From NCBI RefSeq assembly GCF_026626705.1, contig NZ_JAPNKC010000001.1:3658001-3722000 (forward strand): a DNA stretch of 64,000 nucleotides. The letters run 5' to 3'. This document shows, in pieces, positions 1-64,000 of the stretch. The stretch is from Pyxidicoccus sp. MSG2. GTDB lineage: Bacteria; Myxococcota; Myxococcia; Myxococcales; Myxococcaceae. The first letter of the stretch is position 1. Every line of letters starts with the position of its first letter. The position numbers were made by a program, and so were the translations under genes. The notes under the pieces are model-generated. The model ran no database searches, was not told the origin of the DNA, and saw nothing but the letters and a program-made list of their open reading frames with translations.

Positions 1-40
1 CCCGTTGACACGGGCGAGCCCTCCGTCGTTTACCCGGGCC

Positions 41-1507
41 ATGACCCTGAATACACGACAGACCAGAACACCCAGAAGACTTGGAGTCCTTGGCACCCTC
101 GCCGTCACCCTCGCCTGCCTCGCTGTGTCCGCCTCCTCCGCGCACGCACAGGCGTGGACGCTGAGCACCGCGCAGCGGCAGGCGTTCCTCCAGTACTACG
201 CGCCCATCGTCTTCAAGCGCGGCAACGGAAACGACAGCCGCCATGGCTACGACTGGATTACGAACTTCGACTTCGACCAGGACGGGGACTTCTCCAACAA
301 CAAGCTGCACTGGAAGAGCATCAACCAGTACGTGGATGCGGCGCGCGCCGGGACTGGCGCGTACAGCCACTGGCGCATCCGCCCCACCCTCTACACGTCG
401 CTCATCGAGTTCATGGACGGAGGAGCGAAGAACCTCGTCCTCACCTTCCACATCTACCACGCGCTCGACAAGAACGCGGCCGGTGACTGGCAGCTCCACG
501 ACTGGGAGCGGGTGGAGATTCTGGTGAAGAACGTCGTCGGCTCACCAGGCAACGGGGAGTCCGTCGCGTACGCCGTCGTCACCCAGCACAAGCGCAACGT
601 CATCCGCGACCAGGGCAGCGCGGAGCTCAACTTCATGCAGACGACCACGGGCAAGCACCTGCTCATCTGGCAGGCCGAGTGGTCCGACAAGCTGCTGGCC
701 CCCCACGGTCAGGAGCTGCGCTTCGTGGGCGACACGTATGCGTGGATTGCCACGCAGATGGCCTCGTCCACCGCGAAGGCGGAGGTCGACGTCAACAACG
801 ACGACGGCCGGAAGAAGGTGCACTACGCCTTCGTGCCGCAGGGCTCGCCCGCGGCGGTCTCCGCCTTTGGAGCGCGCGGCATCACCTACGCCACGGCGGA
901 CTCGCTCGCGAGCCGTACCGACAATGGCACCTCCGTCACGTGGCCCAACTTGAAGCGCGTCACCTACGAGCTGCAGGACCTCGCGGACATCCTTCCCACG
1001 CATTGGCAGTACGGCGGCTATGCGACGCACTGGCTGACCACCGACCCGGTGGTGGACGTCTGGATGGAGAGTCCCATCGCGAGCGAGTCCGGCGTGACGC
1101 AGGTCAGCAGCGGAATGAATCGCTTCTTCGCGAAGACGCGCGACATCGAGAACGAGGACGACCGCGAGGGCTACCCCGCGAAGAGCTGGTTCTTCGGCAC
1201 CTACGAGCTGAATGCCAATGCCTCGGACACGGGCGGCGGCGGCTCGGGCGCCTTCAAGGACAACTCGTACGCCAGCACGGCGGTGGACTCGCGCGGCCAG
1301 ACGCGCGCGAGCGCCAGCGGCTACAGCACGTCCCCCAACTCCTTCTGGTGGCAGCACGACTACTTCGTCCACGCCGGCACCGTCGACTCCACGGACGGCG
1401 TGGAGGCCGGCTTCTGGCTGCCGGGGCCGTGGTACCTGCCGGCGTCCGGCGGCTTCGACGGCCGCTGGGTGCAGCTCTTCGACGACCGTCCCGGCCAGGA
1501 GCCCTGA
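41..1507 (+). CDS. secreted protein of unknown function (Vps62-like)
   Basis: A 488-residue protein with an N-terminal signal peptide: Arg-rich start, hydrophobic core about residues 14-33, likely cleavage after AHA at 36. The ATG at 41 is preferred to an upstream in-frame TTG at 5 because it gives a normal-length signal peptide. The mature part has no enzyme motif I recognise. The segment HDWERVEILV followed by AVVTQHKRN, and later HYAFVPQG, recalls the DWE/H pattern of Vps62/DUF946-type proteins, which is weak evidence. A Gly-rich stretch lies near residues 400-410. The gene converges on argE with a 10-nt gap. Its upstream region is outside the window, so operon membership and promoter cannot be judged. 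Exported location is likely; function unknown. Confidence 0.75.
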   Translation: MTLNTRQTRTPRRLGVLGTLAVTLACLAVSASSAHAQAWTLSTAQRQAFLQYYAPIVFKRGNGNDSRHGYDWITNFDFDQDGDFSNNKLHWKSINQYVDAARAGTGAYSHWRIRPTLYTSLIEFMDGGAKNLVLTFHIYHALDKNAAGDWQLHDWERVEILVKNVVGSPGNGESVAYAVVTQHKRNVIRDQGSAELNFMQTTTGKHLLIWQAEWSDKLLAPHGQELRFVGDTYAWIATQMASSTAKAEVDVNNDDGRKKVHYAFVPQGSPAAVSAFGARGITYATADSLASRTDNGTSVTWPNLKRVTYELQDLADILPTHWQYGGYATHWLTTDPVVDVWMESPIASESGVTQVSSGMNRFFAKTRDIENEDDREGYPAKSWFFGTYELNANASDTGGGGSGAFKDNSYASTAVDSRGQTRASASGYSTSPNSFWWQHDYFVHAGTVDSTDGVEAGFWLPGPWYLPASGGFDGRWVQLFDDRPGQEP

Positions 1508-1528
1508 GCGCGCGGGCTCAGCGCGCGC
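1508..1528. terminator. GC hairpin between convergent genes
   Basis: Perfect 7-bp inverted repeat: gcgcgcg at 1508-1514 and cgcgcgc at 1522-1528, with a 7-nt loop. It lies directly after the stop of the secreted protein and overlaps the last codons of argE on the other strand. It could terminate both transcripts. There is no T-run, so this is only a structural suggestion. Confidence 0.35.
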
Positions 1529-2660
1529 CGCAGAAGTGAGCCACGGCGCGCGACAGCGCGGCCTCGCAGCGCACCAGGTCTTCCATGGGGACGTACTCCC
1601 CCGTCTGGTGCGCCACGCGGATGTCGCCGGGGCCGAACACCACGGCCTCGGCGCCCAGCTCCGTCATCTGCGGGGCCTCCGTGCCGAAGGACACCGTGGT
1701 GGACGCATTGCCGCTGGCCTCCGCCAGGAAGCGCACCACCTCCGCGTCCGCCCGCGTATTCACGCCCCGGTCCGTGCGCACCACGCGGATGTGGGCCTCG
1801 AAGGCGGGCTCGTCTCGCACCAACTCCTGGCGGATGGACTCCAGGAGCAGCGGCACCCGCTCCGTCGGCTGACCGGGGATGGGGCGCCACTCGACGATGA
1901 AGCGGCACGCGCCGGGGATGATGTTCTTCGCCTTGCCGCCCTGGATGACGCCGACATTCACCGTGGTGAAGGGCGGCTGGAAGCCCTCGTCGCGGTCGTC
2001 GCGCAGCACCGTGGTGGCCAGCTGCTCCAGCCGCTGGAGGAAGCGCCCGGCGCGGAAGATGGCCGACGCGCCCGACTCCGGATACGCGCTGTGGCCCTCC
2101 TTGCCCAGCACCTCCACCTCCGCCAGGCAGTAGCCCTTGTTGGCACGCACCGGAGTGAGGCGCGTGGGCTCGCCGACAATCGCGTGGCGCGCGCGGCCCA
2201 GGCCCGCCTCCACCAGCTTCTTCGCGCCCACGAGGCCCACCTCCTCGTCGGCGGTGAGCACCACCATCAGTGGGGCCCGCACGCGCTCGGCCTTGAGGGC
2301 GGCGTGCAGCGCGCAGGCGATGAAGCCCTTGGTGTCACACGCGCCGCGCGCGTAGAGCTTCCCCTCCTTCTCCGTCAGCCGCAGCGCGTCCTTCCACGCC
2401 GGGTCGAACGGAACGCAGTCGGTGTGCCCCACCAGCGCCAGCTCGGCGCGGCCGGAGCCGGAGCCGCCCTTCACCGCGACGAGGTTCACCTTCTCCACGC
2501 CCGCGTCGTCGGTGTAGCGCTGGCGCTCGGCGGTGAAGCCCGCGGCCTCCAGCTTCGCCTGCGCGTAGTCCACCAGCGGTGCATTGGGGCGGGCGGACGT
2601 GGTGTCCATGGCCACCAGCTCCGTCAGGGTGGCTCGCAGCGCGGGCAGCGTGTCGCTCAT
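1518..2660 (-). CDS. argE: acetylornithine deacetylase (M20 peptidase family)
   Basis: A 380-residue cytosolic zinc hydrolase that removes the acetyl group from N-acetylornithine in arginine synthesis. The M20 di-metal signature is complete in order: GHTDCVP (His and Asp), GACDTKG (bridging Asp), TADEEVG (catalytic Glu pair), then IVGEPT and GKEGHSAYPE. Length matches ArgE (about 380). Related succinyl-diaminopimelate desuccinylases and carboxypeptidase G2-type enzymes share these motifs, but the early VAMDTTSARPN segment and overall spacing fit ArgE best. It stands alone, with no other arg genes in view. The start at 2660 gives MSDTLPAL and the expected N-terminus. Confidence 0.85.
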   Translation of the reverse strand: MSDTLPALRATLTELVAMDTTSARPNAPLVDYAQAKLEAAGFTAERQRYTDDAGVEKVNLVAVKGGSGSGRAELALVGHTDCVPFDPAWKDALRLTEKEGKLYARGACDTKGFIACALHAALKAERVRAPLMVVLTADEEVGLVGAKKLVEAGLGRARHAIVGEPTRLTPVRANKGYCLAEVEVLGKEGHSAYPESGASAIFRAGRFLQRLEQLATTVLRDDRDEGFQPPFTTVNVGVIQGGKAKNIIPGACRFIVEWRPIPGQPTERVPLLLESIRQELVRDEPAFEAHIRVVRTDRGVNTRADAEVVRFLAEASGNASTTVSFGTEAPQMTELGAEAVVFGPGDIRVAHQTGEYVPMEDLVRCEAALSRAVAHFCGAR

Positions 2661-2734
2661 GGGGGACGACCTCCAGGAGCCGCGTCATGCCACCGCCCGG
2701 CACCGCGCGCCAGCCCCTGGAGGCCCCCTGCCCT

Positions 2735-4237
2735 TCAGCGGACGGATGCCACCGGGTACACGGGCACCGGGTGCACGGAGTCCTCGCCCTCGCCCGGACG
2801 GCCCAGGCCCTTGAACACCGCGGGCGCCGACGCGCTCACCGGCCCCACGTAGAAGACGCCGTGGTAGCCCGCATCGTTCGCCCCGTCCCACACGTGGACG
2901 AAGAAGCGGTCGCCATTGTCCCGGCCCTTCGCCTCGCGCACGCCGCAGTCCAGCCGGTCCTTCGCGCCCTTGCTGTCCACCGCGCAGATCCACGCCGAGC
3001 CGCTGTCGTACGCCATGTCCAGCGCCACCACGCCCTTCACGTGCTTGGACAGCAGCAGGCCCATGGGCTGGTACTTCCCGTCCCACGGCAGCCCGGGCTT
3101 CGTGCGCGGATGGATGTTGCCGCTGACCACCAGGAAGAAGCGGTCCGGCGCGTGCTTCACGCGCGCCATCACCGTGGCCGCCATGGCCTCCTCGCGCATC
3201 TGTCCCTGGAGCTTCGGGTGGTCGAAGACGAAGACCTCCACGTCCAGGCCGCGGGCGCGGAGCTGGCGGAGCTGCTCCAGCATGTTCGCCATCGCCTCGC
3301 TGCTCCGCCCGTCGGGGTACGGGCTGCGCCAGAAGGGCGCGTCCATCAGCTTCAGCCAGTCCGAGTCCGTGCCCTCGCTGGTGAGGAAGCCCGCCACGCG
3401 CTCCTGGCTCTCCACCGGCAGCTCCAGCCCCACCGTCACCGGCGTGCCCGCCACCACCGACTGGCAGGACGCCTGCGCCAGGAAGCGCGGCACCTCCTGC
3501 GTGCCGTGCAGCTCTCCCAGCAAAAGCACCCCGCCCTTCTTCACCTGCTTGCCCAGCCCGATGATGGGCAGCCCGCACTCCATGGCCGCGGCCCCCGGCG
3601 CCTGCTTCGCCTCCGGCGCCTTCGCCACCTGCACCGGCCTGGGTGCGTTCTCCGCCTTCGCCAGCTTCGGCGCCACGACGCGGAACACCTTCCACTCCAT
3701 GGTCAGGTCTCGCGCGCCCTGGCCGGACTCCGCGAAGAAGGAGTTCTCTCCTTTCGGCGCATCCAGCATCTCCTCCCAGTCCTCGGGACTCGTGGTCGGC
3801 GGGGAGAACTCGCCGCCGGTCGAAGCCCCCCCGTTCTCGCTTCCTCCGCCGCCATGCCCTACGCGGCTGACACCCCAGTCCAGCTCCTTGCCCGCCTGGG
3901 ACAGCGCCTTGTTCGCGCTCTTGGTGATGCGGATGACCCACAGCTTGCTCTTCGTGGGCGACTCGCGCTTGCCCAGCACCAGGTAGCGGTGCCAGTAGCC
4001 CGACACCTTCGAGCCACCGAACTCCTCGCGCCACTCCGTCTGGAGCACACGGCTGCCCTTGTCCTCGCGGAAGGGGAGGTTGTTGTCGGTGAAGAACTGG
4101 CGGACCTCCGGCCAGACCTCTTCCAGCGGCCGGTCGTAGATGGCCTCCCGGTCCGGCAGGTCCAGGTCTCCCTGGCGGGCCGCACAGCCCGCCAGGGCAA
4201 TCATCAGCATTACCGCCGCATATACCCTCGAGCGCAT
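2735..4237 (-). CDS. ChaN/TraB-like lipoprotein, paralog 1
   Basis: A 500-residue lipoprotein. The ATG at 4237 (MRSRVYAAVMLMIALAGC) puts the lipobox LAGC at a normal distance, so the longer in-frame extension to 4285 is rejected. Residues about 25-130 form a BamC-like compact region (YDRPLEEVWPEVRQFF). A Gly/Ser-rich variable linker follows near 135-165. The C-terminal half carries LLLGELHG, TVGLELP, VFDHP and SGNIH, in the order seen in the ChaN/TIKI/TraB/erythromycin-esterase-like superfamily, where Glu and His residues bind metal or haem. It is the most divergent of three paralogs (others at 5768-7240 and 7343-8815), with a longer linker and a VHPVPVYPVASVR tail. Location is likely the outer-membrane inner leaflet or periplasm. 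Substrate unknown. Confidence 0.8.
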   Translation of the reverse strand: MRSRVYAAVMLMIALAGCAARQGDLDLPDREAIYDRPLEEVWPEVRQFFTDNNLPFREDKGSRVLQTEWREEFGGSKVSGYWHRYLVLGKRESPTKSKLWVIRITKSANKALSQAGKELDWGVSRVGHGGGGSENGGASTGGEFSPPTTSPEDWEEMLDAPKGENSFFAESGQGARDLTMEWKVFRVVAPKLAKAENAPRPVQVAKAPEAKQAPGAAAMECGLPIIGLGKQVKKGGVLLLGELHGTQEVPRFLAQASCQSVVAGTPVTVGLELPVESQERVAGFLTSEGTDSDWLKLMDAPFWRSPYPDGRSSEAMANMLEQLRQLRARGLDVEVFVFDHPKLQGQMREEAMAATVMARVKHAPDRFFLVVSGNIHPRTKPGLPWDGKYQPMGLLLSKHVKGVVALDMAYDSGSAWICAVDSKGAKDRLDCGVREAKGRDNGDRFFVHVWDGANDAGYHGVFYVGPVSASAPAVFKGLGRPGEGEDSVHPVPVYPVASVR

Positions 4238-4288
4238 TCGCCCCTCCGCTTCTGACAGCCCCGCGCAACAAACGCAGCGCTCCACGCG

Positions 4289-4298
4289 GGCATATCGG
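4289..4298 (-). promoter_or_regulatory. conserved CCGATATGCC element upstream of paralog 1
   Basis: The 10-mer CCGATATGCC (minus strand) lies 52 nt upstream of the paralog 1 start. The same 10-mer lies 52 and 51 nt upstream of paralogs 2 and 3, although the leaders between motif and start do not resemble each other. GATATG could act as a -10 hexamer, which would leave a leader of about 40 nt. I see no good -35 at the usual distance. Confidence 0.4.
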
Positions 4299-4312
4299 GT
4301 GCGGCAGCGGCC

Positions 4313-5701
4313 TTACGGGTACAGCAAACGGGACAGCGCGTGGAAGGCGCGGCCGCACTCCTCCGCGAGCGGGTGACGGCCATCGCTCACCACCACGCGT
4401 CCGGCCACCGCCACCTCGCGCACCGCCGCCTTGTCAGCGCCGAAGACGATGGCGGCGAGCAACGACTCCACGCTCGCGCCGGTGAGGGACGGGTGGTGCA
4501 GGTCCACCGTGAAGAAGTCGGCGGGCTTCCCCGGCTCCAGGGTGCCCGTGGACAGGCCCAGGCTGTGCGCGCCCTGGGCGGTGGCCATGTCCAGCAGCCG
4601 CGCCGCCAGGCCATCCATCGCGCCCCGGCCCGGGTCCAGCACCGCGCGCCGCAGCCGCGCCAGCCGCAGGTGGCCTTCCAGTTGTCGTGCCTCGTCCAGC
4701 AGGTCCACCGTGGCCTGGCTGTCCGAGCCAAGGCTGATGCGCGCCCCCGCCCGCACCAGCGCGTCCGCGGGGACGATGCCGTCGCCCAGGTTGCGCTCGG
4801 TGGAGGGACACGCGCACACCGTCGCCTTGGCCCCGCCCAGCAGCGCCACCTCCGCGTCCGTCAGGTGCACGCCGTGCACGGCGGTGAAGCGCGGCCCGAG
4901 CAGCCCCAGGTCCGCCAGCAACTCCACCGGACGCCGGCCATGCTCGGAGAGACACGCCTCGATTTCCTTCGGCTGCTCCGCCACGTGCATGTGCACGGGC
5001 CAACTCCGGGAGGCCGCGCTGGCCACCGAGGCCAGCCACTCGCGAGTCACCGCGCGCACGCTGTGCGGAGCGAGGCCCACGCTGACCGCCGCGTCGTCCC
5101 GCGTCTCGCGCTCGAGCGACTCCGCCGAGGAGAGGAAGCCGTCCACGTCCCTGTCGATGAAGCGCCGCTGGCGGGGGTTGGCCGGGACGTTGAAGCCGGC
5201 GCGCGCATAGCCCACGCGCAGCAGGCAGATGCGCAGGCCCACGTCCCTGGCGGCGCGGATGACGGCGTGCGCCAGCGTGTTGCGGTCCGCGTACGGGGTG
5301 CCGTCCGCCTGGTGGTGGAGGTAGTGGAACTCGCCCACGGTGGTGATGCCGGCCAGGGCCATCTCCACGAAGGCCTGCCGGGAGGCGGTGTACACATCCT
5401 CCGGTCCCAGCGACTCGGCGGCGCGGTACATGGCCTCGCGCCAGCTCCAGAAGTCGTCCGCCTCGCGGCCGGAGGCCACGTACTCCGTGCGGCCGCGGAT
5501 GAGGCGCTGGAAGGCGTGCGAGTGGCCGTTGACGAGCCCCGGCAGCAGCGCGCGTCCTGGCAGCCGGACGGTGCGCGCCCCGGCGGGCACGGGGCCCTCA
5601 TGAAGGACGAGGCCGTCCGCACTCACGCCCAGGGCGCGGCCTTCGTGGAACCGGCCTCCGGTGTAGAGGAGGTCTGGCTGGTAGACGATGGTTTCGCTCA
5701 C
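4313..5701 (-). CDS. hutF: formimidoylglutamate deiminase
   Basis: A 462-residue amidohydrolase of the HutF type, which converts N-formimidoyl-glutamate to N-formyl-glutamate and ammonia in the five-step histidine degradation pathway. Metal ligands visible in order: NGHSHAFQR (HxH near residue 60), HMHVAEQ, VHGVHLT and LGSDSQA. Length and the sequence around FWSWREAMYR match HutF (about 450). No other hut gene is in the window. It sits between paralogs 1 and 2 of the ChaN-like lipoprotein array on the same strand, with 66 nt to the paralog 2 stop and 75 nt to the paralog 1 start, so it either inserted into the array or was flanked by a later duplication. Confidence 0.88.
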   Translation of the reverse strand: MSETIVYQPDLLYTGGRFHEGRALGVSADGLVLHEGPVPAGARTVRLPGRALLPGLVNGHSHAFQRLIRGRTEYVASGREADDFWSWREAMYRAAESLGPEDVYTASRQAFVEMALAGITTVGEFHYLHHQADGTPYADRNTLAHAVIRAARDVGLRICLLRVGYARAGFNVPANPRQRRFIDRDVDGFLSSAESLERETRDDAAVSVGLAPHSVRAVTREWLASVASAASRSWPVHMHVAEQPKEIEACLSEHGRRPVELLADLGLLGPRFTAVHGVHLTDAEVALLGGAKATVCACPSTERNLGDGIVPADALVRAGARISLGSDSQATVDLLDEARQLEGHLRLARLRRAVLDPGRGAMDGLAARLLDMATAQGAHSLGLSTGTLEPGKPADFFTVDLHHPSLTGASVESLLAAIVFGADKAAVREVAVAGRVVVSDGRHPLAEECGRAFHALSRLLYP

Positions 5702-5767
5702 CCGGTCAGCGTATGCCAGCCGACCGGGGGCCGCAGCAGCGGCGAGGCCCCCCGCCGCGTGCCACCG

Positions 5768-7240
5768 TCAAGGCCTGGACGCGAACGCGGAGCCCTCGTC
5801 CTTCAGCGGATGCGCCGAGTTGTCATTGCTCCCCGGGCGCCCCAGCCCCTTCTGCACCGCGGGTATCGACGCGTTCACCGGGCCCACGTAGAAGACGCCG
5901 TCGTAGCCCGCGTCGCTCGTGCCATCCCACTGGTGCATGAAGAAGCGGTCGCCGTTGTCCTTGCCCTTCGCCTTGCGGATGCCGCAGTCCAGCTTGTCCT
6001 TCACACCCTTGCTGTCCACCGCGCAGATCCACGCCGAGCCACTGTCGTACGCCATGTCCAGCGCCGCGACTTCGTCCAGCTCATCCTTCAGCAGCAGGCC
6101 CATGGGGCGGTACTTCTTGTCCCAGGGCAGCCCCGCCTTCGTGCGCGCGTGGATGTTGCCGGACAGCACCACGTAGAAGCGGTCCTTCCCCGACTCCACC
6201 TGCTGCTTCACCGTGGCGGCCATCGCCTTCTCGCGCTCCTGGCCCTGCGCCTTCGGGTGGTCGAAGACGAACGCCTCCACGTCCAGCCCGCGCGAGCGCA
6301 ACTGACGGAGCTGCTCCAGCATGTTGGCCACCGCCTCGCTGCTGCGGCCATCCGGGTACGGGCTGCGCCAGAAGGGAGCTTCCATCAGCTTCAGCCAGTC
6401 GTCCTCGGTGCCGGCGCTCTCCAGGAACGCATCCACGCGCGTCTGGTTCTCCAGCGGCAGCTCCAGCCCCACCGTCACCGGCGTGCCCGCCACCGTCGTC
6501 TGGCACACCGTCTGCGCCAGGAAGCGCGGTACCTCCTGCGTGCCGTGCATCTCTCCGAGCAGCAGCACCCCGCCCTTCTTCACCTGCTTCGCCAGGCCGA
6601 TGATGGGCAGCCCGCATTCGATGTCCATGGCATTGGGCGCTTCCTTCGCATTCGGCGCCTTGGCCACGCGCACCGGCTTCGCGACGTTCTCCGCCTTCGA
6701 CAGCTTGGGGGCGATGCCGCGGAACACCTTCCACTCCATCACCAGGTCTCGCGTGCCCTGGCCCGACTCCGCGAAGTAGGAGTTATCCCCCTGCGGCGCA
6801 TCGAAGTAGGCCTCCATGTCCTCAACGCTCAGGAAGCCGCCGTCTCCATCGGGTCCCCCAAGGGCCCGGCTGACGCCCCAGTCGATTTCCTTCCCGGGAC
6901 GGGACAGCGCCTTGTTCGCGCTCTTCGTGATGCGGATGATCCACAGCTTGCTCTGCGTGGGCGACTCGCGCTTGCCCAGCACCAGGTAGCGGTGCCAGTA
7001 GCCCGCGATTTTCGAGCCGCCGAACTCCTGCCGCCACTCCGTCTGGAGCACCATGCTGCCCTTGTCCTCACGGAAGGGCAGCTTGTTCTCCGTAAAGAAG
7101 GTGCGCACCTCCGGCCACATCTCTTCCAGGGGCCGGTCATAGATGGCCTCCCGGTCCGGGATGTCCAGCTCACTGCGGTGTGCCGCGCAGCCCACCATCA
7201 TCCATGTCAGTGCAACAGCCGCGTATGCCGAGAGGCGCAT
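5768..7240 (-). CDS. ChaN/TraB-like lipoprotein, paralog 2
   Basis: A 490-residue lipoprotein. The start at 7240 (MRLSAYAAVALTWMMVGC) places Cys18 in a lipobox-like MVGC; the longer in-frame extension to 7315 lacks a signal start. It has the same architecture as paralog 1: an N-terminal YDRPLEEMWPEV module, an acidic linker (about 125-160), then LLLGEMHG, TVGLELP, VFDHP and SGNIH. By eye it is almost identical to paralog 3 in protein and DNA and has the same length, so the two are a recent tandem duplication. They differ mainly at the C-terminus (SAFASRP versus ASYASVH) and in scattered substitutions. Role unknown; a redundant surface lipoprotein under dosage selection is possible. Confidence 0.8.
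   Translation of the reverse strand: MRLSAYAAVALTWMMVGCAAHRSELDIPDREAIYDRPLEEMWPEVRTFFTENKLPFREDKGSMVLQTEWRQEFGGSKIAGYWHRYLVLGKRESPTQSKLWIIRITKSANKALSRPGKEIDWGVSRALGGPDGDGGFLSVEDMEAYFDAPQGDNSYFAESGQGTRDLVMEWKVFRGIAPKLSKAENVAKPVRVAKAPNAKEAPNAMDIECGLPIIGLAKQVKKGGVLLLGEMHGTQEVPRFLAQTVCQTTVAGTPVTVGLELPLENQTRVDAFLESAGTEDDWLKLMEAPFWRSPYPDGRSSEAVANMLEQLRQLRSRGLDVEAFVFDHPKAQGQEREKAMAATVKQQVESGKDRFYVVLSGNIHARTKAGLPWDKKYRPMGLLLKDELDEVAALDMAYDSGSAWICAVDSKGVKDKLDCGIRKAKGKDNGDRFFMHQWDGTSDAGYDGVFYVGPVNASIPAVQKGLGRPGSNDNSAHPLKDEGSAFASRP
5792..7240. repeat. direct repeat unit A (tandem gene duplication)
   Basis: From gccctcgtccttcagcggat at 5792 to the start codon at 7240, this 1,449-nt stretch is nearly identical by eye to 7367-8815, also 1,449 nt. 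The similarity stops just inside the stop-codon side and at the start codon; the intergenic sequences are unrelated. Identity was not computed. Confidence 0.8.
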
Positions 7241-7291
7241 CCATCGTCTCCTTCCAATACCTGACCTGGGAGGTAACGAGAGCCTACCAAC

Positions 7292-7301
7292 GGCATATCG
7301 G
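7292..7301 (-). promoter_or_regulatory. conserved CCGATATGCC element upstream of paralog 2
   Basis: Same 10-mer as at 4289-4298, 52 nt upstream of the paralog 2 start. The duplicated block ends at the start codon and the leader is unrelated to those of the other two genes, so the match is not simply part of the repeat. Confidence 0.4.
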
Positions 7302-7342
7302 CCACGCGAGCACACCCGCCCGCGTGGCCCTGGAAGACATGC

Positions 7343-8815
7343 TCAGTGGACAGAAGCGTACGACGCGCCCTCGTCCTTCAGCGGATGCGCCGAGTTGTCA
7401 TTGCTCCCCGGGCGCCCCAGCCCCTTCTGCACCGCGGGTATCGACGCGTTCACCGGCCCCACGTAGAAGACGCCGTCATAGCCCGCGTCGCTCGTGCCAT
7501 CCCACCGGTGCATGAAGAAGCGGTCGCCGTTGTCCTTGCCCTTCGCGTTGCGGATGCCGCAGTCCAGCTTGTCCTTCACACCCTTGCTGTCCACAGCGCA
7601 GATCCACGCCGAGCCGCTGTCGTACGCCATGTCCAGCGCCGCGACTTCATCCAGCTCGTCCTTCAGCAGCAGGCCCATGGGACGGTACGTCTTGTCCCAC
7701 GGCAGTCCCGCCTTCGTGCGTGCGTGGATGTTGCCGGACAGCACCACGTAGAAGCGGTCCTTCCCCGACTCCACCTGATGCTTCACCGTGGCGGCCATCG
7801 CCTTCTCACGCTCCTGCCCCTGCCCCTTCGGGTGGTCGAAGACGAAGGCCTCCACGTCCAGCCCACTCGAGCGCAACTGGCGGAGCTGCTCCAGCATGTT
7901 GGCCACCGCCTCGCTGCTGCGGCCGTCCGGGTACGGGCTGCGCCAGAACGGAGCCTCCATCAGCTTCAGCCAGTCGTCCTCGGTGCCGGCGCTCTCCAGG
8001 AAGGCGTCCACGCGCGTCTGGTTCTCCAGCGGCAGCTCCAGCCCCACCGTCACCGGCGTGCCCGCCACCGTCGCCTGACACACCGTCTGCGCCAGGAAGC
8101 GCGGCACCTCCTGCGTGCCGTGCATCTCCCCCAGCAGCAGGACTGCGCCCTTCTTCACCTGCTTCGCCAGGCCGATGATGGGCAGCCCGCATTCGATGTC
8201 CATGGCATTGGGCGCTTGCTTCGCATTCGGCGCCCTGGCCACGCGCACCGGCTTCGCGACACTCTCCGCCTTCGCCAGCTTGGGGGAGATGCCGCGGAAC
8301 ACCTTCCACTCCATCACCAGGTCCCGGGTGCCCTGGCCCGACTCCGCGAAGTAGGAGTTATCCCCCACCGGCGCGTCGAAGTAGGCCTCCAGGTCCTCGG
8401 GACTCAGGTAGCCGCCACCTTCACTGGGTCCCCCGAGGGCCCGGCTGACGCCCCAGTCGATTTCCTTCCCGGGCCTGGACAGCGCCTTGTTCGCGCTCTT
8501 CGTGATGCGGATGACCCACAGCTTGCTCTGGGTGGGCGACTCGCGCTTGCCCAGCACCATGTAGCGGTGCCAGTAGCCGGCAATCTTCGAGCCGCCGAAC
8601 TCCTGCCGCCACTCCGTCTGGAGCACCATGCTGCCCTTGTCCTCACGGTAGGGCAGCTTGTTCTCCGTGAAGAAGGTACGCACCTCTGGCCACATCTCTT
8701 CCAGGGGCCGGTCATAGATGGCTTCCCGGTCCGGGATGTCCAGCTCACTCCGGTGTGCCGCGCAACCCACCATCATCAACGCCAGTGCCACCACCGCGTG
8801 TGCCGCAGAGCGCAT
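7343..8815 (-). CDS. ChaN/TraB-like lipoprotein, paralog 3
   Basis: A 490-residue lipoprotein and near-copy of paralog 2. The ATG at 8815 is chosen over a GTG four codons earlier because a gaggga ribosome-binding site is spaced for it. The signal MRSAAHAVVALALMMVGC ends in a lipobox-like MVGC. All superfamily motifs are kept (GEMHG, GLELP, FDHP, GNIH), as is the MAYDSGSAW segment before the Cys-containing tail. There is 102 nt between its stop and the paralog 2 start, room for a separate promoter. No frameshift or lost motif suggests decay of either copy. Confidence 0.8.
   Translation of the reverse strand: MRSAAHAVVALALMMVGCAAHRSELDIPDREAIYDRPLEEMWPEVRTFFTENKLPYREDKGSMVLQTEWRQEFGGSKIAGYWHRYMVLGKRESPTQSKLWVIRITKSANKALSRPGKEIDWGVSRALGGPSEGGGYLSPEDLEAYFDAPVGDNSYFAESGQGTRDLVMEWKVFRGISPKLAKAESVAKPVRVARAPNAKQAPNAMDIECGLPIIGLAKQVKKGAVLLLGEMHGTQEVPRFLAQTVCQATVAGTPVTVGLELPLENQTRVDAFLESAGTEDDWLKLMEAPFWRSPYPDGRSSEAVANMLEQLRQLRSSGLDVEAFVFDHPKGQGQEREKAMAATVKHQVESGKDRFYVVLSGNIHARTKAGLPWDKTYRPMGLLLKDELDEVAALDMAYDSGSAWICAVDSKGVKDKLDCGIRNAKGKDNGDRFFMHRWDGTSDAGYDGVFYVGPVNASIPAVQKGLGRPGSNDNSAHPLKDEGASYASVH
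7367..8815. repeat. direct repeat unit B (tandem gene duplication)
   Basis: Partner of 5792-7240: same length, same orientation, nearly identical by eye. The pair is a substrate for recombination that would delete or amplify one lipoprotein gene. Confidence 0.8.
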
Positions 8816-8865
8816 TCCATCCCTCACGAGAGCAGGCTTTCGTGAGGGAACGCGGGCATGGCCCT

Positions 8866-8875
8866 GGCATATCGG
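8866..8875 (-). promoter_or_regulatory. conserved CCGATATGCC element upstream of paralog 3
   Basis: Third occurrence of the 10-mer, 51 nt upstream of the paralog 3 start. See 4289-4298 for the comparison. Confidence 0.4.
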
Positions 8876-8892
8876 GACCCACAGGTCGGAGC

Positions 8893-8928
8893 CCGAAGCC
8901 CGAAGGCGGCCTCAGGCCTGGGCTTCGG
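8893..8928 (-). terminator. hairpin at the end of the DUF2383 gene
   Basis: Perfect 9-bp arms: ccgaagccc at 8893-8901 and gggcttcgg at 8920-8928. The 18-nt loop contains a further ggcc/ggcc pairing. It spans the stop codon of the minus-strand DUF2383 gene and lies before paralog 3. No T-run. Confidence 0.4.
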
Positions 8929-9397
8929 AGCCGTGGGTGACGGCCGCGCGGTCCTTCTCCCAGGGGCGGCTGCGGACGGCCTCGCGAATCCAGATGACAT
9001 GGCGCCGCTCGTCCTCGCGGTGCTTCTCGATGAGGGCACGGACCTCCGGGGTCCACTCGAAGCGCAGGGCGACTTCGTAGGCGCGGTTGGTGAACTCCTC
9101 GTTGCCCATCATCGCGACCAGCGCGGCCTCGGTGCCCATCATGCTGGTCATCGCCGTCAGGCTCTTCATCGCGGCGCCCTTGAGGTCCGGGCGCAGGTCC
9201 ACGGGCTCTCCGCCGAGCTGGGTGATGAGGACGTTGAGGTCCTGCACGTGCCGCATGTGGTCGATGCGGTACGCGTTGAGCCGCTCGCGCACCAGGGGCT
9301 CCGGGATGCGGGACAGCGCGGCGTCGTACGCCCCCACCGCGTCCGCGTCGAGCTGGGCCAGGCTGCGAAGCTTCGCGACTGCGGAATTCTCGGCCAT
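8912..9397 (-). CDS. DUF2383 ferritin-like four-helix protein
   Basis: A 161-residue protein starting at the ATG at 9397, which has a full gaggagg ribosome-binding site just upstream. The sequence is all-helical, with ferritin-like Glu/His pairs: DADAVGAYDAAL, NAYRIDHMRHVQDL, and near the C-terminus IEKHREDERRHVIW. This matches the PA2169/DUF2383 family of small ferritin-like proteins, often induced by stress. The pattern could bind a di-iron centre, but metal binding is inferred. A divergent small membrane protein gene starts 175 nt away at 9572. Cytosolic, no signal peptide. Confidence 0.7.
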   Translation of the reverse strand: MAENSAVAKLRSLAQLDADAVGAYDAALSRIPEPLVRERLNAYRIDHMRHVQDLNVLITQLGGEPVDLRPDLKGAAMKSLTAMTSMMGTEAALVAMMGNEEFTNRAYEVALRFEWTPEVRALIEKHREDERRHVIWIREAVRSRPWEKDRAAVTHGSEAQA

Positions 9398-9571
9398 GTC
9401 GACCTCCTCGAACGGGGGACCTCGGGCAATGTGAGATGGCCCTTCCCGACGGCCAACCCGTCCCCGGGGACTGGCCTCTACCCGGCCCGAGGGCAGGCGG
9501 GCAGGCACGCGAGGGTGCACGGATGGGGCATGCGCACTTTTGTCCCGCAACCCCTTCCGCCGGAGGAAGCC

Positions 9572-9886
9572 ATGAAGAACGAAGACCTCGCCACCACCCG
9601 CGTCGAGGAGGCGACCAGGCACATTCCTTCCATTGGCCTGCTGGGCTTCGCGGTGGGCTCCGTTGTCGCCAGTGCGACGCTGATGGCGCTGGGCCGCAAG
9701 CAGGCGGCGCTCTTCGTCGGCCAGTGGGCGCCGACCGTGCTCGCCTTCGCCGTCTACAACAAGATCGTGAAGACCTTCTCCGCTCCCTACGACGAGGACC
9801 AGCGCCTGAAGCACGGCGACAACGCGTCGTTCATCAAGTCGGCGGAAGAGGTGCGCCGGCAGGAGTCGCTCCGCCCCCTGAGCTGA
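9572..9886 (+). CDS. small membrane protein of unknown function
   Basis: A 104-residue protein beginning at the ATG at 9572, preceded by cggagga at good spacing. It has two hydrophobic segments (about residues 20-40 and 46-62) separated by GRKQ, a short charged N-terminus, and a hydrophilic C-terminus with repeated charged residues. No family recognised. It is divergent from the DUF2383 gene and converges with a SemiSWEET-like gene 6 nt away. Confidence 0.65.
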   Translation: MKNEDLATTRVEEATRHIPSIGLLGFAVGSVVASATLMALGRKQAALFVGQWAPTVLAFAVYNKIVKTFSAPYDEDQRLKHGDNASFIKSAEEVRRQESLRPLS

Positions 9887-9892
9887 GCGCCG

Positions 9893-10216
9893 TCAGGCAT
9901 GGACGGGCCGGGCAGGCTCCCGGCCCTCCGCGCCGCGCTGTGGCGCCCCACGCCTGCGCTCCGCGCGGCGGTGCCTGAAGACGATGAAGACGCCCACGAT
10001 GGCGCTCAGCAGCAGCAGGGCGTTCGTCACCACGAACACCCAGTTGTGCACCATGACGCTGTAGAGGGTGAAGCCCGCGGAGGCGGTAATCTGCCCCACG
10101 AAGAGCCACTTGGAGACACCTTCGCTGGAGCCGGACTTCCACTGTTTGTGGACCTGCGTGCCGATGGTCAGCACCAGGACGAACGAGCTGAACCAACCAA
10201 TGGCTTCGGGCCCCAT
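9893..10216 (-). CDS. SemiSWEET/PQ-loop-like small membrane protein
   Basis: A 107-residue protein; the ATG at 10216 has a cggaggg site 5 nt upstream and is chosen over a GTG at 10231. Three hydrophobic helices are visible. The first ends in IGTQVHKQWKSGSSEGVSKW, close to the bacterial SemiSWEET pattern (Q, R/KxW, SxEGxS), and the third begins with VTNALLLL, matching the conserved Asn. SemiSWEETs are dimeric sugar facilitators, but similar three-helix modules also occur in lipid A biosynthesis N-terminal proteins, so the substrate is open. The Pro-Gln of the PQ loop is Thr-Gln here. The Arg-rich tail is cytoplasmic. Confidence 0.6.
   Translation of the reverse strand: MGPEAIGWFSSFVLVLTIGTQVHKQWKSGSSEGVSKWLFVGQITASAGFTLYSVMVHNWVFVVTNALLLLSAIVGVFIVFRHRRAERRRGAPQRGAEGREPARPVHA
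9905..9926. terminator. 8-bp hairpin in convergent gene ends
   Basis: gggccggg (9905-9912) pairs perfectly with cccggccc (9919-9926) across a 6-nt loop. It lies 19 nt after the stop of the plus-strand membrane protein, inside the last codons of the SemiSWEET-like gene. Likely terminator for the plus-strand gene. Confidence 0.4.
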
Positions 10217-10508
10217 GCACCCTCCGGGCACAGAGGATGCTCACGCCCGCACAGGAGGGCATCCTCCGGGGCCCGCTTCCCCTCCGGGCATGCCGCGAAG
10301 CTCCGCGTGCAAAACGCGCCGGAGCCCCTACCCTGAGGAGTGAGGGGTGAGCAGTAGACGCGGACACGCGCTCCGAGCCCGGTCTCAGCGGGGCCCGGTC
10401 GGCTGGCGGCTCTCCGGACAGTGGGTGGGGGCCCGGGGCGCGTGCCACTCCTCCATTCCTTCCATCGCGTGATTTGCCGCTCGCAGGCTGGATGCCAAAC
10501 GTTGAGGC

Positions 10509-12673
10509 GTGAGCCGCCCCAACGCACGCCTCAAGACCTACCGGAGCAAGCGCGACTTCGCCCTCACGCCCGAGCCGGCCCCCGACCTCGAGGCCCGGCC
10601 CCATACGCAGACGGCGGTCCGGACGCCGGAGGCGCTGCTGGAGCGCGTCTGGCCTCCCATGCTCGCGAGGCTCTCCGTGCCGGAGGCGGTCAGCGACACC
10701 ACGCACGTGTACGAGGTGAAGTACGACGGCTTCCGCGCGGTGGCCTCGCTGGTGGGCGGGAAGCTGGCCTTCCACAGCCGGCGGGGCAATGACCTGTCGG
10801 CGCGCTTCCCCGCGCTCGCGGAGGCACTGCGCGGACTGGACGTGCGCGACGCGGTGATGGACGGGGAAATCGTCGCGCTGGACGCGAAGGGGCGCTCGCG
10901 CTTCCAGCTCCTGCAGAACCAGGCTGGGGTGGAGCAACGCTACGTCATCTTCGACCTGCTCTGGCTGGACGGAGAGGACCTGCGCGGGCTGCCGCTGGAA
11001 GAGCGGCGCGCACGGCTGGAGCAACTGTTGAAGGGCGTGAAGCCGCCGCTCCAGCTCTCGGAGCGGGTGGAGGTGTCACTGACGCGAGCGCTGGCCACGG
11101 CGCAGCGGCGTGGGTGGGAGGGACTCATCGCGAAGCGGAAGGGTTCCGCGTATGTGGGCACCCGCTCCGACGACTGGCTGAAGCTGAAGGTGCTGGCGGG
11201 CCAGGAGGTGGTCATCCTGGGCTACCTGCCCATCCAGAACGAGCGGGCGAAGACGGAGATTGGCGCGCTGCTGCTGGGCGTCCACGACGAGGCGGGCTTC
11301 CACGACGTGGGCAAGGTGGGCACGGGCTTCTCGACGAAGGACCGGCGCTCGCTGCGCAAGCTCCTCGACAAGGACCGCGTGAGCCAGCCGATGGCGGCGG
11401 ACGCGGAGCCTCGCAAGGGCGCGGTGTGGGTGCGGCCGAAGCACGTGGCGCAGGTGCAGTTCACCGAGTGGACGGAGGATGGGCGGCTGCGCCACCCCGT
11501 GTACCAGGGCCTGCGCACCGACAAGCAGCCGGTGGAGGTGGTGCGCGAGCTACCCGCGCCCGTCGCGCGCAAGGCACGGCGGGCCGAAGCAGGTGCATTG
11601 CCGGAGGCCGCGAGGAACAACGTTCGCCCGGTGCGTGAGGGCACGGCGGGCCGCGAGGGAACGTCAGTGGCCTCGCTGAAGGCAGCGCGTGCGGGGGCGC
11701 GGACGACGCGAGCCGGTACGGCAGGCAGGCAGGAGCGCGCCACCACCGGAACCCGACGCGCGCCGACGGCACTGGCCGCTCGCACGGCGGCGGTGCATGC
11801 GAAGGACGTGGAGACGGAGACGAGCGTGGGGCGCGCGAAGCTGACGCACGGCGACCGCGTCATCTTTCCGGACAGCGGCCTCATGAAGGCGGACGTCTTC
11901 GCGTACTACCGCGAGGTGGCGCCACTGCTGGTGCCCGTGCTGGAGACCGCCCCATCTCCATGCAGCAGTGGCCGGCGGGAATCAAAGCGCCGGGCTTCTT
12001 CCGGCACGAGATGTCCGGCATGCCCGCGTGGCTGCCCACGCTGCGCGTGCGCCACGAGGAGAAGACGCTCCGCCACGTCAACGTGAAGGACGAAGAGGCG
12101 CTGCTGTGGCTGGCGAACCAGTCCGCGCTGACGCTGCACATGTGGCTGAGCCGGGCGCCGAAGCTGGCGCAGCCGGACATGCTGGTGCTCGACCTGGACC
12201 CGGGCACGGGCGGCTGGTCGGACGTGGTGACGGTGGCCATGTCGCTGCGCGAGAAGCTGGAGGCGTACGGGCTGCGCGGCCACCCGAAGACGTCCGGCAA
12301 GCGCGGCCTGCACGTGGTGGTGCCGCTGGCGCCGGGGCACACGTACGCGCGGACCCAGGCCTTCGCGGACCGGCTCTTCTCCGAGCTGGAGGCCGACCTG
12401 GGCGACATCGCCACCACGGAGCGCTCCATCGGCAAGCGCGGCGGGCGGCTCTACCTGGACGCGGGACAGAATGCGCGCGGCAAGACGGTGGTGGCGCCCT
12501 ACTCGCTCCGCGCGAAGGACCGCGCACCCTTCTCCGCCCCGGTGAAGTGGAGCGAGGTGACGAAGAAGCTGGACCCCTCGCGCTTCAACCTGAAGACGCT
12601 GCGCAAGCGCCTGGACGCCGTGGGCGACCTCTTCACCGAGGCCATGAAGGACAAGCAGACGCTCCCGAAATGA
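10509..12673 (+). pseudogene. ligD: DNA ligase D (lig-pol type), disrupted by a -1 frameshift
   Basis: NHEJ ligase-polymerase read in two frames: 10509 to about 11946, then through to 12673. The N-terminus KTYRSKRDFALTPEPAPD resembles the very start of LigD phosphoesterase domains, but the PE core is missing. The ATP-dependent ligase domain follows, with nucleotidyl Lys71 in KYDG, DGEIVAL, GLIAKRKG and DWLKLK. An Ala/Arg-rich linker (about 350-440) leads to the primase-polymerase domain, starting LTHGDRVIFPDSG. At 11941-11947 the expected E-D-R-P-I-S-M-Q-Q-W is broken by one missing base (gagacc for gaggacc). The rest continues in the other frame with the catalytic LDLDPG, SGKRGLHVVVPL and the C-terminal region. 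Either a real lesion leaving a ligase with a truncated polymerase, or a sequence error. No ku gene is in the window. Confidence 0.82.
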
Positions 12674-12709
12674 CACGGGCGCATCCGGCCGTGCTACTCC
12701 GTCGCGCCC

Positions 12710-13654
12710 ATGTCCTCCGCCTCCACAACAGGTCCGGTGAAGCCGGGTGGCCCGCTGAAGGTCGCCCTCGCCTACTGCACCTGCTTCCTGCTGTGGGGCT
12801 CCACGTGGTCGGTGGTGAAGGTGGGCCTCCAGGATTTGCCGCCGCTGCGCTTCGTGGGCATCCGCATGCTGGTGGCGGGATTGGCGCTCCTGCCCTTCGC
12901 CCGCTCCCGCGGCGCACCGCTCGGGCCGGGCATGGGGTGGCGCATCGCGGGACTGGGGCTGTTGCAGATTGGCATTCCCTTCGGCCTGCTCTTCGTCGGG
13001 CAGCAGTGGATTCCCTCGAGCTGGGCGGCGCTCCTCTTCTCCACCTTCCCCATGTGGCTGCTGCTGGTGGGCCGGGTGATGATGCCGGACCAGCACCTCA
13101 CGGGCCGCAAGCTGCTGGCCGCGGGGCTGGGCGTGGCGGGCGTCGCGGCGCTCCAGCACTCCGGCCTGGGCGCGCTGGAGGTGACGGGGCAGATGCTGCT
13201 CGGGTGCCTCCTGTGCCTGGGCTCGGTGGCCGCCATCTCCGTGGCCAACGTGCTGGCCAAGAAGCACATGGGCCAGGTGCCCGCGCACGTGCTGGTGTTC
13301 GGCCAGACGTTCAGCAGCGCGCTCCCGCTGCTCGTGCTGTCGTTCCTGCTGGAGGCGGGACAGCCCTCGCACTGGAACTCGCGCTCGGTGCTCGCCGTGC
13401 TGTACCTCGCGCTGTGCGGCACGGTGCTCACCTACCAGTGCCTCTACTGGCTCCTGCCGCGCATCTCCCTCGCGGCGCTTGGAGCCATGGCGTTGCTGGA
13501 CACGCTGGTGGCGGTGGTGCTGGGCGTGGTGTTCCTCGACGAGCCGCTCACCCTGTCGCTGCTCGTCGGCGGCGCGCTCATCCTCGGCGGGGCCGCGCTC
13601 GCCAACCTCATCCCCGCCGAGGAGCCTTCCGCATCGAAGGCCCCTTCGCGCTGA
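12710..13654 (+). CDS. EamA-family (DMT) exporter
   Basis: A 314-residue inner-membrane protein with ten predicted helices in two EamA repeats (about residues 17-140 and 155-300). Repeat 1 opens with FLLWGSTWSVVKVGL and PPLRFVGIRMLVAG, the RhaT/EamA signature. Repeat 2 ends with LDTLVAVVLGVVFLDEP, the conserved Glu-Pro motif. Such transporters export amino acids, nucleobases or other metabolites; the substrate cannot be read from sequence. It follows ligD by 36 nt on the same strand and converges with a STAS-like gene 4 nt away. Confidence 0.85.
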   Translation: MSSASTTGPVKPGGPLKVALAYCTCFLLWGSTWSVVKVGLQDLPPLRFVGIRMLVAGLALLPFARSRGAPLGPGMGWRIAGLGLLQIGIPFGLLFVGQQWIPSSWAALLFSTFPMWLLLVGRVMMPDQHLTGRKLLAAGLGVAGVAALQHSGLGALEVTGQMLLGCLLCLGSVAAISVANVLAKKHMGQVPAHVLVFGQTFSSALPLLVLSFLLEAGQPSHWNSRSVLAVLYLALCGTVLTYQCLYWLLPRISLAALGAMALLDTLVAVVLGVVFLDEPLTLSLLVGGALILGGAALANLIPAEEPSASKAPSR

Positions 13655-13658
13655 GGAT

Positions 13659-14072
13659 TCAGCCGGCCTGTCGCGCCTGCGCCCCGCGGTGCTGCTCAAT
13701 CCACGCGCGGGCCTGCTCCAGCGTGTCCACGTACACCACGTCCAGCGGCTCGCCGCCGCTCAGCATGGAGCGCACCATGAGGCTCTTGGTGGTGGCCTTC
13801 TGGTCCAGTCCCGCGCCGATGTAGACGATGCCGCGGAACCAGTCCGGCTTCGCGTGGTTCACGAGGTAGCCGCGCGACTCCGGGCTCAGGTGCGAGCCGG
13901 TGATGTCCGCCGCGAGGTAGAAGCGCCCCGACGTGGACATCTCCCGGTACACGGCGCAGGACCACTGCGACGTCTCCAGCGTGACGGCGCCACGGAACTT
14001 CGCCCAGAGGATGTCCGGAGCCTCCACCCACGCCCGCTGCTCACCAAACGCCCACTCTGATTGCCGTGACAT
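13659..14072 (-). CDS. small STAS/SpoIIAA-like protein
   Basis: A 137-residue protein; the ATG at 14072 has a ggag site (aggagtccc) upstream and replaces a longer in-frame extension. The layout is alternating strands and helices: WAKFRGAVTLETSQW, FYLAADITGSHLSPESR, WFRGIVYIGAGL, LDVVYVDTLEQARAWIEQHR. This is the pattern of SpoIIAA-like/STAS single-domain proteins in myxobacteria, often annotated as hypothetical. No phosphorylatable Ser is clearly placed. Cytosolic; function unknown. It lies just downstream of, and on the same strand as, the exported-protein operon (75 nt). Confidence 0.6.
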   Translation of the reverse strand: MSRQSEWAFGEQRAWVEAPDILWAKFRGAVTLETSQWSCAVYREMSTSGRFYLAADITGSHLSPESRGYLVNHAKPDWFRGIVYIGAGLDQKATTKSLMVRSMLSGGEPLDVVYVDTLEQARAWIEQHRGAQARQAG

Positions 14073-14147
14073 GGGACTCCTACGATTTGAACGGAACAAT
14101 ACTAGGGCCGTTCTCACGCGGAGACCAACGGTGTCACGGCAGCCCCG

Positions 14148-17100
14148 TTAGAAGGCGAGCGGAAGGGCGAAGGCCGTGCCGTTCTGCGTGCCGGTGCGGT
14201 AGCTGCGAGGCGCGCCGATGACGAGCATGGGCGGAACTCCGGTGGAACCCGGAATCAGTCCCACGTCTTGTCCGAGAGCACTGCGCTCCGCTCCATCTCC
14301 CACCACCATGAGGAACGGGGAAAGCGCGCCCTGCTGCGTCTTTCCGCCCGCGTAGAGGAACACGGCGCCGCCGCCGTCCGAGGCATCCGACGCGCCCGGC
14401 GCGCCCACCAGCAGGTCCGGCACGCCGTCGCCCGTCAAGTCACGGCCGCCCGCCAGCGAGGTGCCGAAGCTCACCGCGCGCGTGCGGTGCACCAGCGTCA
14501 CCGGCTCCACGCCGTCACTCAGCGCACCAATCACCAGCGGCTGGCCGGCGGACTGCCGGGCGTTCATCTCCGCCAGCAACTCCGCCTTGTCGTAGAGGAG
14601 CACCACCGGCTGCGTGACGCCCTCGAAGGGGATGCTGGTGGCGCTGACGGCCACGAAGTCGCGCGCGTCGTCGAGGAACTTCCCCGCGCGGGTGATGGCC
14701 ACGCCCAGGCCCAGGTTGTTGAGCTGCGATTCAATGTCGCCGGCCAGCCGCAGCACGGTGGCCGTGGTGCGGGCGCCGCAGCGCGTGCCGCCCGTGTCGA
14801 AGCCGAAGAGGATGGCCACGCCGGAGCGCGTGCCCTCCGCGTAGCGCCAGGCCAGCTCATCGCAGTTGTCGCCGTTGAGGTCTTCCAGCGTCGCGGGCGA
14901 GGACGTCTGGAGGCCCATCGACGGCCACGAGTAGACGGGGTCACACCCCATGGTCAGCTTCGCCAGCGTCGCGTCCTCCGGCGCGCGGCCCAGGAACACC
15001 TCCATGCCCCTGTCGCGCAACACGCCGAGGTCCTCCTTGCCGTCGCCGTTGAAGTCGAAGCCGCCCACCAGTCCGCGGCCGATGACGGTGCGCTTGCACT
15101 TCGCGTCCGTGTCCGGCGTGCAGCCCGGAATCAGCGAAGGCGCCCACAGCCGGTAGGCCGGCTTGAAGGTGCCGTCCGCCTGGCCCAGCGACACCAGCAC
15201 GCCGCCCACGGACAGGGTGCCGCTGGTGACACACGCGGCGTTGACGCTGGCGTAGGTGTTGGTCAGCTCCGTGTTGCCGGCCGCCGTGCCCGTGCCCGTG
15301 ACGAAGAAGCTCGGCGCGCCCACCACCAGGTCCTGCCGCCCGTCGCCGTTGAAGTCGGTGAAGGCCACGTCCGTGCCCACGGCGCGGCCCGCCTTGTGCG
15401 GCGAGGGCGCGCCCTCTTCCGCCACGCGGGCCGTGGCCGGCTGCGCCGCGTCGTGCACGTAGGCGCGGCCGATGGACAGCGCATCACCGTCCGTGTTGGA
15501 GCCGGCGCCCGACCAGCCCGGCGCGCCCACCACCGTCAGGGCCTGGTTCTGCGGCCCCCGCGCCACGGCCACTCCCTCGCCGTAGCGCTCCACGCTCGGC
15601 TTCGTCGGCACCATGACGCCGGTGCGCGGCCACTCGGCGAGCGACGCGCCCGCGGGCCGGTACAGCTCCACGCGGCCGGTGAAGGCGCCCTGGTCCGACG
15701 AGGCGCGGCCCGAGAAGGCCACCAGCACCGGGCCGTCCGGCAGCGTCCACGCCGCGAGCCCCGAGCCCAGCGTGTCCGACTTCGCCGTGCCGTTGAGCGT
15801 GGTCAGCGGCTTGTTGATGACGCTGCCCTTGGCGAGCGTGGTCAGCGGATACACCAGCACCTTGCCAATCCAGCGCTGCGCGTTGTTGGCCGCCGTCCCG
15901 GACGCCTTCGGCGCGCCCAGCAGCAGCTCCGGCCCCGCCGAGCCGTCCACGTCCAGCACCGCCCAGCTGCGGCCCGCGTTGATGCCGCCCGCGTCGCCGT
16001 AGATGCGGGCGAAGGCCTCCTCGCGCTTCACCTGCGGGGGCGTGGCCGGCGGCTCGCCCGAGGGCCTGCGGTCGCTCAAGTCGAACAGCAGCGCGCCGCC
16101 CGAGTCACCGCCGGACTTCACACCGCCGCTGGTGCTCAGGTCCGGCGAGTCCAGCAGGTCCGCCACCGCCATCAGCAGCGGTGGCCGCGAGCCCTCTCCC
16201 GGAATGGCGCTCAGCCGCCACGTGCCCTCGTTGCTGTCCGCCGTATTGGCGGGCAGCAGGTACACGTCCGGCGAGGCCCGGAAGCGCGTGCCCTCCGGCC
16301 GCGCGAAGAAGACGGAGATGGCCACCTGCGAGCCCGACACGGAGCCGTCCGTGGCCGAGTAGCGCGACACCTTGCCGAGCGCCGCCAGGTCCACGCGGCC
16401 GTCCCCGTTGAGGTCCGCCGCCACCACCGCGCGCCCCAGGTCCGAGTTGCTGCGCGCCACCAGCGCGCCCTCGCGCGTCAGGTCCGCGCCGCCCAGACGA
16501 ATCGCCGGCAGGTCCGGCACCGGGCTCTTGCTGTCGGAGAGGTACAGGTCCACCGTGCCGCGCCGGTTGATGGCCTGCGTGGGCGCCAGGTCTCCCAGCG
16601 GCGCGCCCGCCACCAGGTCCAGGTCTCCATCCCCGTCCATGTCCGCGACGGACATGCCCGCGCCGAACGCGGCGTCCTTGAGCAGGCCGGTGAGCCCGTC
16701 ACGCAGCGGGGCCGGCGTGCCGCCCTTGAAGGTATAGAAGTACACCGCGCCCGCGTTGCTCACGGCGACGTCCGCGCCCGGCGAGGACACCACGAGCTCC
16801 GCGAGCCCGTCCCCGTCCAGGTCGCCAGCGGCGAGCGCATCACCGAAGGCCGCGGTGTCCGAGCTGCCGGTGAGCACCCACGTGGGCGCCGACGGCAGCC
16901 CTCCCGTGGCGCCCTTGAAGATGAAGACGGCGCCGCCCGCGGGCCGGGACAGGTCGCTCTCGCGCTGGCCCACCGCGAGGTCCTGCGTCCCGTCCCCGTC
17001 GAAGTCCGCCGTCACCATGCTGGCCACGTCCGAGAGGCGGCCATGCGCCACACCCGGGCGCGTCAGCTCGTCCAGCACTCGCACGGACACCTGCGCCGTC

Positions 17101-17882
17101 TGCTTCGTGAAGGGGTCCGTCGCCGTCAGCACCGTCGTGCCGGTGGCGCCCGCCTCCACGGAGAGCCGCCCGTTCGCGAGCGTGCCCGGGCCGGACGTCT
17201 TCGCCCAGCTCACCCGGTCCGTGCCACCGCGCGTGGCCAGCGGCACGGAGGCACCCGCGGGCACCGCGAGGAACGCCGGGTCCCCGACCAGCTTCACTCC
17301 CGCGCGGACCTGGTACTGGAGCAGCGCCTCGTCACCCGTCTGCGAGTCGCGCACGGTGAGCAGGTCATTCCCGTCGCGCGTGCCGGCCGTGTAGACGCCC
17401 TCGGGCGAGAGGGTGGCACCGGAGTCGCTGCGAGTCAGGGTGTACGTGGGCGCTCCCAGCGCGCCGGCCACGGCAACCTGGAACGAGATGCCCGGCGGCA
17501 ATTCAGCGCGCGCGGGGGCCGCGTCGAAGGCGGCCACCACCGACACCCGGGCGCGCGCGTCTCCGGGACACTTCGCATCCTCCACCACCAGCGTGTCGGT
17601 GGCCGGCGTGCGCCCCGCGACGAAGCGGTTGCCGACGAGCGCTCCGGACGAGCCGCCCGGCTCCAGCAGGTAGCGGTAGTGGCCACTGCCGCCGGAGGCC
17701 ACCAGCGCCACCGGGCCGGACACGCGCACGCGCGCGGGCTCCGCGGTGAGGGTGAGCGCCGGCAGGCCCGTGCACAGGTCCACCGTGGGCGGCAACGGAA
17801 TCACGCGCGCGGGCTCCAGCTCTTCCGAGCACGCGGAGGCGAGGAGCGCGAGGAGGGGGGCCGCGCGGGTCAGTCGAATCAT
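14148..17882 (-). CDS. large FG-GAP beta-propeller lipoprotein
   Basis: A 1244-residue exported protein with a signal ending LLASACSEE (lipobox-like, Cys18). Residues about 35-300 are Ig-like or bacterial beta-sandwich repeats (SGGSGHYRYLLEPGG type). The rest holds about nine FG-GAP/VCBS calcium-binding motifs, such as DFDGDGTQDLAVGQ, DLDGDGLAELVVSSPG, DMDGDGDLDLVAGAP, DFNGDGRQDLVVGAP and DLTGDGVPDLLVGAP, the blades of an integrin-alpha-like propeller. It is the last gene of a five-gene operon, 36 nt after the cytochrome-like lipoprotein. Expected on the cell surface as a binding or adhesion module; partner unknown. Confidence 0.82.
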   Translation of the reverse strand: MIRLTRAAPLLALLASACSEELEPARVIPLPPTVDLCTGLPALTLTAEPARVRVSGPVALVASGGSGHYRYLLEPGGSSGALVGNRFVAGRTPATDTLVVEDAKCPGDARARVSVVAAFDAAPARAELPPGISFQVAVAGALGAPTYTLTRSDSGATLSPEGVYTAGTRDGNDLLTVRDSQTGDEALLQYQVRAGVKLVGDPAFLAVPAGASVPLATRGGTDRVSWAKTSGPGTLANGRLSVEAGATGTTVLTATDPFTKQTAQVSVRVLDELTRPGVAHGRLSDVASMVTADFDGDGTQDLAVGQRESDLSRPAGGAVFIFKGATGGLPSAPTWVLTGSSDTAAFGDALAAGDLDGDGLAELVVSSPGADVAVSNAGAVYFYTFKGGTPAPLRDGLTGLLKDAAFGAGMSVADMDGDGDLDLVAGAPLGDLAPTQAINRRGTVDLYLSDSKSPVPDLPAIRLGGADLTREGALVARSNSDLGRAVVAADLNGDGRVDLAALGKVSRYSATDGSVSGSQVAISVFFARPEGTRFRASPDVYLLPANTADSNEGTWRLSAIPGEGSRPPLLMAVADLLDSPDLSTSGGVKSGGDSGGALLFDLSDRRPSGEPPATPPQVKREEAFARIYGDAGGINAGRSWAVLDVDGSAGPELLLGAPKASGTAANNAQRWIGKVLVYPLTTLAKGSVINKPLTTLNGTAKSDTLGSGLAAWTLPDGPVLVAFSGRASSDQGAFTGRVELYRPAGASLAEWPRTGVMVPTKPSVERYGEGVAVARGPQNQALTVVGAPGWSGAGSNTDGDALSIGRAYVHDAAQPATARVAEEGAPSPHKAGRAVGTDVAFTDFNGDGRQDLVVGAPSFFVTGTGTAAGNTELTNTYASVNAACVTSGTLSVGGVLVSLGQADGTFKPAYRLWAPSLIPGCTPDTDAKCKRTVIGRGLVGGFDFNGDGKEDLGVLRDRGMEVFLGRAPEDATLAKLTMGCDPVYSWPSMGLQTSSPATLEDLNGDNCDELAWRYAEGTRSGVAILFGFDTGGTRCGARTTATVLRLAGDIESQLNNLGLGVAITRAGKFLDDARDFVAVSATSIPFEGVTQPVVLLYDKAELLAEMNARQSAGQPLVIGALSDGVEPVTLVHRTRAVSFGTSLAGGRDLTGDGVPDLLVGAPGASDASDGGGAVFLYAGGKTQQGALSPFLMVVGDGAERSALGQDVGLIPGSTGVPPMLVIGAPRSYRTGTQNGTAFALPLAF

Positions 17883-17918
17883 GTTCAGGTGCCTCGAAGA
17901 GGGGGTGCGGCCGGAGCT

Positions 17919-19442
17919 TCAGGGCAGCGCGCCGGACGCGGCCCAGCGCTGGATGCGGGTGATGAGCTGCGGGTCCAGGGGCCCGTCGGCGGGCATGCGC
18001 TTGTCGCGCACGGCGGCGGTGATGAGGGCCGCGTTCGCCTTCCACAACTGGTAGGTGTTGAGCGGCCGGCCCGGGCTGGTGGTGTGGCACTTCGCGCAGC
18101 GCGACTCGTGGATGGGGCGGATGTCCGCCTGCCAGCCGAGCGCCGCCGTGGCGAGGGGCTGATACTCGAAGGGCACGGTGCGCTTCGCCTCCGTGCCGTC
18201 CGCGAAGCGCGCGACGACGGCCAGCGCGTGACGCCCGGCCTCCAGGCCCGCCAGCGAGTACGCCTTGGGCGTGCCGTCCGACTCCGAGCCGCCCAGGCTG
18301 TACTGCGGACCCGACGTCGGCACGTCATTGCCGTCGACCTGGAAGACGAGGCTCTCCGGAGGCGCGCCCGGAGGGAGCACCGCGTGCGCCACCAGCCCGT
18401 CCTCCACCACCTGCATGCCCTGGTACAGCCCGGACACGCGAGGCACCGGCGCGCGGCTCACCGCCACCGACTGGCCGCCCAGCTGCACCCACGCGGTGCC
18501 GGCCTCGTCCGCGGCGAGGAAGCGGAACTCACGCGTGTCCAGGTCCGTGGCCACGCCCCAGGTGTTCGCATCCGCGTCGAAGACGAGCAGCGCGTCGCTG
18601 GACTTCACCCAGAGGAAGCGGCCCGAGGCGAGCAACTGCACCGGCCGCTCGCCCAGGTCCACGCGGCGCCAGCCCGAGTTCGCCCGGCGCAGCAGGCCCT
18701 GGTTGGTGAGCAGCCACAGCTCACCGGAGGTGCCCACCGCCGGGCCCAGGCCCGCGAGCGACTCCACCACCTCGCCCTCGTCGAGCGGCGCACTGGCCTC
18801 GCGCACCTGGTACGTGGTGGCGCCAGTGGCCACCGCCACGTTCAGCGTGCCGTCGCGGAGGAACCAGACGCCGGGCGAGCCGTCCGCCGCCGGTGCCGCC
18901 GCCAGCGCGGTGATGCCGGTGATGGGGCTGCCGCCCACCTTCAGCGCGGCCAGCGTGCCTTCCTGCAGGCGGTATAGGCCGCTGGTGTGCGCGAGCCAGC
19001 CCGCGCCGTCCGCGGACTGCGCGGTGGCGGTGACACCCGCGCCCAGCGCGTCGCGCCACGGCGGGGCGATGAGCCAGCCGGACTCCGCGACGAAGAGGCC
19101 GTTCTGCGCCTCCACCACCGCGCTGTGCGGCCCCATCCGGAAGACGCCTTTCACGGTGCCCGCGGCCACCGTGTTGCCCGGGTGCGGCTCCAGTGCGCCA
19201 AGCGAGCCGTCCAGCCGCAGCCGCACGAGCGAGCCCGAGGCGGTGGCGAAGACGCCTCCGCCGGCCTGGTCGGCGAAGCCCGGCGTAGAGGCCAGCTCCG
19301 CGTTCGCCGGGACTTCCGTCGGACGGAAGGCCGTGGGCTTCGGCCGGTCCAGCGGGAGGGAGTCCTCCCCGCACGCGCTCAGCAGCGCGGCGGAGAGGAG
19401 GAGGGAGACGACGGAGGAAGAAGCCCTCGGATGTGGACTCAT
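17919..19442 (-). CDS. surface lipoprotein with C-terminal c-type haem motif
   Basis: A 507-residue lipoprotein (lipobox LLSACGE). Residues about 45-340 read as a beta-propeller-like sensor of two-component/kelch style, with repeated short strands such as GVFATASGSLVRL and GELWLLTNQGLLRR. A beta-sandwich region about 345-425 follows, then a C-terminal segment IRPIHESRCAKCHTTSPGRPLNTYQLW with a single CxxCH haem-attachment motif and RMPADGPLDPQLITRIQRW, typical of planctomycete and myxobacterial cytochrome-c-like tails. It is the fourth gene of the operon, 12 nt after the DUF1501 gene. Haem attachment is inferred from the motif only. Confidence 0.78.
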   Translation of the reverse strand: MSPHPRASSSVVSLLLSAALLSACGEDSLPLDRPKPTAFRPTEVPANAELASTPGFADQAGGGVFATASGSLVRLRLDGSLGALEPHPGNTVAAGTVKGVFRMGPHSAVVEAQNGLFVAESGWLIAPPWRDALGAGVTATAQSADGAGWLAHTSGLYRLQEGTLAALKVGGSPITGITALAAAPAADGSPGVWFLRDGTLNVAVATGATTYQVREASAPLDEGEVVESLAGLGPAVGTSGELWLLTNQGLLRRANSGWRRVDLGERPVQLLASGRFLWVKSSDALLVFDADANTWGVATDLDTREFRFLAADEAGTAWVQLGGQSVAVSRAPVPRVSGLYQGMQVVEDGLVAHAVLPPGAPPESLVFQVDGNDVPTSGPQYSLGGSESDGTPKAYSLAGLEAGRHALAVVARFADGTEAKRTVPFEYQPLATAALGWQADIRPIHESRCAKCHTTSPGRPLNTYQLWKANAALITAAVRDKRMPADGPLDPQLITRIQRWAASGALP

Positions 19443-19454
19443 GCGGATGACGGC

Positions 19455-20867
19455 TCAGGCGAGGATGGGACGCAGCGGGTCCACGCGGGTGATGCTGTAG
19501 TCGAGGCCCGCCGAGGCGAGCACCGTGGCGATGATGTGCTCGGGGAAGATGTTGGAGCCGTTCGGGTCCGCGGCGCCGGTGCGCAGGTCGAACGTGCCCG
19601 GCGACATGCCGATGTCGCCGCTCTTGCCAAAGACCTGGTTGTGCTTGATGCCCGCGCCCATGAGGAGGGCGGAGCTGCACAGGTGGTGGTCTCTTCCGCC
19701 GGAGGCATTGATGAGCGGCGTGCGGGCGAACTCGGAGAACACCATGATGGTGGTGTGGTCCATGAAGTTACCACCCGACGGGTGCGGGCTGGCGCGCAGG
19801 TCGTCCACCAGGCTGGCGAGCGCGTCGAAGCCGCGGCGCTGGTTGCTGGCGTGGGTGAGCTGGGTGCCGAAGTGCGTGTCCAGGCCGCCCGTGAGGTTGA
19901 TGGTGACGCACTGGGCGATGCCCTTCTTCAGCGCGGTGGCCACCGTCGCGGCGCGGCCCGCCTCGTTGTCGATGGAGCCCGTGGTGGCCAGGCCGTAGCG
20001 CGTGCGCACCGCCTCCATCTCCGGGTTGGTGGTGTCCTGGAACTGGAAGGCCTTCTCCAGCCCCTGTGACAGCACCTGCTGCATCTGGTCCCGGCTGTTG
20101 GAGTAGGTGGTGCCCACGCCGCGCGTGCCGTACGCCGCCTGCTCGCAGTTGATGGGCTGGCCGCGGAAGTCCACGAGCTGCTTCTCGATTTCGCTGTCCA
20201 ACTGCTGGCTGGCCGCGCTGGGCCGCAGCGTGAGGAGCAGGTCATCCCGGCGGCTGACGCGCAGCGCGTTGGCGTAGCCCCCGTAGCGGTCGTTGTACGA
20301 CTCGACGTTGTAGGAGATGGACGCGATGGGCACCCGCGGCTTCATCTGACCGACGATTTCCGTCGCCGTGGAGGAGCCGCGCGCGGCGCTGCCGATGGGG
20401 AGCTTGCCGGTGAGGAAGTACCGGTAGCCCACCTCGTGGCCCAGCGTGTTCATGTTGATGCCGCGCACCACCGTCATCAGGTCGTAGTGCGACGCCAGCC
20501 GCTCGCCCACCGCGGGCCCGAAGTCGATGTTGGGCCGGCCCGCGCCGGAGCGCTCGGCCGGGAGGATGGGGCGCGTGGAGAAGCGCGAGTCGTTGATGAG
20601 GTTGTAGCCGGGGAGGATTTTCGTCTCCGACGCGCGGTCGGCGGTGAACTCGTCCGGGTCTCTCGGGTCGAAGGCGAGGAGCTGGTCCCAGCCGCCGCTG
20701 AAGTACACGAAGACGAAGCACCGGTCCGCTGGGGCCAGCTCCGCGGCCTGGGCGAAGGCGCGGAAGGGAATCCCGCCCAGCAGCGTGGAGCCCATGAAAC
20801 CGGCGGCGGCCTTGAGGAAGGTGCGGCGCTCGGGGAGGACGTTCTCGTCGCGGTTGTTCTTCTTCAT
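19455..20867 (-). CDS. Tat-exported DUF1501 protein
   Basis: A 470-residue protein. The ATG at 20867 gives MKKNNRDENVLPERRTFLKA, a clear Tat signal (RRTFLK), followed by a hydrophobic stretch and AFAQAA. The body carries DUF1501 hallmarks: VFVYFSGGWDQLLAFDPRD, TVVRGINMNTLGHEVGYRYFLTG, GGLDTHFGTQ, MVFSEFARTP and GRDHHLCSSALLMG. DUF1501 proteins are related to sulfatase/alkaline-phosphatase folds and are usually encoded beside DUF1592/DUF1800-type haem proteins, as here. Folded export by Tat suggests a bound cofactor or metal. The in-frame upstream extension to 21014 overlaps the previous gene and is rejected. Confidence 0.85.
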   Translation of the reverse strand: MKKNNRDENVLPERRTFLKAAAGFMGSTLLGGIPFRAFAQAAELAPADRCFVFVYFSGGWDQLLAFDPRDPDEFTADRASETKILPGYNLINDSRFSTRPILPAERSGAGRPNIDFGPAVGERLASHYDLMTVVRGINMNTLGHEVGYRYFLTGKLPIGSAARGSSTATEIVGQMKPRVPIASISYNVESYNDRYGGYANALRVSRRDDLLLTLRPSAASQQLDSEIEKQLVDFRGQPINCEQAAYGTRGVGTTYSNSRDQMQQVLSQGLEKAFQFQDTTNPEMEAVRTRYGLATTGSIDNEAGRAATVATALKKGIAQCVTINLTGGLDTHFGTQLTHASNQRRGFDALASLVDDLRASPHPSGGNFMDHTTIMVFSEFARTPLINASGGRDHHLCSSALLMGAGIKHNQVFGKSGDIGMSPGTFDLRTGAADPNGSNIFPEHIIATVLASAGLDYSITRVDPLRPILA

Positions 20868-20884
20868 CGCAGGCTCTCCCAAGC

Positions 20885-21580
20885 TCAATACGTGATGAAG
20901 CGCGGGTCGGTCAGCATGGCGATACACACCAACGCCAGGACCTGGTCCCGCTTCTTCGTGGTGCCCGCCAGCGTCTCCACCCGCGTCGCCGCCTGGGTGA
21001 AGAGGCCCACCCACTTCGTCAGCTCGTCGCCCGCCAGCGGCGAGCCCCAGAAGCGCGTGGAGTTGTAGACGAGGTACTCGCGCACCTGCGCGTCGGTGAG
21101 CTTGCGCAAATCATCCCACTTGCCGGGCAGCGTGCGGCTGAGCGTGCGCAGCGCGGGGTCCGCCTGCGCGATTTCCGCCTTGGACTGCTCCAGGCAGACG
21201 TAGCGCGCGCCGTCCTCCAGGAACTTGGCGAAGACGAGGTTGGGCTCGGTGTTCTCGCTGGAGACGAGCGCGTAGTCCGCGCGGCCCAACGACGGGGCAC
21301 GCACGTCGATGCCGTCACGGCCGTCCGCCGTCAGCCAGCGGCGGCCCACCGCGGTGAGGATGGCGGCGTCCAGCTGGGACACGGTGAGCCGGCGCGGGGC
21401 GCGGCCCACGCTGCCGCCCTGGGCCTCGGGGTCCGGCAGCGGCTCGTAGTTGTCGTTGGTGTGGGGATTGGGGACGGGCTCGAGCTGGCCATCCAGGGGC
21501 GGAGGCGTGGCCTTCTCCTCCGACTTCTGGCAGCCGGAGGCCAGCGCGAGCAGCGCGGCGGTCAGGACAAGGCGGCGCAT
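20885..21580 (-). CDS. small lipoprotein of the DUF1592/DUF1501 operon
   Basis: A 231-residue lipoprotein (MRRLVLTAALLALASGC, Cys17), with a Pro-rich linker to about residue 60 and then a helical domain starting RRLTVSQLDAAIL. The C-terminal pattern LVYNSTRFWGSPL...DQVLALVCIAMLTDPRFITY resembles the end of DUF1800/DUF1585-type helical domains that close planctomycete-style surface proteins. It begins one base after the stop of the upstream haem protein and ends 17 nt before the DUF1501 start, so it is translationally linked to both. No enzyme motif seen. Confidence 0.75.
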   Translation of the reverse strand: MRRLVLTAALLALASGCQKSEEKATPPPLDGQLEPVPNPHTNDNYEPLPDPEAQGGSVGRAPRRLTVSQLDAAILTAVGRRWLTADGRDGIDVRAPSLGRADYALVSSENTEPNLVFAKFLEDGARYVCLEQSKAEIAQADPALRTLSRTLPGKWDDLRKLTDAQVREYLVYNSTRFWGSPLAGDELTKWVGLFTQAATRVETLAGTTKKRDQVLALVCIAMLTDPRFITY

Positions 21581-23596
21581 TTAATCAATCCTCCGGTAGG
21601 CGTCCGTCGTCACCACCCGCTCGATGAGCGACTTGAGCTTGTGGCCGCTCTTCGCGAAGTCCTGCGACAGCGGCGTCAGGTACATGCGCTGCTCCTCGGT
21701 CGTCATGGGCCGGCCGAGGAACTCGTTCCAGATGCGCTTCACCGTGCAGCGCTCCAAATCACCCGTCTGCAGCATGCGCTGGACGAGCAACTGGGGGCCG
21801 GCCTCGATGTTCTGCTCCTCGTCGGCCGTGCGGTAGAGGTACGTCTTGAGCATGCCCAGGCTGTTGGCGCCGTCGCCGTCATACGCCTGCATGACGTACT
21901 GGCCGCACTCGCCGCCGCAGTTGGTGTCGCCGTTGAGGGCGCAGTCGCGGCACTTGGGGTCGAAGCGGGGGAACTGGTCCCCAGGGAGGAACTGGGCGGC
22001 GCGCTCGGCGTAGCGGCCCCAGTGCGCGCCGGTGGGTTCAATCGTCGCGTGGCAGTAGTTGCAGCCGCAGCGCACCGCGAGGTTGTTCTGCCGGTTGCAG
22101 GAGTCCTCGGGGGGAGGCAGCGAGGCGTCCGCCGGCGGGGAGAACGTCTTGCAGAGGAAGGCCTCGTAGAACTCGTTCACCCGCGCGCGCTGGGTGGGGA
22201 AGCGGTAGAGGAAGGCGGGGGTGGTGAGGACGCCCGCGTGCTGCGCGTCGCGCGTGTACTCCACCCAGGCGCCGTTCTCCTCGTAGGGGATGGCGGGGAT
22301 GGTCTGCGCGTCCGCGGGGGACGTCACGCTGAAGACGCCCACGCCCTGCTTCTGCCGGTAGTACTCGGCCAGGGTGCCGTTCACGAAGGAGCGGCGGGTG
22401 GTGAGGATGTTGAAGTAGGGCTCGTCGCGCTTCACCACCGACTCGGCGATGCGCAGCGGCTCCTCGTTGAAGGCGGCCACGCGCATGTCGTGCACGGAGC
22501 GGACACCCTGGGCCGTAATCGCGTTCACCTCGCAGCGGCGCAGGCGGTCCCCGCAGCCGCAACTGCGGTCACTGGCGAAGCGCGCCGCCTCGCACGAGGC
22601 CATGGTCCACGGGTTCTGCGCGCGGTCCTGCGCTTCAATCGCACACACCTTGACGGACGCGGGCGTGGTGGCCGTGGCCCAGTACGGCGGCTTCGCGGTC
22701 ATCACATAGCCCTCGCGCTGGACGCAGCCGCGGCGCGGGGCGTAGTTGCCCTTCACGTTGTCCTTCAGCTCCAGGTCCAGCGTGCAGCGCTTGAGGTCCG
22801 TCAGCGTGGGCTTGGAGGGGATGTTCGGGTGCTCGAAGGCGGTGACGCGGCCGCTGGCGTCCGTCACCTCCACCGTCAGCGCGGCGGTGGTGCTCTTGCC
22901 CGGGTCCGGCAGGCAGAGGAACGAGTCCATGGCGGCCCCGCGCCTGTCACAGAAGTACGTGTACTTCTTCCAGGTGGCGTTGGCGGCCAGGTCGGCGCAC
23001 GTGCTCACCGCGTTGCTCGTCGCGGTGGCCAGCGCCGTGCACTTGTAGAAGTTGGTGTCGTAGTCGAAGGACACGGGCATGGGCACGCCCATGTCGTCCC
23101 GGCACTTGAGCACCTTCTCGCGCAGGGGCGCCGCGTGCGCGTCCGGCTGCGTCGCGGTGAGGCAGGCGTCCTGTTCAATGGCGGAGTCACACCCGGCGCC
23201 GTTGACGCCGCGCAGCCCGGTGGAGCTGTTGTTGCCGAAGAAGAGGATGCTGTCGGCGGCGCCCGAGCCGTTCAGGCGCGAGTTGCCGTTGTCGAAGACG
23301 CTCGCGGAGAGGTTCGAGCGGAGCAGCGCCCGGTGGTAGTTGCGGATGCGGGCGTAGAACTCGTCCTTGCCCATCATCGCGCGGATGTCCTCCACGTCGA
23401 CGGAGCCCTTGGCCTGGGCGGCCTTGTACTCCTCATAGCTGGGGGGGCGGCCGAGCAGGTCCAACGACAGCTGACGGAGGTGCCGCTCCAGGGGCACCTT
23501 CGCGACGGGCGCACAGACGGCTTCTTCAGCGGAAGCCGGCAGGGCCAGAAGGAAGGCGGCGCCAGCCAGGGCGGCGAGGCAACGCACACGGTCCAA
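21581..23596 (-). CDS. exported DUF1592/1588/1585-type haem protein
   Basis: A 671-residue exported protein. I choose a TTG at 23596 because ggagg lies 6 nt upstream and the resulting MLDRVRCLAALAGAAFLLALPASAEE is a clean signal peptide; a GTG at 23632 lacks a spaced site. Mature region: LERHLRQLSLDLLGRPPSYEEY (PSD1/DUF1587-like helix), many Cys residues (about 25), DUF1588-like CNYCHATIEPTG with a CxxCH haem site near 490, and a C-terminal DUF1585-like helix region (FLGRPMTTEEQRMYL). First gene of the five-gene operon. Such proteins occur in planctomycetes and myxobacteria beside DUF1501 genes; activity is not established. Confidence 0.78.
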   Translation of the reverse strand: MDRVRCLAALAGAAFLLALPASAEEAVCAPVAKVPLERHLRQLSLDLLGRPPSYEEYKAAQAKGSVDVEDIRAMMGKDEFYARIRNYHRALLRSNLSASVFDNGNSRLNGSGAADSILFFGNNSSTGLRGVNGAGCDSAIEQDACLTATQPDAHAAPLREKVLKCRDDMGVPMPVSFDYDTNFYKCTALATATSNAVSTCADLAANATWKKYTYFCDRRGAAMDSFLCLPDPGKSTTAALTVEVTDASGRVTAFEHPNIPSKPTLTDLKRCTLDLELKDNVKGNYAPRRGCVQREGYVMTAKPPYWATATTPASVKVCAIEAQDRAQNPWTMASCEAARFASDRSCGCGDRLRRCEVNAITAQGVRSVHDMRVAAFNEEPLRIAESVVKRDEPYFNILTTRRSFVNGTLAEYYRQKQGVGVFSVTSPADAQTIPAIPYEENGAWVEYTRDAQHAGVLTTPAFLYRFPTQRARVNEFYEAFLCKTFSPPADASLPPPEDSCNRQNNLAVRCGCNYCHATIEPTGAHWGRYAERAAQFLPGDQFPRFDPKCRDCALNGDTNCGGECGQYVMQAYDGDGANSLGMLKTYLYRTADEEQNIEAGPQLLVQRMLQTGDLERCTVKRIWNEFLGRPMTTEEQRMYLTPLSQDFAKSGHKLKSLIERVVTTDAYRRID

Positions 23597-23637
23597 GAGG
23601 GACCTCCGAGAGGGGGGGTCGGGGGTGACCACTTCCG

Positions 23638-23667
23638 AGTATGCTGGGTTTCCCTGTTGAAGATCAA
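23638..23667 (-). promoter_or_regulatory. possible sigma-70 promoter of the DUF1592/DUF1501 operon
   Basis: On the minus strand TTGATC (23667-23662) and CATACT (23643-23638) match -35 and -10 consensus at four of six bases each, with an 18-bp spacer. Transcription would start near 23631, leaving a leader of about 35 nt to the TTG start. This fits the chosen start and argues against the GTG at 23632. Confidence 0.3.
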
Positions 23668-23768
23668 ACGACGGTGCAACAAATCCTCATGCGACATGTA
23701 TGAGCAGGTCGTTCCTGCAAGGCGGTGGCGGTTGCAACGGGGTGGGCGTCGCGAGAGATAGGGGACTC

Positions 23769-24329
23769 ATGTCGAACGCCGCCCCCGCTGCCCTTCCCTC
23801 TCGCGTGAGTGACAGGACCTTCTTCGCCTTCACGGCGGTGGTGTCCGTGGCCGCGCTGTCGTTCCTCGCCTGGCTGCTGCTGGTGCGGCGCGGGGGCGCG
23901 GGGGGCGTGGATCTGCGCTTCCTGCCGGCGGTCAACGCGGGGCTCAACGCGACGGCGGCGGCGCTGCTCATCGCCGGGTGGGTGGCGGTGAAGCGCGGAG
24001 CCAGGAAGGTGCACCAGTACCTGATGGTGTCCGCCTTCGTGGCGTCGTCCCTGTTCCTGGTGTGCTACCTGGCCTACCACTACGCGCACGGCAGCACGCG
24101 CTACGTGGGGGACTGGCGCGGGCTGTACCTGGCCATCCTGGCGAGCCACGTGCTGCTGTCCATGCCGGTGGTGCCCATGGCGCTGGTGTCCTTCTACTTC
24201 GCGTGGCGCAAGGAGTTCACCCGGCACCGCAAGGTGACGCGGTGGCTGGCGCCCATCTGGGTGTACGTGTCGGTGACGGGCGTCGTCGTCTTCTTCATGC
24301 TCCGCGGCAGCGTGCCCGCGGTGCCGTAG
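23769..24329 (+). CDS. DUF420 membrane protein
   Basis: A 186-residue inner-membrane protein starting at the ATG at 23769; a longer in-frame extension to 23700 overlaps the divergent promoter region. Five hydrophobic helices are visible. The conserved pieces NAGLNATAAALLIAGWVAVKRG, ARKVHQYLM (His) and LAYHYAHGSTRY (two His) are typical of DUF420/CtaM-like proteins linked to cytochrome oxidase assembly in other bacteria. No oxidase genes are nearby. It is divergent from the exported haem-protein operon and converges with the phytochrome operon, 9 nt from its last stop. Confidence 0.75.
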   Translation: MSNAAPAALPSRVSDRTFFAFTAVVSVAALSFLAWLLLVRRGGAGGVDLRFLPAVNAGLNATAAALLIAGWVAVKRGARKVHQYLMVSAFVASSLFLVCYLAYHYAHGSTRYVGDWRGLYLAILASHVLLSMPVVPMALVSFYFAWRKEFTRHRKVTRWLAPIWVYVSVTGVVVFFMLRGSVPAVP

Positions 24330-24338
24330 GGCGCGCGC

Positions 24339-25553
24339 TCACCGGGAGTTCGCGGACGAGGAGCCCTCGCCGGCTTCGGCGTCCGCCCCCTGCGCTCGCG
24401 CCGGCTCCGCGCTGTCGGGCATGCCACGCGGCAGGCGCACGATGAAGGTGGTGCCACGGCCCTCCTGGCTCTCCACCTGGATGGTGCCCCCGTGCAGTTC
24501 CACCATGCGGCGCGCGCTGGCCAGTCCCACCCCGCTGCCGGAGACGTCCCGGGACACGTTGCGCCCGCGCCGGAAGCGCTCGAAGACATGGGGCAGGTCC
24601 TCGGCGGGAATGCCGATGCCCTCGTCGGACACCTCCAGCCGCACCCCGTTCGACGGGTTGCCCCGCTCCTCTGCCAGCATCACCGTGACGGTGGTGCCGG
24701 GGGCGCTGTACTTCACCGCGTTGCCCAGCAGGTTCTCCAGCACGCGCTCCAGGGCGCGGGCGTCCCAGTGGCCGGTGAGGTCCCCGCCCTCCTCGTTCAG
24801 GATGAAGCGGTGCCGGGCGGACGCCTCCAGCGCGTGCACCTTGGAACCCACCAGCGCGCGCAAATCCAGGCGTTCGCGGCGCAGCGGCTGCTCCTGGCCG
24901 CGCGTCGCCTCCAGGAAGTGGTCGATGAGCTCGCCCATGCGGTACGCGGCGCGGACGATGTGGTCCAACCGCGACTCCTGCGTGGGCTTGAGGGTGCCCT
25001 CGGGGAACTGGCGGCGCAGCACCTGGGCATTGAGGGCGATGATTTGAATGGGCCCCTTGAGGTCGTGCGTGGCCAGGGCGAACAGCTCGTCGCGCACGGC
25101 CAGCGCCTCCTGGGCGGCCCGCTCCGCGCGCTCGGCGCGCACGCGGCGGTCCTCCAATTCGCGCGTCATGCGCACCGTGTCCACCGCGCCCCGGAGGCTG
25201 CGGCGCAGGCGCTCCGCGCTGTAGGCGTCCTTGATGAGGTAGTCCTGCGCGCCCGCCTTCATCGCATCCACCGCGACGCGCTCGCTGCCGCTGCCGGTGA
25301 GCACCACCACCGCGGGGGCCGCCCCCGGGTAGCGCGCGTGCAGCTCTCGCAGCAGGCCCAGGCCCGTCATGCCCGGCAGGTGGTAGTCCACCAGCATGAC
25401 GTCCGGCGGCGCGGCGGCGATGCGCGCCAGGGCCTCCTCCGCGGACATGACGGACTCCAGCAGCCAGGTCGCATCCGGGTCGCGCTCCAGGGCGCGGCGC
25501 ACGGCAAGCCGGTCTGAGGGACTGTCGTCCACCAGCAGCACGCGAAGGCTCAT
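24339..25553 (-). CDS. response regulator-histidine kinase hybrid (REC-HisKA-HATPase)
   Basis: A 404-residue protein with the receiver domain first: phospho-acceptor Asp56 in MLVDYHLPG, Thr in VVLTGSGSE, Lys in YLIKDA. A coiled linker (about 125-165) leads to HisKA with ALATHDLKGPI near 175, then HATPase_c motifs ENLLGNAVKYSAPG, DEGIGIP, FERFRRG and GSGVGLASARRMV. Receiver-first kinases typically take phosphate from another protein and act as a second relay stage. The start at 25553 overlaps the stop of the response regulator gene by 4 nt (ATGA), so it belongs to the phytochrome operon. No transmembrane segment; cytosolic. Confidence 0.85.
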   Translation of the reverse strand: MSLRVLLVDDSPSDRLAVRRALERDPDATWLLESVMSAEEALARIAAAPPDVMLVDYHLPGMTGLGLLRELHARYPGAAPAVVVLTGSGSERVAVDAMKAGAQDYLIKDAYSAERLRRSLRGAVDTVRMTRELEDRRVRAERAERAAQEALAVRDELFALATHDLKGPIQIIALNAQVLRRQFPEGTLKPTQESRLDHIVRAAYRMGELIDHFLEATRGQEQPLRRERLDLRALVGSKVHALEASARHRFILNEEGGDLTGHWDARALERVLENLLGNAVKYSAPGTTVTVMLAEERGNPSNGVRLEVSDEGIGIPAEDLPHVFERFRRGRNVSRDVSGSGVGLASARRMVELHGGTIQVESQEGRGTTFIVRLPRGMPDSAEPARAQGADAEAGEGSSSANSR

Positions 25554-25996
25554 GTCGGTGAGTCCTCCGGGCCCGGCAGCCGCGCCGCGGCGAGCCAGAA
25601 GGACTGGAGCGCGCGCGCGGCGGCCTCCAACTGCTCGCCGGGCTCCGGCTTGAAGAGGTAGCTGTTGGCGCCGTCCGCGTAGGCGCCCTCCACGTCCTGC
25701 CGCTCCGTCGAGCTGGAGAAGATGATGACGGGGATGCAGCGCAGCACCGGGTCCGCCTTGAGGCGGGACAGCACCTCGCGGCCGCCCATGCCCGGCATGT
25801 GCAAATCCAACAGGACCAGCGCCGGCCGCGTGGCCCCGGCGTAGCCGCCGCGCTGGTAGAGGTAGTCCAGCGCGCTCTCGCCATCCCTCAGGCGCACCAG
25901 GGGCAGCGGGAGGGGAAGCCGCCGGGCGATGCGCTCGAGCGCCACCGCGTCCGCGTCGCTGTCCTCCACGAGGAGGAGGGGCCGCCGCTCCGTCAT
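25550..25996 (-). CDS. single-domain response regulator (Rcp1-type)
   Basis: A 148-residue receiver domain with acidic pair ED (11-12), phospho-acceptor Asp64 in LVLLDLHMPG, switch Ser in FSSSTE and Lys in YLFKPE. There is no output domain. Its sequence style (LRDGESALDYLYQRG) is that of Rcp1-like partners of bacterial phytochromes. It overlaps bphP by 4 nt and the REC-kinase gene by 4 nt, so all three are translationally coupled. It probably takes phosphate from the phytochrome kinase and may pass it on. Confidence 0.87.
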   Translation of the reverse strand: MTERRPLLLVEDSDADAVALERIARRLPLPLPLVRLRDGESALDYLYQRGGYAGATRPALVLLDLHMPGMGGREVLSRLKADPVLRCIPVIIFSSSTERQDVEGAYADGANSYLFKPEPGEQLEAAARALQSFWLAAARLPGPEDSPT

Positions 25997-28281
25997 TCCG
26001 CCCCCCGGCCGAGCGTGAAGTAGAAGGTGGAGCCCTGCCCCGGCGCGGAGTCCACCCACAGCTCGCCGCCGTGCAGCCGCACCAGCCGGCGCGCAATCGC
26101 GAGCCCCGCGCCGGAGCCTCCGCCATACGCCTGCGCGGGGTGCAGCCGTCGGAACATCTCGAAGATGGTCTCGTGGAACTGCGGAGCGATGCCGATGCCC
26201 GGGTCTTTCACATAGAAAACGTAGGGCGCACCCGGACGGTCCGCCGGGCCGGGCCTGGATTCCCCCGGTCCGAAGTAGCCCAGCTCCACCCAGTGCGGCT
26301 CGGCTGCCTGGTACTTGGCCGCGTTGGAGATGAGATTGGCCCACACCTGATGAATGCGGACGGCGTCGCAGGAGACGCGAGGCAGGCGGCGCGGCAGGCG
26401 CACCTCGGCACGCCCCTCCCGCAGGCGCGCGGAGAGGGTGATGAGCACCTCGTCCACCAGCTCCTGCATGTCCGTCTCGCCCCAGGCCAATTCCAGGCGG
26501 CCGAGACGGCTGAACTCGAAGAGGTCTTCCAGCATCGCCTGGGCGCGGCGGGCGAGCCACCCCACCGCATGGAGGTGCTCGCGGCCCTCCGCGTCCAGTG
26601 TGGCCTCGTGGTCCTCCAGGAAGAAGGCCGTGTACTGCTGGATGCCGCGCAGCGGCTCCTTGAGGTCGTGCCCCACGGTGCCGCTGAAGGACTCCAGCTC
26701 CTCATTGGAGCGGGCCAGGGCGCGCGACAGGCGGGACAGCTCCGCCGCGTGACGCAGCACCACGCCCGCGAGCGCGCCGCGGAAGGACTCCGCCGCCTCC
26801 ACGTCCGCGGCCGTCCACGGGGTGCTCGCGCCGCGCACCTCTTCGCGCCACGCGTCGAAGGAGGCGCGAGGGTGCAGCCGCGCATGGCCGGCCTCGGGCT
26901 CCGCGGGCTTGCGCGGATTGCCCGCCCAGGTGACGGTGCGCGCCACTTCCGGGCGGAACCAGAGGGCGAAGCGCGGGGCCTCGGGGTCCAACCGCACCGC
27001 GAGCAGGCCCGCGGCCACGTCCGCGCTCGCGGCCAGCGGTGTGTACCGCGTGCCCAGGCGCTCGGTGTGGAAGGTAGCGCCCATGCCAAAGTCCTTCGCG
27101 AGCCACGCGGCCAGGGCCCGCACCTCGGCCTCGCCGGGCGTCTTCCCGAAGAGGAGGGGTGCTTCTCCCGCATCCCTGTCCGCGTGCGCCCCCGACTCGA
27201 GGACGTCGCCGAGCAGCAGCGCCGCGCCGGAGGCGCCGGTCAGCTCCAGCAGCAGCGCGCCGTTCGCCTCCAGCGCGACGGGGAGCGAGGGGCCCTCGCC
27301 CAGTCGGGTGACGAGCTGGCCCTGGAGGCCCGCGCGGCGGGCGCGCGAGACAGCCTCCGCGCCGCGCTCCTCGGCGCCGAGCTGGAGGGCCAGCAGCCGC
27401 GCGAGCACCTCGCACGCCTGGCGCCGGGCGGCGGACACGTGGCGCGGCGAGAGGTGGTGGCAGGCGATGAGGCCCCACAGCGCGCCGTCCTTCAGCAACG
27501 ACACGGAGAAGGACGCGCCCACGCCCATGTTGCGCAGGTACTCCAGGTGCACCTCGGACACGCTGCGCAGGGCGGCGCCGGACAGGTCGAGCGGGCGCTG
27601 CGTGTCCGGCAGCGTGGGTGGCACCAGCGCCACCGGACGCGCCGCCGCATCCGCGATGAGGCGCAGCGGGTTGCGCGTGTAGAGGGCGCGGGCCTGGACG
27701 GGGATGTCGGTCGCGGGGAAGTGCATCCCCATGAAGCTGTCCACACCCTCGCCGCGGCTCTCGGCCACCACCTCGCCGTGCCAGTCTGCGTGGAAGCGGT
27801 ACACCATGACGCGGTCGAAGCCGATGAGCGCGCGCACCGCGTCCGCGGTGGACTGGAGGAGCGAGGACGTGCCCCGCGCGAGCCCCAGGGGCGACACCAG
27901 CCGGTGCACGGCGTCGAGCGCGTCCTCGTCCGCCCTCGCGTCAGCCGTGAGGGGCTCCAATTCCAGCACCGTGAGGCCGTCACTGTCGTGCAGCAGCGCG
28001 GAGCAGGGGCGGTCTCCCGCCTTCACGCGCACGGGCCCGGAGGCGGTGCCGGCGCGCACGCGCCGCAGCGAGTCCGCGTCCAGCACGCGCGTGACGGACT
28101 GGCCTCGCAGCGCGGCGGGTGACAGGCCGAACAGCGCTTCCACGTTGGCGCTCACCACCGCCACGGTGAGGTCGGACTCTCGGAAGGCCAGCAGCACGCC
28201 GTGCGGCTGCACTCCGCCGAGCAGGTGGATGGGCTCCCTGTCGCACTGGGTGAGGTCCAGCTCAGGTGCGGGAAGAGGCAT
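25993..28281 (-). CDS. bphP: bacteriophytochrome histidine kinase
   Basis: A 762-residue red/far-red photoreceptor kinase. The biliverdin-attaching Cys13 is in the N-terminal TQCDREPIHL. A PAS domain (about 10-115) holds IHLLGGVQPHG. The GAF domain (about 140-310) has FPATDIPVQAR (the usual PASDIP motif with Thr for Ser) and CHHLSPR. The PHY domain (about 320-500) has the tongue pieces WFRPEVARTVTW and PRASF. HisKA has His538 in VGHDLKEPLRG; HATPase_c motifs NLISNAAKY, DPGIGI and GGGSGAGLAIARRLV follow. All photosensory and kinase residues look intact. It lies after the haem oxygenase gene that would supply biliverdin, and the frames overlap. Confidence 0.92.
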   Translation of the reverse strand: MPLPAPELDLTQCDREPIHLLGGVQPHGVLLAFRESDLTVAVVSANVEALFGLSPAALRGQSVTRVLDADSLRRVRAGTASGPVRVKAGDRPCSALLHDSDGLTVLELEPLTADARADEDALDAVHRLVSPLGLARGTSSLLQSTADAVRALIGFDRVMVYRFHADWHGEVVAESRGEGVDSFMGMHFPATDIPVQARALYTRNPLRLIADAAARPVALVPPTLPDTQRPLDLSGAALRSVSEVHLEYLRNMGVGASFSVSLLKDGALWGLIACHHLSPRHVSAARRQACEVLARLLALQLGAEERGAEAVSRARRAGLQGQLVTRLGEGPSLPVALEANGALLLELTGASGAALLLGDVLESGAHADRDAGEAPLLFGKTPGEAEVRALAAWLAKDFGMGATFHTERLGTRYTPLAASADVAAGLLAVRLDPEAPRFALWFRPEVARTVTWAGNPRKPAEPEAGHARLHPRASFDAWREEVRGASTPWTAADVEAAESFRGALAGVVLRHAAELSRLSRALARSNEELESFSGTVGHDLKEPLRGIQQYTAFFLEDHEATLDAEGREHLHAVGWLARRAQAMLEDLFEFSRLGRLELAWGETDMQELVDEVLITLSARLREGRAEVRLPRRLPRVSCDAVRIHQVWANLISNAAKYQAAEPHWVELGYFGPGESRPGPADRPGAPYVFYVKDPGIGIAPQFHETIFEMFRRLHPAQAYGGGSGAGLAIARRLVRLHGGELWVDSAPGQGSTFYFTLGRGAE

Positions 28282-28932
28282 GGGCCGTCTCCCGCAGCAG
28301 CCACGCCCCGAAGGCGTCGAAGGTGTCCTGAGCGCCCTTCACCACCCGCGCGTCGAAGTCACTGGAGGCCGCATGCGCCGCGGCCTCCGTGACGGACTGG
28401 CCGAAGGCGCGCCACATGGGGCCTACCTCGTCACCGTAGGCCTGGAGAAGGCGAAGTCGCCCACGGTGACGTCCGTGAAGTGGCGCTTCAGGTGACGGAG
28501 GATGAGCTGACCTCCCAGGGTGGAGCCCTCCAGCACGTAGAAGCAGCCCAGCGCCTCCGGCACACCGGACAGTGACGGCAGCAGGGCGCAGCGGGGGAGC
28601 CGGGCCAGTGAGCCGTCATCATGGCCGAGCGTGCGCAGGTCCTCCTCCAGCAGCGGCACCTTCCAGCGCTCATGCGCGCGCAGGGCGGGCACGGCATCCT
28701 CCAGCCGGGCGGCGAGCTGTGCCTCCAGCGGAACGTAGAAGCCGTACAGCGCTTCCAGGTGGCGGCGGTAATCGCCGGGTGTGAGGCCCGGGTCCATCAG
28801 TCGGACCGCGGCCTCGGTGCGCTCGTGGTGCGGGCGCGTCTCCGTCTTCAATCGCTGCAGCAATGACAAAGTGCCCGGAAGATGGCCCCAACCCCGGACG
28901 GTGGGAACCGGGTTCTTCCGCCGACTGTCCAC
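28262..28932 (-). pseudogene. bphO: biliverdin-forming haem oxygenase, disrupted by a -1 frameshift
   Basis: Haem oxygenase cleaves haem to biliverdin, the phytochrome chromophore. The GTG at 28932 has aggggtaacaag upstream (7-nt spacing). The first frame reads LLQRLKTETRPHHERTE, with proximal-type His, and GCFYVLEGSTLGGQL, then stops at 28423 after about 160 conserved residues. One base short at about 28438-28443, another frame continues as YGDEVGPMWRAFGQSVTEAA and on through AWLLRETAHASSRT to a TGA at 28262, 20 nt into bphP. The joined product would be 223 residues, a normal BphO length, and the missing base would make aggcc into agggcc or similar. Either a real mutation or a sequence error; without the tail the haem pocket is incomplete. 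Confidence 0.85.
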
Positions 28933-28970
28933 CTTGTTACCCCTGTATGCACCTCACGACAGTCGGCGGA
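28917..28970. promoter_or_regulatory. 13-bp inverted repeat around the bphO start
   Basis: tccgccgactgtc (28917-28929) and gacagtcggcgga (28958-28970) are perfect inverted copies 28 nt apart. On the bphO mRNA the 5' arm is in the leader, the loop holds the aggggt ribosome-binding site and the GTG, and the 3' arm is codons 2-6. It could be an operator for a dimeric regulator or a leader hairpin that limits initiation. Confidence 0.4.
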
Positions 28971-29062
28971 CGGACGCCGCGTGACGGGGAGCTTGGGCTC
29001 ACCGTGTGGCTACGGAAGTTGGCGCTCCAAGCGAGCCCGGGAGGGATGCGGTGGGCCGTGGA

Positions 29063-29208
29063 ATGACGACTGAGTACAGCGTGGACTGGATTGGCGGCGA
29101 GCGCGTGTTTCGACTGTGGGGTTGGCACACGCCGCTCATCGTTGACGGGGAGATCAAGGACGCACTGGAGCGGACCGGCATCGTAGGGGGCGGTTCGACG
29201 AGGTCTGA
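29063..29208 (+). pseudogene. remnant of a myxobacterial immunity-type protein (C-terminal end)
   Basis: In the 333-nt gap between bphO and the metallophosphoesterase, a short frame from the ATG at 29063 encodes VFRLWGWHTPLIVDGEIKDALERTGIVGG. It resembles the C-terminal tail of Imm11/double-CXXCG (SitI-like) proteins that are abundant in myxobacteria. The frame then drifts, but shifting by one base at about 29186-29195 gives FDEV and a TGA at 29206-29208, the way such proteins commonly end. The N-terminal four-fifths of a normal protein is absent and bphO occupies that space. Family assignment is from memory of the motif and is tentative. Confidence 0.35.
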
Positions 29209-29265
29209 ATCAGTCGTCCCGGGGGGGCCGTCAGGAATGCGGGCAGCCATCCGCCCCTCGGGCCC

Positions 29266-30078
29266 ATGCGAATCCTGACACTCGACACGGTGCCGACCCA
29301 GACCTGGCCCTATCAGTCCGCGGCACCGCGCGGCGGGGCGGAGATACGCCACTTCCCACTGCTGCGTGGCACGGTGGACGCCCTGCCCGAAGGCGTGGAG
29401 GCCCTGCTGGTGCTGTCGGACCTGCAAGGCGTGGCGCCGCACGCGCTGCATGACGGCGCCGTGGCGCTGCTGGGCGAGGTGCTGGCCGACACGCTGGCGT
29501 CACTGGGCGATGCGGGAGAGTTGCCGCTCCCGGCGCACACAGGCGTAGTGCTCGCGGGTGACCTGTACTCGGACGACAGCGCCACTGTCCGCGGAGCCTC
29601 CGGTGACGTGCGCGAGGTGTGGAACGCCTTCGCCGCGCACTACCGCTGGGTGGCCGGCGTGGCGGGCAACCACGACTCCTTCGGAAGTCCTCGGGACGAG
29701 GCGCGCTTCAAGCAGCAGCCCGGCGTGTACCTGCTGGATGGAGAAGCGGTGGAACTGGACGGCCTGCGCATGGGCGGCGTGGGCGGCATCATCGGCCGGC
29801 CCGACAAACCGGGACGGCGCGAGGAGGAGGAGCACCTGCGCTCGATACGTGCGGTGCTGCGAGAGGACCCGGCCCTCCTCGTGCTGCACGCGGGGCCGGA
29901 CGTTCCCGGCACGCGCGTGCGCGGCAGCGCGCCCATCCGCGAGGTGCTGGAGCAACGCGAGGGTCTGCTCGTGGTGTGCGGCCACGCGCACTGGGAGGAG
30001 CCGCTCGCCACGCTGCACGGAGGCACGCAGGTGCTCAACGTGGACAGCCGCGCGGTGCTGCTCCAGCGAGCGAGCTGA
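29266..30078 (+). CDS. metallophosphoesterase (calcineurin-like)
   Basis: A 270-residue cytosolic hydrolase with the metallophosphoesterase signature: VLAGDLYSDD (GD), GVAGNHDSFG (GNHD), LLVLHAGPD and VVCGHAHWEEPL (GHAH). The usual early DxH is not obvious near the N-terminus; SDLQG near residue 51 may stand in for it. Substrates in this fold range from phosphodiesters to phosphoproteins and nucleotides, so no reaction is assigned. It is preceded by a decayed gene and converges with the subtilase gene, a probable two-way terminator lying between. Confidence 0.78.
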   Translation: MRILTLDTVPTQTWPYQSAAPRGGAEIRHFPLLRGTVDALPEGVEALLVLSDLQGVAPHALHDGAVALLGEVLADTLASLGDAGELPLPAHTGVVLAGDLYSDDSATVRGASGDVREVWNAFAAHYRWVAGVAGNHDSFGSPRDEARFKQQPGVYLLDGEAVELDGLRMGGVGGIIGRPDKPGRREEEEHLRSIRAVLREDPALLVLHAGPDVPGTRVRGSAPIREVLEQREGLLVVCGHAHWEEPLATLHGGTQVLNVDSRAVLLQRAS

Positions 30079-30100
30079 GCGCCCCGCACTCCCGAGTAGC

Positions 30101-30130
30101 GAGCCCCCGGCCACTGCGGACCGGGAGCTC
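30101..30130. terminator. bidirectional terminator hairpin
   Basis: Ten-base arms (30101-30110 and 30121-30130) with a 10-nt loop. On the minus strand the stem is continuous with one G-U pair; on the plus strand it has one mismatch. It lies 22 nt after the metallophosphoesterase stop and 14 nt after the subtilase stop. Confidence 0.5.
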
Positions 30131-30144
30131 CACGAAGCAACGCT

Positions 30145-32715
30145 TCAGCGGCAGAAGCCGTCCGACCTGCACGTCAGGCCCGAAGCACAGTCAATGCTTG
30201 GGGCGAGGCAGCTCGGCTGGCACGCGCCCACGCCCGTCCCGTCGCCGTAGCAGCGGTAGTCGGTGCGGCAGTCCCCCTGCCCCGTGCTCACTTCCTCCGT
30301 ACACGTGGCCAGACACGCCTTCGCGCCCGAGGCATTCACCGTGTAGCACTTGGAGCCCGCCGGGCACGCCGTGGTGGAGCACGCCTGCGTGCAGTACCCG
30401 CCCGGGTAGTTCGTCAGACACGTACCACCGGGACAGGAAGCGTCGCTCGTGCACGCGCCGCCCACGTCCAGCGTCGGGTCGTCGTCCACGGGCGCCAGCG
30501 GCACCAGGTCGTAGCTCACGCCGCTGAGCGTCTCGTCGTCCTCCAGCTCCAGCGGCTCGAAGGAGTCCAGGTTGCGCCAGAAGCCGGTGCGCTCTCCTTC
30601 CTCGAAAATCTCACCGTCCTGGTCGTCATCGATGGTGGCCAGCGAGTAGTACGTGCGCGGCTCCAGCTTGATGGAGTACGCGTAGTTGTCCACGGCGCGC
30701 GCGAAGGTGATGGCCTCCTCCGCCGCCTGCCACTCACCCGACCTGTCCTGCCACACGAAGGCGACGATGGCGTCCAGGTCCTGCGTGGACCCGACGCTGA
30801 TCTTCACCGCCACCGAGGCCGTGCCTGCCGGGCCCGACAGGGTGGAGCCCGCGAGGTTCAGCGTCACCGTGTAGTCCCCGTCCGCCAGCCCCGTCGTGTT
30901 CACCGCCACGTTCAACGTGGACGAGCCGAACGCCGGCACCGGCACCGTCGCGCCGCCGGGGAACGACACCGCTCCGGCCTGCGTCCCCGTGGCGGTGGCC
31001 GTCACCGTCAGGTCACCGCCCTGGTTGCCACCCACGTTGCTCACCGTGAGCGCCTGCAGGCCGCTGCCCCGGAAGAAGAGCGAGTTGGTGGTGACGCTGA
31101 GCTGCGGCGGTGTCGTGGCCGGATTCAGGTCGGCGATACGGGCCAGTGCGGAGCGCGCGTTGATGAGGCCCGCGCCACACCCACCCGGGCACTGCGACGA
31201 GGGGATGGCGGTGGCCGTGGCCTTCAGCGTGCTCTCCGCCAGGGTGGTCGTGAGGCCCGGCCTCTTCGCCGCCATCAGCGCCACCACGCCCGCCACGTGC
31301 GGCGCGGCCATGCTGGTGCCCTGGAGGAAGATGTACGCGGGCTGATTGCTCTCATCCCGCGCGGTGGACAGCACGCCGTCCGGGTAGCTGTCGCCGTTGA
31401 GGTCCTCGGTCATCTCACCGCCCGAGGCCATGACGTCCACCTTCGCCCCGAAGTTGGAGAAGCTGCTGCGCCGCCCTGAGAAGCCGGTGGAGCCCACGCA
31501 GATGATGTTGTCCTGGTTGCACGGCGTGCTGTTGGTGGCGTCCACGTTCTCATTGCCCGCGGCGATGACGAAGATGGCACCGCGCAAGATGCCGCCGTTG
31601 ATGGCCTCCTGGTAGATCTGCTGCGGTGGCGCGCTGCCGCCCAGGCTCAGGTTGACCACCTTCGCGGGGTTGGCGTTGGCCGGCACGCCCGTCACATCGC
31701 CGCCCGTGGCCCACGTCATCGCCGCGGCGATGTCGAAGCTGGTGCCACCCTGTTTGCCCAGCGCGCGCACCGGGAGGATGCGCGCATTCCACGCCACGCC
31801 CGCCACGCCGCTGGTGTTGTCCGTCTGCGCGGCCACGGTGCCCGCCACGTGCGAGCCGTGCCACGAGGAGCCACCGCTCGGCTCGTCGCCGCCCTCGTCC
31901 AGCGGGTTGGCGTCACGGCCGTTGGCATCGCCCGCGTTGGCCGAGTCCTGAATCATGTCGTAGCCGGGGAGCCTGCGGTTATCCAGGTCCGGGTGCGGGA
32001 CGATGCCGGTGTCGATGACCGCCACCACCACGCCCGTCGCGTCGGACTCGATGTCCCACGCGGAGGGCAGGTTGATGGTGGGGTAGTGCCACTGGATGCT
32101 GTAGCCCTTGTCGTTCGGAACCTTCAGCTTGTACATGCGGAGGTTCCGGTCCGCGTAGCGAACACCCGGCAGCTTCGCGAGCTGCGTCACCAGCCCGCGC
32201 GTCTCGTCAGCCGTCACCGCGTGGCCGTCGACCGCCTCGAAGCCCACCAGGTGCAGGTACTCACTGGCGTAGCCCTTGTGCACCGCGCGGTAGCCGGAGA
32301 GCTTCGCGGTCTCCAGCACGTGCTCGGGTGACAGGCCCGCCTCTTCGAAGCGCAGGATGACGTCCCCGGGAATGGTGGGGTCCGTCTGCGGAATGCGCGC
32401 CAGCGGCGGCGCACCCGTCGGCGGCGGAACGATGGGCAGGTCCGGGTCCGTCACCACCGGACCGTCCTTGCGCAGGTGCATGCCGCGCAGCTTCTCCTTC
32501 AGCTTCGTCAGCTCGGCCTTGCTCAGCGGCGAGTGCACGACGCGGGAGACGCCACCCTCGGAGGACTCGTCATTGCTGCGGAACGGCGTCAGCTCGCCCT
32601 TGATGGTGGCAGTCGCGTTCGGATTGCCCGCGTCGGGACGGTCATCATCGTCGTCCTCGCCCGGGCAGGCGGTGGCGGTGAGCAACAGGAGACCCAGCAA
32701 CAGCAGGCGGCGCAT
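30145..32715 (-). CDS. subtilisin-like serine protease lipoprotein (S8)
   Basis: An 856-residue exported protease; signal MRRLLLLGLLLLTATACPG with a lipobox-like TAC, then an Asp-rich stretch. An inhibitor-like propeptide covers about residues 30-195. The S8 catalytic triad is complete: Asp in AVIDTGIVPHPD, His in WHGSHVAGTVA, Ser in GTSMAAPHVAGVVALMA, with the oxyanion Asn in IAAGNEN. After the protease domain (about 205-530) come a beta-sandwich region (about 540-630), a PPC-like stretch with DDDQDGEIF, and a C-terminal Cys-rich region (about 770-856) with repeated CxxxxxCPxGxxC motifs, EGF/kringle-like and typical of myxobacterial surface proteins. Likely a predation or surface-processing protease. 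Confidence 0.88.
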   Translation of the reverse strand: MRRLLLLGLLLLTATACPGEDDDDDRPDAGNPNATATIKGELTPFRSNDESSEGGVSRVVHSPLSKAELTKLKEKLRGMHLRKDGPVVTDPDLPIVPPPTGAPPLARIPQTDPTIPGDVILRFEEAGLSPEHVLETAKLSGYRAVHKGYASEYLHLVGFEAVDGHAVTADETRGLVTQLAKLPGVRYADRNLRMYKLKVPNDKGYSIQWHYPTINLPSAWDIESDATGVVVAVIDTGIVPHPDLDNRRLPGYDMIQDSANAGDANGRDANPLDEGGDEPSGGSSWHGSHVAGTVAAQTDNTSGVAGVAWNARILPVRALGKQGGTSFDIAAAMTWATGGDVTGVPANANPAKVVNLSLGGSAPPQQIYQEAINGGILRGAIFVIAAGNENVDATNSTPCNQDNIICVGSTGFSGRRSSFSNFGAKVDVMASGGEMTEDLNGDSYPDGVLSTARDESNQPAYIFLQGTSMAAPHVAGVVALMAAKRPGLTTTLAESTLKATATAIPSSQCPGGCGAGLINARSALARIADLNPATTPPQLSVTTNSLFFRGSGLQALTVSNVGGNQGGDLTVTATATGTQAGAVSFPGGATVPVPAFGSSTLNVAVNTTGLADGDYTVTLNLAGSTLSGPAGTASVAVKISVGSTQDLDAIVAFVWQDRSGEWQAAEEAITFARAVDNYAYSIKLEPRTYYSLATIDDDQDGEIFEEGERTGFWRNLDSFEPLELEDDETLSGVSYDLVPLAPVDDDPTLDVGGACTSDASCPGGTCLTNYPGGYCTQACSTTACPAGSKCYTVNASGAKACLATCTEEVSTGQGDCRTDYRCYGDGTGVGACQPSCLAPSIDCASGLTCRSDGFCR

Positions 32716-32787
32716 TCGGACAGACCCCCTCGGAACAACGGTCAGTGGGGGCAGCCTAGCATCGCCCGTGCGAGCGAAAACCGATTC

Positions 32788-35700
32788 TCAGCTCGCCATC
32801 ACCTCGCCGCTTCCGCCCTCCGTGTCCTCCCCAACGTTGCCCTCGGCCTCGTCCTCCAGCTCGTCAACGCCGCGGGGCACGCCGTCCACATACGTGACGA
32901 CGTTTCCCGGCATCGCGGGCACGCGGGGACCCGGTGTCACCACGCCGGTGAGGTTGAGCGGGTCCACGCCGGACAACTGCACCCGCACGCCCGACGGAGC
33001 CTGACGGCGCACCGCGCGCGCCACGTCCACCGCCTCCGGCAGCGCGAACTGCTCGCCCACGAAGCCCGCCACGAAGCGGCCACCGCGCACCTCGCCGCGC
33101 GCCTCCATGCGCCGGTAGACGAAGAGCAACTCGCGCCACGTGGGCGCCAGCGCCTCGCGCATGACCAGGTCCCTCCAGACGATGCCGTAGCGCTGGAGGA
33201 ACAGCCGCGCGAGCTGGTCCATCACCTCGTCCTGGGGCTTCGGCTCGGCCGGGGCCAGCAGGCTCCAGCGTCCCGGGCCGCCGCGCTGCAACAGCTTCTG
33301 TCGCTTGCGGTGCGCCGGGCTCTGGAGGATGCGCAGGTTCTGCACCGCGTCCGCCGTCACCAGCCCGCGCGCCACCAGCTCCCACAGCGCGTCTTCAATT
33401 TCCGCGGGCAGCCGCCGCGCGCGCGACACCAGGTCCTGGAAGAAGCACGCGCCCCGGCGCTCCAGCACCGACACCACGTCCTTCGCGGGCACGCTCAAGT
33501 CGGGCGGCGTCCACACGTCGCCGTCGGCCAGCACCGCATGCGGGCGCGCCGCGGTGAGCATCCACTCCAGGTCCTCGCGCAGGGTGAAGGTCAGCGGCGC
33601 GTTGCGCGTGGGCGAGGCCCGCGAGCGCGGCGGCGGCGCGGGCTCCGGGTCCACCGGAGCGCCCCGGCGCGGGCCCGGCGGCGGCTTCGCGTCCTTCATC
33701 GTCAGCCGGCCCCAGGCCACCTCGCCCGCGTAGCAGGCCCGCTCCAGCATGTCCGGCGTGTAGCCGCGCATGCGCGCGGGCAGCAGGAAGCGCTCCCACG
33801 CGGAGGCCGGCGCCTCGTAGCCTTGCAGCAGGCGCACCGCCTTGAGCAGACCGGTGGAGCCGCGCAGCGCGTCCACGTCCTCCATGTGATGCCACCGGAA
33901 GAGGAAGCGCATGAAGTCCTGCGCGCTCAGCGGCTCGATTTCCTTGCGCAGCCGGCCCACCGTCATCCGGTGGATGCGCTGGAGCAGGCGCCTGTCGCAC
34001 CACTCCAGCGGCGGCGTCTCGCCCGGAGCGAGCGGGGACTCCAGCGCGCGGAAGCGGCCGCGCAGCACGGAGCCCTGGGACTCCAGGCCGTGCAGGGCCA
34101 CATTCACCTCGTCCTCGGAGAGCACGGTGAGCCGGGCCAGTTCCGCGACGGTGGTGGGCCCCAGCATCTCCATGCGCCCGCGCACCACCTGGAAGATGGC
34201 GGCGTCGCGCTCCACGGGCCGGTCGTACTCCAGCACCGGCAGCGGCGGCTGCGTCACCGCGTCCGGGAAGAGCGCGCGCACCGCGTTGCCCCGCTCCGCC
34301 GACACCAGGAAGCGCCCCGCCGGCAGCTCCAGCCACGCCACCCGCCCCTGCTTGAACAGGGGCACCTCCAGCCCGCGCGGCACCTCGTGCGCGTGGACGA
34401 GAATCAGCTGCAACAGCGCGTCGTGCAGCTCGTCCTCGTCGCGCATGGGCGGCGCGGCGTCCTCCACCACCGTGGCGATGGCCGCCGCGTCCAGCGCGCC
34501 GAAGGCCGCCGCGTCCTCGGCGGGCATGGCGCGGCGCAGGGCCACGTTGCGCACGCGGCGCTCCTCGGCCGGCGCGTCGTCGAGGAAGGTGTACGGCTGG
34601 CTGTGAATCATCGCGTGCGCGAAGACGCTCGGCTCCGGCACGTCGCGCGCTTCCAGCTTGATGCGGCCGTCGCGCATGCGACGCAGCACCTCGCGCAGGC
34701 CGTCGATGTCCATCGCCTCGCGCAGGCAGTCGTCCATCGTCTGCTTCACCAGCGGGTGGTCCGGCAGTTCAATATCGCCGCCCCCGTGGTTGTCCTGGCA
34801 GCCCACCTGCGCGGGGAAGACGGCGGCGAGCAGGTCCTCGCTGCGCGCGCGCTGGAGGTTGGGCGCCACGCGCTTGCCGCCCATCATCCGGTGCAGCGCC
34901 AGCGCCCGCGTGGCCACCCAGCGGAAGCGCGTACCGAAGATGGGCGCCTGCAACACCGCCTGCACCAGCACCTCCTCCACGTGGTCCGGATGGAGGAAGT
35001 CGAAGATGTCCGCCAGCGGGAAGGAGTGCTGCTCACCCAGCGACAGGAGGATGCCGTCCTCGGTGGCCGCCGCCTGCAACTCGAAGTCGAACGAGCGGCA
35101 GAAGCGCTTGCGCAGCGCCAGACCCCACGCGCGGTTGATGCGGCTGCCAAAGGGCGCGTGGATGATGAGCTGCATGCCACCCGCCTCGTCGAAGAAGCGC
35201 TCGGCCACAATCGTGGTGTGGCTGGGCACCGCGTCGAGCATCTTCTTGCCCAGTCGCAGGTAGCCCATGAGCGCGTCCACCGCGGGCGGCGGCATGCGCA
35301 ACTGTTTCTCCAGGAAGGACTGCGCGTCCTCGCGCTCGAGCAACTCCTGGCGCAGCCGGCCCACCTGGGAGGACAGCTCGTCGGTGCGGCCCGGCGCCTC
35401 GCCGCGCCAGAAGGGCACGTTGGGCGGCGCGCCCCTCGCGTCCTCCACCACCACCGTGCTGCCCATGACCCGTTGAATCCGCCACGCGGTGCTGCCCAGC
35501 AGGAAGATGTCCCCGGGCGAGGACTCCACCGCGAAGTCCTCATCCAGCGTGCCCACCACCTTGCCCTCGGGCTCGGCGGTGACGCTGAAGGTGAAGGTGT
35601 CCGGGATGGCGCCGCCGTTGGTGAGCGCCGTAATCCGCACGCCCCTGCGGCCCTTGAGGCGCTGGTTGACGCGGTCCCTGTGCAGGTGGATGCCGGCCCG

Positions 35701-37131
35701 GCCCCGCGCGGCGGCGATGCCCTCCGACAGCACCTCCAGCACGCCCTGGTACTCCTCCCACGTGAGGTCGCGGTAGGGGTACGCGCGCTGGAAGAGACTG
35801 AAGAGGGCGCGCTCGTCCCACTCCTCGCAGGCGCACGCGGCGACAATCTGCTGCGCCAGCACGTCCAACGGCTTCTGCGGAATGCGCACCGCGTCCAGGT
35901 CGCCCTCGTGCACGGCGTTGAGGAGCGCGGCGCACTCCATCAACTCGTCGCGCGTCATCGCGAAGACGATGCCCTTGGAGATGGCGGCCTTGTGGTGGCC
36001 CGCGCGGCCCACACGCTGGAGGAGCACGGAGATGGCGCGCGTGCTGCCCAACTGCACCACCAGGTCCACGTTGCCCACGTCGATACCCAACTCCAGCGAC
36101 GCGGTGGCCACCATGGCGCGCAATTGCCCGGCCTTCAGCTTCTCCTCCGCCGCCAGCCGGATTTCGCGCGACATGCTGCCGTGGTGGGCCGCGACGGTGC
36201 CTTCACCGAGCCGCTCGCCCAGGTCATGCGCCACGCGCTCCGCCATCTTCCGCGTGTTGACGAAGATGAGCGTGGTGCGGTGCTGCCCCGTCAGCTCCAC
36301 CAGCCGGTCATAGATCTGGCCCCACATCTCGTGCGTGGCGAGCGAGGACAGCTCCGCGTCCGGAATCTCCAGCGTCAAATCCCACGGGCGCAGGTGGCCC
36401 ACCTCCACGCGCCGGCACTCGCGGTGGGAGGCGCCGGTGAGGAAGCCGGAGATGGCGTCCAGCGGCTTCTGCGTGGCGGACAGGCCGATGAGCTGCGGCC
36501 GCACCTCCGTGAGCGCCTTGAGCCGCTCCATGGACAGGGTGAAGTGACTGCCCCGCTTGTCGCGCGCCAGGGCGTGGATTTCGTCCACGATGACGGTGCG
36601 CACCTTGCGCAGCGTGGCGCGGGCGCGCTCGGCGGTGAGGTAGAGGTAGAGCGACTCCGGCGTGGTGATGAGGATGTGCGGCGGGCGGCGCACCATCTGC
36701 GCGCGCTCGGAGGCCGGTGTGTCCCCGCTTCTCACCTGCACGCGGAGGTCCTGGGGCGTGTAGCCCTCTCCGCGCGCGCGGGTAAGCAACTCCTCCAGCG
36801 GCTGGAGGAGGTTCTTCTGCACGTCGTTGCCCAGCGCCTTGAGCGGCGACACGTAGAGCACCTGCGTGGCGTCCGGCAGCGTGCCCTCCAGCGCGAGGCG
36901 GAAGAGGGAGTCCAGCGCGGCGAGGAAGGCAGTGAGCGTCTTGCCGCTGCCCGTGGGCGCGGCGATGAGCACGTCCTGGCCGGCCTGGATGAGCGGCCAG
37001 CCCTCCACCTGGGGGCGGGTGGGCTCGCCCAGCCGCTCGGCGAACCAGCGACGCACCACGGGATGGAACGACGCCAGCGCGGGATGCGCCGCGCACTGCT
37101 CGGCGAAGTCGAGGCTGATCTGCGGGGCCAT
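32788..37131 (-). CDS. lhr: Lhr-type ATP-dependent helicase
   Basis: A 1447-residue superfamily 2 helicase. The ATG at 37131 has a gagg site nearby and gives [12 protein letters not shown]; a 16-residue upstream extension is rejected. Motifs: Walker A APTGSGKT, motif Ia [11 protein letters not shown], Walker B VDEIHAL, motif III LSATQ, motif [13 protein letters not shown], motif [13 protein letters not shown], motif [10 protein letters not shown]. The long C-terminal region (about 500-1447) with the Lhr-core winged helix and DUF-type modules matches Lhr, a 3'-5' translocase linked to DNA repair. A Pro/Arg-rich linker near 1150-1180 separates the last module. It is divergent from a PAS protein gene. 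Confidence 0.88.
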
Positions 37132-37383
37132 GCGCACCTCTCTAGGAGCAGACTGAACACAGGTGCAGCCCGGCGTCAACGCGCCGCCAGTGTCCCCGGG
37201 CGCTACGTACGGCCCGCATCCCCGTGCCTCGGCCCCCGATATGCATCGGGCAAACCCTGAACACGCGTCGTCTCGCGAACGGGTGCACGGGCGGCGGTGT
37301 CACCTACTCTCCATGAGCGGCGACGCGGCGCGGCGGTACGAGGGAGTCGTTGCACCTCGCGTGCTAGCCCTTCTCCACCCGCC

Positions 37384-38871
37384 ATGCGCCCCTCTCCCAG
37401 CCTCTACGCGCTCGAAGCGCTCAACCCGGATGGCTTCCTCGCCCTCCGCCCCCACGGAGGCGGCGCCGCGGCCCCCGACGACTTCCTCTGTGACTATGCC
37501 AACCCCGCCGCGGAGGCGCTGCTGGGCACCGGACTGGTGGGCCCGCCGCTGCTCGCGAGCCGGCCCGCGCTGGGCGGCATGCTCGCACCATGGACGGCCA
37601 CCCTCGTCACCGGCGCGCGCACCGAGCACGCCTTCAGTCACGGAGAGGGCGAGGCGGCGCGCCAGGTGCGGGCCCGCACGGTGCGCCTGGAGGACGGCCG
37701 CCTGGCCGTGTGGCTGGCGGACATCACCGAGGAGGCGCGCTTCGTCGTGGACGCGGAGGCCTTCGAGGAGCGGATGAGCGCCTACGTGGAGTGCATGCCG
37801 GACGCGTTCCTCGCGCTGGACGGCGGCTTCCGGGTGCGCCACGCCAACCGCGCCGCGGAGAAGCTCTTCGGCCAGAGCCGGGACGAGCTGCTGGGCCGTG
37901 TGCCGTGGGACGCGTACGCGGAGGAGCCCGAGTCCACGCTGCGCCGCCAGTTGCAGCGCGCGATGAGCACCGGACGCACGGTGGAGTTCGAGGAGTGTCT
38001 CCCCACGCCGCAGCTCCACGTCCGCGTCACGGCGGTGCCCGCGTCGGGCGGGCTGCTGGTGTACGTGGCGGACATCACCCTGCGCCGGCGCACCGAGGAC
38101 TCGCTGCGCCGCACCAGCGCCCTCTTCACCGCCGTGCTCCAGGGCTGCACGGACGCCATCTTCACGAAGGACCTGGCGGGCCGGTACACACGCATCAACC
38201 CGGCCGGCGCGCGGCTGATGGGCAAGACGGTGGACGAGGTGCTCGGCCACACCGACGCGGAGCTGTGGCCGGACGAGGCACGCACCACCGCCTCGCATGA
38301 CCGCGAGGTGCTCGCCTTCCGCCATACCTTCACCTACGAGGAAGCGCAGCGCGGCGCCAGGTCGCGCGTGTGGCTGTCCACCAAGGGCGTGCTCAAGGAC
38401 GACACGGGCACGGTGTTCGGCCTGTTCGGCATCAGCCGCGACATCACCGACCGCAAGGCCATGGAGGAGGCGCTGCGGCGCAACGAGGCGCGGATGCTCC
38501 AGGCGCTGTCCGCCGCGTCGCTGACGCTCTTCGACCTGCGGCTGCCGGAGGGCCTGCTGCACTGGGAGCGCAACGCCGCCTCGCTCTTCGGACAGGCGGA
38601 GCTTCCCGTGGAGGAGGCGCTGGGCTCCTTCCTGTCCCGCATCCACCCGGAAGACAGGCTGGGCGTGGCCGAGCGGCTGGCCCGCTGCGCCGAGGCCCCC
38701 GGCGAGGTGGTGCTGGACTACCGCGTGCTGATGACAGACGGACAGGTGCGGCGCCAGGCGCTGCGGGCCCGCTCGCGCGCGGAGGACGGGCGCATCGGCC
38801 GAGTGCTCGGCGTGCTGGCGGACATCACCCACCGGCAGCCCGGCGCCAACGGCGTCATCCAGGCTGCTTGA
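37384..38871 (+). CDS. multi-PAS sensory protein without output domain
   Basis: A 495-residue soluble protein from the ATG at 37384; an upstream in-frame start at 37297 would lie in the lhr promoter region. It has four successive PAS/PAC-like modules: about 10-115 (ending WLADITEEARF), 125-230 (PDAFLALDGGFRVRHANRAAE to VYVADITLRRRTED), 240-365 (DAIFTKDLAGRYTRINPAG to FGISRDITDRKAMEE) and 370-485 (ending GVLADITHRQ). It stops 12 residues after the last PAC, exactly where a kinase or GGDEF domain usually starts. No in-frame or shifted kinase domain follows. It may act by binding partners, or be a truncated sensor kinase. Confidence 0.8.
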   Translation: MRPSPSLYALEALNPDGFLALRPHGGGAAAPDDFLCDYANPAAEALLGTGLVGPPLLASRPALGGMLAPWTATLVTGARTEHAFSHGEGEAARQVRARTVRLEDGRLAVWLADITEEARFVVDAEAFEERMSAYVECMPDAFLALDGGFRVRHANRAAEKLFGQSRDELLGRVPWDAYAEEPESTLRRQLQRAMSTGRTVEFEECLPTPQLHVRVTAVPASGGLLVYVADITLRRRTEDSLRRTSALFTAVLQGCTDAIFTKDLAGRYTRINPAGARLMGKTVDEVLGHTDAELWPDEARTTASHDREVLAFRHTFTYEEAQRGARSRVWLSTKGVLKDDTGTVFGLFGISRDITDRKAMEEALRRNEARMLQALSAASLTLFDLRLPEGLLHWERNAASLFGQAELPVEEALGSFLSRIHPEDRLGVAERLARCAEAPGEVVLDYRVLMTDGQVRRQALRARSRAEDGRIGRVLGVLADITHRQPGANGVIQAA

Positions 38872-38956
38872 GCTTCACGCGCGCGCCCGGGTGGCGCGCC
38901 ACGGCCCCGGCGGGTGCTCGTGGCAACGGAGTGAGGCTCCCGGCGGAGCGGGGCCT

Positions 38957-39550
38957 TCAGCCGCGCGAGCCAACCACGGCGACCGGGGCTCGCGCCGCGC
39001 CGCGCGCCCAGGTGAGACGGAAGGTGGCGGCGGTGCCGTCGAAGGCGATGGGCTCCACCCGCACCTGCCCCGCGCCCGCGCACCGCAGCGTCTCCGCGAG
39101 GAAGCCGGCGGCGAAGTACGGGTTGTCCGCCGTCACGTCCTTCATCCACAGCGTGGCCGAGTCCTGCGTGGACTCCTCCACGCGCACCTCGTTGAAGTTG
39201 TTCCCGGCGCGGACGTTGTAGGGCACCCGCTCCAGCGTGCGGCGCGGGCCCAGGTGGGTGACGAGCGCCATGCTGGCCCGGCCCACGGACGTCTGCCGGA
39301 AGCCCTGGAGGTAGCGCGCGCCCAGCTCGAAGAGCGCCTCGTGCGGAGGCAGCGCGGGGTAGGCGTCCTGCGCGGCCACCCGGAGAAAGCCCCGCCACTG
39401 CTCCACCGTGTAGTGCGGACGCAGCGACTCCGACAGGTCCAGGCCCACCGCCTTCAGGCGCTGGCGGCCTTCACGGGTGAGGTGCGGGCCCAGGGCGCGC
39501 ACGAAGAGGGCTTCCACGGACTGGGCGAAGATGAGCTTCTCGGACGGCAT
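38957..39550 (-). CDS. DUF2378 family (TIGR02265) myxobacterial protein
   Basis: A 197-residue protein from the ATG at 39550. The pattern VEALFVRALGPHLT, YPALPPHEALFELGARYLQGF, RRTLERVPYNVRAGNNFNEVRVEE and YFAAGFLAETLRCAGA matches DUF2378/TIGR02265, a paralogous family almost confined to Myxococcales. Family members are about 180-200 residues; function unknown. No signal peptide. It lies 66 nt upstream (minus strand) of nothing obvious, converges with the PAS gene, and follows the REC-PAS kinase gene on the same strand after 66 nt, so it may share its transcript. Confidence 0.85.
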   Translation of the reverse strand: MPSEKLIFAQSVEALFVRALGPHLTREGRQRLKAVGLDLSESLRPHYTVEQWRGFLRVAAQDAYPALPPHEALFELGARYLQGFRQTSVGRASMALVTHLGPRRTLERVPYNVRAGNNFNEVRVEESTQDSATLWMKDVTADNPYFAAGFLAETLRCAGAGQVRVEPIAFDGTAATFRLTWARGAARAPVAVVGSRG

Positions 39551-39616
39551 GACCGAAAGGTGGCAACAACCCCGTCCGGCGGCGAGGCTCAACGCATCGC
39601 ATCCGTCCGCTTGTCA

Positions 39617-41077
39617 TCATCGAGGCAGACGTACCGTGAAGGTCGTCCCACCCGGAGCGCTGGAGTCGACGTCCACGGCTCCCCCATGGCCCCGGATGAT
39701 TTGCGAGGCGATGTAGAGCCCCAACCCCAGTCCCCCGGCGGAGCCTCCCTCCGGTCGGGACTTCCGGCCCCGACGCCAGGCGCTGAAGACGTGCGGCAGC
39801 TCCTCGGCGGGAATGGGCGGCCCCTGGTTGTGCACGCGCAGCACCGCGCCCTTCGGACCGCTCTCCGCGTGCACCGACACCAGGCTGTCCTCGGGGCTGT
39901 ACTTCAGCGCGTTGGCCAACAGGTTGCCCACGGCCTGCTCCAGCCGGTCCGAGTCCCAGTCGCCCCGGCCGTCGCCCAGCACCTCGAGCTGCACCAGGCG
40001 TCCGGGATGGCTGGCGCGCAGCTCGTCCACACTGCGGCGCACCACGTCGAACACGTCACACGGCGCGCGCGTCACGGGGATGCCGCCGCCCAGCCGCGCG
40101 CGGGCGAAGTCCAGCAGCTGGCGGATCATCCGGTCCATCCGCTCCGCGCTGGTGAGGATGCGACCGGTGAGGTTGGCCTGGCGCTCGTCCAGCCCGCCGC
40201 GCCGCTGCAGCTGCTGCGCGGACATGGACAGGGCGTTGAGCGGGTTGCGCAGGTCATGCCCGAGCATGCCGATGAACTGCTCGCGGAACTCCTCCGCGCT
40301 GCGCTCCTCGGTGACGTCGCGCAGGGAGGTCGTCACCGCCAGCACCCGGCCGTCCGGGCCCACCGCGGGCGAGATGACGAAGTCGAAGGAGCGCGGGCCC
40401 CGGTCCGACATCAGGGAGATGGAGCCCCGCTGCACCTGGCCCGTGCCCAGCGACGCCTCCACGAGACGGAGGTAGGGCTCCAGCGCGGGGTCCTTCGCGC
40501 GCAGCTCCGCCAGCGTCAAACCCGGGCCGTGCGCGACATGGCTGCCGCGCGCCGCATAGAGCGCCTGGTTGGCGAAGAGCACGCGCCCGGCGCCGTCGTA
40601 GAGGACGATGGGGTCCGCCGCGCTGGAGATGGCCAGCTCCAGCAGCCGGCGCTGGTGCTCGACTTCCTGCGACAGCGCGCGGACCTCGCGCTCCGCCTGG
40701 CGCAGCCGCAGCAGGGCGTGGACCTGGGCGACCAGCTCCTCCGGGTCCACTGGCGCCACCAGGTAGCCATCCGCGCCGTGCTCCAGGCCCAGCGCCCGGT
40801 CGCCCGGCCCCACGGCCTGCGCGGACAGGTGCAGCACCAGCACATTGTGGGTGCGTGGCGCCGTCTTCAGCAGCCTGCACACCTCCAGCCCGCTGATGTC
40901 CGGCAGCCGCACGTCGAGGATGACCAGGTCCGTGTGCTCGTCCGCCAGCGCCAGCGCCTCGCGGCCGGCGGCGGCCTCCACCACGCGGAAGCCGGCCAGC
41001 CCCAGCACACGGGAAGTCACGTACCGGCTGGCGACGTCGTCGTTGACGTTGAGGATGACGGCGGGCTTGGAAGTCAT
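39617..41077 (-). CDS. response regulator-PAS-histidine kinase hybrid
   Basis: A 486-residue soluble kinase starting at the ATG at 41077. The receiver domain has Asp55 in LVILDVRLPD and AP near 110 in place of the usual KP (YLVAPVDPEELV), a missing Lys. A PAS domain (about 145-255) starts LELAISSAADPIVLYDGAG. HisKA has LGHDLRNPLNALSM near 270; HATPase_c has NLLANALKYSPED, NQGPPIP (an altered G1 box, DxGxG lost), FSAWRRG and GGLGLGLYIASQII. A receiver with no conserved Lys and a kinase with a weak G1 box may have altered signalling. Divergent from the cysteine synthase-like gene, with 164 nt between. Confidence 0.82.
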   Translation of the reverse strand: MTSKPAVILNVNDDVASRYVTSRVLGLAGFRVVEAAAGREALALADEHTDLVILDVRLPDISGLEVCRLLKTAPRTHNVLVLHLSAQAVGPGDRALGLEHGADGYLVAPVDPEELVAQVHALLRLRQAEREVRALSQEVEHQRRLLELAISSAADPIVLYDGAGRVLFANQALYAARGSHVAHGPGLTLAELRAKDPALEPYLRLVEASLGTGQVQRGSISLMSDRGPRSFDFVISPAVGPDGRVLAVTTSLRDVTEERSAEEFREQFIGMLGHDLRNPLNALSMSAQQLQRRGGLDERQANLTGRILTSAERMDRMIRQLLDFARARLGGGIPVTRAPCDVFDVVRRSVDELRASHPGRLVQLEVLGDGRGDWDSDRLEQAVGNLLANALKYSPEDSLVSVHAESGPKGAVLRVHNQGPPIPAEELPHVFSAWRRGRKSRPEGGSAGGLGLGLYIASQIIRGHGGAVDVDSSAPGGTTFTVRLPR

Positions 41078-41241
41078 TCGGTGGCCGGAACTCTTTCGTA
41101 TCCGCGCCCCCCACCGCACGCCAAGCGTTACCGCCCTGGGAATGTCCGCTTCCCGGGTAGCCGGGCTGGCGGCGGTCATCAAACCGGCAAATAGTTCGGA
41201 GACGCTCCCGCCAGGGTCGGTTTCGGGGTAGTGAAGGCCGC

Positions 41242-42204
41242 ATGCGTCCTCCCTGTCGCCCCCTCCCCGCGGATGGCCGCTTCCTCCAGGCCGTCGGCCC
41301 CACGCCGCTCGTCCCCGTCCGCCTGGAAGAGGAAGGCCCCACCATCTGGTGCAAGCTGGAGTTCCTCAACCCCAGCGGCTCCACGAAGGACCGAATCGCC
41401 CGGTACATGCTGGAGAAGGCGTGGCGTCTGGGTGAGCTGAGCCCGGGCGGCGAGGTCATCGAGGCGTCCAGCGGCTCGACGAGCATCGCCCTGGCGCTGG
41501 CCTCCGCGCAGATGGGGCTGCGCTTCACGGCGGTGATGCCGGAGGGCGTCACCGACGAGCGTCTGCTCACCATCCGCGCCTACGGCGGCGACGTGGTGCT
41601 GGTGCCGCGCGAGACGGGCGTGCGCGGCGCGATTGCGCGGGCGGAGGAACTGGCGCGCGAGCGCAAGGCGTTTGCCCCGCGCCAGTTCGAGAACCCGGAC
41701 AACGCCGAGGCGCACCGCGTGTGGACGGGGCAGGAAATCCTGTCGCAGGTACCGGGCGGGCTGGTGCACGGCGTGGTGAGCGGCGTCGGCACGGGCGGCA
41801 CGGTGGTGGGGCTGTACCAGGCCTTCGCGGAAGCGGGCTGCCCGGTGACGGCCTTCGTGGCGCGGCCCATCGCCGGGCTGGGCTGCGACATCGAATGCTG
41901 CAGCTTCAGCCCCCGCGTACCCGGCGTGGTGGACGGCATCTCCAAGCTGTACCGCGACGCGGACATGCCGGGGCGCGTGGAGCTGGACGTGTCGGACGAG
42001 CTGGCCATGTGCACCGCGCGCGCGCTCATCCGCCGCGGCTTCCCGGTGGGACCGTCCTCCGGCCTCAACTACGCGGCCTCCGTCGAGGCCGCGAAGCGGC
42101 TGGGCCCCGGCGCCCAGGTGGTGACGGTGTTCCCGGACCGGATGGAGCGCTACTTCTCCACCGAGCTCATCCAGCCCAGGCCCGCCGCCCGCGGCGTGGC
42201 CTGA
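41242..42204 (+). CDS. cysteine synthase family PLP enzyme
   Basis: A 320-residue fold-type II PLP enzyme. LEFLNPSGSTKDRIA contains the Schiff-base Lys, SSGSTSIALA binds substrate carboxylate, GVGTGGTVVG is the phosphate-binding loop, and VGPSSGLNYAAS carries the Ser contacting the PLP pyridine nitrogen. These fit CysK/CysM/cystathionine beta-synthase-like enzymes that make cysteine from O-acetylserine and sulfide. The usual N-terminal TPL is here (VGPTPLVPV). The order of similarity (CysK, CysM, CBS, or a specialised thiol enzyme) cannot be set by eye, so no symbol is given. No Cys-regulon neighbours. Confidence 0.8.
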   Translation: MRPPCRPLPADGRFLQAVGPTPLVPVRLEEEGPTIWCKLEFLNPSGSTKDRIARYMLEKAWRLGELSPGGEVIEASSGSTSIALALASAQMGLRFTAVMPEGVTDERLLTIRAYGGDVVLVPRETGVRGAIARAEELARERKAFAPRQFENPDNAEAHRVWTGQEILSQVPGGLVHGVVSGVGTGGTVVGLYQAFAEAGCPVTAFVARPIAGLGCDIECCSFSPRVPGVVDGISKLYRDADMPGRVELDVSDELAMCTARALIRRGFPVGPSSGLNYAASVEAAKRLGPGAQVVTVFPDRMERYFSTELIQPRPAARGVA

Positions 42205-42291
42205 AGGGCACCACCCCATGGAAGCCGCGCCCATGGAGAGCCGTGAAAGCTCCGGCCTTCCTTGATGACGCAACTTCCCAAGGCAACTCTC

Positions 42292-42297
42292 GATAAT
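42292..42297 (+). promoter_or_regulatory. possible -10 hexamer GATAAT
   Basis: GATAAT differs from TATAAT at one base and lies 36 nt upstream of the amidase start. No matching -35 is visible 16-18 nt upstream, so this is weak. Confidence 0.2.
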
Positions 42298-42332
42298 GGG
42301 GCAAGCTTTCCCACTATTTGAGAGTGCCCCCC

Positions 42333-43193
42333 ATGAGCGTCCGCCTCCCCCCCGTCTCCACCGCCACGACGTCCCGTACCGCGTCGGCGGCGCTGACCCG
42401 CACCGCCGCCGCCACCGTGACGGCCCCTCCCGCCGGCCTGCGCAAGGGGGATGAGGGCCCCAAGGTGAAGCAGCTCCAGGACGCGCTGGTGAAGCTGGGC
42501 TACATGACCAAGGCCCAGGTCTCCACCGGCCCCGGCACCTTCGGCCCGAAGACCGAGGCGGCGGTGAAGAAGTTCCAGGCCGACAAGAAGCTGCCCACCA
42601 CCGGCTTCTACGGGGACCTGACGCACGCGGCGCTGAAGAAGGCGCTGGCCGGGAGCAAGCCGCCCGTGGAGGGGCCGACGAAGCCGCCTCCGTCCACGCC
42701 GGGCACGTTCAAGAAGCCGCCCGTCGTCAGCGCGCCCTCGCCCAACTACAACGAGCGCGGCGGCAAGGACATCGACACCATCGTCCTGCACCACACCGCC
42801 TCCAACAACGGCGCGGGCGACCTGGCGTGGATGCGCAACCCGAAGAGCGAGGTGTCCGCGCACTACATGGTCGACCGTGACGGGAAGATCTACCAGCTCG
42901 TCAACGACCAGAAGCGCGCGTGGCACGCGGGCAAGGGCGAGCTGCACGGCGTGCCCAGCGACATCAACGGCCGCTCCATCGGCATCGAAATCGTCAACGC
43001 CGGCGACGGCAAGACGCCCTTCACCGAAGCCCAGTACAAGGCCCTCACCCAGCTCACCGGCTACCTGAAGCAGGAGTACAAGGTGCCGATGAAGAACATC
43101 GTCGGCCACGCCGACGTCGCGGTGCCCAAGGGCCGCAAGAACGACCCGGCGCCCAACTTCGACTGGAACCGGCTGCGCAAGGGCATCTCCTGA
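42333..43193 (+). CDS. peptidoglycan amidase with PG-binding domain
   Basis: A 286-residue protein from the ATG at 42333; an in-frame TTG at 42318 is less likely. A Thr/Ala-rich N-terminus (1-37) has no hydrophobic signal core. PG_binding_1 follows (about 38-110: LRKGDEGPKVKQLQDAL...FGPKTEAAVKKFQ), then a Pro-rich linker (112-135) and an Amidase_2/PGRP domain (about 145-286). Zinc ligands are the first His of LHHTASNNG, the His of WHAG, and the His/Asp pair in GHADVAVPKGRKNDPAPNFDW. It should cut the bond between N-acetylmuramic acid and L-Ala. Without a signal peptide the export route is open. Confidence 0.82.
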   Translation: MSVRLPPVSTATTSRTASAALTRTAAATVTAPPAGLRKGDEGPKVKQLQDALVKLGYMTKAQVSTGPGTFGPKTEAAVKKFQADKKLPTTGFYGDLTHAALKKALAGSKPPVEGPTKPPPSTPGTFKKPPVVSAPSPNYNERGGKDIDTIVLHHTASNNGAGDLAWMRNPKSEVSAHYMVDRDGKIYQLVNDQKRAWHAGKGELHGVPSDINGRSIGIEIVNAGDGKTPFTEAQYKALTQLTGYLKQEYKVPMKNIVGHADVAVPKGRKNDPAPNFDWNRLRKGIS

Positions 43194-43213
43194 GCCAGGG
43201 TGCTCCCCCAGGG

Positions 43214-43241
43214 GCCGGCCGCGGTCCGGTAGGCGGCCGGC
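43214..43241. terminator. 9-bp hairpin between amidase and mntP
   Basis: gccggccgc (43214-43222) pairs perfectly with gcggccggc (43233-43241) over a 10-nt loop, 20 nt after the amidase stop and 23 nt before mntP. Either an amidase terminator or part of a short mntP leader. I looked for a yybP-ykoY manganese riboswitch in this 71-nt gap and see none. Confidence 0.4.
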
Positions 43242-43264
43242 ACCAGATGCGATAGGGAGCGCCC

Positions 43265-43834
43265 ATGCTCTCCCTGCCCCTGGTGATGCTGGCGCTCGGC
43301 CTGTCCATGGATGCCACGGCCGTGGCGATGACGAGCGGCTTCTCGGCGCCCCGGGTGCGGGTGCGCGACGCGCTGCTGCTCGCCCTCTTCTTCGGCGGCT
43401 TCCAGGCGCTGATGCCCCTCATCGGCTGGGCCGCGGGCGCGCGCTTCGCGGACGCCATCGCCGCGTGGGACCACTGGCTCGCCTTCGTGCTGCTGGGCGG
43501 CATTGGCGCGAAGATGCTGCACGAGGCCTTCACCCATGAGGAGGGTGCCGAGGCCCCGCGCGCGAACCCGTTCAGCCTCCGGGTGCTGCTGGTGCTCGCG
43601 ATCGCCACCAGCATCGACGCCCTGGTGGCGGGCCTCACCCTGCCGACGCTCGACGTGCGCCCGCTGCTGGCGGCCGCCTTCATCGGCGTCACCACCTTCG
43701 TGCTCTCCTTCGCGGGCGTGGAGGCCGGCCGGCGCTTTGGAGACCGCTTCGGACGCAAGCTGGACGCCATTGGCGGGCTGGTGCTCATCCTCCTGGGCGC
43801 CCGGACACTGTTCGAGCACCTGACAGCGGGCTGA
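43265..43834 (+). CDS. mntP: manganese efflux pump MntP
   Basis: A 189-residue, six-helix inner-membrane protein in two repeats of the MntP (YebN/DUF204) family, which exports Mn2+. The conserved acidic residues are in helix 1 (GLSMDATAVAM) and helix 4 (ATSIDALVAGL), the proposed metal path. Length matches (about 190). The start at 43265 has a gggagcgccc site. A short acidic loop with HEAFTHEEGAEA lies between helices 3 and 4. It is alone, and regulation is not visible beyond the short upstream hairpin. The call is firm because both DA motifs and all six helices align. Confidence 0.9.
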   Translation: MLSLPLVMLALGLSMDATAVAMTSGFSAPRVRVRDALLLALFFGGFQALMPLIGWAAGARFADAIAAWDHWLAFVLLGGIGAKMLHEAFTHEEGAEAPRANPFSLRVLLVLAIATSIDALVAGLTLPTLDVRPLLAAAFIGVTTFVLSFAGVEAGRRFGDRFGRKLDAIGGLVLILLGARTLFEHLTAG

Positions 43835-43899
43835 GCCTCCGGCCGGATGGCCCGCGGGGAGTCCCCGTTCCAACGTCGCCTCGCACTGGGAGGCGGCAC

Positions 43900-45186
43900 A
43901 TGGGGATGCTTCAGTTCGCGAACGCCCGCATCTTCGACGGCAAGGGTGGAGGGCTCTCCGAGCCCTCGAACGTCCGGGTGAGGGACGGACGTATCGAGAA
44001 GATCTCGACCGCGCCCATTCCGGTGGAGCGCGGCTCCCAGACGACGGTCATCGACTGTGGGGGCCGCGTGCTGATGCCGGGGCTCATCGACGCGCACTGG
44101 CACTCGATGTTCGCGACCATGCCCGCGGCCGTCGCCGTCACCGCGGACGTCGGCTACCTGAACCTGGTGGCGGGGAAGAGCGCCGAGCGGACCCTGCTGC
44201 GCGGCTTCACGAGCGTGAGGGACCTGGGTGGCCCGGTGTTCGGCCTCAAGCGGGCCATCGACGAGGGCATCATCCCGGGGCCGCGCATCTACCCGTCGGG
44301 CGCGTTCATCTCCCAGACGGGGGGACACGGTGACTTCCGCCTGCTCAACGAGCTGCCCCGCGACGCCTCCGGCACCCTGAGCTACACGGAGCGCGTGGGG
44401 GCCGCCGCCATCGCCGACAGCCCGGATGAGGTCCGCCTGCGCGCCCGCGAGCAACTGATGCTGGGCGCCAGCCAGCTCAAGCTGATGGCGGGGGGAGGCG
44501 CCTCCTCGGAGCACGACCCGCTCGACGCCACGCAGTACACCGAGCCGGAGCTGCGCGCCGCCGTCGAGGCCGCGGAGAACTGGGGCACCTATGTCGCCGT
44601 GCACGCCTACACGTCGAAGGCCATCCAGCAGGCCATCGCGGCGGGAGTGAAGTGCATCGACCACGGGCAACTGGCGGACGAGCCCGCGGCGAAGCTGATG
44701 AAGGAGCGGGACGTCTGGTGGAGCCTGCAGCCCTTCCTCGATGACGAGGACGCCATCCCGATGCCGGACGAGGCCCGGCGGGCGAAGCAGTTGCAAATCA
44801 TCGAAGGAACGGACAGGGCATACCAGCTGGCGAAGAAGCACGGCGTCCGGTTGGCCTTCGGCACCGACGTGCTCTTCACCCCCAGGCTCACCGAGCGGCA
44901 TGGCGCGCAGCTGGCGAAGCTGACCCGCTGGTTCACGCCCGCGCAGGCGCTGAAGATGGCGACGGGGGACAACGCCGCGCTGCTGGCGCTGTCCGGGCCG
45001 CGAAACCCCTACCCCGGCAAGCTGGGCGTCATCGAGGAGGGCGCGCTCGCCGACCTCCTGGTGCTCGATGGCGACCCGCTGAAGGGCCTCACGCTGTTCG
45101 ACGACCCGGACACCCACCTGTTGGTCATCGTGAAGGACGGCAAGGTCTACAAGAACCGCCTCGCCCCCGGCGGCACGGGGAGATGA
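43900..45186 (+). CDS. amidohydrolase (Xaa-Pro dipeptidase/imidazolonepropionase-like)
   Basis: A 428-residue metal-dependent hydrolase. Metal ligands in order: IDAHWHS (HxH near residue 65), LKLMAGGG (possible carboxylated Lys), AVHAYTSKA, CIDHGQLAD and FGTDVLFTP (catalytic Asp). The C-terminal beta-sandwich ends ADLLVLDGDPLKGL. Sequence style is that of the amidohydrolase subgroup containing bacterial Xaa-Pro dipeptidases and carboxypeptidase Sgx9260-like enzymes. No signal peptide. Substrate not predictable from sequence. It follows mntP by 65 nt on the same strand and precedes the heavy-metal cluster; the link to either is weak. Confidence 0.78.
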   Translation: MGMLQFANARIFDGKGGGLSEPSNVRVRDGRIEKISTAPIPVERGSQTTVIDCGGRVLMPGLIDAHWHSMFATMPAAVAVTADVGYLNLVAGKSAERTLLRGFTSVRDLGGPVFGLKRAIDEGIIPGPRIYPSGAFISQTGGHGDFRLLNELPRDASGTLSYTERVGAAAIADSPDEVRLRAREQLMLGASQLKLMAGGGASSEHDPLDATQYTEPELRAAVEAAENWGTYVAVHAYTSKAIQQAIAAGVKCIDHGQLADEPAAKLMKERDVWWSLQPFLDDEDAIPMPDEARRAKQLQIIEGTDRAYQLAKKHGVRLAFGTDVLFTPRLTERHGAQLAKLTRWFTPAQALKMATGDNAALLALSGPRNPYPGKLGVIEEGALADLLVLDGDPLKGLTLFDDPDTHLLVIVKDGKVYKNRLAPGGTGR

Positions 45187-45194
45187 CGCCTGCT

Positions 45195-45213
45195 CCCCCG
45201 CGTGCGGCGGGGG
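45195..45213. terminator. 7-bp GC hairpin after the amidohydrolase
   Basis: cccccgc (45195-45201) pairs with gcggggg (45207-45213) with a 5-nt loop, starting 9 nt after the stop. Separates the amidohydrolase from the metal-efflux genes. Confidence 0.4.
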
Positions 45214-45299
45214 CCATCCGGGCGCCCCCACCCTGCCCTTCACACCGCCCGTGAGGCCCGCTCGCGCGTTCCGTCCAGAAGCGTGCTAGGAACGGCCCC

Positions 45300-45614
45300 G
45301 TGCTGCGCATCTGGCTCTGCCTCAGCCTGCTGTTGTTCGCCCCGAGCGTGGGAGGGCTGCTGCCCACCCTGTCGGGTACGGCGGGTGAGGTGTGTGCGCA
45401 GCGCTGCGCGGATGACGACGAGCGCGGGCAGTGCGCTCCCGACTGCGCCGACTGCACCTGCTGTGGCCATGTGCGCTCCGTGGCCGCGGCCGACTTCGCG
45501 CCCTTCCTCCTGCCGCACGTGGAGCGGCCGCCCCGCTTCGCGCACGACGAGGACGCGCCGTCCTCCGCCGACCTGGGCGACATCCTGCACGTCCCCATAG
45601 TCGTCCTCGCGTAG
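45300..45614 (+). CDS. small exported Cys-rich protein at the head of the czc cluster
   Basis: A 104-residue protein from the GTG at 45300 (aggaac site 8 nt upstream). A hydrophobic signal (about residues 3-20, LPTLSG) is followed by a compact Cys-rich stretch, VCAQRC...CAPDCADCTCC with a His right after, then a region with His and Asp. Eight mature Cys in about 30 residues suggest periplasmic metal binding or disulfides. The gene lies 102 nt before the RND efflux operon on the same strand. No family recognised, so a metal role rests on position and composition. Confidence 0.65.
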   Translation: MLRIWLCLSLLLFAPSVGGLLPTLSGTAGEVCAQRCADDDERGQCAPDCADCTCCGHVRSVAAADFAPFLLPHVERPPRFAHDEDAPSSADLGDILHVPIVVLA

Positions 45615-45716
45615 CCCGAGTCCGTCGTCTTGCGTTCTCACGCGTCCATCAGGGCGGGTGTGCCCATGAGGCATGCCCGCGCCGGATGCTCGCCGACTCT
45701 CCGCGAGGTCTTCCCC

Positions 45717-46961
45717 GTGTTGTCCCATCGTCTCGCGACGGCCGCCCTCGGGCTCGCCGCCGCATTGCTCCTGCCTCGCACCGGCGTGGCGCAGTCTTCC
45801 GAGTCCCCTCCCGTCGAGCTCACCCTGGAGGAGGTCCTGTCCCTGGCCCGCCAGCGCGCTCCCGCGTTGCTGGAAGCCACGGGCCGTGTCGCCGAAGCCC
45901 AGGGCCCCGTGGCCGGCGCCGCGCCCCTGTTGCGTGACAACCCCACCGTCGAAGTGGAAGCCGGGCCGCGTACCCTCGGCGATGGCACGCGGGGGTTGGA
46001 GGTGGGCGTGGGGCTCGTCCAGCCCTTCGAGCTGGGCGGCAAGCAGGGCGCCCGCCGGGAGTCCGCGCGCGCCGGGCTGTCCCGGGAGCAGGCGAACCAG
46101 CGCGACGCGGAACGCCGCGTGCTGGGCGAGGTGGCCTCCACCTTCCTCCGCGTCCTGCATGCGCGCGAGCGGCTGAAGCTGGCGCGCGAGGCAGAGGAGG
46201 CCGCCGCGAGCATGGCGCACTCCACGCAGCGCCGCTTCGAGGCGGGAGACGTGCCGGTGGTGGACGTCAACGTGGTGCGCGTGGCGCTCGCGCGGGCCCG
46301 CGCGGCCGCGGTCGGCGCGGAGGGAGACGAAGCGTCCCTCCTCCACCTGCTGCGCGCGCTGCTGGGAATGGGGCTCGCGAAGCCCCTGGGCGTGCGGGGC
46401 GAGTTGCGGGCCCTGGCCACCGCCGCCGCGCCGGTGCCGCTCACCAGCGAGCGCCCGGACCTCGTCGCGATGGAGGCCGAAGTGGCCCAGGCCGAGGCGG
46501 AGCTTCGCCTGGGCCGGAGCGGCGCCTGGCCCGACGTGCAGGTGGGCGTGCGCTACCAGCGCGAGGTGGATGAGACCGCCGTCCTCGGCACGCTCGGCGT
46601 ACCGCTGCCCCTCTTCTCACGAGGACAGGAGGCGCGCGTGACGGGCGAGGCCCGCGTGCGCCGCCTGCGCACCGTACTGGACGCGGCCCGCTCCGCGCGG
46701 GAGGCCCAGGTGGAGGCCGCGCGCGTGCGGCACCGCAAGCAGCAGGAGGCGGTGGACCTGCTGGAGCGCGAGGCCCTGCCGCTGCTGGCCGACAACGCCT
46801 CGCTCGCCGCACGGTCCTACGAGGCGGGGGAGATGGGGCTCGCGGAGTTCCTCCTCGTCCGCCGCGACACGCTCGAAGCCCGCATTGCCTACGTCGACAG
46901 CCTCCTCGAGGCCGCGCTCGCGCGCGTGCAGCTCGCCGTCGAGACAGGAGCCCTGCCATGA
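45717..46961 (+). CDS. czcC: outer-membrane factor of a CzcCBA-type RND efflux system
   Basis: A 414-residue TolC-family protein forming the outer-membrane channel of a tripartite metal efflux pump. The GTG at 45717 gives MLSHRLATAALGLAAALLL and a signal ending GVAQ, with gagg 8 nt upstream; longer in-frame starts at 45630 and 45666 lack this. Two OEP repeats: LEEVLSLARQRAPALLEATGRV with long helices, then LGRSGAWPDVQVGVRYQ and a second helical pair ending MGLAEFLLVRRDTLEARIAY. Length fits CzcC/CusC (about 420). Its last four bases overlap the adaptor gene. The metal cannot be read from it. Confidence 0.85.
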   Translation: MLSHRLATAALGLAAALLLPRTGVAQSSESPPVELTLEEVLSLARQRAPALLEATGRVAEAQGPVAGAAPLLRDNPTVEVEAGPRTLGDGTRGLEVGVGLVQPFELGGKQGARRESARAGLSREQANQRDAERRVLGEVASTFLRVLHARERLKLAREAEEAAASMAHSTQRRFEAGDVPVVDVNVVRVALARARAAAVGAEGDEASLLHLLRALLGMGLAKPLGVRGELRALATAAAPVPLTSERPDLVAMEAEVAQAEAELRLGRSGAWPDVQVGVRYQREVDETAVLGTLGVPLPLFSRGQEARVTGEARVRRLRTVLDAARSAREAQVEAARVRHRKQQEAVDLLEREALPLLADNASLAARSYEAGEMGLAEFLLVRRDTLEARIAYVDSLLEAALARVQLAVETGALP

Positions 46962-48151
46962 AGCCCGCCTTCCAGTTGCTGGCCGCCCTGCTCCTGCTGA
47001 CCGCTTGCAAGTCGGAGTCCCCGAAGCACGAGGATGAGCACGCGCACGAGGGAGTCGAGGGTGCCGAGCCTCACGGCGAGGGCCATGACGAATCCAGCGT
47101 CCACATCGCCGCCGAGATGATGCGCGACCTGCGCGTCACCACCGCCCGCGTGAGCGAGCGACCCGGCGGGGAAAGCGTCACCGCCCTGGGCGAGCTGACG
47201 TTCAGCGAGGATGCGTACGCGGAAGTGTCCTCCCCCATCGCCGCGCGCGTGGGCACCGTCTTCGCCACCACCGGCCAGCAGGTGAAGCAGGGCGACAAGC
47301 TCGCGGAGCTGCGCAGCCCCGAGCTGGGCAAGGCCCGCGCCGCGCTCCAGGCGGCCCAGGCCCGCGCCACCGCCGCGCGGCAGACCGCGGAGCGCAAGCG
47401 CGCCCTCGCCGCCGAGCGCATCGTCGCGCAGAAGGACGTGCAGGCCGCGGAAGCGGAGGCGGCTTCCGCCGACGCGGAGGTCGCCTCGGCCCGGGCGGAG
47501 CTGACGTCGCTGGGCGCGAGCGAGGACGAACTGCGCGGCGGGCAGGGCGCGCCGGGCTTCGTGCTGCGCGCGCCGCTGTCCGGCACCGTCATCGAGCGGG
47601 ACGCGCGGATGGGGCAGATGGCGGACCCCTCGCGCCCCCTCTTCCGCGTGGGCGACCTGTCCTCGCTGTGGCTCATCGTCCACGCCTTCGAGCGCGACGC
47701 CGTGCGCATCCAGCGCGGCGCCCAGGCGCGCGTCACCTTCGCGGCCTTCCCGGGGCAGGAACTCATGGCGAAGGTGGGCCATGTGGGGCAGCGGGTGGAC
47801 GCGGCCTCGCGCACCATCCCCGTGCGGCTGGAGTTGGACAACCGTGAGGGGCTGCTGCGTCCGGGCATGTCCGCGTCCGCGTCCCTCCCCCTGGGCGTCG
47901 AAGGCGCCACCATCACCTCCGTCCCGGCGGCGGCGCTCCAGCGGCTGGAGGGTGGCTGGGTCGCCTTCATCCCCACGGACACGAAGGGCGTGTTCGAGCG
48001 GCGCGAGGTGGGGCGCGGCCGCACGCTCGGCGGCGACGTAGAGGTGCTGTCCGGGCTGAAGGCCGGAGAGCTGGTGGTGGTGGAGGGCGCGTTCCTCCTC
48101 AAGGCCGAGGTGGAGAAGTCGAGCGGTGGAGGGGACCCCCATGCGCACTGA
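46958..48151 (+). CDS. czcB: periplasmic adaptor of the RND efflux system (lipoprotein)
   Basis: A 397-residue membrane-fusion protein with lipobox LLLTACKS (Cys17). A His/Glu-rich N-terminal segment (about 23-50: HEDEHAHEG...HGEGHDESSVHI) may pick up metal. A lipoyl-like half (VSSPIAARVGTVFATTGQQV), a long coiled hairpin (about 125-180, KARAALQAAQARATAARQ), the second lipoyl half (VLRAPLSGTVIERDARMG), and the beta-barrel and membrane-proximal domains follow. It ends GGGDPHAH. It overlaps czcC by 4 nt and czcA by 11 nt, so the three are translationally coupled. Confidence 0.87.
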   Translation: MKPAFQLLAALLLLTACKSESPKHEDEHAHEGVEGAEPHGEGHDESSVHIAAEMMRDLRVTTARVSERPGGESVTALGELTFSEDAYAEVSSPIAARVGTVFATTGQQVKQGDKLAELRSPELGKARAALQAAQARATAARQTAERKRALAAERIVAQKDVQAAEAEAASADAEVASARAELTSLGASEDELRGGQGAPGFVLRAPLSGTVIERDARMGQMADPSRPLFRVGDLSSLWLIVHAFERDAVRIQRGAQARVTFAAFPGQELMAKVGHVGQRVDAASRTIPVRLELDNREGLLRPGMSASASLPLGVEGATITSVPAAALQRLEGGWVAFIPTDTKGVFERREVGRGRTLGGDVEVLSGLKAGELVVVEGAFLLKAEVEKSSGGGDPHAH

Positions 48152-51100
48152 CGGCCCGGCTTCCGCCTCGGTGGTGGACCGCGTGCTGCGCGCGTCCTTC
48201 TCGCGGCCGGGGCTCACGGTGGTGCTCGCGCTGGCGCTCTCCGCCTTCGGGGCCGTGGCGCTCCACGGCCTGCGCCGCGACGTGTTCCCCGACCTGTCCG
48301 CGCCCATCTTCAACGTCATCGTGCAGAACGCGGCCATGGGCGCCGAGGAGCTGGAGACGGCCGTGGCCATCCCCATGGAGGTGGCGCTCGCGGGCCTGCC
48401 GGACGTGCGCCGCATCCGCTCCACCTCGCAGCTCGGCGTGACGCAGGTGACGGTGGAGTTCGAGCCCGACGCCGACTACTTCCGCAGCCGCCAGTACGTC
48501 GCCGAGCGCGTGGCCCAGGCCCAGGCCGAGCTGCCCGCCGGCACGGACGCGCCGCTCGTCTCCAGCCTCACGGGCCGACTCAACGAGGTCTTCGAGTTCA
48601 CCCTGGAGGCCGAGCCCGGCGCGGCCGACCTGATGACGCTGCGCGACCTGGCCGAGTTCGAGGTGAAGAACCGGCTGCTCGCCGTCCCCGGCGTAGCGGG
48701 CGTGGAGCGGCTGGGCGGCTACCTGCGGCAGTTCCAGGTGCAGCTGGACCCGGACCAGATGGTGGCGCGCGGCATCAGCCTGGACGCGGTGGAGCACGCG
48801 CTGGAGGGTGCCAACCTCAACGCCTCCGGCGGCTTCGTGGTGCAGGGGCCCATGGAGTGGACGGTGCGCGCGGTGGGCCGCGCGCAGACGGTGGAGGACC
48901 TGAGCGGCACCGTGGTGGCCCTGCGCGACGGGACACCCGTGCTGCTCGGCGACGTGGCGGACATCCGCGAGGCCCCCGCCGTGCGGCGCGGCATCGCCCA
49001 CCGGCTCAAGGGCGAGGTGGTGAGCTGCCGGGTCATCAAGCAGTTCGGCGCGGACACGGAGCGGGTGGCGGCGGGCGTGCGCGACGCCATCACCGAGCTG
49101 AGCCGCGCCCTGCCTCCGGGCGTGCAACTGCGCATCGTGTATGACCAGTCGGTGCTGGTGGACTCCGCGCTGGGAGGTGTCAGCCGGGCCATCCTGCTCG
49201 GCGCGTTCCTGGTGGTGCTCGTCCTCTTCGGGCTCCTGGGGGACTGGCGCGCGGCGCTCATCGTCACGCTCACCCTGCCCCTCTCCCTGGGAATCGCGGG
49301 CGTGCTGCTGAAGGCGGCGGGCATCGGCATCAACACCATGACGCTGGGCGGACTGGCCATCGCCGTGGGCCTGCTGGTGGACGCGGCCATCATCGTCACG
49401 GAGAACATCGTCCACGACTTGCGCGAGGGCGCGGGGCGCCGTTCCCAGCGCGAGGAGTCGCTCGCGGCCGCGCTGGAGGTGGGCCGGCCCATCGCCTTCG
49501 CCACGCTCATCGTCGTGTCCGTCTTCATTCCCCTGTTCGCGATGACGGGGATTGAAGGGCGCATGTACCAGCCGCTCGCGGCGGCCGTGGTGGCGTGCCT
49601 CGCGGCGTCACTCGGGCTGGCCCTCACGCTGGTGCCGGTGGCCTCGGGATTGTTCCTCCGCGCGCCCCGGCCGGACACGCCGGAGGACGTGTGGCTGGTG
49701 CGCAAGGTGAAGGCCTTCTACGCACCGCTGCTGGAGCGCTGCATGCGCCGGGCGGGACTGGTGCGGCTGGTGGCGCTCGCCATCACCGTGCCGGCGCTGG
49801 GACTGGCCTTCGCCGTGGGCAGCGACTTCATGCCCCGGCTCGACGAGGGCGCGCTGCTGTTGCAGACGGTGCTCCCCGCGGAGGCTTCGCTGGAGGAGGT
49901 GGACCGGCTCAACCACCTGGTCGAGGACGTGCTGCTGGAGTTCCCCGAGGTGGACGACGTGGTGCGCCGCACCGGTCGCGCCGAGCGCACGGAGGACCCG
50001 ATGCCACACACGCTCTCCGACGTGCTCGTGGTGCTCAAGCCGGACCGGGGGCGCTCGCTGGAGAAGCTGGAGGCGGACATGCGCGAGGCGGTGGAGAAGG
50101 TGCCCGGTGTCACCACCCTCTTCACCACGCCGCTGGGCATGCGCATCGACGAGGGCCTGGGCGGCAGCCCCGCCGACCTCTCCGTGCGCATCTTCGGGCC
50201 GGACCTGGAGGTGCTCTCCGGACTGGCCGAGCGGACCCGCGCCATCATGGCGAAGGTGGACGGCGTGGAGGACCTGCGCGCGGAGCAGCTCAGCGGACTG
50301 CCACAGCTCCGCATCACCGTGAATCGCGCCGCAGTGGCCCGCGTGGGCCTCACGCCCGGAGACGTCATCCGCGCGGTGCGCGTGGGGCTGGTGGGACAGG
50401 AGTCCTCTCAAATCTGGAAGGGACAGCGGCGCTATGACCTGGTGCTGCGACTGGCGGACCACCGGCGCGGGGACGCCACCGCCATCCGGAGCCTCCTCGT
50501 GGATGGGCATGACGGCACGCGCATTCCGCTGAGCCAGCTCGCGCGGATTGAGGAGACGTTCGGCGCGGGCAGCATCCGCCGCGAGGCGGGCAGCCGGCGC
50601 ATCGCCGTGGAGGCAGGGGTCTCCGGGCGGGACCTGGGCAGCACCGCGGCCGAGGTGCGCGAGCGACTGGCGGAGGAGCTGAAGCTGCCCACGGGCTACT
50701 TCGTCGACGTGGGCGGCAAGGTGGAGAGCCAGGAGCGCGCGGCGCAATCGTTGATGGTGGCCATCGCGGTGGCGCTGATGGCGGTGGCCATCCTGCTCTA
50801 CCTTGCGCTGGGCTCGCTGTCGGAGGCGCTCGTCATCCTCGCCACGCTGCCGGACGCCTTCGTGGGCGGAATCATTGCGTTGCTCATCGCCGGGGAGACG
50901 TGGAACGTGTCCAGCCTGGTGGGGCTCATCGGCCTGTTCGGCATCGCCGTGCAGAACGGACTGGTGCTGGTGGCGCAGACGAAGCTGCTGGTGGAGCGGG
51001 GCCGGCCCTTCGCCGACGCCCTGCGCGAGGCGAGCATCAGTCGCGTGCGGCCCAAGCTGATGACGGCGAGCACCGCCATCCTCGGACTGCTGCCCCTGCT

Positions 51101-51275
51101 GGTGCTGCCGCTGCACGGCACGGAGGTGGAGCGGCCCCTCGCGGTGGTGATGGTGGGCGGGCTCGTCACATCCACCCTCTTCACCCTGCTGGTGCTGCCC
51201 ACCTTCTACGCCTTCGTCCACGGGCTGCGCGAGCGCGTGGGCCAACGGCTGGCGGCGCGAAGGACGGCGCAGTGA
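48141..51275 (+). CDS. czcA: RND heavy-metal efflux transporter (CzcA family)
   Basis: A 1044-residue inner-membrane RND pump. The ATG at 48141 has a ggagggga site and overlaps czcB; an earlier GTG at 48126 is less well placed. Twelve helices and two large periplasmic loops, with the usual RRDVFPDLSAP, LVVALPLSLGIAG-type and FGIAVQNGLVLVAQ regions. Helix 4 reads GLAIAVGLLVDAAIIVTENI. The CzcA/CusA heavy-metal signature is DFGxxxDGAVVxxEN; here DFG is replaced, the second Asp is kept, and Gly becomes Ala. The pump therefore may carry a divalent metal other than the classic substrates, or another cation. An intergenic hairpin ends the operon. Confidence 0.85.
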   Translation: MRTDGPASASVVDRVLRASFSRPGLTVVLALALSAFGAVALHGLRRDVFPDLSAPIFNVIVQNAAMGAEELETAVAIPMEVALAGLPDVRRIRSTSQLGVTQVTVEFEPDADYFRSRQYVAERVAQAQAELPAGTDAPLVSSLTGRLNEVFEFTLEAEPGAADLMTLRDLAEFEVKNRLLAVPGVAGVERLGGYLRQFQVQLDPDQMVARGISLDAVEHALEGANLNASGGFVVQGPMEWTVRAVGRAQTVEDLSGTVVALRDGTPVLLGDVADIREAPAVRRGIAHRLKGEVVSCRVIKQFGADTERVAAGVRDAITELSRALPPGVQLRIVYDQSVLVDSALGGVSRAILLGAFLVVLVLFGLLGDWRAALIVTLTLPLSLGIAGVLLKAAGIGINTMTLGGLAIAVGLLVDAAIIVTENIVHDLREGAGRRSQREESLAAALEVGRPIAFATLIVVSVFIPLFAMTGIEGRMYQPLAAAVVACLAASLGLALTLVPVASGLFLRAPRPDTPEDVWLVRKVKAFYAPLLERCMRRAGLVRLVALAITVPALGLAFAVGSDFMPRLDEGALLLQTVLPAEASLEEVDRLNHLVEDVLLEFPEVDDVVRRTGRAERTEDPMPHTLSDVLVVLKPDRGRSLEKLEADMREAVEKVPGVTTLFTTPLGMRIDEGLGGSPADLSVRIFGPDLEVLSGLAERTRAIMAKVDGVEDLRAEQLSGLPQLRITVNRAAVARVGLTPGDVIRAVRVGLVGQESSQIWKGQRRYDLVLRLADHRRGDATAIRSLLVDGHDGTRIPLSQLARIEETFGAGSIRREAGSRRIAVEAGVSGRDLGSTAAEVRERLAEELKLPTGYFVDVGGKVESQERAAQSLMVAIAVALMAVAILLYLALGSLSEALVILATLPDAFVGGIIALLIAGETWNVSSLVGLIGLFGIAVQNGLVLVAQTKLLVERGRPFADALREASISRVRPKLMTASTAILGLLPLLVLPLHGTEVERPLAVVMVGGLVTSTLFTLLVLPTFYAFVHGLRERVGQRLAARRTAQ

Positions 51276-51317
51276 GCACGGAGCTCCAGCGCATGTGAGG
51301 CGGGCCGGGCCCGGGGC

Positions 51318-51355
51318 GCACGGGCGTGGAAGGAAGCTTCATTCCACGCCCGTGC
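51318..51355. terminator. 14-bp bidirectional terminator hairpin
   Basis: gcacgggcgtggaa (51318-51331) pairs perfectly with ttccacgcccgtgc (51342-51355) with a 10-nt loop. It sits between the czcA stop (51275) and the convergent hydrolase stop (51370), with TT/AA at the top of the stem. The clearest terminator in the window. Confidence 0.65.
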
Positions 51356-51369
51356 CGGAGTGACGCGGG

Positions 51370-52260
51370 CTACTTCGCGTAGGTGACGACGTCCTCGCGC
51401 ACCTTGCTGACGATGCCCTGCCAGTTGCCGTTGGCGCCGTGGCTGAAGGCCTCGGCGTCATCGCGGAACGACACGGTGTGGTAGCTCCACTTGGCGTGGT
51501 TCTCCTCACAGGGGCCGGAGCCCAGCGTCAAGTCATTGCAGAACCAGTCGGACGGGTTGCAGTACGCGCCGCCCGCGCTGCCCGCGACGCCGCCCGTCGT
51601 GTGGTACGAGACGGCCTCGTCGTCCTGGCCCGGGAGCAGCCCCGAGTACAGCGTGCCCTTGGCACCGGCGAACATGTAGAACCAGATGTTGCGCGTGGTG
51701 TTGTGGTTGTACATGGCGCGCGCCGTCGTGGTGACCAGGTCGCCTACGATGGCGTCGCTGGTGGCCCACTCACCCTTGTCCGCCAATTCGCTGCCGCCGC
51801 CGGCGCCGGACGCCACGTTCACCCACTTGATGTTCCAGCCCACCTGCGTGGTGCCGTCCGTGTTGCCGCACACGCCGCTGGAGTTGGGGACCGCGTTCTT
51901 CTTGTAGCGCGCCGAGCCGCCGTACAGAGACAGCGCGTAGCCAATCTGCAAGTCACCCGCGCTGTGCACGGCGATGTAGCACCAGTTCGTTCCAGTGCAG
52001 AAGCAGTCCAGCGCGTCGCGCACGCGGTAGTTCTGACCGCCAATCTTCTGCCGCCCATCCCAGTTGACGGCCTTCTTGTTCACACCGGCCGCGGTGGAGC
52101 TGGGGCCCCAGTTGGAGAAGTCGGCGTAGTTGCCGGGCTGCGTTCCGCCGGAGTTCTTCCCGTGGATCCACAGCGTGTAGTTGGTGGCCTGGGCTTGCGA
52201 AGCGGACAGCAGGATGACGGCGACCGAGGCAACGAGCGCCGTGCGGACAGCGAGCAACAT
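51370..52260 (-). CDS. secreted putative alpha/beta hydrolase
   Basis: A 296-residue exported protein. The ATG at 52260 (MLLAVRTALVASVAVILLSASQAQA) has ggag 6 nt upstream and a clean signal; the longer in-frame start is rejected. YTLWIHGKNSGG near the N-terminus is the oxyanion-type HG of lipases, and YIAVHSAGDLQIGYAL resembles a nucleophile elbow with HSAGD where lipases have GHSxGG. Later, SYHTTGG and PCEENHAKWSYHTVSF could hold the catalytic His. Ten Cys residues suggest disulfides. A lipase or esterase is likely but not certain; the elbow is non-canonical. It converges with czcA and is divergent from the copper operon. Confidence 0.6.
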   Translation of the reverse strand: MLLAVRTALVASVAVILLSASQAQATNYTLWIHGKNSGGTQPGNYADFSNWGPSSTAAGVNKKAVNWDGRQKIGGQNYRVRDALDCFCTGTNWCYIAVHSAGDLQIGYALSLYGGSARYKKNAVPNSSGVCGNTDGTTQVGWNIKWVNVASGAGGGSELADKGEWATSDAIVGDLVTTTARAMYNHNTTRNIWFYMFAGAKGTLYSGLLPGQDDEAVSYHTTGGVAGSAGGAYCNPSDWFCNDLTLGSGPCEENHAKWSYHTVSFRDDAEAFSHGANGNWQGIVSKVREDVVTYAK

Positions 52261-52663
52261 GAAGACTCCGGGGAGGATTGCGAGGGAATACCCCGAGCGG
52301 GGGACGGGGTGCGGCAAACGCTACCAGTCGTCCGTGAAGCAGTCGTGAGACCGGCCCACTTTTCCCTCGCACCACCATGGGTCCAACTCGCCCTCCCCCT
52401 CGTGCGACGGGCCATGCACGTCGCGACGAGAGCACCGTTCGACATGCACGCCGGGGAAGCGCGTCTCGTGAGCGGGTGAACACCCGGCCGCAACGCATGC
52501 AGTCACAGTGTGATGACCCCGGTTACACATGGCACTCGTCCGTCGTCGGCCGTTCCGCTTCGGCAGCTCGTTGATTCACGCGGTTGCAGCGGCGGGCTTC
52601 GTGGCGCGCGGCTTGCTCAATGGAGCTTCGGTCCTGGACCACCGTCACCTCTCGAGGCCTGCC
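52261..52663. promoter_or_regulatory. 403-nt divergent intergenic region with palindromes
   Basis: No gene supported here. Between the secreted hydrolase and the HMBD-OMF-MCO operon lie several inverted repeats: an imperfect 11/12-nt hairpin at 52399-52430 with one bulge, CGGGTG-aa-CACCCG at 52473-52486, and TCACA-g-TGTGA at 52503-52513. Any could be operator sites for a metal-responsive regulator. Short frames in the region (including a 45-residue extension upstream of 52664) have no homology-like features. No convincing sigma-70 promoter seen. Confidence 0.35.
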
Positions 52664-53020
52664 ATGCGCCGAATCATCTGTGTTCTCACGAGCCTGCTCA
52701 CGCTCGCCGCCTGTGCTTCCGAGCCGCGCAGGCCACCGTCTGCCCTGGACCCGTCGAGCCCCGATGCGCCCGAAGCTCCGCCTGCCTCGCTCCCGAGCGC
52801 GCTCGCGGCGCCTGTCGCTTCCGAGCCCGCGGCTCCGTCACGGGGCCAGGCGGGCACCGCCACCCTCTACACGTGCGTGATGCACCCGGAGGTGCGCTCC
52901 GACAAGCCCGGCACCTGCTCCAAGTGCGGCATGAAGCTGGTGCCGGAGCAGCCCGGGGCTGGCGGCGCCACGGACGCGGGGCAGCCCCCCTCCGGACATG
53001 ACCACGGAGCCCATCCGTGA
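52664..53020 (+). CDS. lipoprotein with a heavy-metal-binding (HMBD) motif
   Basis: A 118-residue lipoprotein from the ATG at 52664, which has a gagg site 6 nt upstream; the in-frame extension to 52529 is rejected. Lipobox LTLAACAS (Cys16). A Pro/Ala-rich linker runs to about residue 60. The C-terminal half holds YTCVMHPEVRSDKPGTCSKC followed by GMKLVP, the HMBD (YHMP-type) zinc/copper-binding module also found in CopA and CusB proteins. It ends in HDHGAHP. It overlaps the next gene by 4 nt. Probable periplasmic copper carrier feeding the oxidase or efflux channel. Confidence 0.78.
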   Translation: MRRIICVLTSLLTLAACASEPRRPPSALDPSSPDAPEAPPASLPSALAAPVASEPAAPSRGQAGTATLYTCVMHPEVRSDKPGTCSKCGMKLVPEQPGAGGATDAGQPPSGHDHGAHP

Positions 53021-54477
53021 GAGCAGGTGGACTCATCTGGCTGACGCTGCTCGCGAGCGGCTGTGCATCCATCCAGAAGGAGCGAGGCCATGCCGAGGTC
53101 GCCGCGCTCGTCGAGGAGCGGCTGGGCCGCAAGACGCGCTGGAACCAGGGCACTCCCGAGGACGCCGAGGTGCAGCGCCACCTCGACGCGCTCTTGAAGG
53201 AAGACCTCACCCCGGACCGCGCGGTGGAGGTGGCGCTGCTCAACAACCCCTCGCTCCAGTCCACCTACGAGGACCTCGGGGTGTCGCAGGCCGACATGGT
53301 GCAGGCCGGACTGCTCAGCAATCCCACCCTCAGCGGGAGCATCGGCTTCCCCATCTCCGGATTCGGCGTCCCCGAGCACGAGTTCTCGCTGGTGCAGGAG
53401 TTCGTGGACCTGTTCACGCTGCCGCTGCGCAAGCGCGTGGCCCAGGAGCAATTCATCGCCGACACCCTGCGCGTGGCGCATGAAGCGCTGAGCACCGCGG
53501 CCGAGGTGCGCAAGGCCTTCAGCGAGCTGCAGGCACGCCAGCAGCTCGTGGAGCTGCGCCGCAAGGTGCTGGAGGCGGCGGAGTCCACATCAGACCTGGC
53601 CGCCCGTCAGCGCGAAGCGGGCAACATCACCGAGCTGGAGCGGGCCATCGAGCAGGCCGGCGCGGAGGAGGCCCGCCTCGTCCTGGCGCAGGAGGAGCTG
53701 TCGCTGGTGGAGGACCGGGAGCACCTCAACCGCCTGCTCGGACTCTGGGGGCCCCGCACGCAGTGGAAGGTCGCCGAAATGCTCCCGGCGCCGCCTTCCG
53801 AGGAAGCGCCCCTGGAGCGGCTGGAGTCGCTCGCCATCCGGCAGCGGCTGGACATCGACGCAGCGCGGAAGCAGGCGTCGCTGCTGTGGAATGCGCTGGA
53901 GCTGGCACGGAGCACGCGCTACTTCGGGAGCGTGGAGGTGGGCGTCCACACGCACCGCGACGCGAACGGGCCCCGGCTCTTCGGGCCCACCCTGTCGCTG
54001 GAGCTGCCCATCTTCGACCAGCGGCAGGCCCTCATCGCCCGGCTGGAGGCCCAGCATCGGCAGGGTGAGCAGCGCCTCGTGGAGCTGTCCGTCAACGCCC
54101 GCTCCGAGGTCCGCGCCGCGCGCGCACGGCTGCTGTCGCTGCGCATGGTGGCCGAGCGCTACCGGCAGGTCGTGCTGCCCCTGCGCGAAAAGGTCGTCGA
54201 GCAGTCACAGCTCCAATACAACGGCATGCAACTGGGCCTCTATCAACTGCTCACCGCGAAGCGAGAGCAGGTGGAGGCATACCGTTCCTATATCGAAGCC
54301 GTCCGTGACTACTGGATGGCACGCGCGGAGCTGGAGCGGCTCGTCGGTGGACGGCTGCCCGGTGGCGCGAGCTCGCAGCCCCCGGCCCCAGGACAGGCGG
54401 CACAACCCTCACAGCCCGAGCACGGACAGCCGCGTGACGGCGGCACGGAGACTCCCCATGAGCACGGACAACACTGA
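53017..54477 (+). CDS. outer-membrane factor lipoprotein (TolC/CusC-like)
   Basis: A 486-residue OEP protein starting with GTG inside the previous stop (GTGA). Lipobox LLASGCAS. Two long-helix repeats: LTPDRAVEVALLNNPSLQSTYEDLGVSQ and FVDLFTLPLRKRVAQEQF, then RQREAGNITELERAI and LSLELPIFDQRQALI with MQLGLYQLLTAKREQVEAY. The C-terminal 45 residues are Pro/Gln/His-rich and end HEHGQH. It is unusual in that the next gene is not an RND pump but a multicopper oxidase, overlapping by 20 nt. The channel may serve a pump elsewhere, such as the CzcA at 62576-64000. Confidence 0.82.
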   Translation: MRAGGLIWLTLLASGCASIQKERGHAEVAALVEERLGRKTRWNQGTPEDAEVQRHLDALLKEDLTPDRAVEVALLNNPSLQSTYEDLGVSQADMVQAGLLSNPTLSGSIGFPISGFGVPEHEFSLVQEFVDLFTLPLRKRVAQEQFIADTLRVAHEALSTAAEVRKAFSELQARQQLVELRRKVLEAAESTSDLAARQREAGNITELERAIEQAGAEEARLVLAQEELSLVEDREHLNRLLGLWGPRTQWKVAEMLPAPPSEEAPLERLESLAIRQRLDIDAARKQASLLWNALELARSTRYFGSVEVGVHTHRDANGPRLFGPTLSLELPIFDQRQALIARLEAQHRQGEQRLVELSVNARSEVRAARARLLSLRMVAERYRQVVLPLREKVVEQSQLQYNGMQLGLYQLLTAKREQVEAYRSYIEAVRDYWMARAELERLVGGRLPGGASSQPPAPGQAAQPSQPEHGQPRDGGTETPHEHGQH

Positions 54478-55918
54478 CCACGGACAGGCTCCCGGTGCCG
54501 CACCGGCTGACGGCCGGGAGCGCACCGACGACACGGGGGCCCTGAGTCGACGGAGCATGCTGGCCACCGCGGGCGCGACGCTCGCGGGCGGCGCACTGCT
54601 GCTCCGGGGTGCTCCGGCCCGAGCTCAACCGGCCGCTCCGGGGCCACGCGAGGGCTCCGCCGCGGACACGGGCCGGCGGTACGCGACCCCGGGGATGCCG
54701 GGCCGGGACTACCAGCCCGTGGTGGTGCCCAATGGCGCGACGCTGCCGTGGAAGGTGGTGGACGGAGTGAAGGTCTTCCACCTGGTGGCCGAGGAGGTGG
54801 AGCACGAGTTCGCCCCCGGCCTGAAGGCGCACTGCTGGGGCTACAACGGCCAGGTGCACGGGCCCACCATCGAGGCAGTCGAGGGCGACCGCGTCCGCTT
54901 CTACGTCACCAACCGACTGCCCGCGCCCACCACGGTGCACTGGCACGGCATCCTGCTGCCCAACGGCATGGACGGCGTGGGCGGCCTCAACCAGAAGGCC
55001 ATCGCCCCGGGCGAGACGTTCCGCTACGAGTTCACCCTGCGCCAGTCGGGCATGGGCATGTACCACTCACACCATGACGAGATGACGCAGATGGCGCTCG
55101 GCATGGTGGGGCTGTTCGTCATCCACCCGCGCCGGCCGGTGGGTCCTCGTGTCGACCGCGACTTCGCCATCATGCTGCACGAGTGGCGCATCGACGCCGG
55201 CACCCGTCGGCCGGACCCGAACGAGATGACGGACTTCAACGTGCTCACCCTGAACGCGAAGGCGTTCCCCGGCACGGCCCCGCTCGTCGTGCGCAGGGGC
55301 GAGCGGGTGCGCATCCGCTTCGGCAACCTCTCCGCGATGGACCACCACCCCATCCACCTGCACGGCTACCACTTCCACATCACCGAGACGGATGCCGGCC
55401 GCGTCCCCGAGTCCGCGCGGTGGCCGGAGACGACGGTGCTGGTGCCGGTGGGCAGCACGCGCACCATCGAGTTCGTCGCTGACGCGCCCGGCGACTGGGC
55501 CCTGCACTGCCACATGACCCACCACGTGATGAACCAGATGGGGCACGGATTCCCGAACATGGTCGGCGTGAAGCCGGGCGGGCTGGACGCGAAGGTCCGC
55601 ACGCTGCTGCCCGGCTACATGACCATGGGCCAGACGGGCATGGGCGACATGGGGGACATGGGCATGCCCGTCCCCGACAACTCCATCCCCATGGTCGGCG
55701 GCAAGGGCCCGCACGATTACATCACCATGGGAGGCATGTTCACCGTGCTCAAGGTGCGCGAGCGGCTGGAAGGCCACGAGGACCCGGGCTGGTATGAGAA
55801 TCCGCCCGGCACGCAGGCGGTGGCCGCGAGCACGGACGAACTTCGGCGGGACGGCATCGACGTGAGTGCCCCGCCTCCAGTTGAACCTGGCACTCACGGT
55901 AGCTCGCGACGGGGGTGA
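54458..55918 (+). CDS. Tat-exported multicopper oxidase
   Basis: A 486-residue periplasmic oxidase; the ATG at 54458 gives a Tat signal LSRRSMLATAG near residue 29 and AQPAAPG after. All copper-binding segments are present: HWHGILLP, MYHSHHDEMTQ, HPIHLHGYHFHI and HCHMTHHVMNQMGHG, giving type 1, 2 and 3 sites. A Met-rich stretch (about residues 390-420, MGDMGDMGMP) is typical of copper-tolerance oxidases that oxidise Cu(I) to Cu(II) in the periplasm. It overlaps the OMF gene by 20 nt, and a 10-bp inverted repeat lies in its last codons. Confidence 0.9.
   Translation: MSTDNTDHGQAPGAAPADGRERTDDTGALSRRSMLATAGATLAGGALLLRGAPARAQPAAPGPREGSAADTGRRYATPGMPGRDYQPVVVPNGATLPWKVVDGVKVFHLVAEEVEHEFAPGLKAHCWGYNGQVHGPTIEAVEGDRVRFYVTNRLPAPTTVHWHGILLPNGMDGVGGLNQKAIAPGETFRYEFTLRQSGMGMYHSHHDEMTQMALGMVGLFVIHPRRPVGPRVDRDFAIMLHEWRIDAGTRRPDPNEMTDFNVLTLNAKAFPGTAPLVVRRGERVRIRFGNLSAMDHHPIHLHGYHFHITETDAGRVPESARWPETTVLVPVGSTRTIEFVADAPGDWALHCHMTHHVMNQMGHGFPNMVGVKPGGLDAKVRTLLPGYMTMGQTGMGDMGDMGMPVPDNSIPMVGGKGPHDYITMGGMFTVLKVRERLEGHEDPGWYENPPGTQAVAASTDELRRDGIDVSAPPPVEPGTHGSSRRG
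55861..55898. repeat. 10-bp inverted repeat inside the oxidase 3' end
   Basis: cgtgagtgcc (55861-55870) and ggcactcacg (55889-55898) are perfect inverted copies with an 18-nt spacer, inside the last 20 codons of the multicopper oxidase. It may be an early terminator or just chance in GC-rich coding DNA. Confidence 0.3.
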
Positions 55919-55946
55919 CGGGACGGGGCCCCATGTCGGCCAGAGT

Positions 55947-55975
55947 CCTCCGCTCCCCCGCGCGGTGAGCGGAGG
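55947..55975. terminator. 9-bp bidirectional terminator hairpin
   Basis: cctccgctc (55947-55955) pairs with gagcggagg (55967-55975) over an 11-nt loop, between the oxidase stop (55918) and the convergent Rieske stop (55977). Confidence 0.5.
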
Positions 55976-55976
55976 C

Positions 55977-57068
55977 TCAGGTCCGCATCTTCAGCCGCGT
56001 CTCGTGGACGGTGTCACCGACGGCACCGGGCTTCTCCTTCTCCGCGGCGCGCAGCAGGCGGAGGATGCCGGGCCCGAGCACGTCAATCTCCGTGGACGCG
56101 TACGACTCCGTGCCGAAGCGGCGGATGGTGTCCGTCTGGAGCTTCAGGATGCGCGCGTCCTGGCCGAAGATGTGGAGCGCCACCGGCATGGCCAGCGGCA
56201 GCACGGCGCGCGTCAGCCAGCGCGGCAGCGGCAGGCGGAACGTCACCACCGCGTACACCAGCGTGTCCCAGTCCGACACGGGCGTCATCGCCGAGGTGAC
56301 GATGATGTGGCTGCCCGCGCCGAGGCGGTACTCCACCTGGGCGATGGACGGCATGAGGAAGCGGTCGAAGTGCTGCACCTCACCGCCGCCGGGGGCCAGC
56401 AGCCTACCCACCACGCCGCTGGGGCGCGGCTCGCCGATGTACTCGGCCTCCACCTTGTCGGCGCTGCGCCGCACCACCACGTCGATTTCGTTGCGCTTCT
56501 CCTCGGTGCGGAACAGGCCGCCGTGGAGGTACGCGGTGTGCGGCACGTCGAGCGTGTTCTCCAGCGTGGAGTGCAGCGAGCCGGGCGCGCGGAGGGTGCG
56601 GCGCACGGTGGTGTAGTCGCCCGAGTCCAGCAGCGGGAAGCGGTAGGGCTCCGTCGTGGGCACGACGCCGGGCGTGGAGTACACCCAGACGAAGCCGTCC
56701 TGCTCGCGGGTGGCGTGGGACGTGGCGCAGCGGGCCCGGGCGCCGGGCTCGCCGAGGAAGCCGGGAATGGCGCGACACTGGCCTTCCGTGTCGAAGCGCC
56801 AGCCGTGGTAGCCACACTGGAGCTGGCCTTCCTTCACGCGGCCCAGGGACAGCGGCACGTTGCGGTGCGGGCAGCGGTCCATCAGGGCCGCGGCCTTGCC
56901 GCCTTCCCCCCGGAAGAGGACCAGCGGGGTGCCCTGGAGCGTGCGGGCCAGCGGCTTGTTCCCCAGCTCGCGCGAGGCGCAGAGGATGAACCAGGCGTTC
57001 GGCAGGTGGACGACGGAGACGTGACCTGTGGGCGCGCCGGGGGTGCGCGCCTCCTCGCGAGGGCTCAT
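55977..57068 (-). CDS. Rieske-type ring-hydroxylating oxygenase
   Basis: A 363-residue protein from the ATG at 57068 (a GTG at 57092 is possible). The N-terminal Rieske domain has CPHRN and CGYHGW, the Cys2His2 ligands of the [2Fe-2S] cluster. The catalytic domain has STLENTLDVPHTAYLHGG, giving the Asp and two His of a mononuclear iron site. No signal peptide, so cytosolic or membrane-associated. Such proteins include Pao/VanA-type oxygenases acting on ring compounds; substrate not assigned. A strong hairpin separates it from copA upstream, so it is probably transcribed alone. Confidence 0.85.
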   Translation of the reverse strand: MSPREEARTPGAPTGHVSVVHLPNAWFILCASRELGNKPLARTLQGTPLVLFRGEGGKAAALMDRCPHRNVPLSLGRVKEGQLQCGYHGWRFDTEGQCRAIPGFLGEPGARARCATSHATREQDGFVWVYSTPGVVPTTEPYRFPLLDSGDYTTVRRTLRAPGSLHSTLENTLDVPHTAYLHGGLFRTEEKRNEIDVVVRRSADKVEAEYIGEPRPSGVVGRLLAPGGGEVQHFDRFLMPSIAQVEYRLGAGSHIIVTSAMTPVSDWDTLVYAVVTFRLPLPRWLTRAVLPLAMPVALHIFGQDARILKLQTDTIRRFGTESYASTEIDVLGPGILRLLRAAEKEKPGAVGDTVHETRLKMRT

Positions 57069-57092
57069 GAGGGCAGTGTAACCCGTGCCCAC

Positions 57093-57130
57093 GCCAGGCG
57101 GGACCCGAGATGCACGGGTGCCCGCCTGGC
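57093..57130 (-). terminator. long hairpin terminating copA
   Basis: gccaggcggg (57093-57102) pairs with cccgcctggc (57121-57130). Inside it acccg (57103-57107) pairs with cgggt (57115-57119), giving a 15-bp stem with one bulge and a 7-nt loop. It starts 4 nt after the copA stop on the minus strand, and separates copA from the Rieske gene. Confidence 0.6.
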
Positions 57131-57134
57131 CGGG

Positions 57135-59609
57135 CTACAGCTTCAGCTTCCGGAGCCGGAGCGCGTTGGCGATGACCGACACGGACGAGAGGCTCATCGC
57201 CGCGCTGGCGAAGATGGGGCTGAGCAACAGGCCGAAGAAGGGGTACAGCACCCCCGCCGCCAGCGGCACCCCCAGCAGGTTGTAGATGAAGGCGAAGAAG
57301 AGGTTCTGCCGGATGTTGCCCAGCGTCCCCTGGCTCAGCCTCCGCGCCCGGGCGATGGCCCGCAGGTCCCCCTTCACCAGCGTCACGCCCGCGCTCTCCA
57401 TCGCGATGTCGGTGCCCGTACCCATGGCGATGCCCACATCCGCCTGCGCCAGGGCCGGCGCGTCGTTGACGCCGTCACCCGCCATGGCCACCACGCGCCC
57501 CTCCCGCTGGAGCTTGCGCACGGCCTCCCCCTTCGCGTCCGGCAGCACCCCGGCGATGACCTCCGTGATTCCGAGCCGCCGCGCCACCGCCTCCGCCGTG
57601 GTGCAGCTGTCGCCGGTGAGCATCACCACGCGCAGCCCCTCCTGACGGAGCAACTCCAGCGCCTCCGGCGTGGATGCCTTCACCGGGTCCGCTACGCCGA
57701 GCAGCCCCGCGAGCCTCCCGTCCACGGAGACCATCACCACCGTCTGTCCGTCTTCGCGCAGTGCCTCGGCACGTGGGCCCATCTCGCCCGCGTCCACGCC
57801 GCGCGCCACCATCAGCGCCGCGTTGCCCAGTGCCACCGCCTCCCCGTCCACGCGGCCGGTGACGCCCTGCCCGGTGTGCGAGCGGAAGTCCTCCACCGGC
57901 GACAGCGACACGCCGCGCTCCTTCGCGCCCCCGACGATGGCGGCTGCCAGCGGGTGCTCGCTGCCGCGCTCCAGGCTCGCGGCGAGCTTCAGGAGACGGG
58001 CCTCGTCGAAGCCGGGGGCCGGCACCACCGCCGCGAGGCGCGGCTTGCCCTCGGTGAGCGTGCCCGTCTTGTCCACCACCAGCGTGTCCACCGCCTCCAG
58101 CCGCTCCAGCGCCGCCGCGTCGCGGATGAGCACGCCCGCCTGCGCGCCCCGGCCCGTGCCCACCATGACGGACATGGGCGTGGCCAGGCCCAGCGCGCAC
58201 GGGCAGGCGATGATGAGCACCGCCACCGCGTTGACCAGCGCATGCGCCAACCGGGGCTCCGGGCCCCACACGCCCCACACCACCGCCGTCACCACCGCCA
58301 CCGCGATGACCACCGGCACGAACACCGCCGCCACCCGGTCCGCGAGCCGCTGAATCGGCGCGCGGGTGCGCTGCGCCTCGCCCACCCGCTGGACGATGCG
58401 CGACAGGAGCGTGTCCCTGCCCACGCGCTCCGCACGCATCACCAGCGAGCCCGTGCCGTTCACCGTGCCGCCCGTCACCTTGTCGGCCGGCCCCTTCTCC
58501 ACGGGGAGGGACTCGCCCGTCACCATGGACTCGTCCACCGCGCTGGCACCCTCCAGCACCTCGCCGTCCACCGGCACCTTCTCCCCGGGACGCACGCGCA
58601 GTCTGTCGCCCACGTGGACGTGCGTGAGCGGCACGTCCTCCTCGTGTCCGTCCTCGCGGAGGCGCCGGGCGATGGCGGGCGCCAGGCTCAGCAGGGCCCG
58701 CAGCGCCCCCGAGGTGGCGTGACGCGCGCGCAACTCCAGCACCTGCCCCAGCGCCACCAGGGTGACGATGACGGCGGCGGCCTCGAAGTACAGCGGCGCC
58801 GAGCCTCCATGTCCCGTGCGCAGTCCGTGCGGCAGCGCGCCCGGGAAGAGCGTGGCGAAGACGCTGAAGAGATACGCCGCGCCCGTACCCAACGCGATGA
58901 GGGTGAACATGTTGAGGTGCCGGTTGCGAACCGAAGCCCAGCCGCGAGCGAAGAAAGGCCACCCACCCCAGAGCACCACCGGCGTGGCCAACACGAGCTG
59001 CGCCCACGCCAGCACCGACGCGGGCACCGCGTGCTGCACCGGCTGGCCCGGAATCATGTCCGACATGGCGAGCGCGAGCAGCGGCACGGTGAGGCCCAGG
59101 CCCACACGGAAGCGCAACCGCATGGATTGCAGCTCCGGGTCCGGCGCCTCCTCGGGCAGCACGGTGCGAGGCTCCAGCGCCATGCCGCAGATGGGGCAGC
59201 TTCCCGGCCCGTCCCGCACCACCTCCGGGTGCATGGGGCACACGTACTCGACGCGGGCTTCGAGCGCGGGCGGGGACTCGGGCTCCAGCGCCATGCCGCA
59301 CTTCGGGCATGCGCCCGGGTGGTCCTGGCGGACCTCCGGGTCCATGGGGCACACGTACAGCGTGCCCGGCGCGGCGGACGGCTCGGGCTCGGTGGACACA
59401 GGCGCGAGGTAGCGCGCCGGGTCCGCGCGGAAGCGCTCGCGGCACTTCGGGTTGCAGAAGAAGTAGCGGTGGCCCTCGTGCTCCAGGCTGCCCCCCTTGG
59501 GGGCGAGCGGGTCCACCTTCATCCCGCAGACGGGGTCGATGGCGTGCGCCTCCCCGCTCGTGGGGGGAGGCGGCGTGTGGGCGTGAGGGTGCGAATGGGA
59601 GGGGTGCAT
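57135..59609 (-). CDS. copA: P1B copper-transporting ATPase with YHS and two HMBD domains
   Basis: An 824-residue ATPase that pumps Cu(I) out of the cytoplasm. The ATG at 59609 begins [12 protein letters not shown], a His-rich start. Domain order: YHS (about 22-70; [10 protein letters not shown]...[11 protein letters not shown]), HMBD 1 (84-110; YVCPMDPE...CPKCGMAL), HMBD 2 (121-148; YVCPMHPE...[10 protein letters not shown]), then eight helices. Functional motifs: CPC in [18 protein letters not shown] with phospho-Asp, [20 protein letters not shown]. No HMA domain. Length is normal for CopB/CopA-type pumps with this N-terminus. 103 nt separates it from the GIY-YIG stop; CueR-type sites were not seen. 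A CorE-like sigma factor is close by and may control it. Confidence 0.88.
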
Positions 59610-59712
59610 GGTGCGTCCGTGCTCCTTTCGCCCAGGCCAACGAAGCACCCGGCCGGCTCTTACAGGGGACCTCTTCCAGGAGGGTGGTGACCCCGGAGGG
59701 GAAGTGCCCGCC

Positions 59713-60702
59713 CTACGCCGGAGGGGGCCCGTTGTAGCCCGCGTCACCGTAGGGCTTGAGCCGGTCGAGCCAGAGCGCCTCCAGCACCTTGAGCTCTTCC
59801 TTGGGGTCTCCGCCCGGCTCCTCGGCGGGAGGAAGGACGTCGAGCACCTCGAAGGTGAAGCTGTCGGCGCCGTGGCGCTTCCAGTCCTCCAGCAGGCCGG
59901 GGATGCGGTCCATCCCGGTGCTCAGCTCGAACTGGATGCGATTGAGCGCGCCCTGGACGTTGAGGCTCGACCCCACCAGGACCTTGCCGTTCGCCTTGTT
60001 GCGGACGGCGAACACGCCCATGGGGGGCGGCTTCTCCTTGTAGGCGCGTCGGACTTCGGCGCGCTGCATGCGGCTTCCAGGCTGCGGGGAAATATCATCA
60101 GCGGACATGCGGGCCTTCTTGTGGGTGGGAGAGGGAGAGCGATTCAGGGTGGTGGGGCCGGCGAGACGGGCGAGCCGCTGCTCGAGCCGGGCGTGGGCGG
60201 CCGCGTCGCGCGGTGCCACCCAGTCGGGGCCCGCCAGCGCCCAATCGGGGTCGGCCAGGTCCACCCCGAGCGTCGTCAGCAGGCTCGCCTCGCAGACGAA
60301 GAACTGCTGGCGGAATGGGAAGAGGTAGCCGCCCTGCGCTCGCAGCGAGTCGAGCGCGGCCTCGTAGGTGGTGAACCACCGGTTGAGGAACAGGCCGCCG
60401 ACGCGAGAGAGCAGCGCCTCGAAGTCGACAGTCGGCGGAGGCGCCTCCTCCCGCGCGGCCTTCAGCTCCACCCAGGAGGCATACCCCTGCTCATGGGCGA
60501 TGACGGCCAGCGCGTGCTTGCGCTGCACGTGGTCTCTTCGAGCGAGCAGCTCGGCCAATGACAGACGGGCGAAGGTGGGGAGTGCGCGCAGGCGCTCCGC
60601 GGCCCGGCTGGCGCGCGACGCGTCAGGCGAGCACAGCTCCTTCAGCAGGAGCGATGCGCGGACCTTGCACTCGTGCAGCGGGAGAGGCGGGGCGGTTCCC
60701 AT
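59713..60702 (-). CDS. GIY-YIG nuclease-like protein with an ankyrin-associated N-terminal module
   Basis: A 329-residue protein from the ATG at 60702 (aaggg 8 nt upstream). Residues about 1-85 form a helical module ending [20 protein letters not shown], as seen before ankyrin repeats in many proteins. A middle region (about 90-195) of unknown type contains [13 protein letters not shown] and [15 protein letters not shown]. From about 200 the sequence becomes a GIY-YIG-like domain: [19 protein letters not shown], a conserved Arg in NRIQFEL and Glu in LEALWLDRL. Similar GIY-YIG proteins in myxobacteria are usually stand-alone and about 120 residues, so this looks like a fusion across a Ser/Pro/Lys linker. 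Role unknown. Confidence 0.7.
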
Positions 60703-60867
60703 GACAAGCCCTTCGTATCCGGCCCTCACCCGAGAATGGGCCGTGGAAGGAACTCATCAGGAACTGTCGCACTGCCGGGAGAAGCGAGGGTGACGTCGTC
60801 TTTTTCGGGCACAGGCGCCCCTCGGCACCTGGGTGAGAGTTAACAGGGGGCCCCGGTTGTCGGCAAG

Positions 60868-60890
60868 GCGTGTGTCATCCACTCACACGC
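60868..60890 (-). terminator. hairpin at the end of the sigma factor gene
   Basis: gcgtgtg (60868-60874) pairs perfectly with cacacgc (60884-60890) with a 9-nt loop. It overlaps the stop codon of the sigma factor gene on the minus strand. Short stem, so moderate support. Confidence 0.35.
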
Positions 60891-61458
60891 GGGACTGCTT
60901 GCACGAGCAGTCCAGGCAGCCGTGCGAGGCGCAGGTGCCACAGCTCCGCTCGAGCTGCTTCTTCAGGGCCTGCCGCGCCCGGTGCAGACGCACGCCCGCG
61001 TTGTTGGCGGTGATGCCCACCTCCTTCGCCACGTCGGGCACGCCGCGCTCCTCCAGGTCCACCTTGCGCACCAGCTCCGCGTACTCGGGCTTGAGGGTGG
61101 GCAGCAGCTCGCCCACGCAGGCGCAGACAGCGCTCTTGAGCTCCGGGTCCTCGGTGGCCTCCGTCGCCTCGCGGGCCTCGCGCTCCAGTGCGCGTCCCTC
61201 CGCGGCCTGACGGCGGTAGTGGTCCACCAGCGCATTGCGCAGCAGCCGGTAGAACCACGTCACCGCGCCCTCGCCGTCGCGCAGCGCGCCGCCCTTCTCC
61301 AGCGTCTTCACGAAGGCCGACTGGAGGAGTTCCTCCGCCACCGCCCGGCTGCCCACACGCCGCTCCAGGAAGCCGAGGAACTGGCGGTGGTTGCCCACCA
61401 GCGCCGGAATCACGTCCTCGCCCGCCACCTCGATTGTGTCCCGCGGCTCGCCGCTCAT
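60883..61458 (-). CDS. CorE-like (ECF44) metal-responsive sigma factor
   Basis: A 191-residue ECF sigma factor. Sigma2 (about 20-85) has the pattern FLERRVGSRAVAEELLQSAF and FYRLLRNALVDHYRR; a linker with AVCACV; sigma4 (about 118-168) has VDLEERGVPDVAKEVGITANNAGVRLHRARQALKK. The C-terminus adds a Cys-rich tail CGTCASHGCLDCSC. In Myxococcus xanthus, CorE-type sigma factors sense copper (or cadmium and zinc for CorE2) directly through such a tail and a linker Cys, without an anti-sigma factor; none is next to this gene either. The start at 61458 overlaps the cupredoxin gene by 4 nt. Metal choice cannot be read from the sequence. Confidence 0.82.
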   Translation of the reverse strand: MSGEPRDTIEVAGEDVIPALVGNHRQFLGFLERRVGSRAVAEELLQSAFVKTLEKGGALRDGEGAVTWFYRLLRNALVDHYRRQAAEGRALEREAREATEATEDPELKSAVCACVGELLPTLKPEYAELVRKVDLEERGVPDVAKEVGITANNAGVRLHRARQALKKQLERSCGTCASHGCLDCSCKQSRV

Positions 61459-62537
61459 CGCACCACCAGCGTGCCCTTCATCATCTGCATGCCGCAGGTG
61501 AAGGCGAACGTCCCCGACTTGTCCGGCACGAAGTCCACCACCGTCTCCTTCAGGCCCGGAAGCGGCGTGCGCACGCCGAAGTCGGGGATGAGCAATTCGT
61601 CCCCACACCCGCCGGTGTCCTTGCGCACGAAGCGCAGCCGCGCCGGCACGCCCTGCTTCAGCGTCACCTCACTGGGCTGGTAGCCGCCCTGCACGGTGAT
61701 GGTGACCTCCTGCACTGCGCCGTCCGCCGGAGCCTTCGCGACGGGCACCTTCGCCGCGTCCACGGGCGTGAGCAGGAAGCCGATGAAGTACTCGGAGTCC
61801 TCCGGCATGGGCAGGCGCACCGTCACCTCGCGCTCACCATCGGCGGGAGGAAGCGTGCCCGAGAGGAACTCTCCCGCCGCTCCGGGGACCAGCGACGCGG
61901 TGGCCCCCGCGGCCTCCACCATGCCCTTCTTCCCGGCCAGCGGCACCGGCTGCCGGAACGCATCCGTCACCCAGACGCGCACCTCGCCGGACTTCAGCGA
62001 CAGGACCTCCAGGTGCGTGTCCCCGCTCATCGCCACGATGCCGCCGTGCAGGGGCGTGTGGTCGTGCGCCTGCATCGGCGCGGCGGAAGTCCCGCCGTGC
62101 CCGTGCTCCTCCAGGTGCGCGGAGAAGCGCGCCACCTCCGGCTTCCCGTCCCGTACCACCGTCACCACCAGGGTCAGGTGGTCGTCCGAGTGCTCCGGCC
62201 CCTGCCCTTCCAGATGGTCTCCCGCTGGCGCCAGCTTCACGTCCGGATGGCCGCCCTTCGCCACCTTCACCGTGCCGCTGGCACCCGCCACCGGACGCAC
62301 AGCAAGCGCGTCATCCAGCAGGTAGACGCGATAGCCGCCCGCGCGGGTGGCCACCAGCTCCAGGTGGCCCTGCGACGTGGACTCCACGACTCCACCATGC
62401 GGCGCGGCGTGGGCATGCGGCTGCGCGGTGGCGTGCGACTTCGCCGCCGGAGCCTGCGCTTCAACAGGCGCGTCCTTCTTGCTGCACGCGGCCACCAGTC
62501 CCACCGCCATCACCGCCGCGATGATTTGCTTCCTCAT
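61455..62537 (-). CDS. cupredoxin-domain lipoprotein with two HGG repeats
   Basis: A 360-residue lipoprotein from the ATG at 62537 (ggagg about 9 nt upstream; an ATG at 62546 sits directly on that site). Lipobox LVAACSKK (Cys18). A His-rich stretch (HATAQPHAHAAPHGGVVE) starts a first beta-sandwich repeat (about 45-145). A second repeat begins near 150 with HDHTPLHGGIVAMSGDTHLEVL. Each carries an HGG and an His-rich lead. The last 100 residues are a cupredoxin fold with TGGCGDELLIPDFGV and FTCGMQMMKG, Cys/Met ligands. It lies between czcA (39 nt away) and the sigma factor (4-nt overlap). Probable periplasmic copper carrier. Confidence 0.78.
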   Translation of the reverse strand: MRKQIIAAVMAVGLVAACSKKDAPVEAQAPAAKSHATAQPHAHAAPHGGVVESTSQGHLELVATRAGGYRVYLLDDALAVRPVAGASGTVKVAKGGHPDVKLAPAGDHLEGQGPEHSDDHLTLVVTVVRDGKPEVARFSAHLEEHGHGGTSAAPMQAHDHTPLHGGIVAMSGDTHLEVLSLKSGEVRVWVTDAFRQPVPLAGKKGMVEAAGATASLVPGAAGEFLSGTLPPADGEREVTVRLPMPEDSEYFIGFLLTPVDAAKVPVAKAPADGAVQEVTITVQGGYQPSEVTLKQGVPARLRFVRKDTGGCGDELLIPDFGVRTPLPGLKETVVDFVPDKSGTFAFTCGMQMMKGTLVVR

Positions 62538-62575
62538 CTCGAACATCCTCCAAAGGTTCCTCACGGTGCCCGCCT

Positions 62576-64000
62576 TCACAGCGAGCTCGCGAGCCGCTCC
62601 CCTGGCGGCACTGCCGCCGGGAGCTGGGGGTCTTCTTCTTCGGCGCGCGCCGCCGCCTTGCGCGCCAGGTAGCGCTCCAGGGCCGGGCGCCCGAAGCGGA
62701 AGAACACGGCCGGCGTGACGAGCAGGTCCAACAGGGTGGAGCTGATGAGCCCCCCGAGGATGACCGTCGCCACCGGGTGCAATATCTCCTTGCCCGGCGC
62801 ACCCGACGCGAGCGCCAGTGGCACCAGCGCCAGCCCCGCCGTCAGCGCCGTCATCAGCACCGGCACCAGCCGCTCCAGCGAGCCGCGCAGCACCAGGTCC
62901 CGGCCGAAGTGGTCGCCCTCCACCTCGACGAGGTGCAGGTAGTGCGAGATGAGCATGATGGTGTTGCGACTGGCGATGCCACACAGGGTGATGAAGCCGA
63001 CCAGCGTGGCCACGGACAGCGGCTGCCCGGTGAGCACCACCGCCGTCACGCTGCCCACCAGCGCCAACGGGATGTTGAGCATCACCTGGAGCACCAGCCG
63101 CACCGAGCGGAAGTGCGCGTACAGCACCAGGAACATGCCCGCCAGCGACAGGAGCGACAGCAGGGCGATGAGGCGCGTCGCGGACTGCTGGCTCTCGAAC
63201 TGGCCCTCGTACGTGACGAAGGCCCCGGGAGGCAGCGTCACCTGCGCGGCCACCCGCTCGCGGACCTGCTCCACTGCGCTGCCCAAATCTCTCCCCGACA
63301 CGTTCGCCATCACCACGATGCGCCGCTGCAGGTGGTCATGGTGGATGACGTTGGGCCCCTGGGACTCCACCACCTCCGCGATGGCCGCCACCGGCACCCG
63401 CGCCCCCGAGGGCGTGTCCACCAGCGCCCGACGGAACGCCTCCGCGTCCACGCGAGAGCGCTCGTCGTACCGCACCAGCACGTCGAAGGTGCGCTGTCCC
63501 TCCAGCACCTGCCCCACCACCACGCCGTTGAAGACCTTCTCCAGTTGCTCCGCCATGGCGCCGGGCTGCACGCCCAGGCGCGCCGCCTCCTCGCGCTTCA
63601 GCCGCACCTGGAGCTGCGGAATCAACGTCTGCTGCTCCACCTGGAGGTCGACGATTCCGGGCACACCCGCCATGACGGCGCGGACCTCCTCCGCCTTGCC
63701 GCGCAGCACGTCCAGGTCCTGCCCGAAGAGCTTCACCGCCACCTGCGCGCGAATGCCCGACAACAGGTGGTCCAGCCGGTGCGAAATGGGCTGCCCCACT
63801 GAGACGGACATGCCCGGAAGCTGCGCGAGCCGCTCGCGGAGGTCCCCGAGCACCACCTCCCGCACGCGCCCGTCCCCCGCCTTGAAGTCCACGTCCAGCT
63901 CCGAGTAGTGGACGCCCTCCGCGTGCTCGTCCTGCTCGGCGCGGCCGGTGCGCCGGCCCACCGTCTTCACCTCGGGGACGGCGGCGATGAGGCGCTCGGC
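62576..64000 (-). CDS. C-terminal part of a second CzcA-type RND transporter (runs off the window)
   Basis: The visible 474 residues (64000 down to 62576) are the second half of an RND pump: the periplasmic docking part with VGQPISHRLDHLLSGIRAQVAVKLFG, FNGVVVGQVLEGQRTFDVLVRY, GRDLGSAVEQV, then helices 7-12, including VGFITLCGIASRNTIMLISHYLHL and VATVILGGLISSTLLDLLVTPAVFF. The pattern is CzcA/CusA-like. Its adaptor and channel genes are presumably beyond 64000. It would be the first gene of a transcript with the cupredoxin and CorE-like genes. Confidence 0.85.
   Translation of the reverse strand, partial: AERLIAAVPEVKTVGRRTGRAEQDEHAEGVHYSELDVDFKAGDGRVREVVLGDLRERLAQLPGMSVSVGQPISHRLDHLLSGIRAQVAVKLFGQDLDVLRGKAEEVRAVMAGVPGIVDLQVEQQTLIPQLQVRLKREEAARLGVQPGAMAEQLEKVFNGVVVGQVLEGQRTFDVLVRYDERSRVDAEAFRRALVDTPSGARVPVAAIAEVVESQGPNVIHHDHLQRRIVVMANVSGRDLGSAVEQVRERVAAQVTLPPGAFVTYEGQFESQQSATRLIALLSLLSLAGMFLVLYAHFRSVRLVLQVMLNIPLALVGSVTAVVLTGQPLSVATLVGFITLCGIASRNTIMLISHYLHLVEVEGDHFGRDLVLRGSLERLVPVLMTALTAGLALVPLALASGAPGKEILHPVATVILGGLISSTLLDLLVTPAVFFRFGRPALERYLARKAAARAEEEDPQLPAAVPPGERLASSL

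Follow-up and report, generated by a model that had tools for sequence, protein, structure and literature searches.

Results

Gene organization of the locus

Five genes, designated A to E, lie close together in the window, which is the whole stretch of 64,000 nucleotides of Pyxidicoccus sp. MSG2 DNA that was analysed (Table 1). The first-pass annotation had described five open reading frames separated by 0-36 nt, and this proved to be correct: all of them are on the minus strand, with gaps of 0, 17, 12 and 36 nt. The Pfam families FG-GAP (E) and DUF1501 (C), CxxCH in A and D, lipoboxes in B, D and E, and RRTFLK in C were also found. NCBIfam gave a useful name for none of the five proteins. The TTG at position 23596, which has GGAGG ahead of it and is the start that the first-pass annotation implied, was preferred over the GTG at 23632 as the start of A, because GGAGG followed by TTG or GTG was kept in 23 of 24 aligned upstream regions (the window and 23 chosen loci; the exception is L092). 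By consensus scan of positions 13600-24400, no promoter was found, and terminators in the same region did not exceed the chance level. The high GC content probably accounts for a plus-strand open reading frame of 1569 codons (14268-18977), which was set aside as an antisense artefact.

Table 1. Positions in the window of the five genes, their motifs and the divergent neighbour
Feature	Position	Strand	Description
gene A	21581-23596	minus	exported PSD-type haem protein (PSCyt2/PSD4/PSCyt3/PSD2-like), 671 aa, TTG start, Sec-type signal peptide
CNYCH haem c motif of A, residues 512-516	22049-22063	minus	CxxCH
gene B	20885-21580	minus	lipoprotein, 231 aa, weak C-terminal PSD5/DUF1595 match
gene C	19455-20867	minus	Tat-exported DUF1501 protein, 470 aa, ATG at 20867, alkaline-phosphatase-type fold of model
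RRTFLK twin-arginine motif of C	20811-20828	minus	
gene D	17919-19442	minus	lipoprotein, 507 aa; N-part resembles a propeller, cytochrome c domain at the C-terminus
CAKCH haem c motif of D, residues 449-453	18084-18098	minus	CxxCH; ligand-like Met483-Pro484 30 residues further on
gene E	14148-17882	minus	FG-GAP (integrin-alpha-like) lipoprotein, 1244 aa, six DxDxDG-type calcium motifs
DUF420 (CtaM-like) membrane protein	23769-24329	plus	divergent neighbour; family-level only, outside module

Conservation of the gene set and its order

The genes had been read as one set, and among myxobacterial relatives they were indeed found together rather than singly or scattered. All five genes, in the same order and on the same strand, were present in 69 of the 77 loci retrieved for this family. 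Seven of the remaining eight are interrupted by a contig end. In L089, D was not found in the 2,498 bases beyond C. An orthologue of A was detected in 81 of 96 family genomes (84 had a match, three of which were a fragment or a second set). A further 94, more distant loci were selected via A, and several of them share one genome; 92 of these loci have B, 88 have C, 75 have D and 39 have E. When only the 57 distant loci with enough flank were counted, the numbers were 57, 57, 48 and 28, respectively, and all five genes were present in 25. Thus, D is absent from 9 and E from 29 of these 57 loci, so that neither of them is indispensable, and E is the least constant member of the module. Nine duplicate contigs were removed before the distant-locus, neighbour, residue-conservation and distance counts, and rows below set length limits were excluded before the residue-conservation counts.

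The expectation that gene set and order would both be conserved stood for the set and, within the family, for the order; in most distant loci the order differs. The prevailing arrangement there is D-A-B-C with E often divergent, and the placements vary, with D ahead of A or behind C and E divergent or downstream. One locus of Myxococcaceae (L240) has the order A-B-C-E-D, an exception to the fixed family order. Gene content therefore outlasts arrangement, and on this comparison of sequences the five genes form a real unit. Of 178 relatives, 80 were retained in the scan by name, and one of these (L203) is labelled Rhodobacterales, so that the module is not necessarily confined to Myxococcota. 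The pairwise distances of A were correlated with those of B, C, D and E (Mantel r 0.84, 0.90, 0.75 and 0.89 from 90, 85, 73 and 38 loci; p 0.001 each), which is explicable by shared descent alone.

Flanking genes

The divergent DUF420 gene (Pfam 7.3e-41, for which the longer open reading frame from 23700 was used) was present in 71 of the 77 family loci and was divergent in all 71. It was absent from the list of recurrent neighbours of the distant loci, a list that was not specific to DUF420. Upstream of the module, the window has two kinase genes, one for a phytochrome kinase and one for a hybrid kinase; they were rejected as members, as many family loci keep the module without them. An additional constant partner was likewise not accepted, the four recurrent flank clusters occurring in 5-14 of the 94 distant loci each.

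Proteins A and B

The window protein A matched PSD2/DUF1585 at 23.0 bits, PSD4/DUF1592 at 20.5 and PSCyt3/DUF1588 at 15.1 by Pfam hmmscan, all under the respective cut-offs of 25.8, 23.3 and 27. In the whole-genome search, the A locus scored 26.2 bits for PSD2, above the cut-off. Among 29 aligned relatives of A, matches at E<=0.01 were obtained to PSD2 in 28, PSCyt2 in 21 (best 5.8e-10), PSD4 in 17 and PSCyt3 in 4, and PSCyt and PSD domains thus occur together on one exported chain. PSD5 was not among the families listed for A in these relatives. It is on B that a weak PSD5 signal was found, with E<=0.1 in 16 of the 29 members and 1.5e-4 as the best value, and from this the planctomycete-type PSD protein appears to be split. 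In the typical arrangement, the PSD5 part is on the PSCyt/PSD chain itself; B, whose lipobox is kept in 76 of 77 sequences, looks like the split-off PSD5 part.

Two haem sites had been proposed for the set, and the CxxCH motifs of the two predicted haem carriers, A and D, are conserved. All 172 aligned A proteins, from the family and from the distant loci, have CxxCH, as have 11 of 11 relatives from a second cassette described below; the CxxCH His of D was kept in 147 of 149 aligned proteins. Across the 29 relatives, 23 cysteines of A are invariant, 21 of them non-haem. Apart from CxxCH, a universally conserved His or Met ligand is absent from A. His88, kept in 75 of 75 family and 84 of 97 distant proteins, could close the haem, and plain electron transfer would then be favoured over oxidation. 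For the model of A, neither Foldseek (none at E<=0.001) nor VIA (best Z 4.4) gave a match to a solved fold, which does not by itself mark the fold as new, and a search of PDB sequences with the A profile gave nothing at E<=10. Genes for cytochrome c assembly and for TatC are present in the genome.

Protein C

C from the window matched DUF1501 at 3.2e-26, and both twin arginines were kept in all 164 C proteins aligned from the family and the distant loci. The same alignment showed D61, H144, D330 and H332 in all 164 sequences, T141 in 162, E379 in 159 of 161 (the other two have Asp) and H394 in 161 of 161, three rows being gapped. The model of C is only fair (mean pLDDT 61.6; residues 150-268 mostly <50). 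Of 844 chains aligned with it, 376 reached Z>=8 (residues 45-471), with sulfatases, NPPs and PafA at the top and a best match of Z 14.1 (rmsd 3.9, 243 aligned). Foldseek with this model found none at E<=0.001 (best 0.01), and the C profile gave no match to PDB sequences at E<=1, merely two chance-level ones. As modelled, C has the alkaline phosphatase superfamily fold. Its Asp, Thr, His, Asp-His, Glu and His come after the expected strands and resemble a metal site; their putative equivalence to the two-metal ligands and nucleophile of the alkaline phosphatase site is argued from order and secondary structure. The second-position ligands of this site are usually Asp-His; Ser-Glu stands there in C, and the predicted activity is therefore uncertain.

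Proteins D and E

The ligand-like Met483 of D was found in 146 of 149 aligned proteins. By its CxxCH and this downstream Met, the tail of D is predicted to be a class I-like cytochrome c domain. In 19 of the 28 members this tail matched the Pfam family PccH with E<=0.1, the best value being 1.3e-3. In the PDB, D matched a periplasmic chain of a sensor kinase (3v9f, E 1.6e-4) as well as a cytochrome c (4rlr, E 0.001). E matched Pfam FG-GAP at 2.1e-45 over 8 stretches and was similar to integrin alpha chains (integrin alpha-5, 7.7e-18). Its sequence is that of a putative FG-GAP/integrin-alpha propeller with six calcium loops of the DxDxDG type.

Discussion

Proposed function and alternative readings

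The five gene products probably build one cell-envelope machine. Our tentative preference, which we hold as possible and still short of probable, is for a split PSCyt/PSD-DUF1501 envelope module. In this scheme, the lipoproteins B, D and E would tie the assembly to the outer membrane, and an extracellular or periplasmic polymer would be held by the integrin-like propeller of E together with the propeller-like part of D. C would be a metal enzyme, a member of the alkaline phosphatase superfamily that Tat exports in folded form, and would take off a charged ester group or otherwise hydrolyse the substrate. Once exposed, the substrate may be oxidised by A, a monohaem protein rich in disulfides, and the electron would pass to the His/Met cytochrome c domain of D and from there to the respiratory chain.

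A rather unlikely alternative is electron shuttling by A and D, with the periplasm at one end and an acceptor outside the cell or in the envelope at the other; the part of C and E would be limited to shaping or anchoring the module. The two conserved haem motifs, the ligand-like Met of D, the resemblance of its tail to PccH and the DUF420/CtaM gene, divergent wherever the family loci have it, are consistent with this alternative; PMC9145763 links DUF420/CtaM to haem-copper oxidases. However, A and D of the window each have a single CxxCH, the set is without a multihaem protein, and no Pfam porin-family match was found among A-E. DUF420 is, moreover, a family-level neighbour, and electron shuttling leaves the conserved site residues of C unexplained.

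It is improbable that the locus encodes a new oxidative-hydrolytic machine, in which A, with the sixth position of its haem c open or weakly closed, and the alkaline phosphatase-fold protein C would act on the same polymer, with E holding on at the surface and D as the electron outlet, in predators degrading prey or matrix polymers. Also doubtful is a complex for surface recognition or adhesion, whose FG-GAP propeller would bind prey, kin or matrix while the haem proteins sense the redox state. The integrin-like E with its calcium-type motifs and the two upstream kinases of the window would suit it, but A-B-C remains in the distant loci that lack E, and the kinases are absent from many family loci that have the module. 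We consider a role in envelope maturation or as a scaffold, with C as a non-catalytic alkaline phosphatase-fold protein and structural haems, to be quite unlikely as well. The site of C deviates partly from the standard residues, and the invariant non-haem cysteines suggest that A is a rigid structural protein; the near-absolute retention of the seven site residues of C argues against a non-catalytic protein. That unrelated exported genes are held together by chance or simple common descent is very improbable: descent could account for the distance correlations, but the content survives changes of order and strand, and shuffled yet complete clusters strongly disfavour chance.

Comparison with known systems

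The split module preferred here differs from the porin-cytochrome extracellular conduit in that the multihaem cytochrome of the latter is missing. The tail of D resembles the monohaem cytochrome c of the PccH type, in a short and weak match; what sets D apart from PccH is its lipoprotein nature and its large propeller-like N-part. C shares its modelled fold with the sulfatases, NPP and PafA of the alkaline phosphatase superfamily, and differs from them in the Ser-Glu pair and in the lack of a PDB sequence match.

A second DUF1501 cassette in the same genomes (L241-L251) likewise has an A-like gene, a CxxCH lipoprotein with a B-like C-terminus and then a C-like gene. It differs from the module in having three genes, with the cytochrome motif and the B-like tail on a single chain. 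The relation of this lipoprotein to B is supported by hhalign (83.6%, E 8.2e-6 for L241) and by the B profile, which matched in 10 of 11 loci (E 4.5e-4 to 0.11). In the C-like protein, 9 of 11 rows have Arg at the position of Asp61, while one has Asp and one is gapped. The cytochrome domain of D was not accepted as a proven homologue of that in the cassette, since hhalign gave 3%, so that the two lipoproteins have only the CxxCH motif in common. L248 was also rejected as a full D-A-B fusion: its A part is supported (hhalign 94.5%), the cytochrome part has the motif only (5.7%) and the B part is unsupported (0.9%).

The two gene families beside PSCyt genes are presumably DUF1501 and DUF1552. 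Planctomycetes and verrucomicrobia have many PSCyt/PSD and DUF1501 proteins. He et al. 2017 (PMC5615132) state that PSCyt genes mostly adjoin one of two uncharacterised gene families and that the function of PSCyt, and of the PSCyt/PSD and DUF1501 proteins of these phyla, is not known; our search of open-licence papers found no functional study. In cultivable myxobacteria, the module parts are on separate genes, and each could therefore be deleted or purified singly, which would make a long-standing question on a widespread haem protein family directly testable. The relation to the planctomycete pairs, already suggested by the first-pass annotation, is borne out by the PSCyt/PSD domains in relatives of A and by DUF1501 in C. 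Like A, the PSCyt-PSD proteins of planctomycetes and Verrucomicrobia have PSCyt2, PSD4, PSCyt3 and PSD2-like parts and CxxCH, with DUF1501 close by; here, C stands beside B and A in the family loci and in 88 of the 94 distant ones. In contrast to the two-gene pair, the module has four or five genes: the PSD5-like part is on a lipoprotein of its own (B), D contributes one more cytochrome domain, and an FG-GAP lipoprotein often joins them. Judged by its predicted domains, the module is the PSCyt/PSD-DUF1501 pair in a new, apparently split form.

Organization of the five-gene locus

The gene content, export signals and conserved motifs of the five genes A to E are matters of observation. All five share the minus strand, arranged head to tail with intergenic gaps of 0, 17, 12 and 36 nt (Table). 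The start codon of A is preceded by GGAGG, and this motif followed by TTG or GTG was found at the A start in 23 of 24 aligned upstream regions, the exception being locus L092. A relaxed lipobox pattern was present in 76/77 B, 74/76 D and 71/71 E sequences of the Myxococcaceae, and the misses in B and D include one truncated contig and one doubtful start. With three PF01578 matches for cytochrome c assembly proteins and a TatC gene, the genome would allow haem attachment and Tat export. In the strip that separates A from the DUF420 gene, the conserved blocks TGCAAC and TGCATACT could be promoters of these two divergent genes; a consensus promoter scan covering 13600-24400 found none. An open frame of 1569 codons on the strand opposite E and D was taken as a high-GC artefact.

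Table. Positions of the five genes and of neighbouring features in the window
Feature	Position	Strand	Description
Gene A	21581-23596	minus	PSD-type haem protein; TTG start at 23596
Gene B	20885-21580	minus	lipoprotein signal
Gene C	19455-20867	minus	DUF1501 protein; N-terminal RRTFLK
Gene D	17919-19442	minus	lipoprotein signal; cytochrome c tail
Gene E	14148-17882	minus	lipoprotein signal; FG-GAP
Open frame	14268-18977	plus	antisense to E and D
A-DUF420 strip	23597-23768		conserved blocks
Kinase pair	24339-28281	minus	phytochrome histidine kinase, receiver-domain kinase
ORF	5771-7315	minus	ChaN/Tiki-type haem-binding match (Cofac_haem_bdg, 6.4e-8)
RND efflux pump	48126-51272	plus	
Multicopper oxidase	53891-55915	plus	
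Cupredoxin-domain protein	61458-62984	minus	

The last three genes in the table lie within 15 kb, and the region that they span (48126-62984) is perhaps a copper-handling region.

Conservation of the gene set

Among 96 Myxococcaceae genomes, C was matched in 92, E in 87 and A in 86, tallies that take in distant paralogues. The profile of A reached 84 of the 96 at E<=1e-10, and after subtraction of G052, G053 and G093, in which there is a fragment or the second set, we count an A orthologue in 81. Besides the window, 77 family loci with this orthologue were retrieved, and in 69 of them all five genes share one strand and run A-B-C-D-E. A contig end cuts seven of the remaining eight; in L089, D and E are missing with no apparent cause. 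Exceptions to this order occur, as L240, from a record titled Myxococcaceae, has A-B-C-E-D. The DUF420 gene was present in 71/77 loci and divergent in all 71; the upstream phytochrome kinase and hybrid kinase were missing in many. In the window, the two kinases of this pair adjoin each other upstream of the module, and the pair is kept in some family loci and lost in others.

Outside the family, the profile of A matched 10 of 99 genomes in the same phylum search. A genome-collection scan gave 178 relatives; the titles of the matches listed (80 of the 178) were mostly Myxococcales, Myxococcota, Sandaracinaceae, Deltaproteobacteria, Proteobacteria or plain bacterium, with one Rhodobacterales and one cultured species, Paraliomyxa miuraensis, among them. 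The commonest patterns at the 103 loci examined were DABC (31), EDABC (21) and ABC (20). Removal of nine duplicate contigs left 94 distant loci, in which B was found at 92, C at 88, D at 75 and E at 39; at the 57 whose flanks reached 5 kb or more upstream and 3 kb or more downstream, the counts were 57, 57, 48 and 28, and all five genes occurred at 25. From these counts, A-B-C is the core of the module, D is usual and E is frequent. Where E occurs in the distant loci, its strand is the opposite one in 24 cases and the same in five. The pairwise distances of A correlated with those of each of the other four genes, with r 0.84 for B, 0.90 for C, 0.75 for D and 0.89 for E (at most 0.28 in permutations); joint inheritance would produce this, and shared descent alone could as well.

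At L155 (G053:C381:1-7552), one C gene is flanked by two A-type genes in a single cluster. Adjacent pairs of E-type FG-GAP matches were seen at L212, L172, L174, L193, L195, L197 and L199, possibly through gene doubling or an assembly frame break.

Domains, conserved residues and structure models

In the window proteins, Pfam matched E to FG-GAP (2.1e-45) and C to DUF1501 (3.2e-26), and the matches of A to PSD2, PSD4 and PSCyt3 were all under the Pfam cut-off; in the genome search, the PSD2 score of the A locus was 26.2 bits (cut-off 25.8). Among 29 relatives of A, 28 matched PSD2, 21 PSCyt2, 17 PSD4 and four PSCyt3 at E<=0.01. B matched PSD5 weakly (16/29 members at E<=0.1, best 1.5e-4). Of 28 D members, 24 matched Cytochrome_CBB3 and 19 matched PccH in their tails (E<=0.1); the tail of D also matched PDB 4rlr at E 0.001, and its N-terminal part matched 3v9f, a periplasmic segment from a hybrid sensor kinase (1.6e-4). 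Integrin alpha chains matched E (best 7.7e-18).

CxxCH was present in 172/172 A proteins, and 23 cysteines were invariant among 29 relatives. H88 of A, a possible second ligand, occurs in 75/75 family and 84/97 distant rows and is absent from all 11 rows of the second cassette; the only invariant His and Met in an alignment of A proteins were the His of CxxCH and the start Met. In this alignment, the six family rows contain a cysteine-rich stretch of ~150 residues that the other 14 rows lack. Of 149 rows of D, 147 keep the CxxCH His and 146 keep Met483. Across 164 C proteins from the family and from distant loci (numbered from ATG), the two Tat arginines, D61, H144, D330 and H332 were invariant and T141 was kept in 162; with three rows gapped, E379 was found in 159/161 (two Asp) and H394 in 161/161.

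The model of A (pLDDT 69.6) gave no clear structural match. That of C had a mean pLDDT of 61.6, most of residues 150-268 falling below 50, and Foldseek returned no significant match for it (best 0.01, a sulfatase). Residue-level realignment of 844 chains gave Z>=8 for 376 (best Z 14.1, rmsd 3.9, 243 aligned), and the top chains were sulfatases, nucleotide pyrophosphatases and PafA. D61 follows the first strand of the model and T141-H144 the next, and D330-H332, S378-E379 and H394 lie after or before later strands. This predicted order of strands and residues fits the metal site of the alkaline phosphatase superfamily; the putative correspondence is one of order rather than of superposed coordinates.

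A second cassette

A second PSD/DUF1501-like set was collected at 11 loci (L241-L251) from ten family genomes and more. In the genome of the window itself (L241, G000:C1:11019000-11027000), a three-gene cassette at 2681-7148 encodes an A-like protein, a lipoprotein with CxxCH and a B-like tail in one chain, and a DUF1501 protein. The B profile reached the C-terminus of this lipoprotein in 10/11 loci, weakly (E 4.5e-4 to 0.11), and hhalign related B to the L241 lipoprotein at 83.6% (E 8.2e-6). Profile comparison did not demonstrate relatedness of its cytochrome part to D. At L248, a cytochrome motif precedes an A-like part (94.5%), and neither the cytochrome part (5.7%) nor a B part (0.9%) was supported by profile comparison. 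These arrangements lend modest support to A, B and the cytochrome domain belonging together. In the DUF1501 protein of the second cassette, Arg takes the D61 position in 9/11 rows.

Proposed function and comparison with known systems

We infer that A to E form a complex with a substrate and an electron path. Tentatively, and with more doubt than confidence, we propose that C would hydrolyse, A would oxidise and D would accept the electron, while B, D and E would serve as anchors and the propellers would hold a polymer at the envelope. Three rival readings are considered: plain electron transfer, a complex for recognition, and a scaffold without catalytic activity.

A search of an open-licence library turned up no publication about this gene set and none about these DUFs in Myxococcus. 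In excerpts of a design study (PMC7789669), DUF1587, 1588, 1592 and 1595 are among the domains from a comparison aimed at Pseudomonas anaerobic respiration, a faint pointer to respiration, and an excerpt of PMC9145763 states that heme A oxidases need CtaM, a DUF420 protein. According to excerpts of He et al. 2017 (PMC5615132), Verrucomicrobia have PSCyt genes that carry PSD domains and adjoin two families of unknown genes; carbohydrate-binding modules are noted on some, and the authors state that nothing is known of function. The parts of A to E are the same as in the PSCyt/PSD-DUF1501 kind, but they are divided differently and lipoproteins are added.
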